DNA of 64,000 nucleotides from a bacterium (GTDB lineage Bacteria; Desulfobacterota; Binatia; DP-6), in the NCBI GenBank assembly GCA_026129405.1, contig JAHCID010000001.1, positions 1,209,237 to 1,273,236 of the forward strand. The letters run 5' to 3'. How positions within the stretch are numbered: the first letter of the stretch is position 1; each line of letters begins with the position of its first letter. The notes below the pieces were generated by a model. It worked only from the letters and a program-made list of their open reading frames with translations, searched no databases and was not told where the DNA came from. The position numbers and the translations under genes were made by a program. Positions 1 to 64,000 of the stretch are shown here, in pieces.

Positions 1-2199
1 GACCAGCAGGCTCGCGAGGAGATCGGGCCGCCGCAGGAGCGGGCTGTCCCACGGGTACGCGCTGCCGATGGTGACGTGGTTGCCGCCACCGGTGCCGCTG
101 TGACGCCCGTCGACCATGAACTTCTCGGTGCCGAGACGAGTGAGGCGCGCCTCCTCGTAGAGCCCGACGACGTGCTCCTCGAGCTCGCCCCAGTGGTCGG
201 CGGGATGGATGTTCACCTCGAGGACGCCGGGGTCGGGCGTCACCTCGAGCTTGCGGATGCGGAAGTCGTGCGGCGGCTGGTAGCCCTCGATCAGCACGCG
301 CATGCCGAGCGTGCGCGCGGTGTCCTCGACCGCGGCGACGAGGTCGAGATACGCCTCGGCCCACGGCGCCGGCGGCATGAAGACGTGCAGGCGGCCGTCG
401 CGCGGCTCGACGCAGAGCGCGGTGCGCAGGAAGCCCGGCGGCAGCGGCTCCATGGCCGGCGCGTCCTTCTTCTCGCCCGGCTTGCGCGACAGCTGGAGCC
501 GCGGCGGCAGCGTGCGGCGCGGCGCCATCGGATCGGTCTCCCATGCGAAGGCGCGCTCGCCCTCCGGCAGCCAGGGCAGCGAGTCGAGCGGCAGGCGCAG
601 GCCCATCGGCGAGTCGCCGGGCAGGAGGTACATGCGCTCGGTGCGCAGGAACCAGCGGCCGGTCTGCCAGCCGACGTGCGAGGTCCAGCCGGTCGGCGCG
701 AGCGGCAGCGCGTAGCCGACGATGCTGCCGAGCCCCTGCTCGAAAACGCGCGCCAGCCGGTCGCGCTCCAGCTTGTCGTCGAGCTTGTGGTCGAGGGGAT
801 CGATGTTCACCGGCAGCCGGCGCTCGCGCGCCATGTAGTACCAGATGTCCTCCCACGCCGGGATGGAGCGCTCGGGCTCGATGCCGAGACGCACCGCGAG
901 CGCGGTGATGAACTGCTCGGCGTGCGCGGCGGTCATGCCGTCGGAGACGCGATCGTCGGCGACCAGCGACTTGTCGGTCCAGATCGGCTCGCCGTCGCGG
1001 CGCCAGTAGCAGCCGAGCGCCCAGCGCGGCAGCGGCTCGCCCGGGTACCACTTGCCCTGGCCGAAGTGCAGCAGCGCGCCGTCCGCGAAGCGGTCGCGCA
1101 GGCGCCGCACGAGGTCGCCGGCGAGGAGGCGCTTGTCGGGCCCGAGCGCGGTGACGTTCCACTCGTCGCCGTCGGGATCGTCGATCGACACGAAGGTCGG
1201 CTCGCCGCCCATGGTGAGGCGCACGTCGCCGGCGGCGAGGCGCGCGTCGACGGCATGTCCGGCGGCGCTGATCGCGGCCCACTGCGCTTCGCTGTAGGGC
1301 AGGGTGACGCGCGGATCCTCGTGGATGCGCTCCACCTTCATCTCGAAGCCGAAGTCGCACTCGAAGTCGCCGCCGACGATGCCGCTGATCGGCGCCGCCG
1401 ACGACGGATCCGGCGTGCAGGCGAGCGGAATGTGTCCCTCGCCCGCGAACAGGCCCGAGGTCGGATCGAGTCCGACCCAGCCCGCGCCGGGCAGGTACAC
1501 CTCGGCCCAGGCGTGCAGGTCGGTGAAGTCGTGGTCGGTGCCCGACGGCCCGTCGAGCGCCTTCTCGTCGGCCTTCAGCTGGATCAGGTAGCCCGACGCG
1601 AAGCGCGCGGCGAGGCCGAGGTGGCGCAGCACCTGGACCAACAGCCAGCCCGAGTCGCGGCACGAGCCCCTGGCGAGGCCGAGCGTCTCCTCGGTCGACT
1701 GGACGCCGGGCTCCATGCGGATGACGTAGCCGATCTCGCGCTGCAGGCGCTGGTTCAGGTCGACGAGGAAGTCGATCGTGCGTCGCGGGGTGCGGTCGAT
1801 CGAGGCGAGCAGCGCCTGGAGGCGCGGCCCCGCCGGCTCGGTCTCGAGGTACGGGCGCAGGTCCTTGGCCTCGGCCTCGGAGTAGCGGAAGGGCGCCTGC
1901 TCCGCCGCGTCTTCGAGGAAGAAGTCGAACGGATCGATCACCGCCATCTCGGCGACGAGATCGACGTCGACGGTGAACTCCTCGACGAGCTCGGGGAAGA
2001 CGACCCGCGCGAGCCAGTTGCTCTGCGGGTCCTGCACCCAGTTGAGGAAGTGCGGCTCGGGCTCGACCTTGATCGAGTAGCTCAGGATGCGCGTGCGCGC
2101 GTGCGGGGCGGGTCGGAGCCGAATCGTCTGAGGGTACAGCTGGACCTGACGGTCGTAGCGGTACCGCGTCGCATGGTGCAGGGCCACGTTGATGGACAT
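1..2199 (-). CDS. DUF2126 / transglutaminase-like large protein (3' end cut by window)
   Basis: Reading leftward from the ATG at 2197-2199, the frame stays open for 733 codons to the window edge, so the C-terminus is missing; full-length family members are about 1100 residues. The N-terminus (MSINVALHHATRYRYDRQVQ) is the bacterial transglutaminase-like N-terminal beta domain. It is followed by a papain-like transglutaminase core with Cys180 (ARGSCRDSG), His229 (DLHAWAEVY) and Asp245 (GLDPTSG) as the expected triad. Beyond about residue 270 comes the DUF2126 region (GEPTFVSIDDPDGDEWN). The family is thought to act as peptidases or amidases, often beside an alpha-E/circularly permuted ATP-grasp gene; the true reaction is unknown. 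No strong Shine-Dalgarno precedes the start. A TTGACA-like promoter lies about 200 bases upstream. Confidence 0.9.
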   Translation of the reverse strand, partial: MSINVALHHATRYRYDRQVQLYPQTIRLRPAPHARTRILSYSIKVEPEPHFLNWVQDPQSNWLARVVFPELVEEFTVDVDLVAEMAVIDPFDFFLEDAAEQAPFRYSEAEAKDLRPYLETEPAGPRLQALLASIDRTPRRTIDFLVDLNQRLQREIGYVIRMEPGVQSTEETLGLARGSCRDSGWLLVQVLRHLGLAARFASGYLIQLKADEKALDGPSGTDHDFTDLHAWAEVYLPGAGWVGLDPTSGLFAGEGHIPLACTPDPSSAAPISGIVGGDFECDFGFEMKVERIHEDPRVTLPYSEAQWAAISAAGHAVDARLAAGDVRLTMGGEPTFVSIDDPDGDEWNVTALGPDKRLLAGDLVRRLRDRFADGALLHFGQGKWYPGEPLPRWALGCYWRRDGEPIWTDKSLVADDRVSDGMTAAHAEQFITALAVRLGIEPERSIPAWEDIWYYMARERRLPVNIDPLDHKLDDKLERDRLARVFEQGLGSIVGYALPLAPTGWTSHVGWQTGRWFLRTERMYLLPGDSPMGLRLPLDSLPWLPEGERAFAWETDPMAPRRTLPPRLQLSRKPGEKKDAPAMEPLPPGFLRTALCVEPRDGRLHVFMPPAPWAEAYLDLVAAVEDTARTLGMRVLIEGYQPPHDFRIRKLEVTPDPGVLEVNIHPADHWGELEEHVVGLYEEARLTRLGTEKFMVDGRHSGTGGGNHVTIGSAYPWDSPLLRRPDLLASLLV

Positions 2200-2395
2200 C
2201 GGCGTCTCCGCAGATCCGCCGCGCTCGGCCGGCCCCCCGACCGGGGACGAGCGCTGGATCCGTCGGTGCCGCGTCGCGCCCTTCGGCGCGAGCGCGGCTG
2301 CAGGGCGCGCACGCTCACGGGAGCGGGAGCCGAGTAGGCGATGGGGCTCGCCGTCGCGGCGTGCGGCGCCGGGAAGGGATGCACAGCGACTCGCG

Positions 2396-2425
2396 ACCCT
2401 ACGGAACGGCGCGTTACCCTGTCAA
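2396..2425 (-). promoter_or_regulatory. Candidate sigma70-type promoter upstream of the DUF2126 gene
   Basis: On the minus strand a perfect TTGACA (2425-2420) is followed after 18 bases by TAGGGT (2401-2396). The same 11-mer TTGACAGGGTA, with the same 18-base spacing, lies upstream of lrp-gltBD near 20371. The long leader (about 190 bases) weakens the assignment to the DUF2126 gene. Confidence 0.35.
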
Positions 2426-2486
2426 GGTTGGGTTCGTGCACCGAGGCGGGTTGTCGGCGGCGCCGGTGCCGCGCTACAGCCCGGCC

Positions 2487-3554
2487 ATGCCCTACCGCGT
2501 GATCCAGTGGTCGACCGGCAACGTCGGCAAGCTCGCGCTGCGCGCGATCATCAATCACCCCGAGCTGGAGCTGGTCGGGCTGTGGGTGTCGAGCGACGCC
2601 AAGGCCGGGCGCGACGCCGGTGAGATCGCGGGTCTGGCGCCGGTCGGCGTGCGCGCCACCACCGACGCGGAGGCCTTGCTCGCGCAGGACGCCGACTGCG
2701 TCTGCTACACGGCGACCGCGGATCTGCGGCCGGCCGAGGCGATCGAGGACATCTGCCGCATCCTGCGCGCGGGAAAGAACGTGGTGTCGTCCTCGTTCGT
2801 CCCCCTCGTCTATCCGCCGGCGGCGCCCGCGGACATGGTGGAGCAGCTCGAGCAGGCGTGCCGCGACGGCAACACCTCCTGCTACACGTCCGGCATCGAT
2901 CCGGGCTTCGCGAACGACGCGCTGCCGCTGCTCCTCATGAGCGCCTGCGAGCGCGTCGACTCGGTGCGGGTCATGGAGATCGTCAACTACGACACCTACG
3001 ACCAGCCGACCGTCCTCTTCGAGACGATGGGTTTCGCGAAGCCCCTCGATCACACCCCGTTGCTGTTGATCCCCGGCGTCCTCACGCTGGCCTGGGGCTC
3101 GGTGGTGAAGATCCTCGCCGCCGGGCTCGGGGTCGAGGTCGAGGAGATACGGGAGATCTACGAGAAGATCCCGACCGAGCGCGCCTTCGACATTCGCCCC
3201 GGCCACGTTCCGGCCGGCACGATGGCGGCGCTGCGTTTCGAGGTGCAGGGCCTCGTCGGCGGCAGGCCGCGCATCGTCCTGGAGCACGTCACGCGCCTGC
3301 GCGACGACCTGGCGCCGGACTGGCCGCAGCCGGTCGGCGACAGCCGCGGATGCTACCGGGTCGTCGTCGAGGGCTCGCCCCGCTTCGTCTGCGATCTCGC
3401 CTTCGAGGGCGAGGACGGCGATCACAACACCGGCGGTCTGGTGGCGACGGCGCTCCGTCTCCTCAACGCCATTCCGGCGGTATGTGCCGCCCGGCCGGGG
3501 CTCCTCTCGCCGCTCGACTTGCCGCTTTACACGGCGCGCGGCCTGATGGTGTGA
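2487..3554 (+). CDS. NAD(P)-binding dihydrodipicolinate reductase-like / amine dehydrogenase-family oxidoreductase
   Basis: A 355-residue protein starting at MPYRVIQWSTGNVGK; the upstream in-frame extension from 2361 looks non-coding. The N-terminus carries a Rossmann nucleotide-binding loop (STGNVGKLALR) typical of the dihydrodipicolinate reductase N-terminal superfamily. The overall architecture resembles the family that includes 2,4-diaminopentanoate dehydrogenase and many uncharacterised actinobacterial and delta-proteobacterial homologues. Substrate cannot be read from sequence; a true DapB role is unlikely because length and C-terminus differ from DapB. It is divergent from the DUF2126 gene and followed 60 bases later by an XRE regulator, which may control it. 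Confidence 0.8.
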   Translation: MPYRVIQWSTGNVGKLALRAIINHPELELVGLWVSSDAKAGRDAGEIAGLAPVGVRATTDAEALLAQDADCVCYTATADLRPAEAIEDICRILRAGKNVVSSSFVPLVYPPAAPADMVEQLEQACRDGNTSCYTSGIDPGFANDALPLLLMSACERVDSVRVMEIVNYDTYDQPTVLFETMGFAKPLDHTPLLLIPGVLTLAWGSVVKILAAGLGVEVEEIREIYEKIPTERAFDIRPGHVPAGTMAALRFEVQGLVGGRPRIVLEHVTRLRDDLAPDWPQPVGDSRGCYRVVVEGSPRFVCDLAFEGEDGDHNTGGLVATALRLLNAIPAVCAARPGLLSPLDLPLYTARGLMV

Positions 3555-3614
3555 GATACCCCATTCCCTTGTAATCGGCCGTGGGTTTTGACACTCCCCT
3601 CTTTAGGTAGGGAC

Positions 3615-4070
3615 GTGTCGTTCGATGCACTGCGGCCGGAGGTTCCGGCGTTCGACTGGAGTGCCTGGCTCCGCGCGCTGGGCAGCCGGGTGCGACGTGT
3701 CCGCACCTCCCTGGGAATGTCCCAGGAGACGCTCGGCCGATTGGCCGGGTGCAGCCAGGGGGCGATCAGCCGGCTCGAGCAGGGCGTCGCCCGCCACACG
3801 CCGATGCTGGTCGTCGCACGGGTCGAGCGCGCCCTGCGCGCCGAGCTGGAGCGGCTCGCGGGCGACGACCTCGGTGCCGACGAGCGCCAGCTGCTCGAGC
3901 GCGGCATCCTCACCGATCCGGTCCCGATCTACGACGCCGTGGCGATGGCCGCAGGCGCCGATCCGCTCCTCGTGCGCGTGCTGACGGCGTGGCGCAGCCT
4001 GCCGCCGGAGCGCCGTCCCGCCTTCATCGTCGCGCTGCGCTCGGCCGCCGAAGCGCTGCGCAACGGCTGA
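3615..4070 (+). CDS. XRE-family helix-turn-helix transcriptional regulator
   Basis: A 151-residue protein with a Cro/C1-type HTH near residues 20-75 (RRVRTSLGMSQETLGRLAG, then CSQGAISRLEQG). This is the canonical fold in which 'SQ..LA' and 'S...IS.LE' mark the two DNA-binding helices. The C-terminal half has no recognisable ligand domain. The start is taken as GTG at 3615 because AGG (3605-3607) lies seven bases upstream; an in-frame TTG at 3588 would add nine residues. A TTGACA hexamer at 3588-3593 is too close to the start for a normal -10, but could belong to a site bound by the regulator. Target unknown; the preceding oxidoreductase is the nearest candidate. Confidence 0.85.
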   Translation: MSFDALRPEVPAFDWSAWLRALGSRVRRVRTSLGMSQETLGRLAGCSQGAISRLEQGVARHTPMLVVARVERALRAELERLAGDDLGADERQLLERGILTDPVPIYDAVAMAAGADPLLVRVLTAWRSLPPERRPAFIVALRSAAEALRNG

Positions 4071-4313
4071 CGCGCGCGCCGCTCGCCCCCATAGCCGCCG
4101 GCGGCACGCCGCATGCCGGATGCGGCATCGGTCGCCCGGAGTCGACCAGCGCCGGGGCACGGACGGCGTCAGGGCAGCGCCGCCTCGGCATCCTCCTGAC
4201 GGCGGCGCGCGACGGAATCCACGTCCGCACGACGCGCACTCGCGGCACGGGGATTGTTACGCGACCGAACGATGGCGCGCCCCGGGCGGGGTGCCCCGGG
4301 GAGGTGTCGTCGG

Positions 4314-4649
4314 ATGTTCGTCGACTTCGAGATCACCACCGAGGATCGGATCGAGCGACTGAGCGCGGCGCTCGCTGCGCTGGCGGCGCTCGATCAGGAG
4401 CCGCAGGAACGCCTCGACCGCGCCCTCTCGCTGTTCCGGCGCGCCTTCAAGGGCGAGCCGCCCGCGGGGCCCGTGTGCGACGCCTTCCGCCGCATCTGGG
4501 TCGCGATCGGCGACCCGCCGTACGGCACCTGGCCCGGCGCCCATCTCGCGACGCTGTCTCCCGAGGAGCAGCAGGCGATCGTGGCGGGCCTCGTGGAGCT
4601 GTACGCGGCGGTCGTCCGCGAGGCCGGCGTCGCGCGTGCGGCGGCCTGA
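4314..4649 (+). CDS. Hypothetical protein, helical, 111 residues
   Basis: Start chosen at ATG 4314 (MFVDFEITTEDRIERL), preceded by GGGGAGGTG at good spacing; the longer frame from 4254 is low-complexity and unlikely. The protein is rich in Ala, Leu and Glu, predicted largely alpha-helical, with no membrane span or signal peptide. I recognise no family. It sits between the XRE gene and a short putative membrane peptide, all on the plus strand. Confidence 0.6.
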   Translation: MFVDFEITTEDRIERLSAALAALAALDQEPQERLDRALSLFRRAFKGEPPAGPVCDAFRRIWVAIGDPPYGTWPGAHLATLSPEEQQAIVAGLVELYAAVVREAGVARAAA

Positions 4650-4659
4650 CGACACAGCG

Positions 4660-4887
4660 ATGCGCCTCGACGCGTCCGCACGGGCGATGTCGGCGAACGG
4701 GCACGGCGCCGCGGCGCGGCCGGCGCGCGGAGGGGGACTCCGCCTCCTGGAACGCCCGACCGGCGGCATGCGCGTCGTCTACGAGGTGGTTCGCGTCCTG
4801 CTCATCGCCGCTGCCCTCGCCGGCGCGGCGCAGCCGTTCATGCATCAGGCCGGGTTCCCCGACCCCCTCGACGTCACCTTGCGCTGA
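4660..4887 (+). CDS. Possible small single-span membrane protein, 75 residues
   Basis: Frame from ATG 4660 (alternative ATG 4687). The first 35 residues are low-complexity; residues about 37-58 form one hydrophobic segment (VVYEVVRVLLIAAALAGAA) followed by a short polar tail (QPFMHQAGFPDPLDVTLR). No Shine-Dalgarno is convincing and I recognise no homologue. It is the only sensible use of the strand between the preceding hypothetical gene and the methyltransferase. Confidence 0.35.
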   Translation: MRLDASARAMSANGHGAAARPARGGGLRLLERPTGGMRVVYEVVRVLLIAAALAGAAQPFMHQAGFPDPLDVTLR

Positions 4888-4902
4888 GCGCGGCTGGCCC
4901 TC

Positions 4903-6231
4903 ATGGGCTCGGCTGTGTCAGAACCTCGGCGCCCCATGGCCGACGCGCAGCCGTCCGCGGCGCCCGAGACCCTCGCCTACCTGCGCGACGGGGCCGGTGC
5001 CGGCATCGATGCGGTGGACGCCTCGAGCCTCGTCTACGGCCCGGACGGCCGCCCGGCCCGCCTCGGCAAGGAGGGCTTCGAGCACCTCGTGCGCAAGCTC
5101 GAGATACTGCGCTGGCTCGAGCGCTTGCCGGTGGAGAGCTTCCTCGAGGTGGGCGCCGGTCTCGACCACGTCCCGTGCCTCGTCCGCGAGCGCCACGGGG
5201 CCGACGCCTACTACGCCGACGTCAACCACGCCGTGACCCTGCCGGGCGGCACCGAGCGCCTGGGCAAGCTCGACCACGGCGTCACGCTCGACGTCAGCCG
5301 CCTGCCGTTCGCGGACGACTCCTTCGACGTGGTCCTCGCCTCGGAGGTGCTCGAGCACCTCGTGCGCCCGGTGGAGGCGCTCGCCGAGCTGGTGCGCGTC
5401 GCGCGCCGCGCGGTGGTGATGACCAGCCTCGAGGCGCTCGCCCCCGGCCGCCTGGCCCGCCTGCTGGCACACCTGCGCATCGACACCCGCGTGCCGCACG
5501 TCGAGCGCAACTTCTTTCTCGCGCGCGAGTTCCACGCCTTCTTCGGCGCCGACCTGCGGCACGAGGCGCTGTTCTCGTACCTCGACGCGCCCGCGAGCCC
5601 GTTCTGGCCGCGTGCCTGGATCGACGCCGCCTTCGCGGCGATCCAGGACGTCGACGCGCTGGTGGCGGCCCTCGTGCGCGCCGCGACGCCGCGCCCGCAC
5701 GGACCCGGCACGATGGGCATCCTGCTGGTGAAGGTGCAGCCGGGCACGACGCTGCGTCCGCCGCTCGACGCCGATGCGGAGCGGGCGCTGGCGCGCTGGC
5801 TCATCGGCACCGAGGCGGAGCTGGAGCGGGAGTCGTACGAGCTTCTCGCCTCGCACGCGGCGTGGACGCTGCGTCCCGAGCTGCGACCGGCGACCCCGCC
5901 GCCGGCGCCGGACCGTCGGGTCGCGGCGGCGCTCCTGGGGTGCCTGCGCTGCCCCGACTGCCGCGGCCCGCTCGCGCCCGCGCCGATGGCGCTGCGCTGT
6001 GCGCCCTGCGGCACGGCGTTCCCGACCGAGCAGGGCGTGCCGATCCTCTTCCCGACCCGTGCGCACGACGGGCTCGACGAGGCGGTCCGGCGCCTGTGCG
6101 GCGACGACGCGGCGCGGGCCCGCGTCGTGCGCCGGCTCGCGGCCCGGCTGCGGCGCAACGAGCGGCCGCCGGGGGTGCTGCGCCGGGCGTTCTGGGGGCT
6201 CGACCGGCTCGTCGTGCGGGCCGCCGGATGA
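4903..6231 (+). CDS. Class I SAM-dependent methyltransferase with C-terminal zinc-ribbon (Trm112-like) domain
   Basis: A 442-residue protein. Around residues 75-170 lies a Rossmann methyltransferase core: motif I SFLEVGAGLD, then the post-II segment LPFADDSFDVVLASEVLEHL, which is diagnostic for the Methyltransf_11/UbiE-like group. The C-terminal part (about 335-395) holds two CxxC knuckles (CLRCPDC, then CAPCGTAF) followed by GVPILFP, the hallmark of Trm112-like domains often fused to or paired with methyltransferases. ATG 4903 is used; ATG 4936 is also possible. The last base pairs overlap the MFS gene start (ATGA), so the two are probably co-translated. Substrate unknown; a lipid or small metabolite exported by the MFS partner is one guess. 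Confidence 0.8.
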   Translation: MGSAVSEPRRPMADAQPSAAPETLAYLRDGAGAGIDAVDASSLVYGPDGRPARLGKEGFEHLVRKLEILRWLERLPVESFLEVGAGLDHVPCLVRERHGADAYYADVNHAVTLPGGTERLGKLDHGVTLDVSRLPFADDSFDVVLASEVLEHLVRPVEALAELVRVARRAVVMTSLEALAPGRLARLLAHLRIDTRVPHVERNFFLAREFHAFFGADLRHEALFSYLDAPASPFWPRAWIDAAFAAIQDVDALVAALVRAATPRPHGPGTMGILLVKVQPGTTLRPPLDADAERALARWLIGTEAELERESYELLASHAAWTLRPELRPATPPPAPDRRVAAALLGCLRCPDCRGPLAPAPMALRCAPCGTAFPTEQGVPILFPTRAHDGLDEAVRRLCGDDAARARVVRRLAARLRRNERPPGVLRRAFWGLDRLVVRAAG

Positions 6232-7763
6232 CCCCGGATCGGCGCTATGCCCGCTACGTCCTCGGCATCCTCGTCCTCGTCTACGTCTTCAACTTCCTCG
6301 ATCGGCAGATCCTCGCGATCCTGGCCGAGCGCATCCGCGCCGACCTCGGTATCTCCGACGCGCAGCTCGGGTTCCTCTACGGGACCGCGTTCGCGGTGTT
6401 CTACGCCGTCTTCGGCATCCCGCTCGGGCGACTGGCCGATACCTGGGACCGGCGGCGGCTGATCGCCGTCGGGCTCGCCGCCTGGAGCGGCATGACGATG
6501 CTCTCGGGCTTCGCGCGCACGTTCGGGCAGCTGGCCGCGGCGCGCATCGGCGTCGGGGTGGGCGAGGCGAGCGCGGCGCCCGCCGCCTACTCGCTGCTCT
6601 CGGACTGGTTCCCTCCCGAGCGGCGCGCCACCGCGCTCGCGATCTACTCGAGCGGCATCTACATCGGCGCGGGCCTCGGTCTCGGCATCGGCGGCCTCGT
6701 GGTCGACCGCTGGGACGCCGCCTGGGGCGGCGGACCGACGCCCTTCGGGCTGCGGGGCTGGCAGGTCGCGTTCCTCGTCGTCGGGCTGCCCGGGCTTCTG
6801 CTCGCGGGCTGGGTGGCGACGCTGCGCGAGCCGCTGCGGGGGCAGGGCGAAGGGATCGTCGTGCCGCCGCATCCGCATCCGTTCCGTGCCTGCGGCGAGG
6901 AGCTGCTCGCGGTGCTGCCGCCCTTCACGCTGCTCACGATGGCGCGGCTCGGCGGGCGGGCGCTCGCCGTGAATCTCGCCGTCGCCGTCCTCGTCACCGC
7001 CGCGGCGTGGGGCCTCGTCGCCTGGCTCGGGACGCCGGCGCAATGGCTGGCGCTCGGCGTCGGCGTCTATGCCGGCGTCTCCTGGCTCCAGGCCCTCGCG
7101 CGCCGCGATCGGCCGACGTTCGCGCTGCTCACGCGCACGCCGTCGCTCGTCCTCGCCGGCCTCGGCTTCGCGCTGCTCGCCTTCGTCGGCTACGCGCTCG
7201 GCTTCTGGCTACCGGCGTTCTTCATGCGCGTGCACGGGCTCGACGCGGCCCGCGCGGGGCTCGTCCTCGGCGGTGCGGCCGCCGCCGGCGGCTGGCTCGG
7301 CACGACCCTGGGCGGGCTGTGGGCCGATCGGCTTCGCCGTCGCTGGCCGGCGGGACGGCTCCACGTCGGTGTCGCCTGCGGGCTCCTCGGCGCGCCGCTC
7401 GCCGCCTGGATGCTGACGACGGAGCATACGACGCTCGGCCTCGTGCTGAGCTTCTTCGCCACCGCCGCATCGAGCCTGTGGATCGGGCCGGGCGCGACGA
7501 CCGTGCAGGACCTCGTCATGCCGCGCATGCGCGGCACGGCGTCGGCGGCCTATCTGATGGTCGTCACCTTCATCGGTCTGGCGCTCGGGCCCTACGTCGT
7601 CGGCCGGCTGAGCGTCGCGACCGGCGACCTGCGGACCGCGCTGCTGCTCGCGCTCGTCGCCGGCCTGCTCGGTGCAGCCTGCCTCGCCGCAGCGGCGCGC
7701 CACCTCGCGGCCGACGAGGCGACGCGGCTCGCCCGCGCCCGCGCCGCCGGCGAGCCGCACTGA
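6228..7763 (+). CDS. Major facilitator superfamily transporter
   Basis: A 511-residue polytopic inner-membrane protein with about 12 hydrophobic segments. It begins RYARYVLGILVLVYVFNFLD, and motif A is visible between TM2 and TM3 (GIPLGRLADTWDRRRLI). The 'FLDRQILAIL' start and 'PAAYSLLSDWFPPERRATAL' segment match the spinster/ACS-type MFS families that move organic anions or lipids. The ATG overlaps the stop of the methyltransferase by ATGA, arguing for coupled translation. Substrate not identifiable. It converges on the enoyl-CoA hydratase gene. Confidence 0.88.
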   Translation: MTPDRRYARYVLGILVLVYVFNFLDRQILAILAERIRADLGISDAQLGFLYGTAFAVFYAVFGIPLGRLADTWDRRRLIAVGLAAWSGMTMLSGFARTFGQLAAARIGVGVGEASAAPAAYSLLSDWFPPERRATALAIYSSGIYIGAGLGLGIGGLVVDRWDAAWGGGPTPFGLRGWQVAFLVVGLPGLLLAGWVATLREPLRGQGEGIVVPPHPHPFRACGEELLAVLPPFTLLTMARLGGRALAVNLAVAVLVTAAAWGLVAWLGTPAQWLALGVGVYAGVSWLQALARRDRPTFALLTRTPSLVLAGLGFALLAFVGYALGFWLPAFFMRVHGLDAARAGLVLGGAAAAGGWLGTTLGGLWADRLRRRWPAGRLHVGVACGLLGAPLAAWMLTTEHTTLGLVLSFFATAASSLWIGPGATTVQDLVMPRMRGTASAAYLMVVTFIGLALGPYVVGRLSVATGDLRTALLLALVAGLLGAACLAAAARHLAADEATRLARARAAGEPH

Positions 7764-7820
7764 CGGCCGGCGCCGGCGCCGGACCGTCGGTGCACCGCCG
7801 GCCGGCCTCCGGAGACGGCG

Positions 7821-8657
7821 TCAGGCCTCGGTCTCGCCGATGCGGCGGAAGCGCGGCGGCCGCTTCTCGAGAAACGACACGACGCCCTCGCGGAAGTCGG
7901 GCCGATTGAAGCTGTCGAGCATGAGGCGGATCGCCTCCTTCTCGGCCGGGCCGAGCTCGCTCTCCCAGTGCTGCCAGACCTGCCGCTTCATGACCGCCAT
8001 CGACGCGGGCGAGCAATTGGCGGCCAGGTCGGCGACGTAGGCGCGCGTTGCCGCAAGCAGCTCGTCGTGCGGCACGACGCGGTTGACGAGCCCGATGCGC
8101 GCCGCCTCCTCGGCGTCGACGCGGCGGGCGGAGAAGAGGAGATCGAGCGCGTGCGCGGTGCCGACGACGCGCGGCAGCAGCCAGCTGACGCCCCACTCGG
8201 CGATCAGCCCGCGACGCGAAAAGGCGGTGGTGAAGGTGGCGCGGTCGGAGGCGAAGCGGAGGTCGCAGGCCAGCACGATCGGGATCGCCATGCCGGCGAC
8301 CGGGCCGTTGATCGCCGCGATCACCGGCTTCCGCACCGAGATCACGTAGGTGTAGGTGCCGCGGAACGACGCTCCGGCCTCCGGGTCGCCGGGGTCGGCG
8401 GCGAGCTCGGCGGAGGGATCGGCCGGTGCCTGGCCCTCGGTCATGCTGCGCAGGTCGTTCAGATCGGCCCCCGCACAGAAGCCGCGGCCGGCGCCGGTGA
8501 TCACGATGCCGACGACGCGCGGGTCGTTCTCGGCCGCCGCCAGCGCATGCTTCACCTCGGCGCCCATGCGCATCGTCCATGCGTTCAGCGCCTGCGGGCG
8601 GTGGAGCGTGATGGTGGCGACCGGGTCGTCCACCGCGTACTCGATCTCCTGATACAT
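7821..8657 (-). CDS. Enoyl-CoA hydratase/isomerase (crotonase) family protein
   Basis: A 278-residue crotonase. Starts at ATG 8657 (MYQEIEYAVDDPVATITLHR) with a GGAGG ribosome site nine bases upstream; the much longer open frame beyond is antisense noise. The two oxyanion-hole segments are clear: GRGFCAGADLNDL and AINGPVAGMAIPIVLACD. The 'LARGF' trimerisation end and IGLVNRVVPHDEL are typical of soluble enoyl-CoA hydratases in fatty-acid or carnitine-type acyl-CoA metabolism. The active-site acid near GVSWLLPRVVG suggests hydratase or isomerase activity, but the acyl-CoA substrate cannot be told. It is divergent from the carboxylesterase gene, with about 100 bases between. Confidence 0.9.
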   Translation of the reverse strand: MYQEIEYAVDDPVATITLHRPQALNAWTMRMGAEVKHALAAAENDPRVVGIVITGAGRGFCAGADLNDLRSMTEGQAPADPSAELAADPGDPEAGASFRGTYTYVISVRKPVIAAINGPVAGMAIPIVLACDLRFASDRATFTTAFSRRGLIAEWGVSWLLPRVVGTAHALDLLFSARRVDAEEAARIGLVNRVVPHDELLAATRAYVADLAANCSPASMAVMKRQVWQHWESELGPAEKEAIRLMLDSFNRPDFREGVVSFLEKRPPRFRRIGETEA

Positions 8658-8710
8658 CCGACGAACCTCCGTCGCGCCGAGTACCAGAGGCGTCGCATCG
8701 AGGACAACGC

Positions 8711-8736
8711 GCGGCTGGCGGCTGGCGGCTGGCGGC
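8711..8736. repeat. Heptanucleotide tandem repeat GCGGCTG, about 3.7 copies
   Basis: Three exact copies of GCGGCTG (8711-8731) and a partial fourth lie in the short divergent region between the enoyl-CoA hydratase and carboxylesterase starts. It is outside coding sequence, so slippage could change promoter spacing. Confidence 0.7.
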
Positions 8737-8756
8737 GCGGCGTGCGACACGGGCGC

Positions 8757-10577
8757 ATGCGACGTGGCCCGCTGCTGGCATTGGGACTCGCTGCCTTGCT
8801 CGCTTGCGGGCGAGGCGCGCCGCCGATCAGCGTCGATCCCACCTCGCAGCGTACGCCACCCGCAGGCCCGGTCGTCGGCTTCACCGGCCGCTACGGCAGC
8901 CACGCCTGGCGCGGCCTGCCGTACGCCGAGCCGCCCACGGGTGCGCGCCGCTGGCGCGCGCCGGCGCCGGCGGCGCCGTGGCGCGACGTGCGCGAGGCGC
9001 TGGCGCCAGGCGTGGCGTGCGTCCAGTACGCGAGCATCTTCGGCGGCGTGACCGGCGGCGCCGGCGAGGTGGTCGGCGACGAGGACTGCCTGACGCTCGA
9101 CGTCTGGGCGCCGCGCGTCGCCTCCGAGGCGATCGCCGGCGCACGCTGGCCGGTGATGGTCTGGATCCACGGCGGCGGCAACACCATCGGCACGACGCGC
9201 TTCTACGACGGTGGACATCTCGCGCAGACGCAGCAGGTGGTCGTCGTCGCGATCCAGTACCGCCTGGGTCCGATGGGATGGTTCCGCCATCCCGCGGTGC
9301 AGTCGCCGGACGCGAGCCCCGAGGACCGCAGCGGCAACTTCGGCACGCTCGACATGATTCGCGCCCTCGAATGGGTGCGCGACAACGTCGCCGCGTTCGG
9401 CGGCGATCCCAGCAACGTCACGATCTTCGGCGAGTCGGCCGGTGCCACCGACGTCTTCGGCCTGCTCGTGGCGCCGCCCGCACGCGGTCTCTTCCACCGG
9501 GCGATCGCCCAGAGCGGCGGCCTGCACTTCGCCACCATCGACGCGGCGGAGGGGCGCCAGGCCGCGCCCTCGCCCGGCCCCGCGAACGGCAGCGCCGACG
9601 CGTTGGCGCGGCTTCTCGTCGCCGAGCACGAGGCCGCCGACCCCGCCGCCGCGCGGGCGCTGGTCGACGCCGCCGCGCCGGGCGCGCTCGGCGCGGCGAT
9701 GCGGGCGCTGCCCGCGGCGTCGATCATGCGCGCCTACCCGCCGGGCGAGGGCGGCAGCGGGCTCATCCAGATGCCGCTCGTGATCCGTGAGGGGACCGTG
9801 ATCCCCACCGAGGAGCCGCTCGACTTGCTGGCGCGCGCCGGCGGTCATGCCGCCGTACCCGTGATGGTCGGCACGAACCGCGACGAGATGAAGCTCTTCA
9901 TGGCCAACGACCCGGCGCGCGTGTGGAAGCTCTTCGGGCTCTTCCCGCGCATCCGCGATCCGCGCTGGTACGACCTCAGCGCCGAGTACCACTCGCGCAT
10001 GTGGAAGGCGACCGGCGCCGACGAGCCGGCTGCGCGCCTCGCCGCGGCGGGAACCCCCGTGTGGGTCTATCGCTTCGATTGGGACGAGGAGCCGACCGTC
10101 TTCGGTACCGATCTCTCGCAGCTGCTCGGCGCCGCGCACGGCTTCGAGATCCCGTTCGTCTTCGGGCATTGGGATCTCGGTCGCGCCGCGAACGCGGTGT
10201 TCGACGACGACAACCTCGGCGGCCGCAACGTCCTCGGCGCGCAGATGGCGTCGTACTGGACGCAGCTCGCCGTCGGCGGCGATCCGGGCCAGGGCCGCGA
10301 CGGCAGCGCGACGGCGTGGACGCGCTGGGACCCGGCGCCGGGCGCCCCGCGCTGCCTCGTGCTCGACACGCCGGCGGGCGGCGGTCTGCGCATGGTGAGC
10401 GAGGAGGTGACGCGCACCGCGGTGCTCGACGCCGTCGCGCGCGATCCGCGCCTCGCCACGCCGCGCGACCGCTGCCGCATCCACCACGAGCTGGTCGTGT
10501 GGGGACGCGGCACCGACCGCGACGACTACGCGGTGCGCTGCCCCGACTTTCCCTTCGACGGCTATCCCTGGGAGTGA
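8757..10577 (+). CDS. Type-B carboxylesterase / lipase family lipoprotein
   Basis: A 606-residue alpha/beta-hydrolase. The start at ATG 8757 gives a lipoprotein signal peptide (MRRGPLLALGLAALLACGRG) with lipobox L-L-A-C, so it is probably a membrane-anchored periplasmic or outer-membrane enzyme. Family marks include the oxyanion loop VWIHGGGNTIG, the nucleophile elbow GESAG with Ser227, an acid in NRDEMKLF and the histidine in GAAHGFEIPFVFG. EDCLTLDVWAP is the standard type-B carboxylesterase signature. It would hydrolyse ester substrates; which ones is unknown. Divergently transcribed from the enoyl-CoA hydratase. Confidence 0.9.
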   Translation: MRRGPLLALGLAALLACGRGAPPISVDPTSQRTPPAGPVVGFTGRYGSHAWRGLPYAEPPTGARRWRAPAPAAPWRDVREALAPGVACVQYASIFGGVTGGAGEVVGDEDCLTLDVWAPRVASEAIAGARWPVMVWIHGGGNTIGTTRFYDGGHLAQTQQVVVVAIQYRLGPMGWFRHPAVQSPDASPEDRSGNFGTLDMIRALEWVRDNVAAFGGDPSNVTIFGESAGATDVFGLLVAPPARGLFHRAIAQSGGLHFATIDAAEGRQAAPSPGPANGSADALARLLVAEHEAADPAAARALVDAAAPGALGAAMRALPAASIMRAYPPGEGGSGLIQMPLVIREGTVIPTEEPLDLLARAGGHAAVPVMVGTNRDEMKLFMANDPARVWKLFGLFPRIRDPRWYDLSAEYHSRMWKATGADEPAARLAAAGTPVWVYRFDWDEEPTVFGTDLSQLLGAAHGFEIPFVFGHWDLGRAANAVFDDDNLGGRNVLGAQMASYWTQLAVGGDPGQGRDGSATAWTRWDPAPGAPRCLVLDTPAGGGLRMVSEEVTRTAVLDAVARDPRLATPRDRCRIHHELVVWGRGTDRDDYAVRCPDFPFDGYPWE

Positions 10578-10584
10578 CGGTGCC

Positions 10585-11121
10585 TCAGGCCCCGTCGCGC
10601 CGCAGCCAGCCCTCGTCGCGTACCGGGTCGGGCGGCAGCGTCAGGACGTCGCCCGCGAAGAAGCTCACCAGGTAGTGCACGATGTCCTTCACCGAGACGA
10701 TGCCGACCGCGCGCCCGGCGGCGTCGACGAGCGGCACGTGCCGGTAGTCGCCGACGCTCATGCGGTGCAGGCAGTAGACGATCGGATCGTCGGGGCTCAG
10801 CGTCTCCGGGTTCGGCGTCATCAGTAGATGCACCGGGCGCTCGAGGTCGGCGGCCTCCAGCTTGAGGAGCAGGTCGCGCTCGGTGAGGATGCCGATCACG
10901 CGCCCCGATCCCGCCTCGACCACGAGGACGCATCCGACGTGCCGCTCGCGCATGATGCGCACCGCTTCGGCGAGGCTCGCGTCGGGCGCGACGGTCAGCG
11001 GCGAGCGTGGGTTCAGGCGGCGGATCGGCTCGTGGACGGCGCGCTTGTCGAGCACGGGGCCCAACCGCGGTGGGAGATCGACGCTGGCGACGTCCATCTC
11101 CTCCTCGATCTCGGGGCTCAT
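10585..11121 (-). CDS. Tandem CBS-domain protein
   Basis: A 178-residue cytosolic protein consisting of two CBS motifs forming one Bateman module: about 40-95 (PLTVAPDASLAEAVRIM... GRVIGILTERDLL) and 103-160 (NPETLSPDDPIVYCLHRM... GRAVGIVSVKDIV). GILTERD and GIVSVKD are the conserved ends of each CBS repeat. Such stand-alone modules bind adenine nucleotides and regulate partners. GGGAGGT precedes ATG 11121 at good spacing. It converges with the carboxylesterase seven bases away and is divergent from the RRM gene. Confidence 0.88.
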   Translation of the reverse strand: MSPEIEEEMDVASVDLPPRLGPVLDKRAVHEPIRRLNPRSPLTVAPDASLAEAVRIMRERHVGCVLVVEAGSGRVIGILTERDLLLKLEAADLERPVHLLMTPNPETLSPDDPIVYCLHRMSVGDYRHVPLVDAAGRAVGIVSVKDIVHYLVSFFAGDVLTLPPDPVRDEGWLRRDGA

Positions 11122-11187
11122 GGTGGACCTCCCTTCGGACTCCCCGTCGCCCTACACCCGTTGCCGCGAACCTGTAAACCCGGGTGA

Positions 11188-11205
11188 ATGGACGGAAAAG
11201 TCCAT
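11188..11205. other. Small perfect hairpin in the RRM gene leader region
   Basis: ATGGAC, loop GGAAAA, GTCCAT: a 6-bp stem with six-base loop about 125 bases upstream of the RRM start. It may be a leader element or chance; no thymine run follows. Confidence 0.25.
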
Positions 11206-11331
11206 CTTGCGGCTCCACCCTGCCGATGATAGCCGCACTACTGGCAACGAAGCCCCACGCCAGTTTCTGGATCCGCCCGCTCGGACGTATTCCAGCGAAT
11301 GGCATTGGCAACGGAAAGAGGAGAACGTCGA

Positions 11332-11712
11332 GTGGGCACGAAGCTGTATGTCGGGAACCTGTCCTTCGAGCTGTCGGAGGACGAGCTGAAGGATGCCTTC
11401 GGGGGCGACGGGCGTGAGGTCCGCGAGGTCGCCATCATCATGGACCGGGCGACGGGACGGTCGCGGGGCTTCGGCTTCGTGACGATGGGCTCCGACCGTG
11501 ATGCCCAGGCGGCCATCACGGCCCTCGACGGGCAGGAGCTGGGCGGCCGCCGGCTGCGCGTCAGCGAGGCGATGGAGCGTCCGGACCGCGGTGGCGGTGG
11601 CGGCGGACGTGGCCCTGGTGGCGGTGGCTTCGGCCGCGGCGGTGGCGGCGGTGGCGGCCGCGGCGGCTTCGGCGGGGGCCGCGGGGGCGGCGGCGGGCGT
11701 CCGAGGTTCTGA
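11332..11712 (+). CDS. Glycine-rich RRM RNA-binding protein
   Basis: A 126-residue protein: one RNA recognition motif (residues about 3-80) followed by a Gly/Arg/Phe-rich tail. RNP2 is LYVGNLSF and RNP1 is SRGFGFVTM, both complete. The tail is built of GGGGFGRGG-type repeats ending in RPRF, like cyanobacterial Rbp proteins and other bacterial cold-inducible RNA-binding proteins. The start is taken as GTG 11332 with AGGAG upstream; the upstream in-frame extension to 11299 has no ribosome site. Predicted to bind single-stranded RNA in the cytoplasm, probably in stress or cold adaptation. Followed 17 bases later by a small basic protein. Confidence 0.9.
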   Translation: MGTKLYVGNLSFELSEDELKDAFGGDGREVREVAIIMDRATGRSRGFGFVTMGSDRDAQAAITALDGQELGGRRLRVSEAMERPDRGGGGGGRGPGGGGFGRGGGGGGGRGGFGGGRGGGGGRPRF

Positions 11713-11729
11713 TCCGTCCAGGAGGGTAA

Positions 11730-11933
11730 ATGGCTGCAAGCCGTCGTCCGTCGGTCACCAAGCGACAAAAAGAGCAGCGGCGCGCGGAGAAGCGCTCCAA
11801 GAAGGAAGAGAAGCGGCGGGAGCGCGACGCCGCCAAGCTCGATCGTCCGCAGGTCGCCAACGGCGAGGATCCGGACATCGCGGGCATCGTGCCCGGGCCA
11901 CAGCCCCCTCTCGAAGATTTCGACTACGACTAG
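11730..11933 (+). CDS. Small, highly charged protein of unknown function (67 residues)
   Basis: AGGAGGG sits seven bases upstream of ATG 11730. The N-terminal two thirds are almost entirely Lys, Arg and Glu (KRQKEQRRAEKRSKKEEKRR), which would form a charged helix; the tail is acidic (LEDFDYD). Its position directly behind the RRM gene suggests co-transcription and possibly RNA or ribosome association. The family is not identified. The stop codon TAG lies at the foot of the 11933-11958 hairpin. Confidence 0.75.
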   Translation: MAASRRPSVTKRQKEQRRAEKRSKKEEKRRERDAAKLDRPQVANGEDPDIAGIVPGPQPPLEDFDYD

Positions 11934-11958
11934 ACCGCCGAGCGTGCGCTCGGCGGTC
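11933..11958 (+). promoter_or_regulatory. Perfect 11-bp hairpin enclosing the HAD gene start codon
   Basis: GACCGCCGAGC (11933-11943), loop GTGC, GCTCGGCGGTC (11948-11958). The arms are perfectly complementary. The last base of the upstream stop codon opens the stem, and the GTG initiation codon of the next gene (11944) forms the loop. No U-tract follows, so a simple intrinsic terminator is unlikely. It could attenuate or couple translation. Confidence 0.6.
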
Positions 11959-12573
11959 GTCTTCGACTGCGACGGCGTCCTCTTCGATTCCTGGGACGCC
12001 AACGTCGCCTACTACAACGCGATCCGGTCGGCCCTCGGTCTGGGGCCGATGGAGGCGTCGTTGGAGGCGGCGGCGCACGTCCTCTCCGGGCCGGAGGTGA
12101 TCGAGCGCATGTTCGCGGACGATCCCACCCGGCTCGAGCGTGCCCGCGAGCTCGGGCGCACCATCGACTACACCCCGTTCTACGCGCTCATGGCCCCCGC
12201 GGCCGGGCTCTTCGACGTGCTCGGCACGCTGCGTGGATCGCATCGTCTGGGCATGGCGACGAACCGCGGGCGCACGGTGACGGGCGTCGTGGAGCACTTC
12301 GGCCTCGGCGCGTTCCTCGATGCCGCCGTCGGCATCGAGGACGTGCCGCGCCCGAAGCCGCACCCCGACGTCATCACCGAGTGCCTCGTGCGTCTCGGCG
12401 TCGCGCCCGCCGCTGCGCTCTACGTCGGCGACGCGCGCGGCGACCTGCTCGCCGCCGAGGCGGCGGGCGTCGCCTTCGTCGCCGTCGGCGACGCGCCCTG
12501 GAGCCCCGCGCGGCTCGCGACGTTGGCGGAGCTGCCGGCATTCGTCGCGGGTCTCGGCCTCGGCAGCGGTTGA
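11944..12573 (+). CDS. HAD-superfamily phosphatase (phosphoglycolate phosphatase/Gph-like)
   Basis: A 209-residue HAD hydrolase. Motif I is VVFDCDGVLFDS (nucleophile and acid Asp), a helical cap follows, motif II is GMATNRGR, the catalytic Lys region is PRPKPHPDVI and motif IV is ALYVGDARGDLLAA. This order and the KPxPD signature fit phosphoglycolate phosphatase and related small-molecule phosphatases. The only workable start is GTG 11944 (V-R-S-A-V-V-F), placed in the loop of the hairpin listed separately, 10 bases after the preceding stop. Translation may therefore depend on ribosomes finishing the upstream small gene. Confidence 0.88.
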   Translation: MRSAVVFDCDGVLFDSWDANVAYYNAIRSALGLGPMEASLEAAAHVLSGPEVIERMFADDPTRLERARELGRTIDYTPFYALMAPAAGLFDVLGTLRGSHRLGMATNRGRTVTGVVEHFGLGAFLDAAVGIEDVPRPKPHPDVITECLVRLGVAPAAALYVGDARGDLLAAEAAGVAFVAVGDAPWSPARLATLAELPAFVAGLGLGSG

Positions 12574-12605
12574 TTGGGACTCCGGCGCGTGCGAGCCGGA
12601 ACGGA

Positions 12606-13178
12606 GTGATCTTTCTCGTCGTCTACGGCTCCGTGCGCACCGCGCGCCAGGGCATCCGCGCTGCACGCTTCATGGTGCGCACGCTCGAAGCCCGCGGCCA
12701 CGAGGTCGTGCTGCTCGACGCCAAGGAGCTGGCGCTGCCGCTCCTCGACCGCATGTACAAGGAGTGGCCCCGCGGCAGCGCGCCCCCGGTGCTCGAGCGG
12801 CTCGCCGGGGACATTCGCCGCGCCGACGGCGTGGTGCTCGTGACCGCGGAGTACAACCAGAGCGTCCCGCCAGGGCTCGCGAACCTCCTCGACCACTTCC
12901 TCGAGGAGTGGTTCTGGAAGCCGTCGGCCATCGTCTCGTACTCGGCCGGCTCCTTCGGCGGCGTGCGTGCCGCGATCCAGCTGCGCATCATGCTGGCCGA
13001 GCTTGGGATGCCGAGCATCCCGTCGACGCTGCCGGTTCCGAAGGTGCGGGACGCGTTCGGTGAGGACGGCACGCCCACCGATCCCGCCTGGGAGCGCCGC
13101 ACGAAGCGCTTCGTCGACGAGCTCGAGTGGTATGCGCGCGCGCTCCGCAACGAGCGCCGCGGCGGTACGCCCTACTGA
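12606..13178 (+). CDS. NADPH-dependent FMN reductase-family flavoprotein
   Basis: A 190-residue flavodoxin-fold protein. The N-terminal phosphate-binding loop is FLVVYGSVRTARQG; the family motif for binding the flavin ring is VLVTAEYNQSVPPGLANLLD, followed by SAGSFGGVRA. These match the SsuE/ArsH/NAD(P)H-quinone reductase group. The start is GTG 12606 because the frame upstream overlaps the HAD gene and is Arg-rich noise. It probably reduces quinones, FMN or azo-type compounds with NAD(P)H. It follows the HAD gene on the same strand with a 32-base gap. Confidence 0.88.
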   Translation: MIFLVVYGSVRTARQGIRAARFMVRTLEARGHEVVLLDAKELALPLLDRMYKEWPRGSAPPVLERLAGDIRRADGVVLVTAEYNQSVPPGLANLLDHFLEEWFWKPSAIVSYSAGSFGGVRAAIQLRIMLAELGMPSIPSTLPVPKVRDAFGEDGTPTDPAWERRTKRFVDELEWYARALRNERRGGTPY

Positions 13179-13188
13179 GACGCGACCC

Positions 13189-13593
13189 TCAGCTCGCGCG
13201 CGCCAGCGAGACGAGATGTCGCTCCGCGAGCTGCAGCGCGAGGCGCTCCTGGCCGGGCAGGGAGGTGAGGACGTCGACGAAGTGCTCCCAGCGCGGGGTG
13301 TCGGCGTCGGCGATCTCGTAGAGCAGCTTGGCGCCGTCGAAGTCGCGGGCACGGAGGCGGGTGTCGCCGATCGCGAGCAGCTGCTCGCGCGGCAGCTCGA
13401 CGCCGCCGAGGGCGCAGACCTGCACCACGTCGACGATGCGGCCGCGCTCCATCAGGCGCTCGACCAGGAAGGCCCAGTCTCCGGCTTCCACCGAGGCGGC
13501 ATTGCGCACCATGAGGCGCATCGCGGTGTCGAGGAAGCCGCGCTCGAGATAGCGGCGGGCGATGAGGACCTGGGAGGCGGTGCGGGGAGCCAT
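13189..13593 (-). CDS. Hypothetical helical-repeat protein, 134 residues
   Basis: Starts at ATG 13593 (MAPRTASQVLIARRYLERGF). The sequence reads as short paired helices of about 30-35 residues (YLERGFLDTAMRLMVRNA; DWAFLVERLMERGRIVDVVQV; ALGDTRLRARDFDGAKLLYEIA), similar in feel to degenerate TPR repeats. No signal peptide or membrane span. It is the last gene on the minus strand after lrp-gltB-gltD but separated from gltD by about 194 bases. Family not identified. Confidence 0.65.
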   Translation of the reverse strand: MAPRTASQVLIARRYLERGFLDTAMRLMVRNAASVEAGDWAFLVERLMERGRIVDVVQVCALGGVELPREQLLAIGDTRLRARDFDGAKLLYEIADADTPRWEHFVDVLTSLPGQERLALQLAERHLVSLARAS

Positions 13594-13787
13594 GTGCAGC
13601 CGCTCGACGCAAAAGACGTGCCGTCGCCACGAGCAGGCGCCTTCGCGCTCGCCCCGGGGCTTTGTGCCGCGCCTGGCACAGCCCCGCCGCGGCTGAGACG
13701 CAGTCGCCGGAATGACCGTGGCGCCGGGCCGTCGGCCGCCGGCGCCGTGCGGGATGCGCGGGCGACGGGGCCGCCCGCGCGTCCGGA

Positions 13788-15230
<1,443 letters not shown>

Positions 15231-15246
15231 TGGTTGCTCGCTCTAC

Positions 15247-18200
15247 TCAGATGGAGGCGAGGCGCGCGGCCTCGGCGTCGAGGTGCTGCTGCTGGAGGAT
15301 CTTCGCATACTCCGTCGGCAGCACCTTCACGAACTGCGCTCGCGCGTCCTCCCACCCCGACAGCAACCGCCACGCCACGCCCGAGCGCGTGTACTCGTAG
15401 TGCCGGCGGATGAGCTCGTGCACCGTGGCGGCGTCGGCGTCGCTCAGCGGATCGAGACTCACCATCCCGGCGTTGCAGCGCGAGCGGAACAGCTGGTCGG
15501 CGTCGAGCACGTAGGCGACGCCGCCGGACATGCCGGCCGCGAAGTTGCGACCCGTGGCGCCCAGCACCACGACCAGGCCCTTCGTCATGTACTCGCAGCC
15601 GTGGTCGCCCACGCCCTCGACGACGGCCGTCGCGCCGGAGTTGCGCACGCAGAAGCGCTCGCCGGCCTGGCCGCGCAGGAAGACCTCGCCGCCGGTCGCG
15701 CCGTACAGGGAGACGTTGCCGACGATGATGTTGTCCTCGGGGACGAACGTCGCCTCCTTCGGCGGGTAGACGACGACGCGGCCGCCCGAGAGGCCCTTGC
15801 CGAAGTAGTCGTTGGCGTCGCCCTCGAGCTCGACGGCGATGCCCGGCGCGAGCCAGCCGCAGAAGCTCTGGCCGGCCGAGCCCTTGAACTCGAGCTTGAT
15901 GGTCTCGGGCGGCAGGCCCGCCTCGCCGAAGCGCCGCGACACCTCCGCCGAGAGCATCGTGCAGGCGGTGCGGTTGACGTTGCGGATCGGCGACTCGATC
16001 ACCACCGGCTCGCGCCGCGCCAGCGCCGGCGCCGCCTTGGCGATGAGCGTGTTGTCGAGCGCGGTGGCGAGCCCGTGGTCCTGCTCGCCGACGCAGCGGA
16101 TCGCGACCGACGCCGGCACGTCCGGCTGGTGCAGGATGGCCGACAGGTCGACGCCGCGCGCCTTCCAGTGCGCCGAGACGTCGCGCACGTCGAGCATGTC
16201 GACGCGGCCGACCATCTCGTCGATGCTGCGGAAGCCGAGCTCGGCCATGATCTCGCGCAGCTCCTCGGCGATGAAGGTCATGAAGTTCACGACGTGCTCG
16301 GGCTTGCCCTCGAACTTCTTGCGCAGGCGGGGGTCCTGGGTGGCGATGCCCACCGGGCAGGTGTTCAGGTGGCAGACGCGCATCATGATGCAGCCCGACG
16401 CCACCAGCGCCGACGACGCGAAGCCGAACTCCTCGGCGCCGAGCAGCGCCGCCACCGCGACGTCGCGGCCCGTCTTCAGCTGCCCGTCGGTCTCGACGCG
16501 GATGCGGCCGCGCAGGTCGTTGGCGACCAGGATCTGCTGCGTCTCGGCGAGCCCCAGCTCCCACGGGATGCCCGCGTGCTTGATCGACGTCAGCGGCGAC
16601 GCGCCCGTGCCGCCCTCGTAGCCGCTGATGAGCACGACGTCGGCCTTCGCCTTCGACACGCCCGCCGCGACCGTCCCGACGCCGACCTCGGCCACCAGCT
16701 TCACGCTGATGCGCGCGCGGTCGTTGGAGTTCTTGAGGTCGTGGATGAGCTGCGCCAGGTCCTCGATGGAGTAGATGTCGTGGTGCGGCGGCGGCGAGAT
16801 CAGGCCGACGCCCGGCGTCGAGTAGCGGATCCTGGCGATGTACTCGTCGACCTTGTGGCCGGGGAGCTGCCCGCCCTCGCCGGGCTTCGCGCCCTGCGCC
16901 ATCTTGATCTGCAGCTCGTCGGCGTTGACGAGGTAGTAGCTGGTGACGCCGAAGCGGCCCGATGCCACCTGCTTGATCGCGCTGCGGCGTGAGTCGCCGT
17001 TCGCATCGGGCAGGTAGCGGACGGGGTCTTCCCCGCCCTCGCCGGTGTTCGACTTGCCGCCGAGGCGGTTCATCGCGATGGCGAGGTTCTCGTGCGCCTC
17101 GCGGCTGATCGAGCCGAGCGACATCGCGCCGGTCTTGAAGCGCTTCACGATCGCCGACGCCGGCTCGACGTCGTCGAGTGGGATCGGGTTGCCCGGCTTG
17201 AACGTGAGCAGGCCGCGGATGGTGCACAGCCGCCGGCTCTCGTCGTTCACGATCGTCGAGTACTCCTTGAACATGCGGTAGTTGCCCGCGCGCACGGAGT
17301 GCTGGAGCTTGGCGATCGAGCTCGGGTTGTACATGTGGTGCTCGCCGCGGCGGCGCCACTGGTACTGGCCGCCGGCGTCGAGCTCGCCGTCGAGCGCCGG
17401 CGAGACCTTGAACGCGTGGTCGTGGCGCTGCTGCGCCTCCTCGGCGATGACGTCGAGCCCGATGCCCTCGATGCGCGACGCCGTGCGCGTGAAGTAGCGG
17501 TCGACGACCTCGCGGCCGAGGCCGATGGCCTCGAAGATCTGGGCGCCGCGATAGCTCTGCAGCGTCGAGATGCCCATCTTGGTCATGACCTTGAGGACGC
17601 CCTTGTCGATCGCCTTGCGGTAGTTGTAGAGCGCCTCGTCCTGGTCGACGCCGCGGATGACGCCCTCCATCTCCATGTCACGCAGCGTCTCGTAGGCGAG
17701 ATACGGGTTCACCGCGCCCGCGCCGTAGCCGAGCAGCAGGCAGAAGTGCTGCACCTCGCGCGGCTCGCCCGACTCGACGACGATGCCGCAGCGCATGCGG
17801 GTGCCCTCGCGGATCAGGTGATGGTGCACGGCGGCCGTCGCCAGCAGGCTCGGGATCGCCACCTTGCGGTCGGTGACGCCGCGGTCGGAGAGCACGAGGA
17901 TCGTGTAGCCCTGGGCGATGGCGTCGGAGGCGCGCTCGCACAGCTCGTCGAGCGCCGCCTCGAGGCCTTCGCCGCCGAGGCCGGCGTGGAAGAGGATCGG
18001 CAGCGTGGTCGCGCGCAGCGGCACGCCGTCGAGCGCCTTCACCTGCGCCAGCTCCTCGTTGGTGAGGATGGGGCTCGTGAGGCGCAGCTGGCCGCAGTGC
18101 TCCGGCGTCTCCTCGAAGAGGTTCTGCTCGGGACCGACGGTGGTCTCGAGCGACATGAACAGCTCCTCGCGGATCGGATCGATCGGCGGGTTCGTCACCT

Positions 18201-19758
18201 GGGCGAAGAGCTGCTTGAAGTATGCGAACAGCAGCTGCGGCTTGTCGGACAGCACCGCGAGCGGCGTGTCCGTGCCCATCGAGCCCACCGCCTCCTGGCC
18301 GTTGAGGGCCATGGGCGTCATGAGGATGCGGAGGTCCTCGATCGTGTAGCCGAAGGCCTGCTGCCGCGTGAGCAGCGTGTCGGGCATGTAGGCCGGCGGC
18401 ACGTCGGCCGGCGCGGGCAGGTCGCCCACCAGGCGGAGATGCATGTCGAGCCACGTGCGGTAGGGCTTCCGCGTCGCGATCGACTCCTTCAGCTCCTCGT
18501 CGCCGACGATGCGCCCCTGCGCCGTGTCGACGAGGAACATGCGGCCGGGCTGCAGGCGGTCCTTGTGCTCGACGTTGTCGGGCGCGATCGGCAGCACGCC
18601 GACCTCGGACGCCATGACGACGAAGCCGTCCTTCGTGACCACGTAACGCGAGGGCCGCAGGCCGTTGCGGTCGAGGATCGCGCCGATGACCGTGCCGTCG
18701 GTGAAGGCGATCGACGCCGGGCCGTCCCACGGCTCCATGAGCGACGAGTGGTACTGGTAGAACGCCTTCTTCGTCGCGCTCATGCCCTCGTGGTTCTGCC
18801 ACGCCTCGGGGATCATCATCATGACGGCGTGGGGCAGCGAGCGGCCGGTGTGCACGAGCAGCTCGAGCGCGTTGTCGAAGTTGCCCGAGTCGCTGGTGGC
18901 GGGGTCGCAGATCGGGAAGAGCTTGGTGACGTCGTCGAACTCGTCCGACGCGAACATCGCCTGGCGCGCGTTCATCCAGTTCACGTTGCCGCGCAGCGTG
19001 TTGATCTCGCCGTTGTGCGCCACGTAGCGGTACGGGTGCGCGCGGTCCCACGACGGGAACGTGTTGGTCGAGAAGCGCTGGTGGACGAGCGCCAGCGCCG
19101 AAACGCACAGCGGGTCTTCCAGGTCGTGGTAGAAGGCCGGCATCTGCTCCGGCAGCAGCAGGCCCTTGTAGACGATGGTGCGCGACGACAGGCTCGGCAC
19201 GTAGAAGCGATCGGCCTCGGGCATGGTCGAGGTGCGCACCAGGTGCTCGACGCGCTTGCGGATCACGTAGAGCTTGCGCTCGAACTGCTCCTGGGTGTCG
19301 GCGTCGCGGCCGGCGCCGACGAAGATCTGGCGCACCTTCGGCATCACGCTGCGCGCCTGCGGGCCGGGGGCCTCGACGTTCACCGGCACCTTGCGCCAGC
19401 CGAGCGGCGTCTGCCCCTCCTCGCGGATGACCTTCTCGAGGATGCGCTCGCACTCGTTGCGCTGGTTGACCTCCTCGGGGAGGAACACCATGCCGACGCC
19501 GTAGCGTCCGGGTCCGGGCAGGTTGTGGATGCGCGCGCTCTTCGCCTCGCGGCGCAGGAAGGCGTCGGGAAGCTGGATCAGGATGCCGGCGCCGTCGCCG
19601 GTGAGCGGATCGCAGCCGCAGGCGCCGCGGTGCGTGAGGTTGCGCAGCACCAGGAGGCCGCGCTCGACGATCTGATGCGAGCGCTCGCCCTTCACGTTGG
19701 CGACGAAGCCGACGCCGCACGCGTCGTGGTGGATGCGGGGATCGCGAAGGTAGCTCAT
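15247..19758 (-). CDS. gltB: Glutamate synthase large (alpha) subunit
   Basis: A 1503-residue protein, normal for the bacterial ferredoxin-like/NADPH GltB. The mature catalytic Cys of the class II amidotransferase domain is in [12 protein letters not shown] (about residue 14), so a short propeptide would be removed. A central domain follows, then the FMN-binding synthase domain ([34 protein letters not shown]-type loop) with the 3Fe-4S cysteines in [20 protein letters not shown]. The C-terminal GXGXG domain is recognisable (GxSGG repeats, [12 protein letters not shown]-like). It starts four bases after the lrp stop. Confidence 0.97.
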
Positions 19759-19762
19759 GGGA

Positions 19763-20320
19763 TCAGGCTCCGCGGAGAAGTTGATTGCGCTCTCCGTTGC
19801 GCTTCTGTCGCTTGGGCATCGGCGGCGTCGCGGCCTCGGTCGCCGCGGGCAGCAGGATCTGGGCGCGCTCGGCCAGCGTGGACAGCACGACGCTGGTATC
19901 GGTACGCGACACGCCGTCGAGCGCGCGGATGCGGCTGATGAGGCGCTCGAGGCTCGAGGTGTCCGCCGTCTTCACCTTGAGGAGCAGCGTGAACTCCCCG
20001 GTGACGTGGTGGCACTCGAGCACCTCGTCCATCGCCGTGATGCACTCCTCGAAGCGCGCGATGAGGTCGGCGCTGCTCGCCAGCACGCCGATGAACGCCG
20101 TGACGTCGAGCCCGAGACGCCGTGCGTCGAGGGCGGCGTGGTAGCCGGTCACCACGCGCGCGGCTTCGAGCTTCTTGATGCGCTCGAGCACCGACGGCGC
20201 GCTCAAGCCGACGCGCTCGCCGAGCCGCGTCAGCGGCGTGCGGCAGTCCTCCTGGAGCGCGGCGAGGATGCGCAGGTCGATGTCATCCAACTCGGCGTCT
20301 GCGTGGCTTCCGAATTTCAT
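19763..20320 (-). CDS. Lrp/AsnC-family transcriptional regulator
   Basis: A 185-residue regulator: an N-terminal winged HTH ([20 protein letters not shown] ... [13 protein letters not shown]) and a C-terminal RAM ligand-binding domain (about 75-150; [18 protein letters not shown] is the classic effector-sensing strand). Lrp controls gltBD in enteric bacteria; here the gene is the first in the same operon, only four bases from gltB, so nitrogen or amino-acid-responsive autoregulation is likely. ATG 20320 is preferred because a GGGGG stretch precedes it; a GTG at 20329 would add three residues. The C-terminus has an unusual basic tail ([13 protein letters not shown]). Confidence 0.9.
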
Positions 20321-20346
20321 GAGGCACACCCCCAGGGGGAGCCGAA

Positions 20347-20376
20347 CGAATAGCCAGCGTGTTTGTACCCTGTCAA
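20347..20376 (-). promoter_or_regulatory. Promoter for the lrp-gltB-gltD operon
   Basis: On the minus strand a perfect TTGACA (20376-20371) is separated by 18 bases from TATTCG (20352-20347), placing transcription start about 20 bases before the lrp ATG. The inverted repeat ACCC-TGTCAAC-GGGT overlaps the -35, and CCCCCAGGGGG lies between promoter and start; both are possible operator elements. Confidence 0.5.
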
Positions 20377-20496
20377 CGGGTCATTAGGCTGAGCGTGCGT
20401 CCTGTCGAATGGCCTGGTCCCCCCGGTGGGGCCCATGACACGTCGCGGCTCACGAAGGGTATCGAATCCGACGTCGATTCATGGCGTCAGGTCGAC

Positions 20497-20895
20497 ATGA
20501 ACAGCGCCATGGCGTCGGGTCTCTGGGTGGCGATCGTGCTCGCGCTGCTGGCGGCAGCACCGCCGCTGCGCGCGGCCGCGACGCCGGAGGAAGTGGTGGC
20601 GGAGCTGGGCGCCGCAGATGCGCGCGGCAAGCTCGGTGTCGCCGAGGTCGAGCGCGACAGCGCCAATCCGCGCGTGCTCGTCGTCCGCGTCGATCCCGAC
20701 TGGTACCGGAAGTCGGAGGACGCACGCCGCGAGGCGGCGGTCGCCTGGCGCGAGAAGTGGCAGGCGAGCGTCCCGCAGGGGACGGTCGCGGTGCTCGACG
20801 CGAAGACCGAGCAGCCCGTGGTGCGCTTCGCCCCCGGGGGAAAGGTCTTCCTCTCCCCCGGCGGCGGCGCGTTGATGAACATGCAGCCGCGCTAG
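20497..20895 (+). CDS. Small secreted protein of unknown function (132 residues)
   Basis: Starting at ATG 20497, it has a clear signal peptide (MNSAMASGLWVAIVLALLAAAPPLRA, cleavage near AAA-TPE) followed by about 105 residues. The mature part contains alternating strands and a helix (VLVVRVDPDWYRKSED; REAAVAWREKWQAS), a pattern seen in small uncharacterised periplasmic proteins. No cysteine or metal motif. It is divergent from lrp and convergent with cysC 12 bases downstream. Function not recognised. Confidence 0.75.
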   Translation: MNSAMASGLWVAIVLALLAAAPPLRAAATPEEVVAELGAADARGKLGVAEVERDSANPRVLVVRVDPDWYRKSEDARREAAVAWREKWQASVPQGTVAVLDAKTEQPVVRFAPGGKVFLSPGGGALMNMQPR

Positions 20896-20907
20896 CGGCC
20901 GCGACGG

Positions 20908-21522
20908 TCAGGCCTTGGGGACGACGCCCTTCGACTCGAGGTAGGCGAGGATCTGCTTCGCGCTGTCCTCGACCGACTGGCCGGCGGTGTTGATCTTGAG
21001 CTCGGCCTTCTCGGGGGCCTCGTAGGGCGCCGAGATGCCGGTGAACTCCTTGATCTCGCCGGCGCGGGCCTTCTTGTAGAGACCCTTCACGTCGCGCTGC
21101 TCGCAGACCTCGACCGGGCAGTCGACGTGCACCTCGACGAAGTCGCCGTCGCCCATGATCGCGCGGACCTGGTCGCGGTCGGCGCGGTAGGGCGAGATGA
21201 ACGCCGTCAACGCCACGACGCCCGCGTCGGTGAAGAGCTTCGCGACCTCGCCGATGCGACGGATGTTCTCGGTGCGGTCCTCGGGCGAGAAGCCGAGGTT
21301 CTTGTTGAGCCCGTGTCGGATGTTGTCGCCGTCGAGGATGTAGGTGCGCACGCCGCGCTCGGCGAGCCGCTTCTCGAGGTCGACCGCGATGGTCGACTTG
21401 CCGGAGCCGGACAGCCCGGTGAGCCAGATCGTGGCTCCCTGGTGGCCGTTCAGCTTCTGCCGGTCGTCGCGCGTCACCGCGCCCTGATGCCAGACGATGT
21501 TGGTGGCCTTCTGCTCCGCCAT
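20908..21522 (-). CDS. cysC: Adenylylsulfate kinase (APS kinase)
   Basis: A 204-residue kinase that phosphorylates adenosine 5'-phosphosulfate with ATP to give PAPS. The P-loop is [12 protein letters not shown]; the APS site is visible as [30 protein letters not shown]; the lid/partner region is [31 protein letters not shown]. All key residues are present and the length is normal. It stands alone here without sulfate adenylyltransferase genes, so PAPS may serve sulfotransferases rather than assimilation. The ATG is supported by 'GAGG'-poor but plausible context. Confidence 0.95.
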
Positions 21523-21603
21523 AGGGGCGGAAGCTTTACCGGACCCGGCCGCGCTGCGGCAAGCGCGGACGCCACGCGTTGCGCCGTGCGGGGCCCCGTG
21601 CCG

Positions 21604-23130
21604 TCAGGGTCGCGGGGGCGGCGGCGTGGGGGCTGCCGGCGCGGTCACGATGCGCGCGATCGGCGCCGCCGGATCGGCCTGGAGCCGAGCGAGGACGGCG
21701 GGATCGGCCACCTCGAACAGGATGCGGTGGTCGGCGAGGGTCCCGTCCGGGCGCCAGGTGAGGAACACCGCGGCGATGCCCGGGAAGGCCGCGTCGTCCC
21801 GGACCACCATGACGCCGACCGGCGTGAAGCGCTTGTTCGGCACCCGGATCGTCGCCCCGGGCGGCGCGTCCTTGGCCGCTTGGCCGAGCTGGACGAAGAG
21901 GCGCCAGACGGCCCGGCGGGCGGCGTCGTGGTGATCGAGCGGCAGCGGTGCCAGGACGAGGGCCGCCGCCGTGGCCCCGGCGAAGACGATGAACGCGCCG
22001 CTCGCCAGCGCGACCGGGACCGCGGCCAGCCATGGGGCGACGGCCGTGCCGAGCGTCGCCGCGAGCACCGCCGTGCCGAGATAGTGATAGCGCGGCTCGA
22101 TCGGCCCGTACGCGCCGCTTTGGACGACCTGCGAGAAGGCGGCATAGAGCGCGGCGCGCCCCGCCGCGATCGAGCCGTAGCCGACGACGATCACGACCAG
22201 CAGCGCCGCCAGCGTGCGCCGGGTCGCAGGCCGGCGCCAGGCCGTGACGCCGACCAGCGCGGCGCAGGCGAGCGCCGCCGCGACCGCGATCGGCGCGGGG
22301 AAGAGCGTCGCCCGGGTGAACGGGGCCAGCACGACGGTCGACGCGCTCGTGCCGATCAGCTCCACGAGGAAGCGCGGGCCGTAGAGCAGCGTTACGCCGA
22401 GCAGCTTCGGTCCGGCTGCCGCCGTCGCCGAGCCCGGCCCCACGAATGGCAGCATGGCCGCGATCCAGACGAGGATCAGCGCCACCGGCAACGACCACAG
22501 GGCCAGGCGGCGCGGGCGGTCGAGCGCGCCCGCGGGCAGGAAGACGAGGGCGACGACCGGCAGGGCCATCGCCACCGCGAGCCCGATGCCGAAGCACATC
22601 GCCGCCGCCATCTGCGCCGCCCACCAGGCGGCGAGCGTCGGCCAGGGGACCGGCCGCGCCTCGCGCCGGCGCTGCATCGAGCGCAGCGTCAGCAGGAGCA
22701 ACGTCGTGGCCAGGACCTGGCCGTAGACGGAGTACCAGCCGAGCGTGCCGTCCTGGATCGCGGCGGTCGCCCAGCACGTCGCCAGCACCGCGGCGAGGCG
22801 CGGCGCGCCCGTGAGGAGGCGGATGACGTCCCACAGGAGGGCCGTGTTGACGAGATGGGTGGCGAGCACCGCGAGCCCCCAGCGGGTCGCGTCGATGCCG
22901 AAGAGGTGGAAGAAGCCCGCGAAGACGAGGTGCCACACGGCGAGGAGATGGCCCCCGTGCGGCTGGAAGAGGCGCTCGAGCGTGTGGCCGTCGGCGACCT
23001 GGTAGAGGTGGAAGAAGTCGTCCGCGTTGAAGAACGTCAGCCGCAGGCCGTGATAGGCGAGCCCGGCGAGGACGACGGGCGCCGCTCCGACGACCACGCG
23101 CCCGAGGCGCGATTCGGCCACCGGCTCCAC
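21604..23130 (-). CDS. Polytopic membrane protein, GT-C glycosyltransferase-like
   Basis: A 508-residue protein with roughly ten hydrophobic segments and a small C-terminal soluble region. The first periplasmic loop carries an Asp-Asp pair (FFNADDFFHLYQVADGHT), the position where GT-C enzymes (PMT/ArnT class) place their catalytic acid, and the region HGGHLLAVWHLVFAGFFHLF is similar to that group. No classic cytosolic sugar-nucleotide motif is seen, so a polyprenyl-phosphate-sugar donor is the natural inference. It follows the radical SAM gene on the minus strand with a 39-base gap. Assignment to GT-C is tentative. Confidence 0.6.
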   Translation of the reverse strand: MEPVAESRLGRVVVGAAPVVLAGLAYHGLRLTFFNADDFFHLYQVADGHTLERLFQPHGGHLLAVWHLVFAGFFHLFGIDATRWGLAVLATHLVNTALLWDVIRLLTGAPRLAAVLATCWATAAIQDGTLGWYSVYGQVLATTLLLLTLRSMQRRREARPVPWPTLAAWWAAQMAAAMCFGIGLAVAMALPVVALVFLPAGALDRPRRLALWSLPVALILVWIAAMLPFVGPGSATAAAGPKLLGVTLLYGPRFLVELIGTSASTVVLAPFTRATLFPAPIAVAAALACAALVGVTAWRRPATRRTLAALLVVIVVGYGSIAAGRAALYAAFSQVVQSGAYGPIEPRYHYLGTAVLAATLGTAVAPWLAAVPVALASGAFIVFAGATAAALVLAPLPLDHHDAARRAVWRLFVQLGQAAKDAPPGATIRVPNKRFTPVGVMVVRDDAAFPGIAAVFLTWRPDGTLADHRILFEVADPAVLARLQADPAAPIARIVTAPAAPTPPPPRP

Positions 23131-23169
23131 GTCGCGTCCCGTCGTCGAGGCGCGGGGCGTCCGCGCCGC

Positions 23170-24741
23170 CTACTGGAGGCTCGAAGACGCGCCGGGCAGC
23201 CCGCGGTCGAGCTCGCCGCCCGGGATCACCGCCTGCGCGTGCGGCAGGTTCATGATCTCGGACTCCTGGCCGTCGTCGCCGCCGAGGAAGAAGCTCGGCA
23301 GCTCCTTCGGCAGCATCGGGTCGATGAGGCGCGGGAAGCGGCGGAAGAGCGGCACCTTGCCGACCAGGCGCACGAGCGGCCGCGGCATCGGCGTGCGGGT
23401 GAGGAGGTACAGGCGATGCCAGTAGGCGTACTCGCGGTCGCTCATCGAGACGCGCGCGTTCTCGGCCTCGACCTTCTTGGTGTAGCCGTAGGTCGGGAAG
23501 GCGGTCATGTGCCCGAAGCCGACGGTCTTCATGCCGACCGGTAGGTCGCAGAGGAACTCGAACGTCTCGCGGGCGTGGCGCTCGCTCTCGAACTGCACGC
23601 GCGTGATGAGATCGAAGTAGCACTCGACGCCGACGTCGAGCAGGATCTGCGCAGCCTCGACGGCCTTCGTGCGCGCGACCGGGCGGTTGAAGTCGTTGGT
23701 CAGGATCTCCTCGCTGCCCGACTGGATGCCCATCGTCATCGAGACGCAGCCGGCGTCGTGCAGCATCTCGATCTCGTCCTTCTTGGTGGTGGTGGGATAT
23801 GTGTAGCACCAGAAGGGCAGGCCGACCTCGCGCTTGTAGCGGGCGCAGAACTCCTTCAGCCAGCGCGGGTGCGTCGTGAAGACGTCGTCGTAGAACATCA
23901 CCGAGCGGATGAAGGGGAACTTCTTCTTCGCCTCGACCAGCTCCTTCATGACGACGTCGACCGAGCGACGGCGGAGATGGTTCTTCTTGCCGAACTTGTC
24001 CTGGTAGACGCTCTCGATGCAGAACGAGCACGAGAACGGGCACCCGCGCGTGGTCATGATGATGTACTGGGTGCCGAGGTTCGGCGGGTAGACGTCGTAG
24101 GAGATGCGGTCGTCGTTGATGCGCATCGTCCGCACCGGATCGAAGTCGGGGATGGCGAGGTCCTCGAGCTCGATCAGCGGCCGGCCGGGGTTCTTGACGA
24201 CCGTGCCGTCGGGCGCCTTCGCCCACACGCCGGGAACGTCGGTCAGCGGCGCGCCGGCGTCGAGGCGCTGCGCCAGGTCGAGGAGGGCCTGCTCGCCCTC
24301 GCCGACGCAGACGAGATCGCAGAACGCGATGCAGCGGTCGGGCTCGAGCGTCGGCCCGGAGCCGCCCCAGATGATCGGCACGTTCGGGAACTCCGCCTTG
24401 AGGCGCTGCGTCACCTCGGCCGCCGGCTTTATCGGCAGCGAGGTGAGGCTGAGGCCGATCATCTGCGGATCGAACTTGCGCAGCTCGGCGAAGAGCAGCT
24501 GGTACTCCTGCTCCGACACCGGCCGGTAGCAGTTCCACACCGACTCGCGCGCGCGCGCACCGACGAGCACGCCGGGGTAGTCGCTGACCTCGTAGCGAGG
24601 GGCCTCCTCGAGCGGCACGACGAGGAAGTCCTTGAAGTAGATGATGCGACTGTCGTGGCCGGCGCGCTGCAGCTCTCCCGACAGCTGTGACACTGCCAGG
24701 TTGAGCCCGGTGAAGAGCTTCACCAACGCGATCCGAGCCAT
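23170..24741 (-). CDS. B12-binding-domain radical SAM protein
   Basis: A 523-residue protein starting at MARIALVKLF with AGGAGGGG upstream; the longer frame from 24807 lacks a ribosome site. The N-terminal 190 residues form a cobalamin-binding-like Rossmann domain (GLSLTSLPIKPAAEVTQRL, WGGSGPTLEPDRC, CVGEGEQALLDL). The radical SAM core follows, with the [4Fe-4S] ligands in TTRGCPFSCSFCIESV (CxxxCxxC). This is the architecture of BchE/P-methylase/HpnP-type enzymes that alkylate or rearrange unactivated carbons. The classical DxHxxG cobalamin motif is not evident, so B12 use is uncertain. Confidence 0.85.
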   Translation of the reverse strand: MARIALVKLFTGLNLAVSQLSGELQRAGHDSRIIYFKDFLVVPLEEAPRYEVSDYPGVLVGARARESVWNCYRPVSEQEYQLLFAELRKFDPQMIGLSLTSLPIKPAAEVTQRLKAEFPNVPIIWGGSGPTLEPDRCIAFCDLVCVGEGEQALLDLAQRLDAGAPLTDVPGVWAKAPDGTVVKNPGRPLIELEDLAIPDFDPVRTMRINDDRISYDVYPPNLGTQYIIMTTRGCPFSCSFCIESVYQDKFGKKNHLRRRSVDVVMKELVEAKKKFPFIRSVMFYDDVFTTHPRWLKEFCARYKREVGLPFWCYTYPTTTKKDEIEMLHDAGCVSMTMGIQSGSEEILTNDFNRPVARTKAVEAAQILLDVGVECYFDLITRVQFESERHARETFEFLCDLPVGMKTVGFGHMTAFPTYGYTKKVEAENARVSMSDREYAYWHRLYLLTRTPMPRPLVRLVGKVPLFRRFPRLIDPMLPKELPSFFLGGDDGQESEIMNLPHAQAVIPGGELDRGLPGASSSLQ

Positions 24742-24885
24742 CGATCCCCTCCTGACGGCCGCCGGACACAGCTCCGCTATTGCGGCGCTTCCGGCGGGAG
24801 GATCCACCTAACCCGGAAGAACGAGGAAGCTCAAGTAGTTTCTCGTCCCGCGGGCTGCCGTGCTAGTGCGCGAGACCCACCGGCG

Positions 24886-26307
24886 ATGCCTGCTCAGGAC
24901 CTCCTCGCTGCGCCCGTCACATGGCTCGCCCAGGCAGTTGCGCAGCGGGGCGGAGGGCTCGCGACCACGGCGGTCTTCCTCCTGGCGTTCGCGCTGGCGG
25001 TGGCGGCGATCCGCCCCCTCGTCGCCCTGATCGAGCGGCTGGGGCGTGCGGGGCTGGCGGCGGCGGCGCTGGTCGCCGTCGGGCTCGCGGTCTGGCTCGT
25101 GCAACACCCGTCGCGCGAGCCGCTCGACCTCATGAGCCGCTTCGATCACCTCGTCTTCGCGGTGACGGCCGGGCAGGTGCTCGTCCGCCTGCCGACGCCG
25201 TGGCGCGTCGCGGGGCTCGCGGCGGTGAGCCTCGTCGTGCTGCTGGCGCATCTCGGTCCGCTGCCGATGGCCGTCGCCTTCGGGACGTCGCTGGTCGGGT
25301 TCCTCCTGCTGCGGGTCGGGCTCGGCTGGAGCGACGTCGTCACCACGCTGGTCCAGGGCGGCGTCCTTCTGGCCGGCTACGCCACCTGCTTCGTGATCCG
25401 CAGCGACAACGTGCTCGCCGGCCTCTCCGCCCAGGGGCCGCTGGCGTTCGTGGCGCTGCGCCACATCAGCCTGGTCGTGGAGACGCGACGCGGCCGCCCC
25501 GCGTCGCTCGCCGACTGGGCCTGCTACCAGGGCTTCTACACGAACAGCCTCGGCGCGGTGGAGGTGTACGACGAGTTCCACGGCCGCAACCTCGCAGGCC
25601 CGGTGCAGGCCGACCTCGGCGGGGCGCAGCGCCGGCTGGCGTGGGGCATCGTCGGCGTCGCGGCGGCGATGCACCTGCCGGTGGTTCCGGCCACCGGCTC
25701 GGCCACGACCGAGACGCTGGCGCTGTGGGGCTGGTGCGGGCTCGCCTACCTGCGCAGCGCGCTCTACCTCATGTCCATCTGGATGATGGCCGAGGGGGCG
25801 GCGCTGCTCTACGGCGTCACGCTGCGGCCGAACTGGCCGCGCACCCTGCTCGCGGAGAATCCGGCCCAGCTCTGGCGCGCGTGGCGTGCGACCATGACGA
25901 ACTGGCTGATCCGCTACGTCTACATCCCGCTCGGCGGTCGCGAGCGGCGCAGCGTGGCGGTGGCGGGGGCGTTCGGGGTGAGCGTGCTGTGGCACTGGGC
26001 CGGGATACCGTTCCTGTCGGGGAAGCCCGCGCTCATCCACTTCCTGCCCGTCCTGTGCTGGGGCGTCCTCAACGCGGCGGCGGTCATCGGCTGGGGGGAG
26101 TGGCGCCGCCGCGTCGGGCCGCCGTCGCCGTCGCCCGTGCGACGTGCCATGCGCATCGCGGGGACCTTCGTGCTGGGCACGTTCACCGTCACGCTGCTCG
26201 GGTTCGCGCCCAACGACACCGGGCACTTCGCGGCGTTCCTGCGCCGTCTCACCGGCCTGCCGCCGCTGCGTGAGATCGCGGCGGCGCTCGCGGGGCTCGT
26301 CGATTGA
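24886..26307 (+). CDS. MBOAT-family membrane O-acyltransferase
   Basis: A 473-residue multi-span protein. The diagnostic MBOAT stretch is near residues 325-350: LWRAWRATMTNWLIRYVYIP then LGGRERRS, followed by the invariant histidine in SVLWHWAGIP. This is the same order as AlgI/DltB-type enzymes (W-R-W ... Y-P-L-GG ... H). The preceding region VYDEFHGRN is less typical. It would transfer an acyl group to a cell-surface glycan, lipid or protein. Divergent from the radical SAM gene; the next gene is a methyltransferase on the same strand, 54 bases away, so the two may form an operon. Confidence 0.75.
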   Translation: MPAQDLLAAPVTWLAQAVAQRGGGLATTAVFLLAFALAVAAIRPLVALIERLGRAGLAAAALVAVGLAVWLVQHPSREPLDLMSRFDHLVFAVTAGQVLVRLPTPWRVAGLAAVSLVVLLAHLGPLPMAVAFGTSLVGFLLLRVGLGWSDVVTTLVQGGVLLAGYATCFVIRSDNVLAGLSAQGPLAFVALRHISLVVETRRGRPASLADWACYQGFYTNSLGAVEVYDEFHGRNLAGPVQADLGGAQRRLAWGIVGVAAAMHLPVVPATGSATTETLALWGWCGLAYLRSALYLMSIWMMAEGAALLYGVTLRPNWPRTLLAENPAQLWRAWRATMTNWLIRYVYIPLGGRERRSVAVAGAFGVSVLWHWAGIPFLSGKPALIHFLPVLCWGVLNAAAVIGWGEWRRRVGPPSPSPVRRAMRIAGTFVLGTFTVTLLGFAPNDTGHFAAFLRRLTGLPPLREIAAALAGLVD

Positions 26308-26361
26308 CAGCGCGGAGGGGCCGCGGATACGACCCGGCGGCTCCACGGTGAGTCGTCTGCG

Positions 26362-27165
26362 ATGAGCTTCAAGGTCTACCTCTGGGACGCGCTGAGCCCG
26401 ATCGAGTGGAGCCAGGCCGCATGGCGGATCGAGGGCGAGGACGGCACCAGCACCTGCCGGCAGGAGATGCTGCACGACGTCATGATGGCCCACCTGCCGA
26501 GGGAGGGCGTCATCGTCGACGCCGGCTGCGGCACGGCGCGCTGGCCGATCTACCTGCGTAGGCTCGGCTACCGCTGCGTCGGGCTCGAGATCAGCCACGA
26601 CGCGATCGGCCTCGCACGCGGCGTCGACACCGCGCTGCCGATCCTCCAGTCCGACACCCGCAGCGCCCCGGTGCGTACCGGCAGCGCGTCGGGCGTGATC
26701 TCGCTCGGCGTCGTCGAGCACGAGGAGGCCGGGCCGGACGCCGGGCTGCGCGAGCTGCGGCGCATGCTGAAGCCGGGCGGCATCCTCGTCTGCGCGGTGC
26801 CGTTCAACAATCTCTTCCGGCGGCTGGTGGTGAACCACCTGCTGCGTCTCGTCACCTGGCGGCGGCGACGGCTCGGCATGAAGCTGGGCTTCGCCGAGTA
26901 CCGTTTCTCCCGCCCCGAGCTGCGTGCCTTCCTCGATCGCGCCGGCTTCGACGTCGTCGGCGAATATCCGAACGACCTCCGCCCGCCGAAGATCATGGGG
27001 CTGTGGGTCGACGCCGACAACCTCGTCGTGAGCCCCTTCCGCGCGACCGGACCCGAGCAGCTGTTCGTCATGCCGGGCGTGCGCGGCCGGCTGGCGCACG
27101 CGGCGCTGCGGCACTTCCCGTGGCTCGTCTGCGGCGAAGTGGTGTTCGTCGCGCGCGCACGTTGA
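26362..27165 (+). CDS. SAM-dependent methyltransferase (class I)
   Basis: A 267-residue enzyme. Motif I is VIVDAGCGTARWPIYLRRLG, the acidic end of beta-2 is VGLEIS and the Methyltransf_11-type segment is GSASGVISLGVVEHEE. FRELRRMLKPGGILVCAVPF-like wording appears as LRELRRMLKPGGILVCAVPF, the conserved post-IV hairpin. No fused domain. Substrate unknown; position after the MBOAT gene suggests modification of the same surface glycolipid or secondary metabolite. Convergent with typA. Confidence 0.85.
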   Translation: MSFKVYLWDALSPIEWSQAAWRIEGEDGTSTCRQEMLHDVMMAHLPREGVIVDAGCGTARWPIYLRRLGYRCVGLEISHDAIGLARGVDTALPILQSDTRSAPVRTGSASGVISLGVVEHEEAGPDAGLRELRRMLKPGGILVCAVPFNNLFRRLVVNHLLRLVTWRRRRLGMKLGFAEYRFSRPELRAFLDRAGFDVVGEYPNDLRPPKIMGLWVDADNLVVSPFRATGPEQLFVMPGVRGRLAHAALRHFPWLVCGEVVFVARAR

Positions 27166-27245
27166 GCTCGGGCGCGGCGTCCGTCCACGAAGAAACCTCC
27201 GAGCAGCCGACCGCGACCCCGGCCGCGAGCGAGAGCGCCGGCAGC

Positions 27246-29114
27246 CTATCGCGCCGCCGCCGCGCGCGGCAGCGGCGGCTGCTGCTCGCGGTTGCTGCGC
27301 TGGCCCTTCGGGCGGAAGCTCGAGCGCAGCTCGCGCTTGCGCAGCCGTACCGTGCTCGGCGTCACCTCGACGAGCTCGTCGTCGTCGATCCAGGCGAGGC
27401 TGTCCTCGAGCCCCATGAGGTGCGCAGGGGTCAAGCGGATGGCCTCGTCGTGGCCGGAGGCGCGCATGTTGGTGAGCTTCTTCTCGCGGCAGACGTTCAC
27501 CTCGAGATCGACGTCGCGCGAGTACTCGCCCACGACCATGCCCTCGTAGACGGGCGTGCCCGGCGGGACGAAGAGCACGCCGCGCTCCTGGAGGTGGAAG
27601 AGCGCGTAGGGCGTCGCGACGCCGTCGCGATCGGACACCATGGCGCCGTTCGTGCGCGCCGGGATGTTGCCGTGCCACGGCGCCCAGCCGCCGAAGAGCG
27701 CGTTCATCGTCGCCGTGCCGCGCGTCTCGGTGAGGAACTGCGAGCGGAAGCCGATGAGCCCGCGCGACGGCACCGAGAACTCGCAGCGCACACGCCCGCT
27801 GCCGACCGGCTCCATCTTCGTCATGACGCCCTTGCGCACGCCGAGGAGCTGCGTGACGACGCCGACGTACTCCTCCGGCACGTCGACGAGCAGCAGCTCC
27901 ATCGGCTCCTCGACCACGCCCTCGTGCTCGCGCACGACGACCGTGGGCTTGGAGACCTGCAGCTCGTAGCCCTCGCGGCGCATGGTCTCGATCAGCACCG
28001 CGAGCTGGAGCTCACCGCGGCCGAGGACGCGGAAGGTGTCGGTCGTCTCCGTCTCCTCGACGCGCAGGCTGACGTTGCGGTGCATCTCGGTCAGCAGGCG
28101 GTCGCGCACCTGGCGGGAGGTGACGCGGTTGCCGTCGCGCCCGGCCCACGGGCTCGTGTTGATGCCGAAGAGCATGGCGATCGTCGGCTCGTCGATGCGG
28201 ATGGGCGGCAGCGCGACCGGGCTCTCCTTGTCGGCGAGCGTGTCGCCGATGCCGATCTCCTCGACGCCGGCGATGGCGACGATGTCGCCCGCGACGGCCT
28301 TCGGGATCTCCGTGCGCTTGAGCCCCTGCCAGCCGTAGAGGCGCGTCACCTTGGCGGGCAGCTGGCGGCCGTCGACCTTGCAGAGCGTGTACTGCCCGCC
28401 GGCGACGAGCTCGCCGCCGCGCAGGCGGCCGATGGCGAGGCGGCCGACGTAGTCGTCGTAGCCGAGGTTGTTGGCCTGGAACTGGGTCGGCGCGCCGGCC
28501 TCCGAGATCGGGCCGGGGAGGTGCGCGACGATGGTCTCGAACAGCGGCTGCAGGTCGGTGCCGGGCGACGCGAGGTCGCGCGTCGCGGTGCCGTCGCGTG
28601 CGATGCAATAGAGGACGGGGAACTCGAGCTGGTGCTCGTCGGCGCCGAGGTCGATGAAGAGGCCGTAGATCTCGTCGAGCACCTCGGCGGTGCGGGCGTC
28701 GGCGCGGTCGATCTTGTTCAGCACGACGATCGGCTCGAGCCCCGCTTCGAGCGCCTTGCCGAGCACGAAGCGCGTCTGCGGCAGCGGCCCCTCCGAGGCG
28801 TCGACCAGCAGCAGCACGCCGTCGACCATCGCCAGCGTGCGCTCGACCTCGCCCCCGAAGTCGGCGTGGCCGGGCGTGTCGACGATGTTGATCTGGACGC
28901 TGCGGAAGTGGACCGTCGTGTTCTTCGCCAGGATCGTGATGCCGCGCTCGCGCTCGAGCGCGTTCGAGTCCATCACGCGCTCGGCCACCTGCTCGTTGGC
29001 GCGGAAGACGCCCGACTGGTGCAGCATGGCGTCGACGAGCGTCGTCTTCCCATGGTCGACGTGGGCGATGATGGCGATGTTGCGGACGTCCGTACGGCGC
29101 TGCGGCGTGCTCAT
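27246..29114 (-). CDS. typA: Ribosome-binding translational GTPase TypA/BipA
   Basis: A 622-residue elongation-factor-like GTPase. G1 is [18 protein letters not shown]2 region [11 protein letters not shown]3 [15 protein letters not shown]4 [11 protein letters not shown]. Domains II, III and V follow, and the BipA-specific C-terminal domain ends in a basic tail ([18 protein letters not shown]). Length is normal. The protein assists 50S assembly and stress adaptation. Upstream on the minus strand TTGACC (29154-29149), 17 bases, CAGGAT (29131-29126) could be its promoter, which would leave a very short leader and no Shine-Dalgarno. Confidence 0.96.
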
Positions 29115-29125
29115 GGGAATCGCGC

Positions 29126-29154
29126 ATCCTGACGCGGCGGCGGACGAGGGTCAA
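29126..29154 (-). promoter_or_regulatory. Weak candidate typA promoter
   Basis: TTGACC at 29154-29149 and CAGGAT at 29131-29126 on the minus strand, 17 bases apart. The -10 matches the consensus poorly, and the start codon at 29114 would follow the transcript start almost immediately. Confidence 0.28.
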
Positions 29155-29251
29155 CTTGCGCCCGGCCTCGCGGAGGCGGTGATCGACCCGGCTTGACGGC
29201 GGCCCGCCGGCCCCGTTTGCTGCGGGACGACGACCTGCGGACGGGCTTCCC

Positions 29252-30340
29252 ATGCGGATCGCTCAGGTGGCGCCTCTCTACGAACGGGTCCCCCCGGTTC
29301 TGTACGGCGGAACCGAACGGGTGGTCTCGTATCTCACCGAGGCGCTGGTGCGGTCGGGGCACGAGGTCACGCTGTTCGCGAGCGGCGACTCGCGGACGGG
29401 GGCGGCCCTGTGGGCGCCCTGTCGCCGCGCGCTGCGCCTCGACGCCGCATACCGCGACCCGCTGGCGCCGCACGTGCGCATGCTCGGCGAAGTCTACCGC
29501 CGGGCCCCGGCGTTCGACGTCATCCACTGCCACACCGACTACCTCGGGCTGCCGTTCACCCGCTGGGTGCGGACGCCGACGCTGGTGACGCTGCACGGCC
29601 GGCTCGACATTCCGGAGATATGGCCGCTCTACGCCGACTACCCCGAGGTCGGGCTGGTCTCCATCAGCGATGCCCAGCGCCGGCCGATGCCGGCGGCGGC
29701 CTGGATGGGCACGGTCCACCACGGGCTGCCGCGCCGCCTGTACGCACCCTCCCTCGCGTCCGGATCGTACCTCGTCTTCATGGGCCGCATCTCGCCCGAG
29801 AAGCGGCCCGACGCCGCGATCGCGATCGCGCGCCGCGCCGGCGTGCCGCTGAAGATCGCCGCCAAGGTCGACGCGGTGGATCGCGCCTACTGGGAGACCG
29901 AGATCCGGCCGCTGCTCGACGGCCCGCTGGTGGAGTTCCTCGGCGAGGTCGGCGACGACCGCAAGGGCGCGCTCCTGGCCGGTGCCGCCGCCTTGCTCTT
30001 CCCCATCGACTGGCCCGAGCCGTTCGGCCTCGTGATGATCGAGGCGCTCGCCTGCGGCACGCCGGTGGTCGCACGCCGCCGCGGGTCCGTGCCGGAGATC
30101 GTCGAGGACGGCGTCACCGGTTTCGTCCGCGAGACCGACGACGAGCTGGTCGCGGCGGTGCACCGCCTGCCGGCGCTCGACCGTGCGCGCTGCCGCGCCG
30201 CCTTCGAAACCCGCTTCACCGACGACATCATGGCGCAACGCTACCTCGACCTGTTCGCGCGCGTCCGGGCGCCGGCCGCCCCGAGCGGGCGTCGGCCGCG
30301 CGCCGCCGGCCGCGGCGGCGCGACCCTCGCCCCCATGTGA
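29252..30340 (+). CDS. Family 4 glycosyltransferase (GT-B fold)
   Basis: A 362-residue protein. The N-terminal domain shows the donor/acceptor loop VAPLYERVPPVLYGGTERVV; the C-terminal domain shows YLVFMGRISPEKRPDAAIAI and the nucleotide-sugar binding E-x7-E segment FPIDWPEPFGLVMIEALACGTPVVA. These are the marks of retaining GT4 enzymes. It is followed nine bases later by an amylo-alpha-1,6-glucosidase gene; such pairs are common and suggest alpha-glucan or compatible-solute metabolism, but the sugar cannot be read. The C-terminus is a low-complexity Arg/Ala tail. Confidence 0.9.
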   Translation: MRIAQVAPLYERVPPVLYGGTERVVSYLTEALVRSGHEVTLFASGDSRTGAALWAPCRRALRLDAAYRDPLAPHVRMLGEVYRRAPAFDVIHCHTDYLGLPFTRWVRTPTLVTLHGRLDIPEIWPLYADYPEVGLVSISDAQRRPMPAAAWMGTVHHGLPRRLYAPSLASGSYLVFMGRISPEKRPDAAIAIARRAGVPLKIAAKVDAVDRAYWETEIRPLLDGPLVEFLGEVGDDRKGALLAGAAALLFPIDWPEPFGLVMIEALACGTPVVARRRGSVPEIVEDGVTGFVRETDDELVAAVHRLPALDRARCRAAFETRFTDDIMAQRYLDLFARVRAPAAPSGRRPRAAGRGGATLAPM

Positions 30341-30349
30341 GGTCCCGAC

Positions 30350-32521
30350 ATGCCGACCCCGGAACGCATCCGCATCGGCACGGACTACTATCTGCTCGCG
30401 TCGGCGCTGGCCGCGCGCCGTCCGCGCCTCGTCCTCAGCCACCGCGACAGCTTCGCCATCTTCGACGACGCCGGCGACGTGCCGCCGGCGGGCGTCGAGC
30501 CCTACGGCCTGTTCCACCGCGGGACCCGCTTCCTGTCGCGCTTCGAGCTGCGCCTGAACGACGGGCTGCCCGTCCTGCTCAGCTCGGCGCCCGGCGCCCG
30601 CGGCTCGACGCTGGTCTCGCATCTCGCCAACGGCGACGAGCGCCGCGACGGCGAGGTGGTGCTCGAACGCGACGTCGTCGCGCTCGAGCGCACGAAGGTC
30701 CTGTGCGACGCCGTGCTGCACGAGCGCGTCCACGTGCGCAGCTACGCGGCGGAGCCGCTCCGCGTGCGCCTCTCCCTGCTCGTGGCGGCCGACTTCGCCG
30801 ACGAGTTCGAGGTGCGCGGCGTCGAGCGCGCGCGCCATGGCACGCTCGCCGAGCCCGAGGTGCGCCGCGACGGCATCCGCGTCCGCTACCTGGGGCTCGA
30901 CGGGGTGACGCGCGAGATGCGCCTCGCCTGCGAGCCGCCGCCCGCCGACGTACGCCCCGGCGGCGTGCACTTCCTCCTCGACCTGCCCCCGCGCGGCGAG
31001 ACCGTTCTCGTGGTGTCGATCGGCTGCGTCACGGGCGGCGAGGCGGCGGAGCCCTGCGGGCCCGACGCGGCGATCGCCCGGCTGCGCGCCGAGCGCCGCC
31101 ACCGGGTCGGCGAGCTCGCCCGCATCCGCTCCAGCAACGAGGCCTTCGACGCCTGGATGCGCCGCTCCCTGGACGACCTCGCGATGCTGCGCACCGACAC
31201 GCCGGCCGCGGGCTACGTGCAGGCCGGCATCCCGTGGTTCGCGACCGTGTTCGGTCGCGACGGTCTCGTCACCGCGTTCGAGACGCTCGCCTTCGGTCCC
31301 GACCTCGCCGCCGCGGTGCTGCGCACGCTCGCCGCGCTCCAGGGCCGTCACGAGGACGCCCGCCGCGACGAGGAGCCGGGCAAGATCCTGCACGAGCTGC
31401 GCTGCGGCGAGATGGCGGCGACCGGCGAGGTGCCGTTCGGGCGCTACTACGGGACGGTCGACGCGACGCCGCTCTTCCTCTGCCTGCTCGCGGCCTACGC
31501 GCGCCGGACGGCGGACCTGGCCCTCGTCGAGGCGTTGTGGCCGGCGGCGGAGGCGGCGTTCGGTTGGATCGAGGCGTACGGCGATCGCGACGGCGACGGC
31601 TTCGTCGAGTACGCCCGCCGGGCCGGCAGCGGGCTCGTCCATCAGGGGTGGAAGGACTCGCACGACGCCATCTCCCACGCCGACGGCGGGCTCGCCGAGC
31701 CGCCCATCGCGCTCGTCGAGGTGCAGGCGTACGTCTTCGCGGCGCTGCGCGACATGGCCGAGCTGGCTCTGCGCACGGGCCGCGTCGCCGCGGCGGACGC
31801 CTGGCGAGCCCGCGCCGAGGCGCTGCGTGCCCGCTTCGAGACGGCCTTCTGGCTCGACGACGAGGGCACCTACGCGCTGGCGCTCGATCGCGACAAGCGC
31901 CCGTGCCGCGTCGTCGCCTCGAACGCGGGGCATGCGTTGTGGGCCGGCATCGCGGCGCCCGAGCGCGCCGAGCGCGTGATGGCGCGCCTGCTGCGCGAGG
32001 ACAGCTTCTGCGGCTGGGGCGTGCGCACCCTCGGCGCCGGCACGCCGCGCTTCAATCCGATGAGCTATCACAACGGCTCGGTGTGGCCGCACGACAACGC
32101 GCTCGTCGCCGCCGGCTGCGCGCGCTACGGCGCGACCGAGCGCGCCGCGGTGCTGCTCGACGCACTCTTCCACGCGGGGCTCGCGCTCGACGGCCCCCGC
32201 CTGCCGGAGCTGTTCTGCGGCTTCGCGCGTGGCGAGCGCAGCGGTCCGGTGCCGTATCCGGTGGCCTGCAAGCCGCAGGCGTGGGCGGCGGCGAGCGTGC
32301 TCCTCCTGCTCCAGGCGGCGCTCGGGCTCGAGGTCGACGCCTGGCAGCGCCGGGTGACGTTGACGCACGCGACCCTGCCCCCCTGGCTCGATCGGGTCGA
32401 CGTCGTCGGCCTGCGCGTGTGCGACGCCCGCGTCGATCTCTCGGTCCACCGCCGTCGCTTCGGGGCCGCCGTCGAGGTGACCGGTCGCGAGGGCGACCTC
32501 GAGGTCGTCGTCCGGCGCTGA
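30350..32521 (+). CDS. Amylo-alpha-1,6-glucosidase / glycogen debranching-type enzyme
   Basis: A 723-residue protein with an N-terminal GDE_N_bis-like beta domain (LSHRDSFAIFDDAGD, GLFHRGTRFLSRFELRLND) and a C-terminal alpha/alpha barrel (about 260-690). The barrel shows IPWFATVFGRDGLVTAFE, YYGTVDATPLFLCLLAAY, HQGWKDSHDAI and WPHDNALVAAG, the catalytic regions of the GH15/GH63-like debranching group with their conserved acids. The likely activity is hydrolysis of alpha-1,6 or related alpha-glucosidic bonds. Start ATG 30350 has GAGG upstream. Directly follows the GT4 gene. Confidence 0.88.
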   Translation: MPTPERIRIGTDYYLLASALAARRPRLVLSHRDSFAIFDDAGDVPPAGVEPYGLFHRGTRFLSRFELRLNDGLPVLLSSAPGARGSTLVSHLANGDERRDGEVVLERDVVALERTKVLCDAVLHERVHVRSYAAEPLRVRLSLLVAADFADEFEVRGVERARHGTLAEPEVRRDGIRVRYLGLDGVTREMRLACEPPPADVRPGGVHFLLDLPPRGETVLVVSIGCVTGGEAAEPCGPDAAIARLRAERRHRVGELARIRSSNEAFDAWMRRSLDDLAMLRTDTPAAGYVQAGIPWFATVFGRDGLVTAFETLAFGPDLAAAVLRTLAALQGRHEDARRDEEPGKILHELRCGEMAATGEVPFGRYYGTVDATPLFLCLLAAYARRTADLALVEALWPAAEAAFGWIEAYGDRDGDGFVEYARRAGSGLVHQGWKDSHDAISHADGGLAEPPIALVEVQAYVFAALRDMAELALRTGRVAAADAWRARAEALRARFETAFWLDDEGTYALALDRDKRPCRVVASNAGHALWAGIAAPERAERVMARLLREDSFCGWGVRTLGAGTPRFNPMSYHNGSVWPHDNALVAAGCARYGATERAAVLLDALFHAGLALDGPRLPELFCGFARGERSGPVPYPVACKPQAWAAASVLLLLQAALGLEVDAWQRRVTLTHATLPPWLDRVDVVGLRVCDARVDLSVHRRRFGAAVEVTGREGDLEVVVRR

Positions 32522-32546
32522 GGCGCCGGGCGCGGCGCGGGTCGGC

Positions 32547-33989
32547 TCAGGCCAGCGTCTCGATGACGGGCGCGTCCGGGCGGACGCGGAAGCGGACGAG
32601 GTCGCGCACCGGGCTCGACGGCTCCAGCACCGTGCCGACGGCACGGAAGGTGACCCGCAGCTCGCGGGCGTCGGCCTCGAGGCGCCCGTAGCCCTTGGCC
32701 AGCAGGTCGAGGAACGCCAGGTGCGGGTTCACCGCGCGGCCCTGCGCTTCGAGCTGCGCGGCGAGCGTCTCGCGGTCGGGGCGCGGCGGCCAGGTGTCGA
32801 GCAGGCCCTGCGAGGTGATCGCGCCGCCCGTGAAGTCGACCGCGGCGGGCGTGCCGTCGGCGCGGCCCGTCGTCGTCACCTGGCCGGCGATGAACGTGTG
32901 CAGGTCGCCCGACAGCGTGACGACGCCCGTGATGCGCTCGCGCAGGACGTGCTCCATGATGGTGCGGCGCTCGGCGGCATAGCCGTCCCATTGGCCGAGG
33001 TTGATCGGGTTGCCGGGCGTGAGGTCCGTGCCGGCGACGACGGTCGTCGACGCGACGATCTTCCACGTCGCCCGCGAGCGCGAGAGCCCGCGCAGGAGCC
33101 AGCCGAGCTGGCGGGCGCCGAGATACGTCCCCTGCGTCGGCGGGTCGGCGTAGGAGTGCATGTCGAGCAGGAACAGCTCGACGTGGGCGCCGAGGCGGAT
33201 CGAGCGATAGAGGTGGAAGGCGTCGAGGTGCGCTCGCCGCATCGGCAGCGCCTCGAAGAAGGCGCGCTTGCCGTACGCCATGCGCGTCGCGAGCGGCACG
33301 CGGATCGGCTTGCCCTGCACGTGGCCGGGCGAATCGTCCGCCAGCTCGTGGTTGTCCCAGATCGCGAGGAAGGCGTGGGCGGCGTGCATGGCCCGGAGGT
33401 CCGCGTCGCTCTGGTAGAGGCGGTACTTGGCGCGGTACTCGTCCAGCGTCTGCGCGAAGCCGTCGCCGTCGGGGCCGATCGTGTCGACGCGCGGGCCGCG
33501 GTCGTCGGTGAGCTCGTAGACGTAGTCGCCGAGCGACAGCGCGACGTCGAGGTCCTCCGCGGCCATCGCGGCGTGGGCGCCGAAGTAGCCGGCGGGCCAG
33601 CCCTGGCACGAGAACCACGCGAGGCGCAGCGGCGCGGTCGCGGCCGGGGCGGGACGCAGCTTGAAGCGGCCGACGGGCGAGGCGACGTCGCGCGTGAAGA
33701 AGCGGTACCAGAACGGCGCGTCGCCGCGCAGCCGCGGCGACGCCACCTCGGCGCGCGCGACGAACGCCGCGTCGGCGCGGACGGGGACGCGGCGGCGGGC
33801 GATCACCTGCGCGAAGCCGGGATCGCGCGCGACCTCGACCCCGATGCGGCCGCCGTCGGGGACGCCGTCGACGCGCGCGACGAGCGTGATGGCGCGCCGG
33901 CGGTCGCCGGCGAGGACGCCGGTGGGGAACGGCGCCGCCGCGTGCGAGGCCGAGGTCGGGGGTCGCGCGGGCGACGCGCGGGGCCGCAA
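32547..33989 (-). CDS. PhoD-like alkaline phosphatase/phosphodiesterase (N-terminus apparently frameshifted)
   Basis: The open frame encodes about 480 residues of a PhoD-like metallophosphatase. The N-terminal Ig-like domain starts at FPTGVLAGDRR; metal-site motifs are LAWFSCQGW, LSLGDYVYEL, AIWDNHELADD and VTLSGDLHTFIAG, all present in the right order. The formal start is only a TTG and there is no signal peptide in this frame. In the next frame, from GTG 34044, a perfect twin-arginine signal is encoded (ITRRDLLRTGGVLAAGLAA). One indel between about 33945 and 33990 would join them, giving the usual Tat-exported PhoD. Enzyme acts outside the cytoplasm on phosphate mono- or diesters. Convergent with the debranching enzyme gene. 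Confidence 0.82.
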   Translation of the reverse strand: MRPRASPARPPTSASHAAAPFPTGVLAGDRRRAITLVARVDGVPDGGRIGVEVARDPGFAQVIARRRVPVRADAAFVARAEVASPRLRGDAPFWYRFFTRDVASPVGRFKLRPAPAATAPLRLAWFSCQGWPAGYFGAHAAMAAEDLDVALSLGDYVYELTDDRGPRVDTIGPDGDGFAQTLDEYRAKYRLYQSDADLRAMHAAHAFLAIWDNHELADDSPGHVQGKPIRVPLATRMAYGKRAFFEALPMRRAHLDAFHLYRSIRLGAHVELFLLDMHSYADPPTQGTYLGARQLGWLLRGLSRSRATWKIVASTTVVAGTDLTPGNPINLGQWDGYAAERRTIMEHVLRERITGVVTLSGDLHTFIAGQVTTTGRADGTPAAVDFTGGAITSQGLLDTWPPRPDRETLAAQLEAQGRAVNPHLAFLDLLAKGYGRLEADARELRVTFRAVGTVLEPSSPVRDLVRFRVRPDAPVIETLA

Positions 33990-34044
33990 GGCCGGCGGCG
34001 AGCACGCCGCCCGTGCGCAGCAGGTCGCGTCGGGTGATCCGCAC
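33950..34044 (-). other. Out-of-frame Tat signal peptide belonging to the PhoD-like gene
   Basis: From GTG 34044 the minus strand reads V-R-I-T-R-R-D-L-L-R then GGVLAAGLAAPRVARA, a textbook twin-arginine signal with hydrophobic core and AxA cleavage site. It runs directly into the PhoD-like coding sequence but in a different frame. Either a one-base sequencing indel or a real inactivating frameshift. Confidence 0.65.
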
Positions 34045-34097
34045 GGCGGTGTGATCCCACGGGCCGGCGCGGGCCGGCAACCGGAAAGCGCCCCGGC

Positions 34098-35000
34098 TCA
34101 GCCGCCGCGCCGCCGCTCCTCGAGCTCGTCGAGGGAGCGCGGCCAGTCCTGCTTGAGGAGCCGCGACAGCGAGCGGTCGGCCAGCAGCCGGCCGCCGGTC
34201 TGGCAGGTCGGGCAGTAGTTGGTCTCGTTCTCCGCGTGGACGATGCGCTGGACCGGCGTGCCGCAGACCGGGCAGGGCTGGCGGTAGCGGCCGTGCACGG
34301 CCATGTCGTCGCGGAACGCCGTCACCTTCTCGGGGAAGCCGTCGCCCACCTCGGCGCGGATGCGGGCGGTGAACTCGCGCAGCACGGTCTGCGTGGCGGC
34401 GTGGAGGCGTGCGACCTCGTCGTCGCCGAGGCGGTCGCTCAGGGTGACCGGCGAGAGGCGGGCGCGGTGCAGGATCTCGTCGGAGTAGGCGTTGCCGATG
34501 CCGGCGAAGAGGCGCGGGTCGGTGAGCGTGCGCTTCAGCGTATGGCGCTCGCGCCGCAGCGCCGCGGCGAAGGTCGCGACGTCGGCGTCCAGCGGCTCCA
34601 CGCCGCCGGCGTCGAACGCCGCGACCGCCTCGGCGCCGTGCACGCACCACAGGCCGGCCCGCTTGCGCGTGCTCGCCTCGGTGAGGACGAGCGTCCCGGC
34701 GGGAAAGTCGAACGCGGCGAGGCCGAGCTTGCGGTTGAGCTTCGTGTCGGGCGGTCGCCAGCGCAGCCGGCCGGCGATCATGAGGTGCAGCACGAGGAAG
34801 AGATTGTCTTCGAGCCCCAGCACGATGCGCTTGCCGACACGCCGGACGCCGATGACCGACTTGCCGGACGTCGCGCCGAGCGGCGGCTCCACCGAGCGCA
34901 GCAGGAAGGGGCTGGCGAGGCGCACGCCGCGCAGCGGCTCGCCGAGGACGCGTCGCTCGAGCGCCTCCACGTACACGGTGACGTCGGGCAGCTCGGGCAT
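34098..35000 (-). CDS. Formamidopyrimidine-DNA glycosylase (Fpg/Nei family)
   Basis: A 300-residue base-excision repair glycosylase/AP lyase. The catalytic N-terminal proline is in MPELPDVTVYVEAL, with Glu3 following; the H2TH region is LFAGIGNAYSDEILHRARLSP; the C-terminal zinc finger is CPVCGTPVQRIVHAENETNYC and PTCQT. Classical MutM begins MPELPEVE and this protein is divergent (PDVT), so specificity for 8-oxoguanine versus oxidised pyrimidines is open. An extra C-terminal tail of about 30 residues follows the finger. It is seven bases from the acyltransferase gene, same strand. Confidence 0.9.
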   Translation of the reverse strand: MPELPDVTVYVEALERRVLGEPLRGVRLASPFLLRSVEPPLGATSGKSVIGVRRVGKRIVLGLEDNLFLVLHLMIAGRLRWRPPDTKLNRKLGLAAFDFPAGTLVLTEASTRKRAGLWCVHGAEAVAAFDAGGVEPLDADVATFAAALRRERHTLKRTLTDPRLFAGIGNAYSDEILHRARLSPVTLSDRLGDDEVARLHAATQTVLREFTARIRAEVGDGFPEKVTAFRDDMAVHGRYRQPCPVCGTPVQRIVHAENETNYCPTCQTGGRLLADRSLSRLLKQDWPRSLDELEERRRGG

Positions 35001-35006
35001 GCGTGG

Positions 35007-35777
35007 CTACGACGCGCGGCGCGTCTCGACCCGCTCGTCGCGCCAGCGGGCGAGAACCCCCGCGATCTCGTCCCGCACGCGCTCGAGCAGCCGCGCGGGG
35101 TCGTCGCCCGCCGCGCGCTCGATCGGCGCCCCGATGTAGACGCGCACGCGCACGCCCCACGGCACCGGCAGGAAGTTGTGCTGCAGGAGCCGCCACGACT
35201 CGTCGATCGCGACCGCGACGATCGGCGTCGCCGGCGTCTCCTCGAGCAGCGCCAGCGTGCCCGCCGGCTTGAAGCGGCCGAGCTCCCCGTGCCGCGCGCG
35301 CGTGCCCTCGGGGAAGATCATCGCCGACGCGCGGCCCGCGGCCACGCGCCGCCCGAGCGCGCGGATGGCCTCGACGGCGCCGGGCGCGTCGCCACGGTCG
35401 ATCAGCACGTGGCCACCCTGGCGCAGGTTGTACGACACCGACGGGATCCACTTCCCGAGCGACCGCTTCGAGACGTACTTCGGGAAGTTCGAGAAGAAGA
35501 GCGAACCCAGGATCGGGATGTCGAACATGCTCTGGTGGTTCGAGACGATCACGTACGACGCCCAGGGCTGCACCCCCGGATCGCGCTCGACGCGCAGGCG
35601 GGCGTTGCAGATGCCGAAGGTGTGGACGAGCGTCCACTGGAGCGCGCTCGCGACGTACTCCTGCGGGCGCTGGCCGAAGAGCCGCGCGATGCGCTGGGCG
35701 ACGTCGAATCCCACCATCACGAGACCGAACGCGGGCAGAAAGACGAGCGTCGCGAGCCAGGAGAGGACGAGCCGCAT
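35007..35777 (-). CDS. Lysophospholipid (1-acyl-glycerol-3-phosphate) acyltransferase, PlsC family
   Basis: A 256-residue membrane-associated acyltransferase. An N-terminal hydrophobic helix (LVLSWLATLVFLPAFGLVMV) precedes block I, NHQSMFDIP (HX4D catalytic motif), block II around KRSLGKWIPSV and block III FPEGTRARHGELGRF. The protein would acylate the sn-2 position of lysophosphatidic acid in phospholipid synthesis. Length is normal. It is the upstream member of a pair with the Fpg-like gene. Confidence 0.9.
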   Translation of the reverse strand: MRLVLSWLATLVFLPAFGLVMVGFDVAQRIARLFGQRPQEYVASALQWTLVHTFGICNARLRVERDPGVQPWASYVIVSNHQSMFDIPILGSLFFSNFPKYVSKRSLGKWIPSVSYNLRQGGHVLIDRGDAPGAVEAIRALGRRVAAGRASAMIFPEGTRARHGELGRFKPAGTLALLEETPATPIVAVAIDESWRLLQHNFLPVPWGVRVRVYIGAPIERAAGDDPARLLERVRDEIAGVLARWRDERVETRRAS

Positions 35778-35847
35778 GGGACCGTTCGCTCTTGCCCCGA
35801 TTCCCGGGCCGCTTCAAACCGCGCGGAGGCCCGGCTAGAACCGACGC

Positions 35848-36660
35848 ATGGCGGACGCGCCCGTCACCCTGGAGGGGTGGTACACGCTGCACGAGATGTT
35901 CGCGCTCGACTGGGGCCGCTGGAACGCGCTGCCCGACGCCGAGCGCGACGCGATCACCGCCGAGGCGACGGACACGCTCGCCGCGCTGACCGCGCCCGGC
36001 GACGGCCACGGCGCGCCGTATGCCCTCGTCTCGCAGAAGGGCGACCTCTGCCTGGTCCACTTCCGGCGCGACCTCGAGGCGCTGCGCGCGGTACAGACGG
36101 CGTGGAACCGCACGCGCCTGCGCGCGTTCCTCGTGCCGACCTACTCCTACCTCGCCGTCGTCGAGCTCGGCACCTACGAGCTCACCGCGCACGCGACCGC
36201 GACGCTCGCCCGGCAGGGCAGGACGCCGGGCAGCGACGGCTTCGACGAGGCGCTGCACGCCGAGATGACGAAGCTCGCGCGCCCGCGCCTGTTCCCCGCC
36301 GTGCCCGATCGCCGCTACCTCTGCTTCTACCCGATGTCGAAGCGGCGCGGGGAGCAGGTCAACTGGTACGACCTCTCGGGGCCGGAGCGCGGCGCGTTCA
36401 TGAAGGGGCACGGCGAGATCGGGCGCAAGTACGCCGGCCGGGTGCAGCAGATCATCCAGGGCTCGGTGGCGCTCGACGACTGGGAATGGGGCGTCTCGCT
36501 GTTCGCCGACGACCCGCTGGTCTTCAAGAAGCTCGTCTACGAGATGCGCTTCGATCCGGCGAGCTCGCGGTTCGCGCTGTTCGGACCCTTCTTCATCGGC
36601 ATCCGCTTCGCACCCGGCGAGCTCGGCGCCGTGCTGCGCGGCGAGTCCCCAGCGCGCTGA
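35848..36660 (+). CDS. hemQ: Chlorite dismutase-family protein, HemQ-like (coproheme decarboxylase)
   Basis: A 270-residue protein of the chlorite dismutase-like ferredoxin fold. HemQ converts coproheme III to heme b in the coproporphyrin-dependent pathway. Signature segments are LCLVHFRRDLEALRAVQTAW, SYLAVVELGTYE, YLCFYPMSKRRGEQVNWYDL, and the heme-ligand histidine segment GAFMKGHGEIGRKYAGRVQQ. No chlorite-dismutase distal-Arg evidence can be judged by eye, but the 'GHGxxGRKY' context is HemQ-like. Presence implies a monoderm-type heme pathway in this organism. Divergent from the acyltransferase gene. Confidence 0.88.
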   Translation: MADAPVTLEGWYTLHEMFALDWGRWNALPDAERDAITAEATDTLAALTAPGDGHGAPYALVSQKGDLCLVHFRRDLEALRAVQTAWNRTRLRAFLVPTYSYLAVVELGTYELTAHATATLARQGRTPGSDGFDEALHAEMTKLARPRLFPAVPDRRYLCFYPMSKRRGEQVNWYDLSGPERGAFMKGHGEIGRKYAGRVQQIIQGSVALDDWEWGVSLFADDPLVFKKLVYEMRFDPASSRFALFGPFFIGIRFAPGELGAVLRGESPAR

Positions 36661-36908
36661 CGCCGGCCACGCGCCGGCGGCACCAGGCCGAGCGCGCGCC
36701 GCACGGACTGCGCCAGCCGGCGGACCGCGTAGCCTTCGAAATCCTCGACCGGATCGAGATCGGCGGGAAAGACCTCGAGCACGCTGTCGAGGTAGCGGGC
36801 GACGAGACGGCGGCGGGTGACCGCGTTCGGTACCGGGGCGACGGCGAGCTCGTCGTCGATCTGGAAGGCTCCGGTCACCAGATGCTGCCAGCGATCCTCG
36901 CGCGCCAC
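36537..36908 (-). CDS. Possible small protein overlapping the hemQ 3' end
   Basis: An open frame of 123 codons from ATG 36908. Its first 80 residues look protein-like (FQIDDELAVAPVPNAVTRRRL, VLEVFPADLDPVEDFEGYAV) and start 35 bases after the exonuclease stop on the same strand, while the last 40 lie antisense to hemQ and look like shadow sequence. It may be a real gene with a convergent overlap, or only partly real. No family recognised. Confidence 0.4.
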   Translation of the reverse strand: MAREDRWQHLVTGAFQIDDELAVAPVPNAVTRRRLVARYLDSVLEVFPADLDPVEDFEGYAVRRLAQSVRRALGLVPPARGRRQRAGDSPRSTAPSSPGAKRMPMKKGPNSANRELAGSKRIS

Positions 36909-36942
36909 GGCACGGCGACGCTACACCGGTGCCGCCGTCGCG

Positions 36943-37827
36943 TCACGCGGACGCGGTGGCGAGACCCAATGCGCGGGCGAATCGCTCCACGGGCGTCTGC
37001 AACCCGTGCTCGGCGGTGAGGCGGGCCAGGGTACGCGGGTGCGCGGTCGCCGTCGGCAGGTCGAGGGAGATCGCCGGTAGGGGGACCGCCCCGCACGGCG
37101 GCACGACGCGGCGGGCCGCTGCGAGGTAGTCGCGGCCGGCCGCGAGCTTGTGCGCGACGGCCGGGCTGAGGGCGCGGTCGCCGGCGTCGAGCGCGGCGAG
37201 GACGGCGTCGAGCGAGCCGTAGCGGGCGACGAGCTGCGCCGCCGTCTTCTCGCCGATGCCGGCGACGCCCGGCAGCCCGTCCGACGGGTCGCCGCGCAGC
37301 AGCGCGAAGTCGAGGTAGGCGCGCCCCGGGATGCCGTAGCGCTTCGTCACCGCCGCCTCGTCGATCACCGCGAGCTCGCTGACGCCGCGCACCGGGTAGA
37401 GCACCGACACGTGCGGATCCTCCACCAGCGCGAAGCAGTCGCGATCGCCCGACACCACCTCGACGCGCGCCCGGGTGTGCGCCGCGAGCGTGGCGATGAC
37501 GTCCTCGGCTTCGTAGCCCTCGGCGCCGAGCACCGCGACCCCGATCGCCTGCAGCACCGCGCGCCCGATCGCCTCGTCGGCGGCGACCGGGTCCGCCTCG
37601 GCCTCGACCTCGGCGACGCGATGGGCCTTGTACGACGGCAGCGCCTCGACGCGGAACGCGGGTCGCCAGTCGTCGTCGACGCAGATGCCGAGCCCGCGCG
37701 GGCGGCGGTCCTGCACCAGGCGCGCGAGCATGCCGAGGATGCCGTACACGCCGCGCGCCGGCAGCGACTCCGGCAGCGAGTGGAAGGCGCGGTAGAGGAG
37801 GCTCGAGTAGTCAACCAGGAGGAGCAT
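36943..37827 (-). CDS. Stand-alone 5'-3' exonuclease (DNA polymerase I N-terminal type)
   Basis: A 294-residue FEN/5'-nuclease without polymerase domain. The start is MLLLVDYSSLLYRAFHSLP; metal ligands are in the family positions: CVDDDWRPAFR, GYEAEDVIATLA, VVSGDRDCFALV and LLRGDPSDGLPGVAGIGEKTAA (the last includes the helix-hairpin-helix). It would process flaps or RNA primers in repair and replication. ATG lies three bases after the DUF4139 stop, suggesting one transcript. Confidence 0.9.
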   Translation of the reverse strand: MLLLVDYSSLLYRAFHSLPESLPARGVYGILGMLARLVQDRRPRGLGICVDDDWRPAFRVEALPSYKAHRVAEVEAEADPVAADEAIGRAVLQAIGVAVLGAEGYEAEDVIATLAAHTRARVEVVSGDRDCFALVEDPHVSVLYPVRGVSELAVIDEAAVTKRYGIPGRAYLDFALLRGDPSDGLPGVAGIGEKTAAQLVARYGSLDAVLAALDAGDRALSPAVAHKLAAGRDYLAAARRVVPPCGAVPLPAISLDLPTATAHPRTLARLTAEHGLQTPVERFARALGLATASA

Positions 37828-37830
37828 CGC

Positions 37831-39243
37831 TCAGCCGCCGACGCGCAGGCGCCAGGTGAGCGTGGTCTCGCCGCCGGCGGCCACGGGCACGTCGAACGCC
37901 AGCGTCGTGGCGTCGAGCTTCTTCGCCGGCAGGCTCGACGACAGCACCTCCCATTGGCCCATGACGGGCTCGCGTACGGTGACGGTGACCGCCGTGGTGC
38001 GCCGGTTCTTCAGCACCACCTCGTAGGCGCTCTCCGCCTGCCAGGGCTCCTGGCTGAGGAGGCGGAAGTCGGTCTGCGTGCGCGTCGCGGTGACGTCGAA
38101 CGCGTCGCCGACCTCGAGCTCGAGCGTCTTGCCGTCGGGCGTGTGGCCGATGCGGTCCTCGCCGACCAACGCCGGCGCGCCGCCGGCCGTGGGCGCGTAG
38201 AAGCGTACGACGCCGGCGGGCATGGTGCGGCCGAGCTGATTCGGCTTCGTGTTGGCGACGTCGAGGATCACGCGCACCGGGACGTCCCTGCCCTGATCGC
38301 GCTGCGGGCCGCGCAGCCACTGCGCCGCGCCGCGGGTCTCGTAGCGCTTCGCGACGCCGACGCCGCGCGCGACGAACAGCTCGACCTGCTTGGTCTCGCC
38401 CGGGGCGACGCTCGTCGGCCGCTCGAGCGCATAGTGGTGGTACTCCGTGAAGCCGGTCTCGGCGACCTTGGCCGACGGCGCCGCGGCCATCGCCATGTCG
38501 CGCGCGACCATGCCGAACATGGCGCGCTCGGGCTCGGCGGCGCGGTGGACGTCGCCGGCGACGAGTGCCACGCGCGCGTCGTCGAACGCCGTGCCGCCGT
38601 CGTTGCGCAGCGTGATCCAGGCGGTGACGTCGGCACGGGTCTCTTCGGCGTCGAGCTGGGCCACGTAGTCGGCGCTCCAGCCGAGCCCGGCGGTCGCGTA
38701 CGACACCTGCACGGGGCCGTTCACGGCCTGCGCGGCGTCGAGCCGCCAGCGCAGCGTCGGGCGGGTGAAGACCTCCTCGCCGGCCACGGGCGGGAGGCGG
38801 AGCGAGCCCGGGGGCGCGATCGCGATGCGGTCGGCGAGGCGCAGCGTCGGGCCGTCGAGCGACAGCAGCGTCGCCGGGGTGACGCGGGTGCGCAGGCGCT
38901 CGTCGGTCTCGACCAGCTCCACCTCGCGGCCGATCCAGCGCGCGAGCAGCGCCTGCGATGTCGGCAGGTCCCAGCGGAAGCTCTGCTCGAGGACGTGCAC
39001 GCCGTCCGGCAGCGTCACCGCGACGGTGCGCGGGTCGATCTGCGGTGCGACGTCGTCGAAGCGCAGGCCCTGCGCGCCGACGGCGAGCGCCACCGTGCGG
39101 GTCTCCTGCACGATGGCGAGGTCCTGGCCGGAGTAGACGGTGAGCGCGAGCGCCGTGCGGGCGTCGCGACCGACGACGGTGTCGGCCGTCGCCGCGCCCG
39201 GGAGCGCGAGAGCGAGCAGGAGAAGGGCGATGGCGCGCGGCAT
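37831..39243 (-). CDS. DUF4139 domain secreted protein
   Basis: A 470-residue exported protein. A cleavable signal peptide begins at MPRAIALLLLALALPGAATA. The rest is all-beta, with the conserved features of the DUF4139/mucoidy-inhibitor group: VYSGQDLAIVQETRTVAL near the start, QVSYATAGLGWSADYVAQLD in the middle, and WRLRVGG at the end. Members are often found in delta-proteobacteria and Deinococcus; function is unknown. The ATG at 39243 is preferred over the long upstream extension, which is antisense to the aminopeptidase gene. Divergent from that M1 aminopeptidase. Confidence 0.85.
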   Translation of the reverse strand: MPRAIALLLLALALPGAATADTVVGRDARTALALTVYSGQDLAIVQETRTVALAVGAQGLRFDDVAPQIDPRTVAVTLPDGVHVLEQSFRWDLPTSQALLARWIGREVELVETDERLRTRVTPATLLSLDGPTLRLADRIAIAPPGSLRLPPVAGEEVFTRPTLRWRLDAAQAVNGPVQVSYATAGLGWSADYVAQLDAEETRADVTAWITLRNDGGTAFDDARVALVAGDVHRAAEPERAMFGMVARDMAMAAAPSAKVAETGFTEYHHYALERPTSVAPGETKQVELFVARGVGVAKRYETRGAAQWLRGPQRDQGRDVPVRVILDVANTKPNQLGRTMPAGVVRFYAPTAGGAPALVGEDRIGHTPDGKTLELEVGDAFDVTATRTQTDFRLLSQEPWQAESAYEVVLKNRRTTAVTVTVREPVMGQWEVLSSSLPAKKLDATTLAFDVPVAAGGETTLTWRLRVGG

Positions 39244-39328
39244 GTCGCCTGTGTGGCAGGGCGTGCCCGGTGCGACAAGCCGGCGCCCGCCGTTGCCTTC
39301 CCCCGGGGCCGCCGGTAGTCGAGTCGGC

Positions 39329-41887
39329 ATGCCGACGGCCACGCGTCCATCCCGCTTCCGCCTCGCCCGCGACGTGCGGCCCAGCCTGTACGACCTGCAC
39401 CTCGAGCCCGACCTCGAGGCCGGCACGTTTCGCGGCGAGGTGACGATCACCCTGTCGCTCGCGAAGCCGCGCAAGGAGATCACGCTCCACGCCGCCGACC
39501 TCGTCGTCGACGAGGCGACGGTCCACGCCGGCGACACGACGATGCCTGCGCGGGTGCGGGCGTCGAAGTACGACGAGACGGTGACGCTGGCGACGCGCGC
39601 CGCCGTGCCCGCCGGCGAGGCGCGCGTCGTGCTGCGCTACCACGCGCCGCTGAACCGGCATCTGCGCGGCTTCTACGCCGCGGCCTCCGGCGACCGGCGC
39701 TACGCCTTCACGCAGTGCGAGGCGGCCGATGCGCGCCGCGTGATGCCGTGCTTCGACGAGCCGGCGTGGAAGGCACGGCTACGCATCGCGGTCACCGTCG
39801 CGCCCGGCGACACGGCGCTGTCGAACGCGCCGCTCGAGGCGGAAGAGGCCCTCGGCGGCGGCCGGCGGCGCCTCCAGTTCGCGACCACGCCGCCGCTCTC
39901 CACCTATCTCCTCGCCGTCGGCGTCGGGCCGCTCGAGGCGAGCGCCGTGCGCATGTCGGGCGACACGCCGATCCGCATCTGGCACGTGCCGGGCAAGGGG
40001 CACCTCACCGAGTTCGCGCTCGAGGCCGGTGCCGCGGCGCTCGAGCGGCTCGAGGCGTGGTTCGGCATCCCGTACCCGTACGGCAAGCTCGACCTCGTCG
40101 CCGTGCCCGACTTCGAGGCGGGGGCGATGGAGAATCCCGGCGCCGTCTTCTTTCGCGAGACGCTGCTGCTCCTCGATCCCGCCACCGCCTCGCTGCCCGA
40201 GCGCAAGCGCGCCGCCGAGGTCATCGCGCACGAGCTGGCCCACATGTGGTACGGCGACCTCGTCACCATGGCGTGGTGGGACGACCTCTGGCTGAACGAG
40301 GCGTTCGCCACCTGGATGGCCTACCGCGTCGTCGACGAGTGGAAGCCCGAGTGGCGCATGTGGCTGAGCTTCGAGCACGGCCGGTCCGGCGCGCTCGGGC
40401 TCGACGCGCTCGCGAACACGCACCCGATCTACGCCCCGGTGCGGAGCGTCGCCGAGGCCACCGAGAACTTCGACCTCATCACCTACGAGAAGGGCGCGGC
40501 CGTCGTGCGCATGCTCGAGCACTGGCTCGGGCCCGAGACGTTCCGCGCGGGCGTACGCCTCTACATGGACCGCCATCGCGAGAGCAACGCGGTCGCCGAG
40601 GACCTGTGGAACGCGCTCGCGGAGGCGTCGGGGCAGGACGTCGCCCGCGTCGCCCAGGCATGGATCGCGCAGCCGGGCTTCCCGCTCGTGACGCTCGCCG
40701 CCGACGGCGGCAGCCTCAAGGTGAAGCAGGAGCGCTTCTTCGTCGACCCGCGCGTGCCGGCGGCGAAGCGGCGCGTGCGCTGGCCGGTGCCGCTCGTGCT
40801 GAAGTTGCCGAAGGAGCGCCGGCAGCGCACGCTCGCCGACAGGGCACAGCAGACGCTCGCGCTCGAGGGCGGGCGCGTCCCGTGGATCTTCGGCAACGCC
40901 GCCGCCGGCGGCTTCTACCGCGTGCTGCACGACGCGCCCACCCGCGCCGCGCTGCTCGCGGATCTGTCCGGCACGTTGACGGCGGTCGAGCGCATGGCTC
41001 TCGGAGGCGACCAGTGGGCGCTCGTGCGCGCCGGCCGCGCGCCGATCGACAGCTTCCTCGAGATCGTCGACGCGCTCGGCGCCGAGCCCGACCACGACGT
41101 GCTCGACGGCGTGTCCGGTGCGCTCGCGGCACTCGACGAGCAGGTGGTGCCGCCGGGCAGCCTCGTGCAGGCGCAGCTCCGCGGCTGGGTGGCGCGCCGC
41201 TTCGGGCCGGCGCTGGAGGAGCTCGGGTGGACGGCCGAGCCCGACGAGCCCGATCCGGTGCGCCTGCGCCGCGCCGCGCTCGTGCGCCTCGTCGGCGGCA
41301 TCTCCGAGGTGCCGGCGGTGCTCGAGGAGGCGCGGCGTCGTCTGGAGGCGTATCTCGCCGACCGCAGCGCGCTCGAGCCGAACCTCGCCGAGCCCGTGGT
41401 CGCGCTCGCGGCGCGCGTCGGCGACGCCGCGCTGTACGAGAGGTACCGCGACGTCGTGGCCGTCGCGCGCACCCCGCACGAGCAGCGGCGCTTCCTGATC
41501 CACCTGGCGTCCTTCCGCGGCTCGGCCCAGGTGAAGCGTACGCTCGACGCGCTCCTCGGCGCCGAGATCCCGACCCAGGACATGGCGTTCGTGATCATGC
41601 GCCTCCTCGGCAACCCCAACGCGCGTGAGGCCGCCTGGAGCTTCCTCTGCAAGCGCTGGTCGGCGATCAAGAAGCGCCTCCCCCCGCTCATGCTCGCGCG
41701 CCTCGTCGAGGCCACGCCGTCGCTGCGCGAGCCGCGTTACGCCCGCGAGGTGCGCGAGTTCTTCGCGGCGCATCCCGTCCCCGAGGCGGCGCGCGCCGTG
41801 AAGCAGGCGTTGGAGCGCTTCCGGCTGAACGCCGAGCTGCGCAAGCGCACCGGACCGGCGCTGGCGCGCTGGCTCGCGGAGCGGTGA
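39329..41887 (+). CDS. M1-family aminopeptidase (PepN-like)
   Basis: An 852-residue zinc aminopeptidase. The N-terminal beta domain leads to the substrate-anchoring GAMEN motif (EAGAMENPGAVFF), the zinc site HELAHMWYG (His301, Glu302, His305) and Glu324 in WLNEAFATW. A catalytic Tyr lies in NFDLITYEKGAAVVRML. The C-terminal ERAP1-like helical domain occupies roughly residues 520-840. It removes N-terminal residues from peptides, mainly in the cytoplasm, as no signal peptide is present. Start ATG 39329 (MPTATRPSRFRLARDVRP). Stop overlaps the next gene's ATG (TGATG). Confidence 0.95.
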   Translation: MPTATRPSRFRLARDVRPSLYDLHLEPDLEAGTFRGEVTITLSLAKPRKEITLHAADLVVDEATVHAGDTTMPARVRASKYDETVTLATRAAVPAGEARVVLRYHAPLNRHLRGFYAAASGDRRYAFTQCEAADARRVMPCFDEPAWKARLRIAVTVAPGDTALSNAPLEAEEALGGGRRRLQFATTPPLSTYLLAVGVGPLEASAVRMSGDTPIRIWHVPGKGHLTEFALEAGAAALERLEAWFGIPYPYGKLDLVAVPDFEAGAMENPGAVFFRETLLLLDPATASLPERKRAAEVIAHELAHMWYGDLVTMAWWDDLWLNEAFATWMAYRVVDEWKPEWRMWLSFEHGRSGALGLDALANTHPIYAPVRSVAEATENFDLITYEKGAAVVRMLEHWLGPETFRAGVRLYMDRHRESNAVAEDLWNALAEASGQDVARVAQAWIAQPGFPLVTLAADGGSLKVKQERFFVDPRVPAAKRRVRWPVPLVLKLPKERRQRTLADRAQQTLALEGGRVPWIFGNAAAGGFYRVLHDAPTRAALLADLSGTLTAVERMALGGDQWALVRAGRAPIDSFLEIVDALGAEPDHDVLDGVSGALAALDEQVVPPGSLVQAQLRGWVARRFGPALEELGWTAEPDEPDPVRLRRAALVRLVGGISEVPAVLEEARRRLEAYLADRSALEPNLAEPVVALAARVGDAALYERYRDVVAVARTPHEQRRFLIHLASFRGSAQVKRTLDALLGAEIPTQDMAFVIMRLLGNPNAREAAWSFLCKRWSAIKKRLPPLMLARLVEATPSLREPRYAREVREFFAAHPVPEAARAVKQALERFRLNAELRKRTGPALARWLAER

Positions 41888-42490
41888 TGCGGGCGGCGGT
41901 GCTGGCGCTCGTCGCCGGGCTCGGCGTCGGCCCGGCCGCGGCCAACCCGTTGCCGGTGCCGCGCGGCGTGCGCCAGACGGTCACGGCGGCGACCGTCGTC
42001 GTGCTGCCGGCCGGCTGCGGCGGCGTCGTCGCCGAGCGTGCCGACCTCGTCGCGACCGCCCTCCACTGCGTCGAGAGCGAGCACGGGCTCGAGGTGCGCT
42101 TCGCCGACGGCACCACGCGGGCGGCGCGGCTGACGCGCATCGACGAGGTCTCCGACCAGGCGATCCTGGCGCTCGACCGCCCGGCGACGGTGGCGCCGCT
42201 CGCCGTCGCGCCGGCCGCCGATCGTCGGCACCGTGCTCTACTTCGCCGGCAACCCGGACAACCCGCGCTGGCAGGACTCGCGCGTCGACCGCATCGGCAC
42301 CTGCGAATCGCTGCCGTCGCTGGCGGACGCGCTCTTCACCAGCATCCAGGGGACGCCGGGCGACTCCGGGTCGCCGCTCGTCGACGGGGCGGCGCAGGTC
42401 GTGGGGCTGGTGCACGGCGGGGCGCGGTGTCACATCGCCACGCCGGCGTCGCACCTGTCGCGGCTGCTCGACGCGGCGAAGGCGGGCTGA
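41887..42490 (+). pseudogene. Trypsin-like serine protease, interrupted by a frameshift
   Basis: Starts at ATG 41887 overlapping the aminopeptidase stop. A signal peptide (MRAAVLALVAGLGVGPAAA) precedes the chymotrypsin fold: His60 in ATALHC, Asp90 in SDQAILAL. Around 42220-42233 the reading frame must change by one base: the first frame runs into nonsense, while the second frame continues IVGTVLYFAGNPDNPRWQ, TSIQGTPGDSGSPLVDG (catalytic Ser) and VGLVHGGARC to the stop at 42490. All three triad residues are preserved across the shift, so a sequencing or assembly indel is at least as likely as real decay. Product would be periplasmic or secreted. Confidence 0.8.
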
Positions 42491-42570
42491 CGGCAGGCGC
42501 CGGCCGCGGGCACCCGCTTCGCGGCGGGTGGCGCCGCGTGGGGGGTGGGGACCGCGCAGGCGCGTGCGGA

Positions 42571-43441
42571 TCAGGTGGACGACGGTCGTGCCTCCGCGTG
42601 CGTCGGATTGCGCCAGGCGGTCGGCATCGAGGGGGTGGTGTGGTGGACGGTGATGCGGCCGGTGGGATCGAGCGCGATCAGGCCGGCGGCGGCGCCGAGG
42701 GTCGACCCGAGGGTGGCGAGGGCTTCGCGGGCGGCGGCGTCGGGGGTGGCGCCGGTGGCGATGGTGCCGGCGACGCGGTGGGCGAGGGCGAGGCGGATGA
42801 TGGCTTCGCCGGGGCCGGTGCAGGAGATCGCGGCGTGGGCGTCGGCCCAGGTGCCGGCGCCGATGACGGCGGAGTCGCCGACGCGGCCGGCGCGCTTGCC
42901 CGCGACGCCGCCGGTCGAGGTGGCGGCCGCGAGGCGGCCGCGGGCGTCGCAGGCGACTGGCGCCCACCGTCCCGCCCGACGCCGGCACGGCGCTGCGCCA
43001 GCGCGCCCGGGCCGCCTCGGTGACGAGCGCCTCCGGCGCCACGACGCGGAGGCCGTGCCGCGCCGCCATCGCCGCGGCGGCGGGACCGACGCGCAGGACC
43101 TCGCGGCCCTCGGCGAGGACGGCCCGGGCGAGGCGGATCGGGTTGGCGACGCCGGAGACCGCGCCCACGGCACCGGCGGCGAGCCTGGCGCCGTCCATGA
43201 GCGACGCGTCCATCTCGACGCGGCCGTCGTCGGTGAGCACCGACCCCAGCCCGGCGTTGAAGGCGGGGTCGTCCTCGAGGACGACCGTGGCCGCGACGAC
43301 GGCGTCGAGCGCGCTGCCGCCCGCGGCCAGCACGGTCCAGCCGGCCTCGGCGGCGCGGAGGACGCCGGCCCGGCGCGCGCCGCGCGACGCGGGGTCGTCG
43401 CGCCCGGCGCCGCCGTGGACCACGATCGTCGCGCTCGCCAC
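42571..43441 (-). pseudogene. Isoaspartyl peptidase / plant-type L-asparaginase, interrupted by a frameshift
   Basis: An Ntn-hydrolase read from GTG 43441 (V-A-S-A-T-I-V-V-HGGAGR). N-terminal features: VLEDDPAFNAGLGSVLT and GRVEMDASLMDG. The nucleophile region GGTVGA (Thr158) is reached, then at about 42958 one extra base shifts the frame; continuing one frame over gives VACDARGRLAAATSTGGVAG, then KRAGRVGDSAVIGAGTWAD and a normal C-terminus ending at 42571. The family hydrolyses beta-aspartyl peptides and asparagine after autocleavage. As with the neighbouring protease, conservation on both sides favours an indel error. Confidence 0.8.
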
Positions 43442-43484
43442 GGCGTCGCAGTGGGCGCCGCGGTCGCCGCGGTCAACGCGGACG

Positions 43485-44282
43485 TCAGCGGTACTCGCCC
43501 ATGTCCTCGTGCTCGATGCCGAAGTGGTGCGCGATCTCGTGCACGACCGTGCGCGCCACCTCCTGCCGCAGGGCCTCGGCGTCGCGACAGGTGAGCTCGT
43601 GCGGCCGTTGGAACACGACGACGTGGTCGAGGTGGTCGGCGGTGGCGCTGGTGCGCTCGGTCCGCGCGACGCCGACGTAGACCCCGAGCTGGAGCGGATC
43701 CTCCTCGTCGGGACCGGGCCAGTCCTGCACCGTGACCACGACCTGGTCGAGCAGCCTGCGGAAGCGCTCGGGCACGTCGTCGAGCGCGTCGGCGACCAGA
43801 CGCTCGAACTCCGCGCGCCCCAGGCGCAGCGGCAGCGGATGTCCCGTGGGGTCGAGGCGGGCGGCCTCGGCGTACTGCGCGTCGGCCTCGCCGGGCCGCC
43901 CGAGACGGTCGAGGCAGACGGCACGGTCGGCGTGGATGCTCGCCTGGTCGAGGCGGTCCTGCCGCCGCCGCGCGCCGCGGGCGGGCAGGGCTTCGAGCCC
44001 CGCGAGCGCCTCGGCGAAGCGCCCGAGGTCGAGCAGCACCGCCGCGCGCTCGCGCCGCGCCCACGGCCGCTGGGGCTCCGCCGCCAGCACCTCGTCGAGG
44101 ATCGCGAGCGCGTCGGCGAAGCGGCCCTGGTCGGAGGCGACCGTCGCCTCCCATTCGCGCAGCTCGACGGCCTGCGGGTAGCGCTTGCGCGCCGTCGCCA
44201 ACGTCCGGCGCAGCCCCTCGGCGTCGCCGTCCCGGTCGAGCTTCTCCAGGCGATCCAGCACTGCGTCGAGGTCGCCGTCCAT
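43485..44282 (-). CDS. TPR-repeat protein with C-terminal minimal metalloprotease (zincin) domain
   Basis: A 265-residue protein. Residues about 10-150 are TPR-like helical pairs (ADALAILDEVLAAEPQRPWA, ADAQYAEAARLDPTGHPL). The C-terminal 110 residues match the small zincin family of TTHA0227-like proteases (FERLVADALDDVPERFRRLL, then QLGVYVGV, then TVVHEIAHHFGIEHEDM). The HExxH with the downstream H-x-D-M is a complete zinc site. Cytoplasmic; substrate unknown. It ends 43 bases upstream of the isoaspartyl peptidase start on the same strand, so the two probably share a transcript. Confidence 0.88.
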   Translation of the reverse strand: MDGDLDAVLDRLEKLDRDGDAEGLRRTLATARKRYPQAVELREWEATVASDQGRFADALAILDEVLAAEPQRPWARRERAAVLLDLGRFAEALAGLEALPARGARRRQDRLDQASIHADRAVCLDRLGRPGEADAQYAEAARLDPTGHPLPLRLGRAEFERLVADALDDVPERFRRLLDQVVVTVQDWPGPDEEDPLQLGVYVGVARTERTSATADHLDHVVVFQRPHELTCRDAEALRQEVARTVVHEIAHHFGIEHEDMGEYR

Positions 44283-44387
44283 GCCATGCGGCGCTAGACG
44301 CTCCCCGTGCGGCCGTCAAACTGCGCTGGCGCTCGCCCGAGCGGACGAGGCACAACGAGGCCGAGTCCGATCTCCGAGGAGGTGCCC

Positions 44388-44735
44388 ATGCAGTTCCACG
44401 ACGTCGACGTGAAGACCGTGTTCCGGCGCATGCGCGAGCTGGTGCCCGACGCCTACCGCGCCTGGCTCGAGTTCGACGGCAAGGCGTTCGCCGACGGCGC
44501 GCTGCCGAAGAAGACGAAGGAGCTGATCGCGCTCGGGATCGCGCAGATCACGCAGTGCCCGTGGTGCATCGACGCGCACGTGAAGAAGGCGGCCGCCGCC
44601 GGCTGCGCGCCCGCCGAGATCGCCGAGACCATCTTCGTCGCGATGGCGATGGCCTCCGGCGCCGCCTGGAGCCACGGCGGGCTCGCGCTCCAATGCCTGG
44701 CCGAGCACGAGAAGGCCGCCGCACCCAAGCCGTGA
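44388..44735 (+). CDS. Carboxymuconolactone decarboxylase / AhpD-family protein
   Basis: A 115-residue all-helical protein starting at MQFHDVDVKTVFRRM behind GAGGAGG. The AhpD core motif is KTKELIALGIAQITQCPWCI followed by DAH: Cys57 and Cys60 form the redox CxxC with His64 nearby. The relevant activity is peroxide/alkylhydroperoxide reduction or a gamma-carboxymuconolactone decarboxylase-like role. It overlaps the CoA-transferase start by GTGA, so translation is coupled. Confidence 0.93.
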   Translation: MQFHDVDVKTVFRRMRELVPDAYRAWLEFDGKAFADGALPKKTKELIALGIAQITQCPWCIDAHVKKAAAAGCAPAEIAETIFVAMAMASGAAWSHGGLALQCLAEHEKAAAPKP

Positions 44736-45898
44736 CCCCCACCGACGCGCGCCCGCTCGCCGGCATCGTCGTCGTCGACCTGACACGCGTGCTCGCCGGC
44801 CCCTACGCGACGATGGTGCTCGCCAACCTCGGGGCCCGCGTCGTCAAGGTCGAGCGCCCGCGCCGCGGCGACGACGCCCGCGACATCGGCCCGTTCGTCG
44901 GCGGCAAGAGCCTCTACTTCTCGGCGCTCAACTGCGACAAGGAATCGATCGCGCTCGACCTGAAGGCCGCCGCCGACCGCGTCGTCTTCGAGCGGCTGCT
45001 CGGCCGCGCCGACGTGCTGGTCGAGAACTTCCGTCCCGGGACGCTGGAGCGGCTGGGCTTCGGGCCGGACGTGCTCGCGGCGCGCTGGCCGCGCCTCGTC
45101 TACGCGGCGACGTCGGGCTTCGGGCACACGGGTCCGCTGGCGCACCGGCCGGCGTACGACATGGTCGTGCAGGCGATGGGCGGCGTCATGAGCCTCACGG
45201 GCCATCCCGGCGGACCGCCGGCGCGCGTCGGGGTGTCGATCGGCGACATCACCGCCGGCCTGTTCCTGGCGCTCGGCATCCAGGCGGCGCTCTGGCGCCG
45301 GCGCGAGACGGGGCGCGGCACGATGGTCGACGTCGCCATGCTCGATTGCCAGCTCGCCATCCTCGAGAACGCGCTGACGACCCACCTCGTCACCGGCGCG
45401 ATCCCCGGGCCGCTCGGTACGCGGCATCCGAACATCGCGCCGTTCCAGGCCTTCGAGGCCGGCGACGGCCGGCCGTTCGTCGTCTGCGCGGGGCACGACG
45501 AGGTCTTCGCGCGTCTGTGCGACGCGGTCGGCCGGCGCGACCTGCTCGCCGACCCCCGCTTCGGCACCGCCGAGGACCGGCGCGTCCACGTCGAGGGCCT
45601 CGCCGCGACGCTCGGGGCGGTCTTCGCCACGCGGCCGGCTGCCGAGTGGCTGGAGCGGCTGGAGGCGGCCGGGGTCCCGTGCGCGCCCGTCAACACCGTC
45701 GCCGACGTCGTGCGCGAGCCCCAGGTCGCGGCCCGCCACATGGTCCTCGACGTCGCCGACCCGCAGATCGGCGCGCTGCGGGTCGCGGGCAACCCGATCA
45801 AGCTGGGCGACGTGCCCGAGCGGACCGAGCGCCGTCCGCCGCCCGAGCTCGACCGCGACCGCGCCGCCATCCTCGCCTGGCTCGACGGCGACGTCTGA
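44732..45898 (+). CDS. CaiB/BaiF-family CoA-transferase
   Basis: A 388-residue family III CoA-transferase. The start is GTG 44732 (V-T-P-T-D-A-R-P-L-A-G); the catalytic Asp lies in the segment HRPAYDMVVQAMGGVMSLTG. Other family marks are GPYATMVLANLGARVVKVE, LVENFRPGTLERLG and GVPCAPVNTVADVV. It moves CoA between carboxylic acids; the acids are not identifiable. Coupled to the AhpD-like gene, suggesting a small catabolic or detoxification unit. Confidence 0.92.
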   Translation: MTPTDARPLAGIVVVDLTRVLAGPYATMVLANLGARVVKVERPRRGDDARDIGPFVGGKSLYFSALNCDKESIALDLKAAADRVVFERLLGRADVLVENFRPGTLERLGFGPDVLAARWPRLVYAATSGFGHTGPLAHRPAYDMVVQAMGGVMSLTGHPGGPPARVGVSIGDITAGLFLALGIQAALWRRRETGRGTMVDVAMLDCQLAILENALTTHLVTGAIPGPLGTRHPNIAPFQAFEAGDGRPFVVCAGHDEVFARLCDAVGRRDLLADPRFGTAEDRRVHVEGLAATLGAVFATRPAAEWLERLEAAGVPCAPVNTVADVVREPQVAARHMVLDVADPQIGALRVAGNPIKLGDVPERTERRPPPELDRDRAAILAWLDGDV

Positions 45899-45953
45899 CC
45901 CGCTCGCCGCCGGTGCACCGCGGCGGCGCATGGTGTACAGGGGACCGCCCGCC

Positions 45954-47659
<1,706 letters not shown>

Positions 47660-47663
<4 letters not shown>

Positions 47664-48433
47664 GCGGGCCGCGGACTCCCGACGGCATCCGCACCCGCCT
47701 CATCTTCGCGCTCGACGTCGAGCGGCTCGACGAAGCCGAGCGCCTGGTCGACCTGCTCGCGCCCGAGATCGCCGTCTTCAAGGTCGGCAAGCAGCTGTTC
47801 CTGCACTCCGGCCCAGAAGTCGTGCGCATGATCCACCGCCGCGGCCGCGAGGTCTTCCTCGATCTCAAGTTCCACGACATCCCGCACACGGTCGCGAAGG
47901 CCGGCGTCGAGGCGGCGCGGCTCGGCGTGCGCTTCTTCGACCTGCACGCCTCGGGCAGCCTCGAGATGATGGAGCGCACCGCCGCCGAGGTGGCGCGCGT
48001 GTGCCGCCGCGAGGGGCTGCGCCGCCCGCGCATCCTCGCGGTCACGGTGCTGACCAGCCTCGGCAAGCGCGACCTCAAGCTGGTCGGCGTCGCCGACGAG
48101 GTCGACAGCCAGGTCGTGCGCCTCGCCCGTCTCGCGCACCGCGCCGGCATGGACGGTGTGGTCGCGTCGCCGCTCGAGATCGCGCAGATCCGGAAGAAGT
48201 GCGGCCCGTCGTTCCTCATCGTGACGCCGGGCGTGCGGCCGCCGTCGGCGGAGAAGGCCGACCAGAAGCGGGTCATGGCGCCGGGCGAGGCGATGCACGC
48301 CGGCGCCGACTACCTCGTCATCGGCCGGCCGGTGCGCGACGCGCCCGATCCGCTCGCGACGGCGCGCGAGATCGTCGCCGACATGGCCCGCGGCTTCCTC
48401 ACGGCGCGTGCCCGCAGCGGCGCGCGCGCCTAG
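47660..48433 (+). CDS. pyrF: Orotidine-5'-phosphate decarboxylase
   Basis: A 257-residue TIM-barrel enzyme catalysing the last step of UMP synthesis. The start is GTG 47660, overlapping the proS stop (GTGA). Key motifs are LIFALDVERL, the catalytic K-D pair in FLDLKFHDIPHTVAKA, GVRFFDLHASGSLEMM, LAVTVLTSL and FLIVTPGVRPPSAEKADQKR. Everything expected is intact. Co-translated with proS. Confidence 0.96.
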
Positions 48434-48635
48434 GTCGCGTCCGTACGCCTGCGTGCCCGGCCCGGGCGATCGGCGTGCCGGTCCACGCCTGCCGTCGCCC
48501 GGCTGCTCCTCGCCCTCGAACCTGCGCGCGCGCCCACCCATCCGCAAACGGATGATCCGCAGTCATCGCAGCGCCCTGTCGCAGTGTGTCTCAGCGGTTT
48601 ACCCCCGGAGATGCCTGTGCTAACCGGGACCCACT

Positions 48636-49172
48636 ATGCCCCGACTCGTGAAGCGCTACAGCAACCGGAAGCTGTACGACACGAGCGAGAGCCGTTACGT
48701 CACCCTCGACGAGATCGCCCGCTGGGTGAAGGCCGGCGAAGAGGTCAAGATCCTCGAGAACGAGAGCGGCGAAGACCTCACCGCCGTCACGTTCGCGCAG
48801 ATCATCCTCGAAGAGGAGCGCAAGAAGACGGGTCTCCTCTCGCTGCGCGTCATGCGTGACCTCATCCAGCACGGCGAAGCCGCGCTCCAGGGCATCGCCG
48901 GTGCCGTCGACCGTGGCATCGAGGTGATCCGCGCGGCGGCGCCGCAGCGCACCGGCCAGCTGGGACAGGTCGCCGAGCGCCTCGGCGCGCTCCAGAAGCA
49001 GGTCGACGACGTCGTCCGGTCGTCGATCGAGCGGGTGACGACCCACCCGACGTTCCAGCAGGAGCTGCGCCGCATCGAGCGCACCGCGCGTGCGCTCGAG
49101 GCCCGGATCGCGCGCCTGCGTCCCTGGAACGAAGGCGACGAGCAGCCGCCCCACAACGGCGACCGTCCCTGA
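48636..49172 (+). CDS. phaR: PhaR-type polyhydroxyalkanoate synthesis regulator
   Basis: A 178-residue protein. The N-terminal DNA-binding/PHB_acc domain is recognised by PRLVKRYSNRKLYDTSESRY and VTLDEIARWVKAGEEVKILE, the signature of PhaR/PhaQ-type regulators. The C-terminal 90 residues are helical and coiled-coil-like (LGQVAERLGALQKQVDDVVR), as in phasin-type partners. It likely represses phasin or polyhydroxyalkanoate genes and binds granules. No phaCAB genes are in the window. A 200-base non-coding region precedes it. Confidence 0.9.
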   Translation: MPRLVKRYSNRKLYDTSESRYVTLDEIARWVKAGEEVKILENESGEDLTAVTFAQIILEEERKKTGLLSLRVMRDLIQHGEAALQGIAGAVDRGIEVIRAAAPQRTGQLGQVAERLGALQKQVDDVVRSSIERVTTHPTFQQELRRIERTARALEARIARLRPWNEGDEQPPHNGDRP

Positions 49173-49515
49173 TCCGACGCGCCCACTCGCCGCTGCACGT
49201 CCGGTCGCGGGTCGCCCGACGGGGTCCGGGTGCGCCGTTGCTGAGAAGCATGCAAGGCGCTTCGTGAGGTAGTCGACCAGCTCGTCGGCCTGCCGCCGCC
49301 CCCTGCGAGGGCGGGCGCTCGGCGTGGCGCATCTGCTACGGCTCCCGGCCCCTCCGCGACGACCACGACCATCTCGGCTTCCGCCTTCCGGGCGGCGCCG
49401 AGCGGGACCGGGTTTCCGCCCGCGACGAGCACTGCGCGCCACGCTTGCTTCCGGTCCCCGCCGCTCGCCGGGGGCCGGTCCGCGTCGCGCGCCGGGTAGC
49501 CCGCGGCCCCGGCGT
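49173..49515. other. Intergenic region without a recognisable gene
   Basis: 343 bases between phaR and the convergent universal stress protein gene. Frames through it are Arg/Ala/Pro-rich antisense-type noise. No tRNA TPsiC-arm sequence, ribosomal RNA or thymine-tailed terminator is visible. Inverted GC-rich stretches are present but not clean. Confidence 0.6.
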
Positions 49516-50358
49516 CTACCGCGCCAGGAAGACCGGGCACGTACTGTTGCGCAGCACGAACTCGGTCGTGCTGCCGAGGACCATCTCGATGATGCGGGAG
49601 TGGCCGTACGCGCCGATGAAGAGGAGGTCGAAGCCGCCGTCGCGCAGGACGTCGACGATGCGCTGGTGCGGCGGGCCCGAGAGCCGGCGGTAGGTGACGT
49701 CGAGCTCGTACGGCGCCAGGTAGCGCTTCGCCTCGTCGAGCGCGCGGTCGCCGTCGGCCGAGGCGTCGTCGCGCCCCACGTGGATCACGGTGAGCGGCAG
49801 CCCCAGGCTGGACGCGACCTCGCCGGCCGCGTGCATCGCGGCGCTGGCGCGTGGCGAGCCGTCGTAGGCGAGCAGGGGGCGCGTGATGGGGCGGAACTGC
49901 GCGGGCGAGACCAGGACGGGCTTGGGCGACTTGCGCGCCACCGACTCCGTCGCGCCGCCGAGGAGCCCGGTCGAGAACTGCTCGTTGACGCCGCGATGCC
50001 CGAGCACGACGAGGTCGGCGGTACGGGCCTGATCGCAGATCTCGTTGGCGACGATGCCCATCGGCATGGCGGTCTCGTGGGCGAGCCCGCGCTCCGTGCA
50101 GCGGGTGGTGAACGTGTCGAGCAGGACCTGGCCGCGCTCGCGCAGCGCCTCGCGCATCTTCGAGGAGAAGTCGAGATAGGGCTCGAAGCCGAGCGACCCC
50201 GAGACGTCGTGCAGGAACGAGCCCTCGATCGAGACGATGTCGATGACGTGCAGCCCGAGCAGCCGCGCCTTCAGGCGCTCGGCGAGCCAGGCGGAGTACT
50301 CGAACGCCCCTTCGGCGTGCTGCGAGCCGTCCAGCGCGACCAGGATCGTCTTGATCAC
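49516..50358 (-). CDS. Tandem universal stress protein (UspA family)
   Basis: A 280-residue protein of two Usp domains. Domain 1 (about 1-145) begins VIKTILVALDGSQHAEGAFE and ends with the ATP-binding loop VVLGHRGVNEQFSTGLLGGA. Domain 2 (about 150-280) begins RPLLAYDGSPRASAAMHA and ends LLFIGAYGHSRIIEMVLGST. Both have the G-2x-G-9x-G(S/T) pattern, so both may bind ATP. GTG 50358 is chosen because GAGG lies eight bases upstream; a longer frame exists to 50448. Expected role is stress survival. Confidence 0.9.
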   Translation of the reverse strand: MIKTILVALDGSQHAEGAFEYSAWLAERLKARLLGLHVIDIVSIEGSFLHDVSGSLGFEPYLDFSSKMREALRERGQVLLDTFTTRCTERGLAHETAMPMGIVANEICDQARTADLVVLGHRGVNEQFSTGLLGGATESVARKSPKPVLVSPAQFRPITRPLLAYDGSPRASAAMHAAGEVASSLGLPLTVIHVGRDDASADGDRALDEAKRYLAPYELDVTYRRLSGPPHQRIVDVLRDGGFDLLFIGAYGHSRIIEMVLGSTTEFVLRNSTCPVFLAR

Positions 50359-50455
50359 CAGCGTGACCTCATGGCCGGCTGTAGCCCGCGGGCGGTAGGC
50401 GCGCAAGCTCCCGGGGCATCTTGCAAAACCTCGGGCGCCCGGCGACATATGCGGC

Positions 50456-50734
50456 GTGCCGCGGCGGGATGAGGCGTTGTTGGACGAGCTGAAGACCCTG
50501 GCCGATCGCCTGGGTGTGAAGGTGCGGGAGGAGATCCTCCTTCGCGAGGTCGGCTATCGCGTACGCAGCGGACGCGCCGTCGTCCGCGGGCAGGACGTCG
50601 TCTTCCTCGACCGTCATGCCACGCCGGCGGAGCGCGTCGAGGTGCTGCTCGACGGGCTCGCGGGCCGCGACCTCGAGCCCCACTACGTGTCGCCGGAGCT
50701 GCGCCGCCTGCTCGAGCGGCGGGGTGCGGCCTGA
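50456..50734 (+). CDS. Small conserved hypothetical protein (92 residues)
   Basis: GTG 50456 start (PRRDEALLDELKTLADRLGV). It is a compact alpha/beta sequence with VREEILLREVGYRVRSGRAV, VRGQDVVFLDRHATPAERVE and LEPHYVSPELRRLLE. Proteins of this kind sit beside fur-family genes in high-GC delta-proteobacteria, but I know no function. It lies 12 bases before the Fur-family gene on the same strand and is probably co-transcribed. Confidence 0.75.
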   Translation: MPRRDEALLDELKTLADRLGVKVREEILLREVGYRVRSGRAVVRGQDVVFLDRHATPAERVEVLLDGLAGRDLEPHYVSPELRRLLERRGAA

Positions 50735-50745
50735 CGGACGCGGCA

Positions 50746-51234
50746 GTGGCCCAGCGCGGACGCATGCAGGATTTCGAGCAGGCGCTCCGCGAGCGTGGGC
50801 TCAAGTCCACCTCGCAGCGCGACGACATCGCCAAGATCTTCTTCCAGACCGAGAAGCACCTCTCGGTCGAGGAGCTGCACGCCGCGGTGAAGAAGGTGAA
50901 TCCGCGCGTCGGCTACGCCACCGTCTACCGCACCCTGAAGCTCCTCAAGGAGTGCGGGCTCGCCGACGAGCGACACTTCGACGACGGCCAGGCGCGCTAC
51001 GAGCCGGCCGCCGCCGAGCACCAGCACCACGACCACATCATCTGCGAGCGCTGCGGCAAGATCGTCGAGTTCAACAGCGAGGAGCTCGAGAAGCTCCAGG
51101 ACCGCATCGCGCGCTTCCTCGGCTTCGTGGTGAGCCGCCACCGCATGGAGCTGTACGGCATCTGCGCCGAGTGCCGTGAAGGCCGGCGCGGCGTTGTGCC
51201 CGCCCGCACGAAGTCCGGCGTCCACCAGGTCTGA
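50746..51234 (+). CDS. fur: Fur-family transcriptional regulator (iron-type)
   Basis: A 162-residue protein with the Fur winged helix (LKSTSQRDDIAKIFFQTEKH; RVGYATVYRTLKLLKECGLA) and regulatory/zinc-binding half (AEHQHHDHIICERCGKIVEF; CAEC near the C-terminus). HHDHIIC-x2-C and C-x2-C are the structural zinc ligands. A second Fur-family specificity (Zur, PerR) cannot be excluded by eye. It is 4.3 kb from the iron/heme island's Fur-box-like sites at 55.0-55.2 kb, which it may control. GTG 50746 is used; ATG 50764 is also possible. Confidence 0.88.
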   Translation: MAQRGRMQDFEQALRERGLKSTSQRDDIAKIFFQTEKHLSVEELHAAVKKVNPRVGYATVYRTLKLLKECGLADERHFDDGQARYEPAAAEHQHHDHIICERCGKIVEFNSEELEKLQDRIARFLGFVVSRHRMELYGICAECREGRRGVVPARTKSGVHQV

Positions 51235-51237
51235 CGC

Positions 51238-53157
51238 TCACGGTACGGCGACGGCGGGGCTGCCGTCGCCCGCCGGCCACACGCCGCGGTCCGTGCTGCG
51301 GCCGCCGTCCAGCACCACCCAGCTCTGCGCGCCCAGGTGCGGCAGCACGCGTGCGGCGGCGGCGAGCGCGGCGGCATCGTCGCCCGCGACGACCGCGAGC
51401 GGCGCGCCGTTCGCGCGTCGCAGCGTGAAGGCGCGCGCGCTGCCGCGGCCCGCGACCTCCTTCGGGATCGGCGGGAGGCCTGCGACCGCGAGCGTCCTGG
51501 TGATCGCGGCGGTGTCGCCGACGAGGAGCGCGGGACCCGCCGGCAGCGTGGCGACGGGCGACGCCTCGCGCTCGAGGAGGGCGCGTGCCACGGCGACCGC
51601 GGCGTCACGCGCGGTGGCGTCGCCGACCACGACGGCCGCCGCCGCCGGGTCGAACGCGACCGCGCGCAGCACGGGCGGCACGGCGTCGGCGGGGAGATGG
51701 CGGTACAGGCGCAGCGCGGGATCCAGGACCACCCGGCGCGCGCTTGCCGCGGTGGGGATCGCGACCGGCGTGTGCTCGCCGTCGACGCGGGCGAGACGCG
51801 AGGCCGCGCCGGTGTCCGTCTCGACGGCGAGCGGAACTCCGAGCGCGTACGGCGGCGGGGTCTGCCCGAGCGTGAGCGCGACGCCGTCCGGCGTGCGTCG
51901 CACGTCGCGCGCGGCGAGCGTCGGCGCCCCGGGCCGGTCCACCCACTGCGCGAAGAAGTCGCCCAGCGGCATGCCGGCGGCGGCGCCGAACGCGGCCGCG
52001 AGGTCGTGCCACGTCGCCGCGCCGAAGCGGTGGACGGTCCAGAAACGGCGGATGCCGTCGGCGAACGCGTCGGCGCCGATCGTGTCGCGCAGCATGGCGA
52101 AGACGAACGCGGCCTTGTGGTAGCCGGTCGCCTGCGACGCCGTGTGCCGGCGGCCGCGAAAGTCGCGCAGCGGGCGATCGTCGGCGGCGGGCAGGATCGC
52201 GAGCTCGCGCAGCCAGCGCAGGCGCAGGTCGCGCGCCGCGGCGGCGCCCTGGCGCTCGACGAAGGTGTAATCGGCCATGAACGTCGTGAGCCCCTCGGCC
52301 CAGTTGCCGCCGTCGCCGACGCGCACCCCGTTGCCCCACCAGGCGTGCAGCACCTCGTGCCCGAGCGATGTGTCGGGGATGAAGGGGAGGCCGATCACGC
52401 GCACGCCGAGATACGTGAGACCGGGAAAGCCGAGGCCGAGCGGCAGCGGTCCGGAGACGACGTCGAACCGACGATAGGGATAGGAGCCGATCCAGCCGCC
52501 GTAGAGGTCGAGATAGCCGGCGACCTTGGCGAGGTACGTGTCGGCGACGCCCGCGACCTCCGGATGGAGCCAGGTTCGCAGCACGATCGCGCCGTGCCGG
52601 CGCGCGGCGACGACGTAGGGGCCGACGAACAGCGCGAGGTCGTCGCCCGGGTGCTCGCTGGTGAAGACCGTGGCGTCGCGGCCGTCGCGTGTCGCGTGAT
52701 CGTCCAGGCGGCCCGGGGCGACGGCACGCAGGGGTGCGGGCACCGTCGCCGAGAGGCGCCAGGCGAAGGGCGCGTCGGGCAGCGGATGCCACGTACCCGG
52801 CGGCAGGTAGGCGTCGGTCGGTCCGGCGACCGGCGCGTCGCCGTCGGCACCCTTGAGCGTGCCCAGCGCCGTGCGGTAGCGGACGACGAGCGAATGCGTC
52901 CCGGCGGGAACGGGGATCGTGAGCGTTGCGCCGGCGGCCGGCTCGACGTCGAGCACGGCGCCGTCGCGGGTTACGGCGTCGACGCTGACCGCGGCGGGTA
53001 TCGTGAGGCGCGTCGGGGCGGGTCCCGTCGCCGTGAGCCGCACGGTGCCCTCGATGCGGCGCGCAGCGGGGTCGACGTCCGCCTGCACATCGATGCGCGG
53101 CGCCGCCGCGGCCGGCGTGGCGAGCAGCGCCAGGAGGAGGGCGAGGCGCCGGATCAC
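51238..53157 (-). CDS. Secreted M1-like metallopeptidase
   Basis: A 639-residue protein with a signal peptide (V-I-R-R-L-A-L-L-L-A then LLATPAAAA). An N-terminal beta domain (VQADVDPAARRIEGTVRLTA) is followed by a thermolysin-like domain carrying HEVLHAWWGN and downstream NWAEGLTTFMADY, giving HExxH plus the third-ligand Glu, as in M1 peptidases. A GAMEN motif is not seen, so exopeptidase activity is less certain. A C-terminal alpha/beta region follows. It starts by GTGA overlap with the ChaN-like gene. In the iron island it may help release ligand from host or detrital proteins, but that is inference. Confidence 0.82.
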   Translation of the reverse strand: MIRRLALLLALLATPAAAAPRIDVQADVDPAARRIEGTVRLTATGPAPTRLTIPAAVSVDAVTRDGAVLDVEPAAGATLTIPVPAGTHSLVVRYRTALGTLKGADGDAPVAGPTDAYLPPGTWHPLPDAPFAWRLSATVPAPLRAVAPGRLDDHATRDGRDATVFTSEHPGDDLALFVGPYVVAARRHGAIVLRTWLHPEVAGVADTYLAKVAGYLDLYGGWIGSYPYRRFDVVSGPLPLGLGFPGLTYLGVRVIGLPFIPDTSLGHEVLHAWWGNGVRVGDGGNWAEGLTTFMADYTFVERQGAAAARDLRLRWLRELAILPAADDRPLRDFRGRRHTASQATGYHKAAFVFAMLRDTIGADAFADGIRRFWTVHRFGAATWHDLAAAFGAAAGMPLGDFFAQWVDRPGAPTLAARDVRRTPDGVALTLGQTPPPYALGVPLAVETDTGAASRLARVDGEHTPVAIPTAASARRVVLDPALRLYRHLPADAVPPVLRAVAFDPAAAAVVVGDATARDAAVAVARALLEREASPVATLPAGPALLVGDTAAITRTLAVAGLPPIPKEVAGRGSARAFTLRRANGAPLAVVAGDDAAALAAAARVLPHLGAQSWVVLDGGRSTDRGVWPAGDGSPAVAVP

Positions 53158-54314
53158 GACGCCGGCCCGAAGCGCGCGACGAGCGTCTGCGTGCGCCCGC
53201 CGCGCCGTACGTCGAGCGGCAGCCACGTTCCCGGGGCCAGGCCCTCGACGATCGTGCGCAAGGCGCTCGGCTGCGGCGTCACGGCGCCGGCCGCCGCGAC
53301 GATCACGTCGCCCGGCCGCAGGCCGGCCGCCGCCGCGACGCTGCCTGCCTCCACGCGCACGACGCGTACGCCGCCGTCGCCCGGCGCCAGCTCGATGCCG
53401 AGCCGCGGCGGCGCCGGCTCGGCGCTAGGGGCGATGCCGAAGACCCAGTCGGCGACGTCGGGCGCGAGCCGCCCGCAGTCGCGCTCGACGTCCCAGGGGA
53501 TCAGTACGACCACGTCGCGCTCGCCCAGGGCGGCGAGCTGGTGCGGCACGCCGAAGCCGCGCTCGAGATGGCCGCTGCCCATGACGCCGACCACGACGGC
53601 GTCGGGATATGCGGCGGCGGCCGCGGCGAGCGCTTCGGCGAGGGCCCGGTCCCAGGTGAGCTGGGCTTCGACGAAGCGCCGGGCCGCGGCGGGATCGGGG
53701 TCGGCCGCGTGTCCGTGCGCGCCGAACGTCTCCGCCAGCGTCGCGGCGTAGGCCGGCGCCGCAGGGGCGGGCGTCCCGAGACCCTCGCGCTCGGCGTCGG
53801 GGATCGCCTCCCAGCCCTCGCGCGCGACGCGGCCGACGAGCGCGCGCTCGACGTTGAGGGCCACCATCGGCAGGCGGTTCGCGCGCGCCAGCTCGAAGAG
53901 CGGCAGGTAGAGCCGAGCCGGGAATCCCCAGACGCGATCCCAGTCGACGTCGGCGAGGAACCTCGGGGCGTCGAGCCCGCCTGCGATCCAGCGATCGAGG
54001 ACCGGCTGCGCGCGCCGTGGGAACATCTCGAAGCCGACGACGACGTGCCGCCGTCGCGCCAGCAGGCCTGCGATCACCTGGGCCTGCCAGCGATGGTGCG
54101 CCATGCGGTCGTGGTGCTCGCCGAGCAGGACGATCCGTGCCCGCGCCGCCTGCGCGAGGACGTCGGGGCCCGGCGTCGCACGACGGTCGCGCGGGCGGAG
54201 CCACGTGGCGGCGTCGACGCCGGGCCCCGTCGACTCGGGCGCGGGCGGTCGCGGCGCCCGACAGGCGGCGACGCCGACGAGCGCCGCGAGCAGGACGGGG
54301 AGGGCGCGCGGCAT
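53154..54314 (-). CDS. ChaN-family heme-binding-like lipoprotein fused to a PDZ domain
   Basis: A 386-residue lipoprotein. The signal peptide ends in the lipobox V-A-A-C18 (MPRALPVLLAALVGVAAC). Residues about 55-275 match the ChaN/DUF399 (haem-binding uptake, Tiki-like) group: RIVLLGEHHDRMAHHRWQAQ, VVVGFEMFPRRAQPVLD, VVVGVMGSGHLERGFG. GEHHD with the later G-x-G-H-x-x-x-G-x-G-V-P-H are the conserved metal/heme-coordinating features. Residues about 295-386 form a PDZ-like domain (GVRVVRVEAGSVAAAAGLRP, GDVIVAAAGAVTPQ). ChaN proteins are heme-regulated iron-uptake factors. It lies between the AraC gene and the M1-like gene, co-directional with both. Confidence 0.85.
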   Translation of the reverse strand: MPRALPVLLAALVGVAACRAPRPPAPESTGPGVDAATWLRPRDRRATPGPDVLAQAARARIVLLGEHHDRMAHHRWQAQVIAGLLARRRHVVVGFEMFPRRAQPVLDRWIAGGLDAPRFLADVDWDRVWGFPARLYLPLFELARANRLPMVALNVERALVGRVAREGWEAIPDAEREGLGTPAPAAPAYAATLAETFGAHGHAADPDPAAARRFVEAQLTWDRALAEALAAAAAAYPDAVVVGVMGSGHLERGFGVPHQLAALGERDVVVLIPWDVERDCGRLAPDVADWVFGIAPSAEPAPPRLGIELAPGDGGVRVVRVEAGSVAAAAGLRPGDVIVAAAGAVTPQPSALRTIVEGLAPGTWLPLDVRRGGRTQTLVARFGPAS

Positions 54315-54358
54315 CGCGTCGAGGATCGTCCGCGCGCCGGCGCGACGCCAGCGGCCGC

Positions 54359-55027
54359 TCAGCGTGGGGCGGTGGCCCAGCGGCTCGGCGGCATGCCGAA
54401 GCGACGGGCGAAGACGCGGCTGAAGTACGCCGGGTCGGCGAAGCCGGCGGCGAGCGCGGCCTCCTTCACCGAGGTGCCGCGGCGGAGCAGGAAGCAGGCG
54501 CGGTCGAGCTGGATGTTGCGGCGCAGGGCGGTGAAGCGCTCGCCCGTGACCCGGCGGATGACCGTCGAGACGTGACTCGGGCTGTAGCCGAGCGCGCGTG
54601 CCAGCTCACCCAGCGTCACCTGGCCGTCCAGGTGGCGCGCGAGGTAGTCCTGCACGGCGTCGTCGACCCGGGGACGCATCTCGACCGGCGCAGCCACGAG
54701 CCGGGCGAGGTCGGCCCAGACGTCGTCGAGCCGCGCCGCCAGGGAGGCGAGCCCGCCGTCTGCGCAATCGCCCTCGAGCGCGGCGAGGTCGCGGCTCGCG
54801 GCTTCGAGCCGCGCGCGCACGGCCGCGGGAAGCTCGGCGTCGGGCGCAAGGAGGATCGCCTCGACCATGGACGCTGCGGCGCGGGCCGCGGCGCGCACAT
54901 CGGTGTGCGCGCGGGCCAGGGCGGTGGAAGCGATGCGACCCGCGCCGAGTACCTCGGCGGCGTCGCGGCAGCGCAGAGCCTGCGACAGGCGAGCGACGGT
55001 CGAGCGCGCGAAGCTCCAGGGCGGCAT
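54359..55027 (-). CDS. AraC-family transcriptional regulator
   Basis: A 222-residue regulator from ATG 55027 (MPPWSFARSTVARLSQALRC). The C-terminal 100 residues are a two-HTH AraC/XylS DNA-binding domain: LGELARALGYSPSHVSTVIR and VKEAALAAGFADPAYFSRVF, ending ARRFGMPPSRWATA. The N-terminal helical region is a possible effector domain; no cupin is seen. The frame is open to 55165 (M-K-R-N), so a longer form is possible. Fur-like box 1 lies 17 bases upstream of this start. By analogy with PchR/YbtA it may control the iron island with Fur. Confidence 0.87.
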   Translation of the reverse strand: MPPWSFARSTVARLSQALRCRDAAEVLGAGRIASTALARAHTDVRAAARAAASMVEAILLAPDAELPAAVRARLEAASRDLAALEGDCADGGLASLAARLDDVWADLARLVAAPVEMRPRVDDAVQDYLARHLDGQVTLGELARALGYSPSHVSTVIRRVTGERFTALRRNIQLDRACFLLRRGTSVKEAALAAGFADPAYFSRVFARRFGMPPSRWATAPR

Positions 55028-55042
55028 GGGCCCGGCATCAAT

Positions 55043-55066
55043 ACTGAAATTGGTTTTCAGTTTCAA
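55043..55066. promoter_or_regulatory. Fur-box-like palindrome 1
   Basis: ACTGAAA (55043-55049), five bases, TTTCAGT (55055-55061) is a perfect 7-bp inverted repeat followed by a further TTTCAA half-site, the hexamer-array pattern of Fur operators. It is 17 bases upstream of the AraC start codon and differs from palindrome 2 at only a few positions. Confidence 0.55.
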
Positions 55067-55188
55067 CGGTGTTCTTGTACGGGCCGCGGCCGGAGAGGCG
55101 GATGCCGTGCGGGCTGCGTGGTCGGACGCCCGGGCGAAGAAAATCCAATCGATGTTCCGTTTCATCCCTTGTCGACAAAGGCACGTTA

Positions 55189-55211
55189 TTGAAAATGGTT
55201 TTCACTTTCAA
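55189..55211. promoter_or_regulatory. Fur-box-like palindrome 2 with possible overlapping promoter
   Basis: TGAAAATGGTTTTCA (55190-55204) is a perfect 6-3-6 palindrome with an extra TTTCAA half-site behind it. It lies 14 bases upstream of the first gene of the rightward iron operon (55225). A poor promoter may overlap: TTGTCG (55169-55174) 16 bases GAAAAT (55191-55196). Repression by Fur is the natural reading. Confidence 0.55.
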
Positions 55212-55224
55212 CCGGGGGATTCGG

Positions 55225-55656
55225 ATGATGATGGAGCGCCTCGATGTACCGTCCGCGGCGGCGGCCCTGCTGGCGGATGCCGCCTCACTGGGTCCGGTAC
55301 GGGCCATCCTGCGAAGCTGTAGCGGCTTCGTGGAGCTCTTCTGCTCGGCCGATGCCTTCGAGGTGCATGGGGGATGGCTCCACGTGCGCCAGCCCACGGC
55401 CCATCTGCACGTTCAGGTCCCGGCCCTGGCCGCGGCAGCCTTCCACGACGCCGGCGACGAGGCGCATCCTGGCCGGCCGTCCCTGTGGTTGCTCGGTCGC
55501 TGCGGGGCTCCCTGCCTCCTCCTGATCCTCGACCAGACCGAGGGCGAGGCGCGCGCGCGCCAGGAGACCGCGTTCCAGGCGCTGCGGGCGCGATGGGGCA
55601 CGCAGGTGGCCTTCCACGGCGGCGACGCGCCGGCTGAGGACCGCCTCCTCCACTGA
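55225..55656 (+). CDS. HemS/ChuX-like heme-utilisation protein (tentative)
   Basis: A 143-residue protein; ATG 55225 starts an ATG triplet (MMMERLDV) with GGGGG upstream. The body follows the order of a single HemS/ChuX/HutX-fold module: GPVRAILRSCSGFVELFCSA, HGGWLHVRQPTAHLHVQVPA, then AAAAFHDAGDEAHPGRPSLW and a terminal helix (FQALRARWG). It has a TAHLHV strand like the H-x-H-I heme region of that family, but similarity is weak. It is the first rightward gene after the Fur-like box, which supports iron/heme function. Cytoplasmic. Unknown function is the alternative. Confidence 0.7.
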   Translation: MMMERLDVPSAAAALLADAASLGPVRAILRSCSGFVELFCSADAFEVHGGWLHVRQPTAHLHVQVPALAAAAFHDAGDEAHPGRPSLWLLGRCGAPCLLLILDQTEGEARARQETAFQALRARWGTQVAFHGGDAPAEDRLLH

Positions 55657-55679
55657 TCATGCGGCGAGGAGCGGAGACG

Positions 55680-55859
55680 ATGGCAGAGCCGTGTGACGGC
55701 GGGCCCGAGGCGCGTGATGCGCGGTGCGACTGCGGCAATCTCCTGGCGCGGCTGACGGATCGGGGCGTCGAGGTGAAGTGCCGACGCTGCAAGCGCATCG
55801 TCGTGATTCCCATCGAAGCAGCCAGCGAACGACCAACCGTCGCCCGCCGCAGCACTTGA
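55680..55859 (+). CDS. Com-like zinc-ribbon small protein (59 residues)
   Basis: Start at ATG 55680, preceded by AGGAG; an ATG at 55659 is less likely. The body is CDCGNLLARLTDRGVEVKCR then RCKRIVVIPIE, that is C-x-C-x15-C-x2-C. It resembles the phage Mu Com translational activator zinc finger. It could bind RNA or iron/zinc. Position in the iron operon, 23 bases after the HemS-like gene, is unusual for that family. Confidence 0.65.
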   Translation: MAEPCDGGPEARDARCDCGNLLARLTDRGVEVKCRRCKRIVVIPIEAASERPTVARRST

Positions 55860-55968
55860 CCGTGCGGCCGCCGATGGGCGATCGCACCCGACCCACCGTC
55901 CCGGGCTGCCGCGTCCGGGCGGGCGTTGCCGGCCACTCCACTCCACTCGATCGATCGGAGAACACCTG

Positions 55969-57648
55969 ATGCCTCGCTTCCTCCCGCTCACCACCGCGCT
56001 CGCGCTGCTCCTCGCCGTCGTCGCCGCTGCGCCGGCGGCGACACTGGTTCTCGACCACGAGACACCCGGAGCCGCCTGGGACGGGATCGTCGACGGCTTC
56101 CCCGGGCTGGTCCCGAAGGACGGCAATCCCGACTTCGGCCAGAACCCGCTCTCGGTGGTGCTAAAGGGCGACGTGACCGAGGTGCGCTCCGTCATGGAGT
56201 TCCCGCTCGCGTCCCTCGCCGACGTGGCGGCGGACGACATCGTGGCCGTGACGCTGCGCTTCAACGTGGACGACGTGCTCTCCACGCTCGGCCCCGGCAC
56301 CGAGCTGAGCGGGAAGGCCGCGAGCAGCATCCGCGTCTACTTCTATGCCGGGGACGGCGTCGCGCTGACGTCGGACTTCAAGAACACGAACGAGGGATTC
56401 ACGACGGTGAGCATCGGCGGGAACATCACCGACGCCACCCTGAAGCAGACGGGTGCCGTGTTCTTCGAGGTCGATGCCCGCGCCCGGCTGGTGCAGGCGC
56501 TGGCCGAGGGCAGCACGCACCTCGGCGTCCTCTGGCGCACGACCGACAGCCCCACCGGCACCTCGCTCGACGACGGCCGGGGCGGCTCGGCGTCGGGTGA
56601 GCCGAGCGAGACGTCCGCCGGCTCGAAGATGCCGCAGCTCATCATCGAGGTGAACGAGCAGCCCCCGCCGGGTTGCGGCAACGGCGTCCCCGATCCCGGC
56701 GAGACCTGCGACGACGGCAACACCGACGACGGGGACTGCTGCAGCCGCCGCTGCCAGCTCGAGAGCGCCGGCAGCGCGTGCAGCGACGGCGACGCCTGCA
56801 CCACCGGCGACGTCTGCGACGGCGCCGGCGTCTGCGTCCCCGGCGGCCCGACCGTGTGCGACGACGGCAGCATCTGCACCGCGGACGCGTGCGATCCCGC
56901 GACCGGCTGCACGAACACGCCCACCAACGAGGGCGAGAGCTGCGACGACGGCAGCGTCTGCACCACCGGCGACGCCTGCACCACGGGCGTGTGCTTCGGC
57001 ACGCCGATCACCGGCACGTGCGACGACGGCAACGCCTGCACCAGCGGCGACGTCTGCACGGGAGGCATCTGCGTCGGCGAGCCGCTGTGCGGCAACGGCG
57101 TGGTCGAGCCGTCCTGCGACGAGGAGTGCGACGACGGCAACCGCGTCTCGGTGGACGGCTGCTCGGACGTCTGCCGCTACGACTCGCTGCTCGGCGGCAC
57201 CAAGCCGATGGAGTGCCTCGTGAGCATCGCCTTCGGCCTGCCCGTGCGTGACGGGTCGGGCAACATCGCCACGAAGCAGATCTGCACCGACAACGATCCC
57301 GCCTGCGACGCCGATCCCACCGAGGGCGTCTGCGGCTTCGACGTCGGCGTGTGCCTCGGCGTCGCCGATGCGCGGCTGCCGGCCTGCTCGGCCACGCCGA
57401 GCCTCGCGCCGGCGGTGCGCAAGCCGGGACGCTCGAAGCGCGATCGCGCGAACCGCGAGCGCCTCGACGCCGCGCTCGCGAGCGTCAGCTCGCCCGGCTG
57501 CACCGCGCCGGTGCGCATCGACGTGCCGCTGCGCAAGAAGGGGAAGAAGCTGCGCCCCGGCAAGACGAAGCTCGTCGTCCGCGCCAAGCCCGCCGGCGGC
57601 AAGCCGGACAAGGACACGGTAGTCCTCGGGTGCCTGCCGGCCTCTTGA
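55969..57648 (+). CDS. Secreted multi-domain cysteine-rich protein (CDDGN repeats) in the iron island
   Basis: A 559-residue secreted protein. The signal peptide (MPRFLPLTTALALLLAVVAA) is cleaved near APA-ATL. Residues about 25-220 form a beta-rich domain (LVLDHETPGAAWDGIVDGFP, VLKGDVTEVRSVMEFPL), similar to DNRLRE-type surface domains. Residues about 236-400 are cysteine-rich repeats of the CGNGVPDPGETCDDGN and CTTGDVCDGAGVC type, known from Myxococcota. The C-terminal 90 residues are basic (KKGKKLRPGKTKLVVRAK). It overlaps the receptor start, and its N-terminal beta domain resembles the N-terminus of the protein at 63815. The function is unknown; ligand capture is inference. Confidence 0.85.
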   Translation: MPRFLPLTTALALLLAVVAAAPAATLVLDHETPGAAWDGIVDGFPGLVPKDGNPDFGQNPLSVVLKGDVTEVRSVMEFPLASLADVAADDIVAVTLRFNVDDVLSTLGPGTELSGKAASSIRVYFYAGDGVALTSDFKNTNEGFTTVSIGGNITDATLKQTGAVFFEVDARARLVQALAEGSTHLGVLWRTTDSPTGTSLDDGRGGSASGEPSETSAGSKMPQLIIEVNEQPPPGCGNGVPDPGETCDDGNTDDGDCCSRRCQLESAGSACSDGDACTTGDVCDGAGVCVPGGPTVCDDGSICTADACDPATGCTNTPTNEGESCDDGSVCTTGDACTTGVCFGTPITGTCDDGNACTSGDVCTGGICVGEPLCGNGVVEPSCDEECDDGNRVSVDGCSDVCRYDSLLGGTKPMECLVSIAFGLPVRDGSGNIATKQICTDNDPACDADPTEGVCGFDVGVCLGVADARLPACSATPSLAPAVRKPGRSKRDRANRERLDAALASVSSPGCTAPVRIDVPLRKKGKKLRPGKTKLVVRAKPAGGKPDKDTVVLGCLPAS

Positions 57649-59873
57649 TCCGCAGCGTCCGTGCGAGCGTCGTCGTGATCGCCCTGGTGACCGTCGTGGC
57701 GGCGCAGACGCCGCCGGCGCCGGACGACACCGGGACGCGCACGAAGCCGTCGCCGGCGCGGGAGGACGTGCTGACGCCCCCGTCGCCGGACGACGCCGGC
57801 CTCGCTCCGGAGCCCGAGGTCGGTCCCGCCGACGACGAGCCGGTGTCCGCGCACCCGCGCTCGCCCGAGGACGCGGAGTCCGTCCTCGCCACGCCGCTCG
57901 CCGAGGTCGTCGTCACCGGCACGAAGATGGCCACCGAGCAGTGGGAGGCGACGGTCCCGACGCAGGTGATCTCCAAAGAGCGGATCGAGAACACCGCCAC
58001 CATCGACCTGCAGGACGTGCTCGGCGAGATCCCGGGCATCTACGTCCGGCGCAACGAGCAGTTCGGCCTCGGCGCCAGCACCGTGCGCATGCAGGGCGCC
58101 GATCCGAACAAGGTCGCGATCCTCACCGACGGCCGCCGCTTCCGCGGCGGCATCGACGGGGTCGTCGACCTGCGCGACATCCCCGCCAACAACGTCGAGC
58201 GGGTCGAGATCATCCGCGGTCCGGCCTCGAGCCTCTACGGCAGCGACGCGATGGCGGGCGTGATCAACATCATCACGCGCCAGGGCGGCCCGGTGCCGAC
58301 CGCCGACGGCGTGGCGTCGTGGGGCTCGTTCGATCGCCAGTTCTATGCCGTGAGCCACGGCTGGCAGCTCGGGCCGGTGCGCTACTTCCTCTCGGGCCTG
58401 CACGACGAGTTCAAGCTCTTCGAGCAGTTCGGCGACGTCAGCGCGCAGTTCTCGGGCGAGAACGAGAACGAGCTGCAGAAGCGCGACCAGGTGAACCTGC
58501 GCCTCGACTGGGACGCCGCGCCCGAGCACGGCTTCACCTTCTTCCCGTCGTTCCAGCAGCAGACGAACCCCGAGAGCAAGAACCGCAACTGGATCCTCGG
58601 CGGCGAGTGGCGCTGGGACACCGGGCCCGGGGCCCGTCTCACCACCTGGGCGAACCGCTACGCCTTCGATCGCCACAACGACCTCGTCGGCTTCCAGGAG
58701 GACTCGAAGTACGTCGACTGGGAGGCCGAGTCGCGCTGGGCGAAGGAGCTGGGGCCGTGGAGCGGGCTGTGGGACAGCCATCTCGTCACGGTCGGCTCGC
58801 GCGGTCGCTACCAGACGCTCGATCAGACGACGGAGGTCGTCCACGACGAGAACGGAGGTGAGCTGAGGCCGCACGTCGACCAGAGCGTCTGGCAGGTGAG
58901 CCCGTTCCTCCAGTCCGACGTGCTGCTGTCGGAGCAATGGAGCCTGCTCGTCGGCTCGAGCTTCGACGTGCACGAAGGCTACGGGCTCGACGTCAATCCG
59001 CGTGCGACGGTGACCTACCGTCCGGCGTGGTGGACGCGCCTCTCGGCCACGGTCGGCCGCGGCTTCCGGGCCCCGGATCTGACCCAGCTCTACGGCGTCG
59101 ACGTCAACGCCGGCGGCCTCTACGCGCTGCTCGGCAACCCGGACCTCCAGCCGGAGACCGACCTCGCGTTCCAGCTCGAGGCCCAGTTCCGCTTCCGGGG
59201 CTTCGACGGCTTCCTCACCCTGTTCCGGCACCAGTTCTCGGATCTGATCGGCTTCGAGCTGGTGAACGTCTGCCAGCGTCCCGGCATCCCGCCCGGCTGC
59301 CGTCCCGACCCGGCGCCGTTTCTCGGCTCCGGCCTGCGCTTCCAGACGCAGAACTTCGCCAAGGCGATCACGCAGGGCCTCGAGCTGGGCTTCGAGGTGT
59401 CGATTCCCCAGCTCCTCGAGATCGAGACCGAGCACGACGTACGACCGGGCTTCGGCTACGCCTTCCTCGACACCGAGAACCAGAACGGCATCCCCGGCGA
59501 GGACGGCAACGATCTGCCGTTCCGCCCGCGCAACCGCGTGCTGCCGTCGCTCGGCTACGTCCACAAGCGCTACGGCATTGCCGCCCGCATCTGGGGCGAG
59601 TACGAGGACGACGCTTTCACCGACGTGGCGAACAGCGAGGACTTCATCGCCCGCAATCACTGGCTCTGGAACTTCAAGGTGACGCTCTATCCGTTCAACT
59701 GGATCCCCGACGGCGGCCCCAAGCAGCTCGCGGCGGCGATCGGCATCGGCCGGCACTTCGCGTTCTTCGTGCAGGGCGAGAACGTCTTCGACCAGGAGTT
59801 CGGCCCCGTCACCGCGGGCGGCCGGCTCGCCGGCCCGGCCGCCTACCTCTTCGGCGTCCAGGGCAAGTACTGA
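57630..59873 (+). CDS. TonB-dependent outer-membrane receptor
   Basis: About 747 residues. The signal peptide is in LIRSVRASVVVIALVTVVAA; a Pro/Asp-rich linker leads to the TonB box (AEVVVTGTK near residue 90). The plug domain contains QGADPNKVAILTDGRRFRGG and ERVEIIRGPASSLYGSDAMA then GVINIITR. The barrel includes GRGFRAPDLTQLYG and GNPDLQPE, the FRAP and NPxL boxes; the histidine usual between them in heme receptors is not there. GVQGKY is a typical barrel end. GTG 57630 is the longest start; TTG 57645 (TTGA overlap with the preceding stop) is equally likely. Iron, heme or cobalamin are candidate ligands. Confidence 0.93.
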   Translation: MPAGLLIRSVRASVVVIALVTVVAAQTPPAPDDTGTRTKPSPAREDVLTPPSPDDAGLAPEPEVGPADDEPVSAHPRSPEDAESVLATPLAEVVVTGTKMATEQWEATVPTQVISKERIENTATIDLQDVLGEIPGIYVRRNEQFGLGASTVRMQGADPNKVAILTDGRRFRGGIDGVVDLRDIPANNVERVEIIRGPASSLYGSDAMAGVINIITRQGGPVPTADGVASWGSFDRQFYAVSHGWQLGPVRYFLSGLHDEFKLFEQFGDVSAQFSGENENELQKRDQVNLRLDWDAAPEHGFTFFPSFQQQTNPESKNRNWILGGEWRWDTGPGARLTTWANRYAFDRHNDLVGFQEDSKYVDWEAESRWAKELGPWSGLWDSHLVTVGSRGRYQTLDQTTEVVHDENGGELRPHVDQSVWQVSPFLQSDVLLSEQWSLLVGSSFDVHEGYGLDVNPRATVTYRPAWWTRLSATVGRGFRAPDLTQLYGVDVNAGGLYALLGNPDLQPETDLAFQLEAQFRFRGFDGFLTLFRHQFSDLIGFELVNVCQRPGIPPGCRPDPAPFLGSGLRFQTQNFAKAITQGLELGFEVSIPQLLEIETEHDVRPGFGYAFLDTENQNGIPGEDGNDLPFRPRNRVLPSLGYVHKRYGIAARIWGEYEDDAFTDVANSEDFIARNHWLWNFKVTLYPFNWIPDGGPKQLAAAIGIGRHFAFFVQGENVFDQEFGPVTAGGRLAGPAAYLFGVQGKY

Positions 59874-59898
59874 CGAGCCTCGACGAAAGGAGATGCGC

Positions 59899-60279
59899 AT
59901 GACGCACCGGGAGTTCTTCGACGCCTTGCGGGGCTTCTCCCCCCTGCGCGTGATCTCGCCGGCCGGGCCGAGCCTCTTCGAAGCCATCTGCGACTTCGAC
60001 GCCTACGGCATCGCCGAGGGGCATCTGAACGCGATCACCGACGCCTATCACTGGCACATCGCGCTGGCGCGCTTCGGCCACGTGCGCTCGCACGACGAGG
60101 TGCACGCGCGCTCCGGGCGCCGGGTCCTCTACTTCGCGCTGCGCGAGACCGCGAGCGCGGATCCCTTCCTGCTCATCTACCTCTATCGCGGCAAACGCGA
60201 AGAGCTCGACGGACCGCGCCTGGCGCGGTTCACGCTGCTGCACGGCGTGCTCGGCGGCGGTGCGGAGGTGTCGTCATGA
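59899..60279 (+). CDS. Small His-rich protein of unknown function in the iron operon
   Basis: A 126-residue protein; ATG 59899 has AGGAG six bases ahead. The body reads AYHWHIALARFGHVRSHDEV followed by HARSGRRVLYFALRE and DPFLLIYLYRGKREELDG. The clustered His residues and the strand pattern loosely resemble the HutX/ChuX heme-trafficking fold. No signal peptide. It is 25 bases after the receptor stop and overlaps the binding-protein start by ATGA. I do not recognise a named family; a cytosolic heme carrier is the best guess. Confidence 0.75.
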   Translation: MTHREFFDALRGFSPLRVISPAGPSLFEAICDFDAYGIAEGHLNAITDAYHWHIALARFGHVRSHDEVHARSGRRVLYFALRETASADPFLLIYLYRGKREELDGPRLARFTLLHGVLGGGAEVSS

Positions 60280-61136
60280 AGCTCGTGTCCCTTTCGTTCG
60301 CGCTGCTCGCCGCTGCGAGCGGCGCGCTCGCCGCCGGCGCGCCCATGCGCGTCGCGACGCTCGTTCCCTACGTCGCCGACGCGCTCGTCGAGATCGGCGG
60401 CAACGTCGACGTGGTCGCCTCGGTGCGCCGGAGCATGCACGAGACGCCCGATCCGAAGCGGCTCGACCTCGGCAACCCGCACAATCCCAACATCGAGAAG
60501 CTCGTCGAGGCGCGGCCGACGCTCGTCGTCGCCGACGCGCAGATGCACGGCGCGCGCCGCGACGACCTCGCGCGCGGCGGCGCCGAGGTGCTGCTCGTCG
60601 AGTCGGACACCCTCGACCACACCTTCGAGGGCCTGCTGCTCGTCGGCCGGAAGGTCGGCGCGGAGCCCAGGATGGCGGCGCTCGTCGAGACCGCGAAGAG
60701 GGGCGTCACCGATGCGGCGCTGCCGAAGCGCACGCCGGCGCTGGTGCTCTTCGGTGCCCCGGGCTCGTTCCTCGTGGTCTCGAATCGCACCTGGATCGGC
60801 GATCTCGCGTCGCAGGTCGGCTACGACAACGTCGGGGCGGCGGTGAGCGGCAGCGAGCGCTTCCCCGGCTTCGTCCAGGTGAGCGACGAGGTGCTCGCGG
60901 GCATGCGGCCCGAGGTGGTGATGCTGGTGGCGCACGGCGATCCCGAGGCCATCCGCACCGCGTTCACGCAGCGCCTCGAGGGCGGCGGGCCGTGGGCCGG
61001 GCTGCGCGGCGCCGCGACCGGCGGCGTGCACGTCCTGCCCTCGGCGATGTTCTCCATCAACCCGGGCCTCGCCATGCCGGAGGCGGCGAAGCACCTCCAC
61101 GATCTGGCGGCGCCGAAGGTGGGAGCCGCTCGTTGA
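60276..61136 (+). CDS. Periplasmic substrate-binding protein of an iron/heme (FecB/BtuF-type) ABC importer
   Basis: A 286-residue protein with signal peptide (MKLVSLSFALLAAASGALAA). It is a cluster A-II binding protein: MRVATLVPYVADALVEIGGN, NPNIEKLVEARPTLVVADAQ and the conserved central helix region, ending in a helix KHLHDL. It would bring an iron chelate, heme or cobalamin to the permease. The ATG overlaps the preceding stop (ATGA), and the stop overlaps the permease start (TTGA). The exact ligand is not visible. Confidence 0.9.
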   Translation: MKLVSLSFALLAAASGALAAGAPMRVATLVPYVADALVEIGGNVDVVASVRRSMHETPDPKRLDLGNPHNPNIEKLVEARPTLVVADAQMHGARRDDLARGGAEVLLVESDTLDHTFEGLLLVGRKVGAEPRMAALVETAKRGVTDAALPKRTPALVLFGAPGSFLVVSNRTWIGDLASQVGYDNVGAAVSGSERFPGFVQVSDEVLAGMRPEVVMLVAHGDPEAIRTAFTQRLEGGGPWAGLRGAATGGVHVLPSAMFSINPGLAMPEAAKHLHDLAAPKVGAAR

Positions 61137-62155
61137 GACGAGCGTACGCCACCGTCCGCCAGATCTTCCTGCGGCTGCGGGACCGGCCCGGCTTCTGGAC
61201 GCTCGTCCTGGCCGGACTGCTCGCCGTCGCGGTCGTCCTCGGCGGCGCGCTCGGCGCGGCCAACGTGCCGCTCGCCGAGCTGCCGGCCGCACTCGTCGAC
61301 CCGGCGCATCCGGCGTACGCCGTCCTCTGGAGCGTGCGGCTGCCGCGAGTCGTCAACGGTGCGCTCGTCGGTGCCGCGCTCGGCGTCGCGGGCGCGCTCA
61401 TGCAGGCCGCGGTACGCAACCCGCTCGCCGACCCCGGCCTCCTCGGCGTCACGGCCGGCGCCGGTCTCGGCGGCCTGCTCGCGATCGTCCTCCGACCGCA
61501 GCATCCGTCGCTCCTGCCCGTGGCGGCGTTCGTCGGCGGGCTCCTCGCCGTCGCGACCCTCCTGACCGCGGCGTGGGGTGGGGGCCGCGTCACCGGGCCG
61601 CTGCGCATCGTGCTCTCGGGCGTCGCCGTGCAGGCGATCCTGTTCGCGATGATCTCGCTGGTGACCTTCTTCTTCGCCGATCGCGCGCCGGCGTTCGTCT
61701 CGTTCACGATCGGCTCGCTGAACGGCGTGGGCTGGGACAAGGTGCTCCTCATCCTCGGCCCGGTCGTGGTCGGCTGCGGCCTGGCGCTGCTCTCGACGCG
61801 GACGCTGAACCTCATGCTGCTCGACGACGACAGCGCCGGCGGCGTCGGGCTCGCGGTGCGGCGCGCGCGCGTCGGTGCGTCGTGCCTCGCGGCGCTCCTC
61901 GCCGCGGGCGCGGCGTCGGTGGCGGGGCTCGTCGGCTTCGTGGGGCTCGTCATCCCGAACTGGGTGCGCGTGCTCGTCGGGCCGGACCATCGCGTCCTGC
62001 TGCCGCTGTGCGTCCTCGGCGGCGCGGCCCTCGTGGTCTTCGCCGACACGGCGGCGCGCATGGTGGCGGCGCCGCTCGAGCTGCCGGTGGGCGCGCTGCT
62101 GGCGCTCGTCGGCGGTCCGTACTTCCTGTTCGTGCTGTGGAGAAAGCTGGCGTGA
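61133..62155 (+). CDS. FecCD-type ABC permease
   Basis: A 340-residue permease with about ten hydrophobic helices. Family marks include VRLPRVVNGALVGAALGVAG, AALMQAAVRNPLADPGLLGV and VGFVGLVIPNWVRVLVGPDH (the cytoplasmic loop that docks the ATPase). The start is TTG 61133, supported by GGTGGGAG and the TTGA overlap with the binding-protein gene. It is the membrane part of an importer for heme, siderophore or B12. Stop overlaps the ATPase GTG. Confidence 0.95.
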   Translation: MRRAYATVRQIFLRLRDRPGFWTLVLAGLLAVAVVLGGALGAANVPLAELPAALVDPAHPAYAVLWSVRLPRVVNGALVGAALGVAGALMQAAVRNPLADPGLLGVTAGAGLGGLLAIVLRPQHPSLLPVAAFVGGLLAVATLLTAAWGGGRVTGPLRIVLSGVAVQAILFAMISLVTFFFADRAPAFVSFTIGSLNGVGWDKVLLILGPVVVGCGLALLSTRTLNLMLLDDDSAGGVGLAVRRARVGASCLAALLAAGAASVAGLVGFVGLVIPNWVRVLVGPDHRVLLPLCVLGGAALVVFADTAARMVAAPLELPVGALLALVGGPYFLFVLWRKLA

Positions 62156-62979
62156 GCGCGCCCGCGAGCGCTGCGCCGGCGCCGGTGATGGCGCTGCGCA
62201 ACGTGCACGTGCGGCATCCGACCGCCGAGCGCGACGCCCTGCGCGACCTGTCGCTCGCCGTGCGTCGCGGCGAGATCCTGGCGCTGGTGGGGCCGAACGG
62301 CTCCGGCAAGTCGACGGCGCTCGCGACGCTCGGCCGCGCGCTCGAGCCGCGGCTCGGCCGCGTCGAGCTCGACGGCGACGACGCCGCGCGCCTCGGCACG
62401 CGTGCGTTCGCGCTGCGCGTCGCGCGCCTGCCGCAGCAGCCCGCGTGTCCCGAGGGCCTCACCGTGAGCGAGCTCGTGCGCAGCGGACGGCACGCGCACC
62501 GCGGCTTCCTCGAGCCGCTGCGCGAGCACGACCTCGCGGCGGCGCGCGAGGCCATGCGGGCGGTCGACGTCCTCGACCTGCGCCACCGCAAGATGGAGAC
62601 GCTGTCCGGCGGCGAGCGCCGGCGCGCCTGGCTCGCCATGGTGCTCTGTCAGGAGGCGCCGCTGCTGCTGCTCGACGAACCGACGGCGGCCCTCGACCTG
62701 CGCCACCAGCGCGAGCTGCTGGTGCTGATGCGCCACCTGCGCGACGTCCGGCAGGTGACGATCGTCGTCGTGCTCCACGACCTCGAGCACGCGGCCTGGG
62801 TGGCCGATCGCGTCGCGGTGATGCACCGCGGCCGTCTCTACGCGGCGGGTGCGCCCGACCGCGTCATTCGCGACGACATGCTGCGCGACGTCTTCGGCGT
62901 CGAGGCCCGCGTCGCCCGCGACGGCGACGATCTCGTCGTACGCGTCCTCGGGTCTTGCGACCCCCTGCGCTTCCTCTAG
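62152..62979 (+). CDS. ABC transporter ATP-binding protein (FecE/HmuV/BtuD type)
   Basis: A 275-residue ATPase from GTG 62152. Walker A is LALVGPNGSGKSTALATLGR, Q-loop RLPQQPACPEGLTV, signature METLSGGERRRAWLAMV, Walker B PLLLLDEPTAALDLRHQ, and the switch His in VVVLHDLEH. All motifs are intact. The C-terminal region is short. It completes the importer and is coupled by GTGA to the permease. Confidence 0.96.
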   Translation: MSAPASAAPAPVMALRNVHVRHPTAERDALRDLSLAVRRGEILALVGPNGSGKSTALATLGRALEPRLGRVELDGDDAARLGTRAFALRVARLPQQPACPEGLTVSELVRSGRHAHRGFLEPLREHDLAAAREAMRAVDVLDLRHRKMETLSGGERRRAWLAMVLCQEAPLLLLDEPTAALDLRHQRELLVLMRHLRDVRQVTIVVVLHDLEHAAWVADRVAVMHRGRLYAAGAPDRVIRDDMLRDVFGVEARVARDGDDLVVRVLGSCDPLRFL

Positions 62980-62988
62980 GAGAACCCC

Positions 62989-63630
62989 ATGCTGCTGAAG
63001 AAGGCCTTCACGTCCGGCGCCGCTCCGATGCCCACCGAGTTCCTCGAGTGGCAGGTGAAGCTGCGGCACTGGACCATGCTGAACCGCCACGGCTCGCCCC
63101 ACGTCGGCGTCGCGCCGATCGTGTCGGTGCAGCAGCCCGGCGTCGGGCCGGGCGTCACCATGCACTCGATCATCTGCGGGCTGCTCCCGCACCCCGATCG
63201 GCTCGACGCGAAGACGAAGGAGTTCCGCGCCCTGTACGAGTCGCACGCCGAAGAGGGGGCGCGCGGCATCTACGACGCGGGCATCGAGTATCTGAAGGGC
63301 TACTACGAGACCGCAGCCGACTTCGACGCCTACAGCATCACCTCGCTGCTGCACAAAGACGCGGCCGTGGTGCAGGCGCTGCGCGCGAATCCGAGCTGCG
63401 CGCTCCTGTTCTACGTCTTCGACCTCGACGACCGCACCGAGGAGGGGCGGTTCCGCTGTCTCCAGCTGAACTGCCAGGCCGAGGTCCACGACGGCGGGCC
63501 GCTGTTCGACAACGTCTGGTGGCACAACGCGGTCTTCCACGGAAAGCTCGACGACCAGGTCATGCTCCGCTTCCTGCATCGGAGCACGTACGACACCCGT
63601 TTCGGCGGCCTCGAGGCGGTCGAGGGGTGA
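62989..63630 (+). CDS. Possible FMN split-barrel (HugZ-like) heme-utilisation protein
   Basis: A 213-residue protein with GGAG before ATG 62989. The body resembles the FMN-binding split barrel (pyridoxamine 5'-phosphate oxidase/HugZ) in order: RHGSPHVGVAPIVSV, MHSIICGLLPHPDRLD, SITSLLHKDAAVV, ANPSCALLFYVFDL and RFRCLQLNCQAEVHDGG; these match the G-x-P..S..P, L-x-H, NP..LL and R-x..L-x..A positions of that family. A long insertion (about residues 75-105) is unusual. HugZ/ChuZ proteins degrade heme, so this fits the operon, but assignment is inference. An uncharacterised protein is the alternative. Confidence 0.6.
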   Translation: MLLKKAFTSGAAPMPTEFLEWQVKLRHWTMLNRHGSPHVGVAPIVSVQQPGVGPGVTMHSIICGLLPHPDRLDAKTKEFRALYESHAEEGARGIYDAGIEYLKGYYETAADFDAYSITSLLHKDAAVVQALRANPSCALLFYVFDLDDRTEEGRFRCLQLNCQAEVHDGGPLFDNVWWHNAVFHGKLDDQVMLRFLHRSTYDTRFGGLEAVEG

Positions 63631-63632
63631 CG

Positions 63633-63818
63633 ATGCGCGGGGGGAACCGCGCGCGCGGCACGTCGGCGCAGCTCGAGATCGTCGGCGGCGGTGCGGAAGG
63701 CACCGTGCTGGCGGCGTGGCTCGCGCGGTGGGGCATCCGCGTGCGCGTCCACGGCGTCGTGCTGGCCGGTTCGGGCGAAGAGAGACGCACGACCAATCGC
63801 ACCAGGAGGGAACGATGA
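63633..63818 (+). CDS. Short dinucleotide-binding-motif ORF (61 residues)
   Basis: ATG 63633 (GTG 63627 overlaps the previous stop by GTGA). The N-terminal half has QLEIVGGGAEGTVLAAWLAR then WGIRVRVHG, a textbook G-x-G-x-x-G Rossmann start of FAD or NAD enzymes, but the protein stops after only 61 residues with an Arg/Glu-rich tail. It may be a remnant of a flavoenzyme, a regulatory peptide or a real small protein. Overlaps the next gene start by four bases. Confidence 0.4.
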   Translation: MRGGNRARGTSAQLEIVGGGAEGTVLAAWLARWGIRVRVHGVVLAGSGEERRTTNRTRRER

Positions 63819-64000
63819 CGACGATCGGACGATGGACGACCCTGCTCGCGGCGGCATGCCTCGCGGGCACGGTGAACGCCGGTACGGTGGTGCTCGACGG
63901 CTCCACCGGCGCCGACTACGACTCGGTGGGCGACGGCTGGTTCTTCGCGGGCATGGACCCGTCGACCCCGCCGGACGGCACCGGCGACGCCGGCGAGCAG
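63815..64000 (+). CDS. Secreted protein, N-terminal fragment, paralogous to the 55969 protein
   Basis: AGGAGGG precedes ATG 63815. The 62 visible codons encode a signal peptide (M-T-T-I-G-R-W-T-T-L-L then AAACLAGTVNA) followed by GTVVLDGSTGADYDSVGDGW and FFAGMDPSTPPDGTGDAGEQ. The mature start has the same plan as the secreted protein at 55969 (LVLDHETPGAAWDGIVDGF): V-L-D, x-T-x-G, D-x-x-x-D-G, then Asp-Gly-rich turns. The rest is beyond the window. Expected to be secreted or surface-bound. Confidence 0.75.
   Translation, partial: MTTIGRWTTLLAAACLAGTVNAGTVVLDGSTGADYDSVGDGWFFAGMDPSTPPDGTGDAGEQ

Follow-up and report, generated by a model that had tools for sequence, protein, structure and literature searches.

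Which ligand is imported by the gene run at the end of a 64,000-nucleotide stretch of DNA from an uncultured Binatia bacterium (the whole stretch analysed, hereafter the window), and what might the two secreted proteins encoded alongside it contribute? The first-pass annotation had described an iron/heme acquisition island with several uncharacterised parts, and every gene it named was found in the window. Some of the parts called uncharacterised turned out to have known relatives. Judged by sequence, the heme reading of the stretch is strongly supported, and we consider it quite probable that this is an iron-controlled gene set, governed by Fur, with which a Candidatus Binatia bacterium imports and degrades heme as a source of iron. 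The receptor, binding protein, permease and ATPase do lie in a single run, as had been noted, with overlaps exactly as given: TTGA between the genes for the first secreted protein and the TonB receptor (57645-57648), ATGA between those for the HutX-like and binding proteins (60276-60279), TTGA between binding protein and permease (61133-61136) and GTGA between permease and ATPase (62152-62155). The cluster goes beyond chance, because variants of the module recur in ten other genomes.

The periplasmic binding protein (60276..61136, + strand) has as its closest solved relatives the heme binders IsdE (2q8p, E 6.7e-14) and Lmo2184 (E 1e-12), with the next match at 1e-5 and BtuF absent, so that sequence similarity places it with the IsdE type over other classes of substrate-binding protein (SBP). 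TIGR03659 (IsdE) is its top NCBIfam row, at 76.3 bits against a curated cut-off of 298.65; by this measure the protein is an IsdE relative and not an IsdE ortholog. Its H69 and H220 align with M78 and H229 of IsdE, which we take to be the axial heme ligands of that protein, and both axial-ligand positions are thus occupied. The corresponding ligands of HtsA are M79 and H229 (PMC4684392); a literature search for Met78/His229 in IsdE brought up nothing of use. Both histidines are invariant in all four SBPs of this type, the first ligand having changed from Met to His. The SBP of a sister locus has heme binders of the RhuT/BhuT/HmuT/ShuT type among its hits, with E-values from 3e-62 to 3e-42, against 1e-7 for BtuF. 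Downstream lie a FecCD permease (61133..62155, + strand; Pfam FecCD E 3e-80), which resembles BtuC among others, and a FecE/HmuV-like ABC transporter ATPase (62152..62979, + strand). The SBP sequence family, the two axial-ligand positions and the transporter architecture are shared with the IsdE/HupD-type importers (isd, hup; hmuTUV). In contrast to those systems, His replaces Met at the first position, the score lies under the IsdE equivalog cut-off, and the operon is Gram-negative, with the importer placed behind a TonB receptor.

The TonB-dependent receptor itself (57645..59873, + strand; Plug E 1.5e-25, barrel E 5.8e-31) leans slightly toward BtuB/CirA over heme receptors in profile searches, all far below cut-offs: TonB-B12 is among its top NCBIfam rows (E 9e-40), the heme receptor model TIGR01785 gives 129.2 against the required 316.85 bits, and the PDB matches include BtuB. 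The usual His between the FRAP and NPxL boxes had been reported missing, and it is indeed absent from all eight receptors in which both boxes were found; a Tyr lies shortly ahead of the NPxL box in these receptors. The receptor sequence by itself is not decisive for the ligand.

Three further proteins were compared with known heme-handling families. A His-rich protein encoded immediately before the binding protein (59893..60279, + strand), 128 residues long and not 126 as first annotated, is a HutX/ChuX-like putative heme carrier: phmmer aligns its residues 8-116 with 5exv, the HemS.ChuX-domain protein HutX of V. cholerae, at E 2.9e-4 across 109 residues. This similarity rests on a single PDB sequence, with no match in Pfam or NCBIfam. 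A ChuX/HemS-like protein (55225..55656, + strand), most likely of 143 residues with its start at 55225 and not at 55069, matches Pfam ChuX_HutX weakly (E 0.011); this below-cut-off match is the sole HemS-family signal of the genome, and a PDB sequence search gave no match. The third, a 213-residue protein (62989..63630, + strand), is a candidate heme-degrading enzyme. Its AlphaFold2 model, of moderate confidence (pLDDT 69.5, pTM 0.71), adopts the FMN-binding split-barrel fold, with HupZ (Z 12.0), HugZ (10.1), and HutZ and ChuZ (both 9.9) among the best VIA rows; many non-heme flavoproteins also use this fold. By sequence the protein falls outside the HugZ/HutZ/HupZ families, with PNPOx_N at E 0.012 at most in Pfam, no NCBIfam match and no PDB sequence match, an alignment query included. 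Relatives, none of which were confirmed in a first contig scan, were found by a search across genomes. A heme relay from HutX to HutZ has been described (PMC12670364), and the Binatia locus shares with V. cholerae hutWXZ a putative HutX-like carrier, a HugZ/HutZ-fold protein and predicted Fur-type control. Unlike hutWXZ, it shows no HutW, and the 213-residue protein differs from HutZ in having no detectable sequence relation to it and two helices between barrel strands of its model.

Control by iron is suggested by predicted sites that match the 19-bp Fur consensus. Upstream of the + strand operon, two overlapping 13/19 matches (55185..55209) form the best Fur-box-like site in the 64 kb, for which a dinucleotide model gives a mean of 0.13 per window, and a pair of overlapping 12/19 matches (55040..55064) lies upstream of araC. 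Such sites rank top in the scan at the promoters of module loci, relatives included. A Fur-family repressor encoded near the island (50746..51234, + strand; Pfam FUR E 9.5e-38) is a possible regulator.

The ChaN-type lipoprotein with a C-terminal PDZ domain (53154..54314, - strand; Cofac_haem_bdg E 2.6e-63, PDZ_2 E 2.7e-9) and the AraC-family regulator (54359..55027, - strand; HTH_18 E 3.4e-21) are real genes, as first annotated, but not part of the conserved module; since relatives do not keep them with it, we regard both as local neighbours. For the AraC gene, 55027 is the probable start, because the longest open reading frame would cross the Fur-box-like site. The Com-like protein of 66 residues (55659..55859, + strand) has relatives in all but one of the ten other module loci. 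Its four-Cys C-x-C...C-x-x-C pattern is present and conserved, with Pfam zinc-ribbon matches below cut-off (Zn_ribbon_RPB9 E 0.018), and it is probably a small regulator or a metal-binding accessory.

The pairing of secreted proteins had been singled out as an unfamiliar combination, and none of the unusual features of the locus proved better conserved. Secreted protein 1 (55969..57648, + strand) consists of a signal peptide, a jelly-roll domain (approximately residues 24-230) and Cys-rich DUF4215/myxo repeats, as assigned by alignment, model and fold search, DUF4215 and TIGR02232. Secreted protein 2 (start only in the window, 63815..64000, + strand) has 405 residues and runs beyond the window end to about 65032 (2815-4032 in locus L006); it carries the same domain followed by a Thr-rich linker and a helical, Cys-containing C-terminus. 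The shared domain of about 210 residues is modelled by AlphaFold2 as a jelly-roll like that of carbohydrate-binding modules (CBMs), its nearest folds by VIA being the polysaccharide-binding CBMs 8wab (Z 14.1, rmsd 3.3, 162 aligned) and 7vbo (Z 11.9, rmsd 3.2, 158 aligned). By sequence, neither Pfam, CBM families included, nor the PDB gave a match. A DNRLRE-like resemblance was not confirmed by Pfam, and the CBM/TGF-beta-propeptide jelly-roll fold match alone stands. The invariant residues are rich in carboxylates. Direct heme ligation by the domain is not indicated, because no His, Cys or Met is invariant across the 23 copies and one Tyr is just mostly conserved (19 of 23); a heme-ligating hemophore of known type was rejected on the same grounds together with the lack of a sequence match. 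The tails consist of modules that are generic within the class Binatia: Cys-rich repeats here, and dockerin/EF-hand-like or Cys-helical ones in relatives; a literature search on hemophores with dockerins gave nothing useful.

Within the class, 11 of 148 genomes carry the domain, and no genome sampled from elsewhere does. Each of its 23 copies is found at a heme/iron locus, 22 of them within the module and mostly paired near a TonB receptor, the remaining one at an imelysin/DHOR iron cluster. Also present are a small zinc ribbon of the Com-like type and a gene for heme handling, be it heme oxygenase (in three module variants, E 1.4e-45 to 5.5e-52), HemS (in two, E 5.7e-67 and 8.4e-50), an IsdG-like ABM (in one) or the 213-residue protein. 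FeoB adjoins the module in two variants, and a search for plasmids found none. The paired secreted proteins are a previously undescribed family limited to a few members of the class, beside heme and iron uptake genes. An exported-protein gene adjoining a TonB receptor gene, here with an overlap, is also found in HasA-HasR, HmuY-HmuR and HxuA-HxuC; in contrast to these, each Binatia locus has two different partners with dockerin/EF-hand or Cys-rich tails, and the jelly-roll domain shows no detectable sequence relation to PDB proteins and no conserved heme ligand. It shares its fold with CBM96/CBM-type modules, and differs from them in lacking an attached enzyme or a sequence match and in occurring at heme/iron loci only.

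Could the transported ligand be something other than heme? The BtuB-like and BtuC-like features of receptor and permease would fit a BtuB/BtuCD-type cobalamin system with incidental neighbours. However, the substrate-binding protein is IsdE-like at both ligand positions, sister loci carry heme-degrading genes, and a cobalamin riboswitch, which the first-pass annotation had named, together with a clear BtuF/BtuB clustering, as a sign against heme, was found neither in the window nor in the seven related loci scanned. The scan took in the window, L006, L013, L014 and L039-L043, and in this set it found no riboswitch control. In the same genome, two other FecCD transporters lie beside three cobalamin riboswitches; with the element absent from the loci scanned and present there, we rejected cobalamin uptake, which we regard as very improbable. 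Uptake of a ferric siderophore or other ferric chelate, in which the acidic jelly-roll proteins would catch iron or polysaccharide loaded with it, is a more serious proposal that we still judge improbable. It draws on the FecCD/FecE-like transporter, the CirA-like receptor, the carboxylates of the secreted domain and the copy at the imelysin/DHOR cluster, whereas IsdE/HmuT-type SBPs and genes for heme oxygenase, HemS and HutX-like proteins point to cytosolic heme. The iron/heme acquisition first annotated is thus supported by the binding protein, the HutX-like carrier, the HugZ/HupZ-type fold, the Fur-box-like sites and the heme-handling genes of related loci.

A different objection accepts the heme-uptake core and takes the secreted pair for a CBM-like surface adhesin or matrix-binding module that is merely co-regulated. 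Its polysaccharide-binding fold neighbours, its generic tails and the want of a conserved heme ligand speak for this. A general adhesin, however, would be expected elsewhere too, not at heme/iron loci in 23 of 23 cases, and the first secreted gene overlaps the receptor gene in the window; we judge this alternative less likely than not.

Under heme uptake, the following course can be proposed. Under low iron, Fur would come off the site at 55185-55209 (and the one at 55040-55064), allowing transcription of the + strand operon. The two secreted proteins would be exported, their shared CBM-like, acidic and probably Ca2+-binding domain bringing a heme source to the receptor while the variable tails hold them at the cell surface by anchoring or docking; this is the weakest step, and the only one that the adhesin objection disputes. 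The TonB receptor would import the heme, and homology argues strongly that the binding protein would hold it between H69 and H220 and pass it to the FecCD permease and ATPase. In the cytosol, the HutX-like protein may carry heme to the 213-residue split-barrel protein, which, judging from fold, gene order and replacement, may open the ring and free the iron, in the manner of the Vibrio pair HutX and HutZ. Tentatively, and as a possibility more than an expectation, we propose that the jelly-roll pair is a new lineage-specific class for extracellular capture of heme (or hemoprotein or iron), in which both partners serve a single TonB receptor, and that the 213-residue protein is a new split-barrel heme-degrading branch replacing heme oxygenase.

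In a text search, the main genome survey of Binatota (PMC8262859) gave no hit for heme, TonB or siderophores. The module offers testable candidates for extracellular heme capture beyond the known hemophore folds and supplies a candidate heme-degrading enzyme, and the secreted domain may serve as a marker by which heme/iron loci can be spotted in uncultured genomes.

On the plus strand of the 5.63 Mb genome that contains the window, an operon runs from a ChuX-like gene (55225..55656) through a Com-like zinc ribbon, secreted protein 1 (55969..57648), a TonB receptor (57645..59873), a HutX-like protein (59893..60279), a periplasmic binding protein (60276..61136), a FecCD permease, its ATPase and a 213-aa protein (62989..63630) to secreted protein 2, whose gene starts at 63815 and runs beyond the window to an end near 65032. 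ORF, Pfam and NCBIfam analyses bore out the gene set named in the first-pass annotation, and the overlaps it described between neighboring genes are exact; its His-rich protein of 126 residues is present, with a length of 128 aa. An M1-peptidase-like ORF of 662 aa lies at 51238-53226 on the minus strand; if read at full length it runs into the 3' end of the ChaN-PDZ gene, and its start is uncertain.

The best solved relatives of the binding protein are IsdE (2q8p, E 6.7e-14) and Lmo2184 (5joq, E 1e-12). In the printed alignment, H69 and H220 stand opposite chain positions 49 and 200 of the IsdE construct, which a single offset (29) turns into M78 and H229, the heme ligands of IsdE. Both histidines are kept in 4/4 binding proteins of the IsdE-like type. 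The corresponding ligands in HtsA are M79 and H229 (PMC4684392). Several sister loci have binding proteins of a different heme type, and that of the related locus L045 matches heme binders of the RhuT/BhuT/HmuT/ShuT/PhuT/HutB class with E 3e-62 to 1e-37, BtuF reaching just 1e-7. One alternative ligand is cobalamin, which a cobalamin riboswitch in the relatives, together with clear clustering of the binding protein and receptor homologues with BtuF/BtuB, would have favored according to the first-pass annotation. Scans of the window and of seven related loci detected no such riboswitch, and three instead adjoin two other above-cut-off FecCD transporters of the same genome, on contig C9 (L007 14767-14932, minus strand; L008 2752-2962, plus, and 1139-1258, minus), which are separate B12 loci. 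For the loci scanned this answers the objection, and the cobalamin reading was rejected. The TonB receptor profiles do not decide the ligand, the BtuB, CirA and heme models all falling far under their cut-offs. As had been noticed for the receptor of the window, the usual His of the FRAP-NPxL stretch is missing, here from all eight receptors in which both boxes were found; these have a Tyr shortly N-terminal of the NPxL box. Ligand-position conservation, gene content, synteny, the fold classes, the Fur-like sites, the confinement of the secreted domain to heme/iron loci and the absence of riboswitches from the loci scanned are computed observations; we infer with high confidence that heme is the substrate of the locus.

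Regarding cytosolic heme handling, residues 8-116 of the 128-aa HutX-like protein match V. cholerae HutX (5exv, E 2.9e-4), and the 143-aa ChuX-like protein, with a sub-threshold ChuX_HutX match (E 0.011), gives the sole HemS-family signal across the whole genome. For the 213-aa protein, sequence searches including PDB and plasmids detected no relatives outside the class. Its AF2 model, built from three sequences, is an FMN-binding split barrel (pLDDT 69.5, pTM 0.71) with HupZ (Z 12.0, rmsd 2.4, 125 aligned), HugZ (10.1), HutZ (9.9) and ChuZ (9.9) among its best fold matches; since ordinary flavoproteins are tied with these within 1 to 2 Z units, the fold alone is no proof of heme degradation. 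Genomes G000, G011, G050 and G447 encode the protein, and G045, G448 and G442 have strong matches to heme oxygenase, with no genome in both sets; G000 and G447 have just weak PF01126 matches elsewhere in the genome. This complementarity is suggestive, but the genomes concerned represent only a few families. The HutX of Vibrio passes heme to HutZ (PMC12670364). With moderate confidence, the HutX-like protein would act as carrier and the 213-aa protein in ring opening.

Ten other genomes carry the module at loci L013, L014 and L039-L046, where the secreted-domain genes are accompanied by the Com-like zinc ribbon in all loci but L014, which has a contig end nearby, by a TonB receptor in all but L042, and by a FecCD/ATPase transporter in all but L039. 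Further module neighbors are heme oxygenase (L040, L043, L045), an ABM-family monooxygenase (L041), HemS (L044, L046), FeoB (L013, L014) and the 213-aa protein (L013, L014, L042). In L039, a CbiX/ferrochelatase-like gene (12574-14310) lies upstream of the Com-secreted-secreted-TonB genes; its product may be a chelatase for heme or another tetrapyrrole. The ATPase is followed by ExbB and ExbD in L044 and by a TonB gene in L041. Beside the Com-like gene of L013, the minus strand encodes at 14180-14395 a protein of 72 aa that belongs to no Pfam family.

The double site at 55185-55209, before the operon, is the top Fur-consensus match in the 64 kb, with two overlapping 13/19 matches against a chance level of 0.13 on average and 2 at most in 60 runs of a first-order Markov model. 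A second Fur-box-like pair (55040-55064) precedes araC. In relatives, the top-scoring sites lie mostly at module promoters, as does TTGATTTTGAAAATCAATTTCA in L013 and L014, and the best match among all loci (16/19) belongs to the CbiX/ferrochelatase-like gene of L039. Past the window, at L006 8458 (~window 69458), about 4.4 kb beyond the end of secreted protein 2, a 14/19 Fur-box-like site immediately precedes a flavin monooxygenase-like gene (L006 6839-8206) with a Lys/Orn-oxygenase-like domain.

The pairing of secreted proteins reported earlier was confirmed: both share an N-terminal domain of ~210 residues (40% identical, alignment A4) with no Pfam family and no PDB sequence match. Among the 148 genomes of the class, profile searches identified it in 11, spread over six families; among 395 genomes drawn from the phylum, none outside the class had it. 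A single strict conserved pattern, run against the GTDB species genomes, hit seven loci, all in genomes already found. Of its 23 copies, 22 are in module loci, the window included (nine loci have two each, L042 has three and L013 one), and the lone copy (L047, contig C599 of G050) adjoins two imelysins, two di-heme oxidoreductases and DUF1513. Imelysins are linked to iron uptake. All copies are thus located at heme or iron loci.

In seven loci (L039, L040, L041, L043-L046), one partner has a ~130-residue Cys-rich C-terminal region, probably helical, and the other a Pro/Thr linker followed by a dockerin/EF-hand-like region, for which Pfam gives Dockerin_1 over the cut-off in L039 and L044, EF-hand in L041, and weak or no support in the remaining loci. 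The window tails differ from these, with DUF4215/myxo repeats in one protein and a Thr-rich linker plus a helical-looking C-terminus in the other. Because the Cys-rich tail is also found elsewhere in module genomes, the tails are generic modules and the N-terminal domain the specific part. The AF2 model of this domain is a jelly-roll (pLDDT 75.5, pTM 0.76) whose best fold matches are CBMs (8wab, Z 14.1, rmsd 3.3, 162 aligned; 7vbo, Z 11.9), followed by TGF-beta-family propeptides (Z 9-10). Asp, Glu or Asn occupies fifteen positions with little or no variation, 19 of the 23 copies share one Tyr, and no His, Cys or Met is invariant, a residue pattern that suggests sites for Ca2+ (or another metal) more than direct heme ligation. 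The secreted pair may be a capture protein, co-receptor or matrix anchor.
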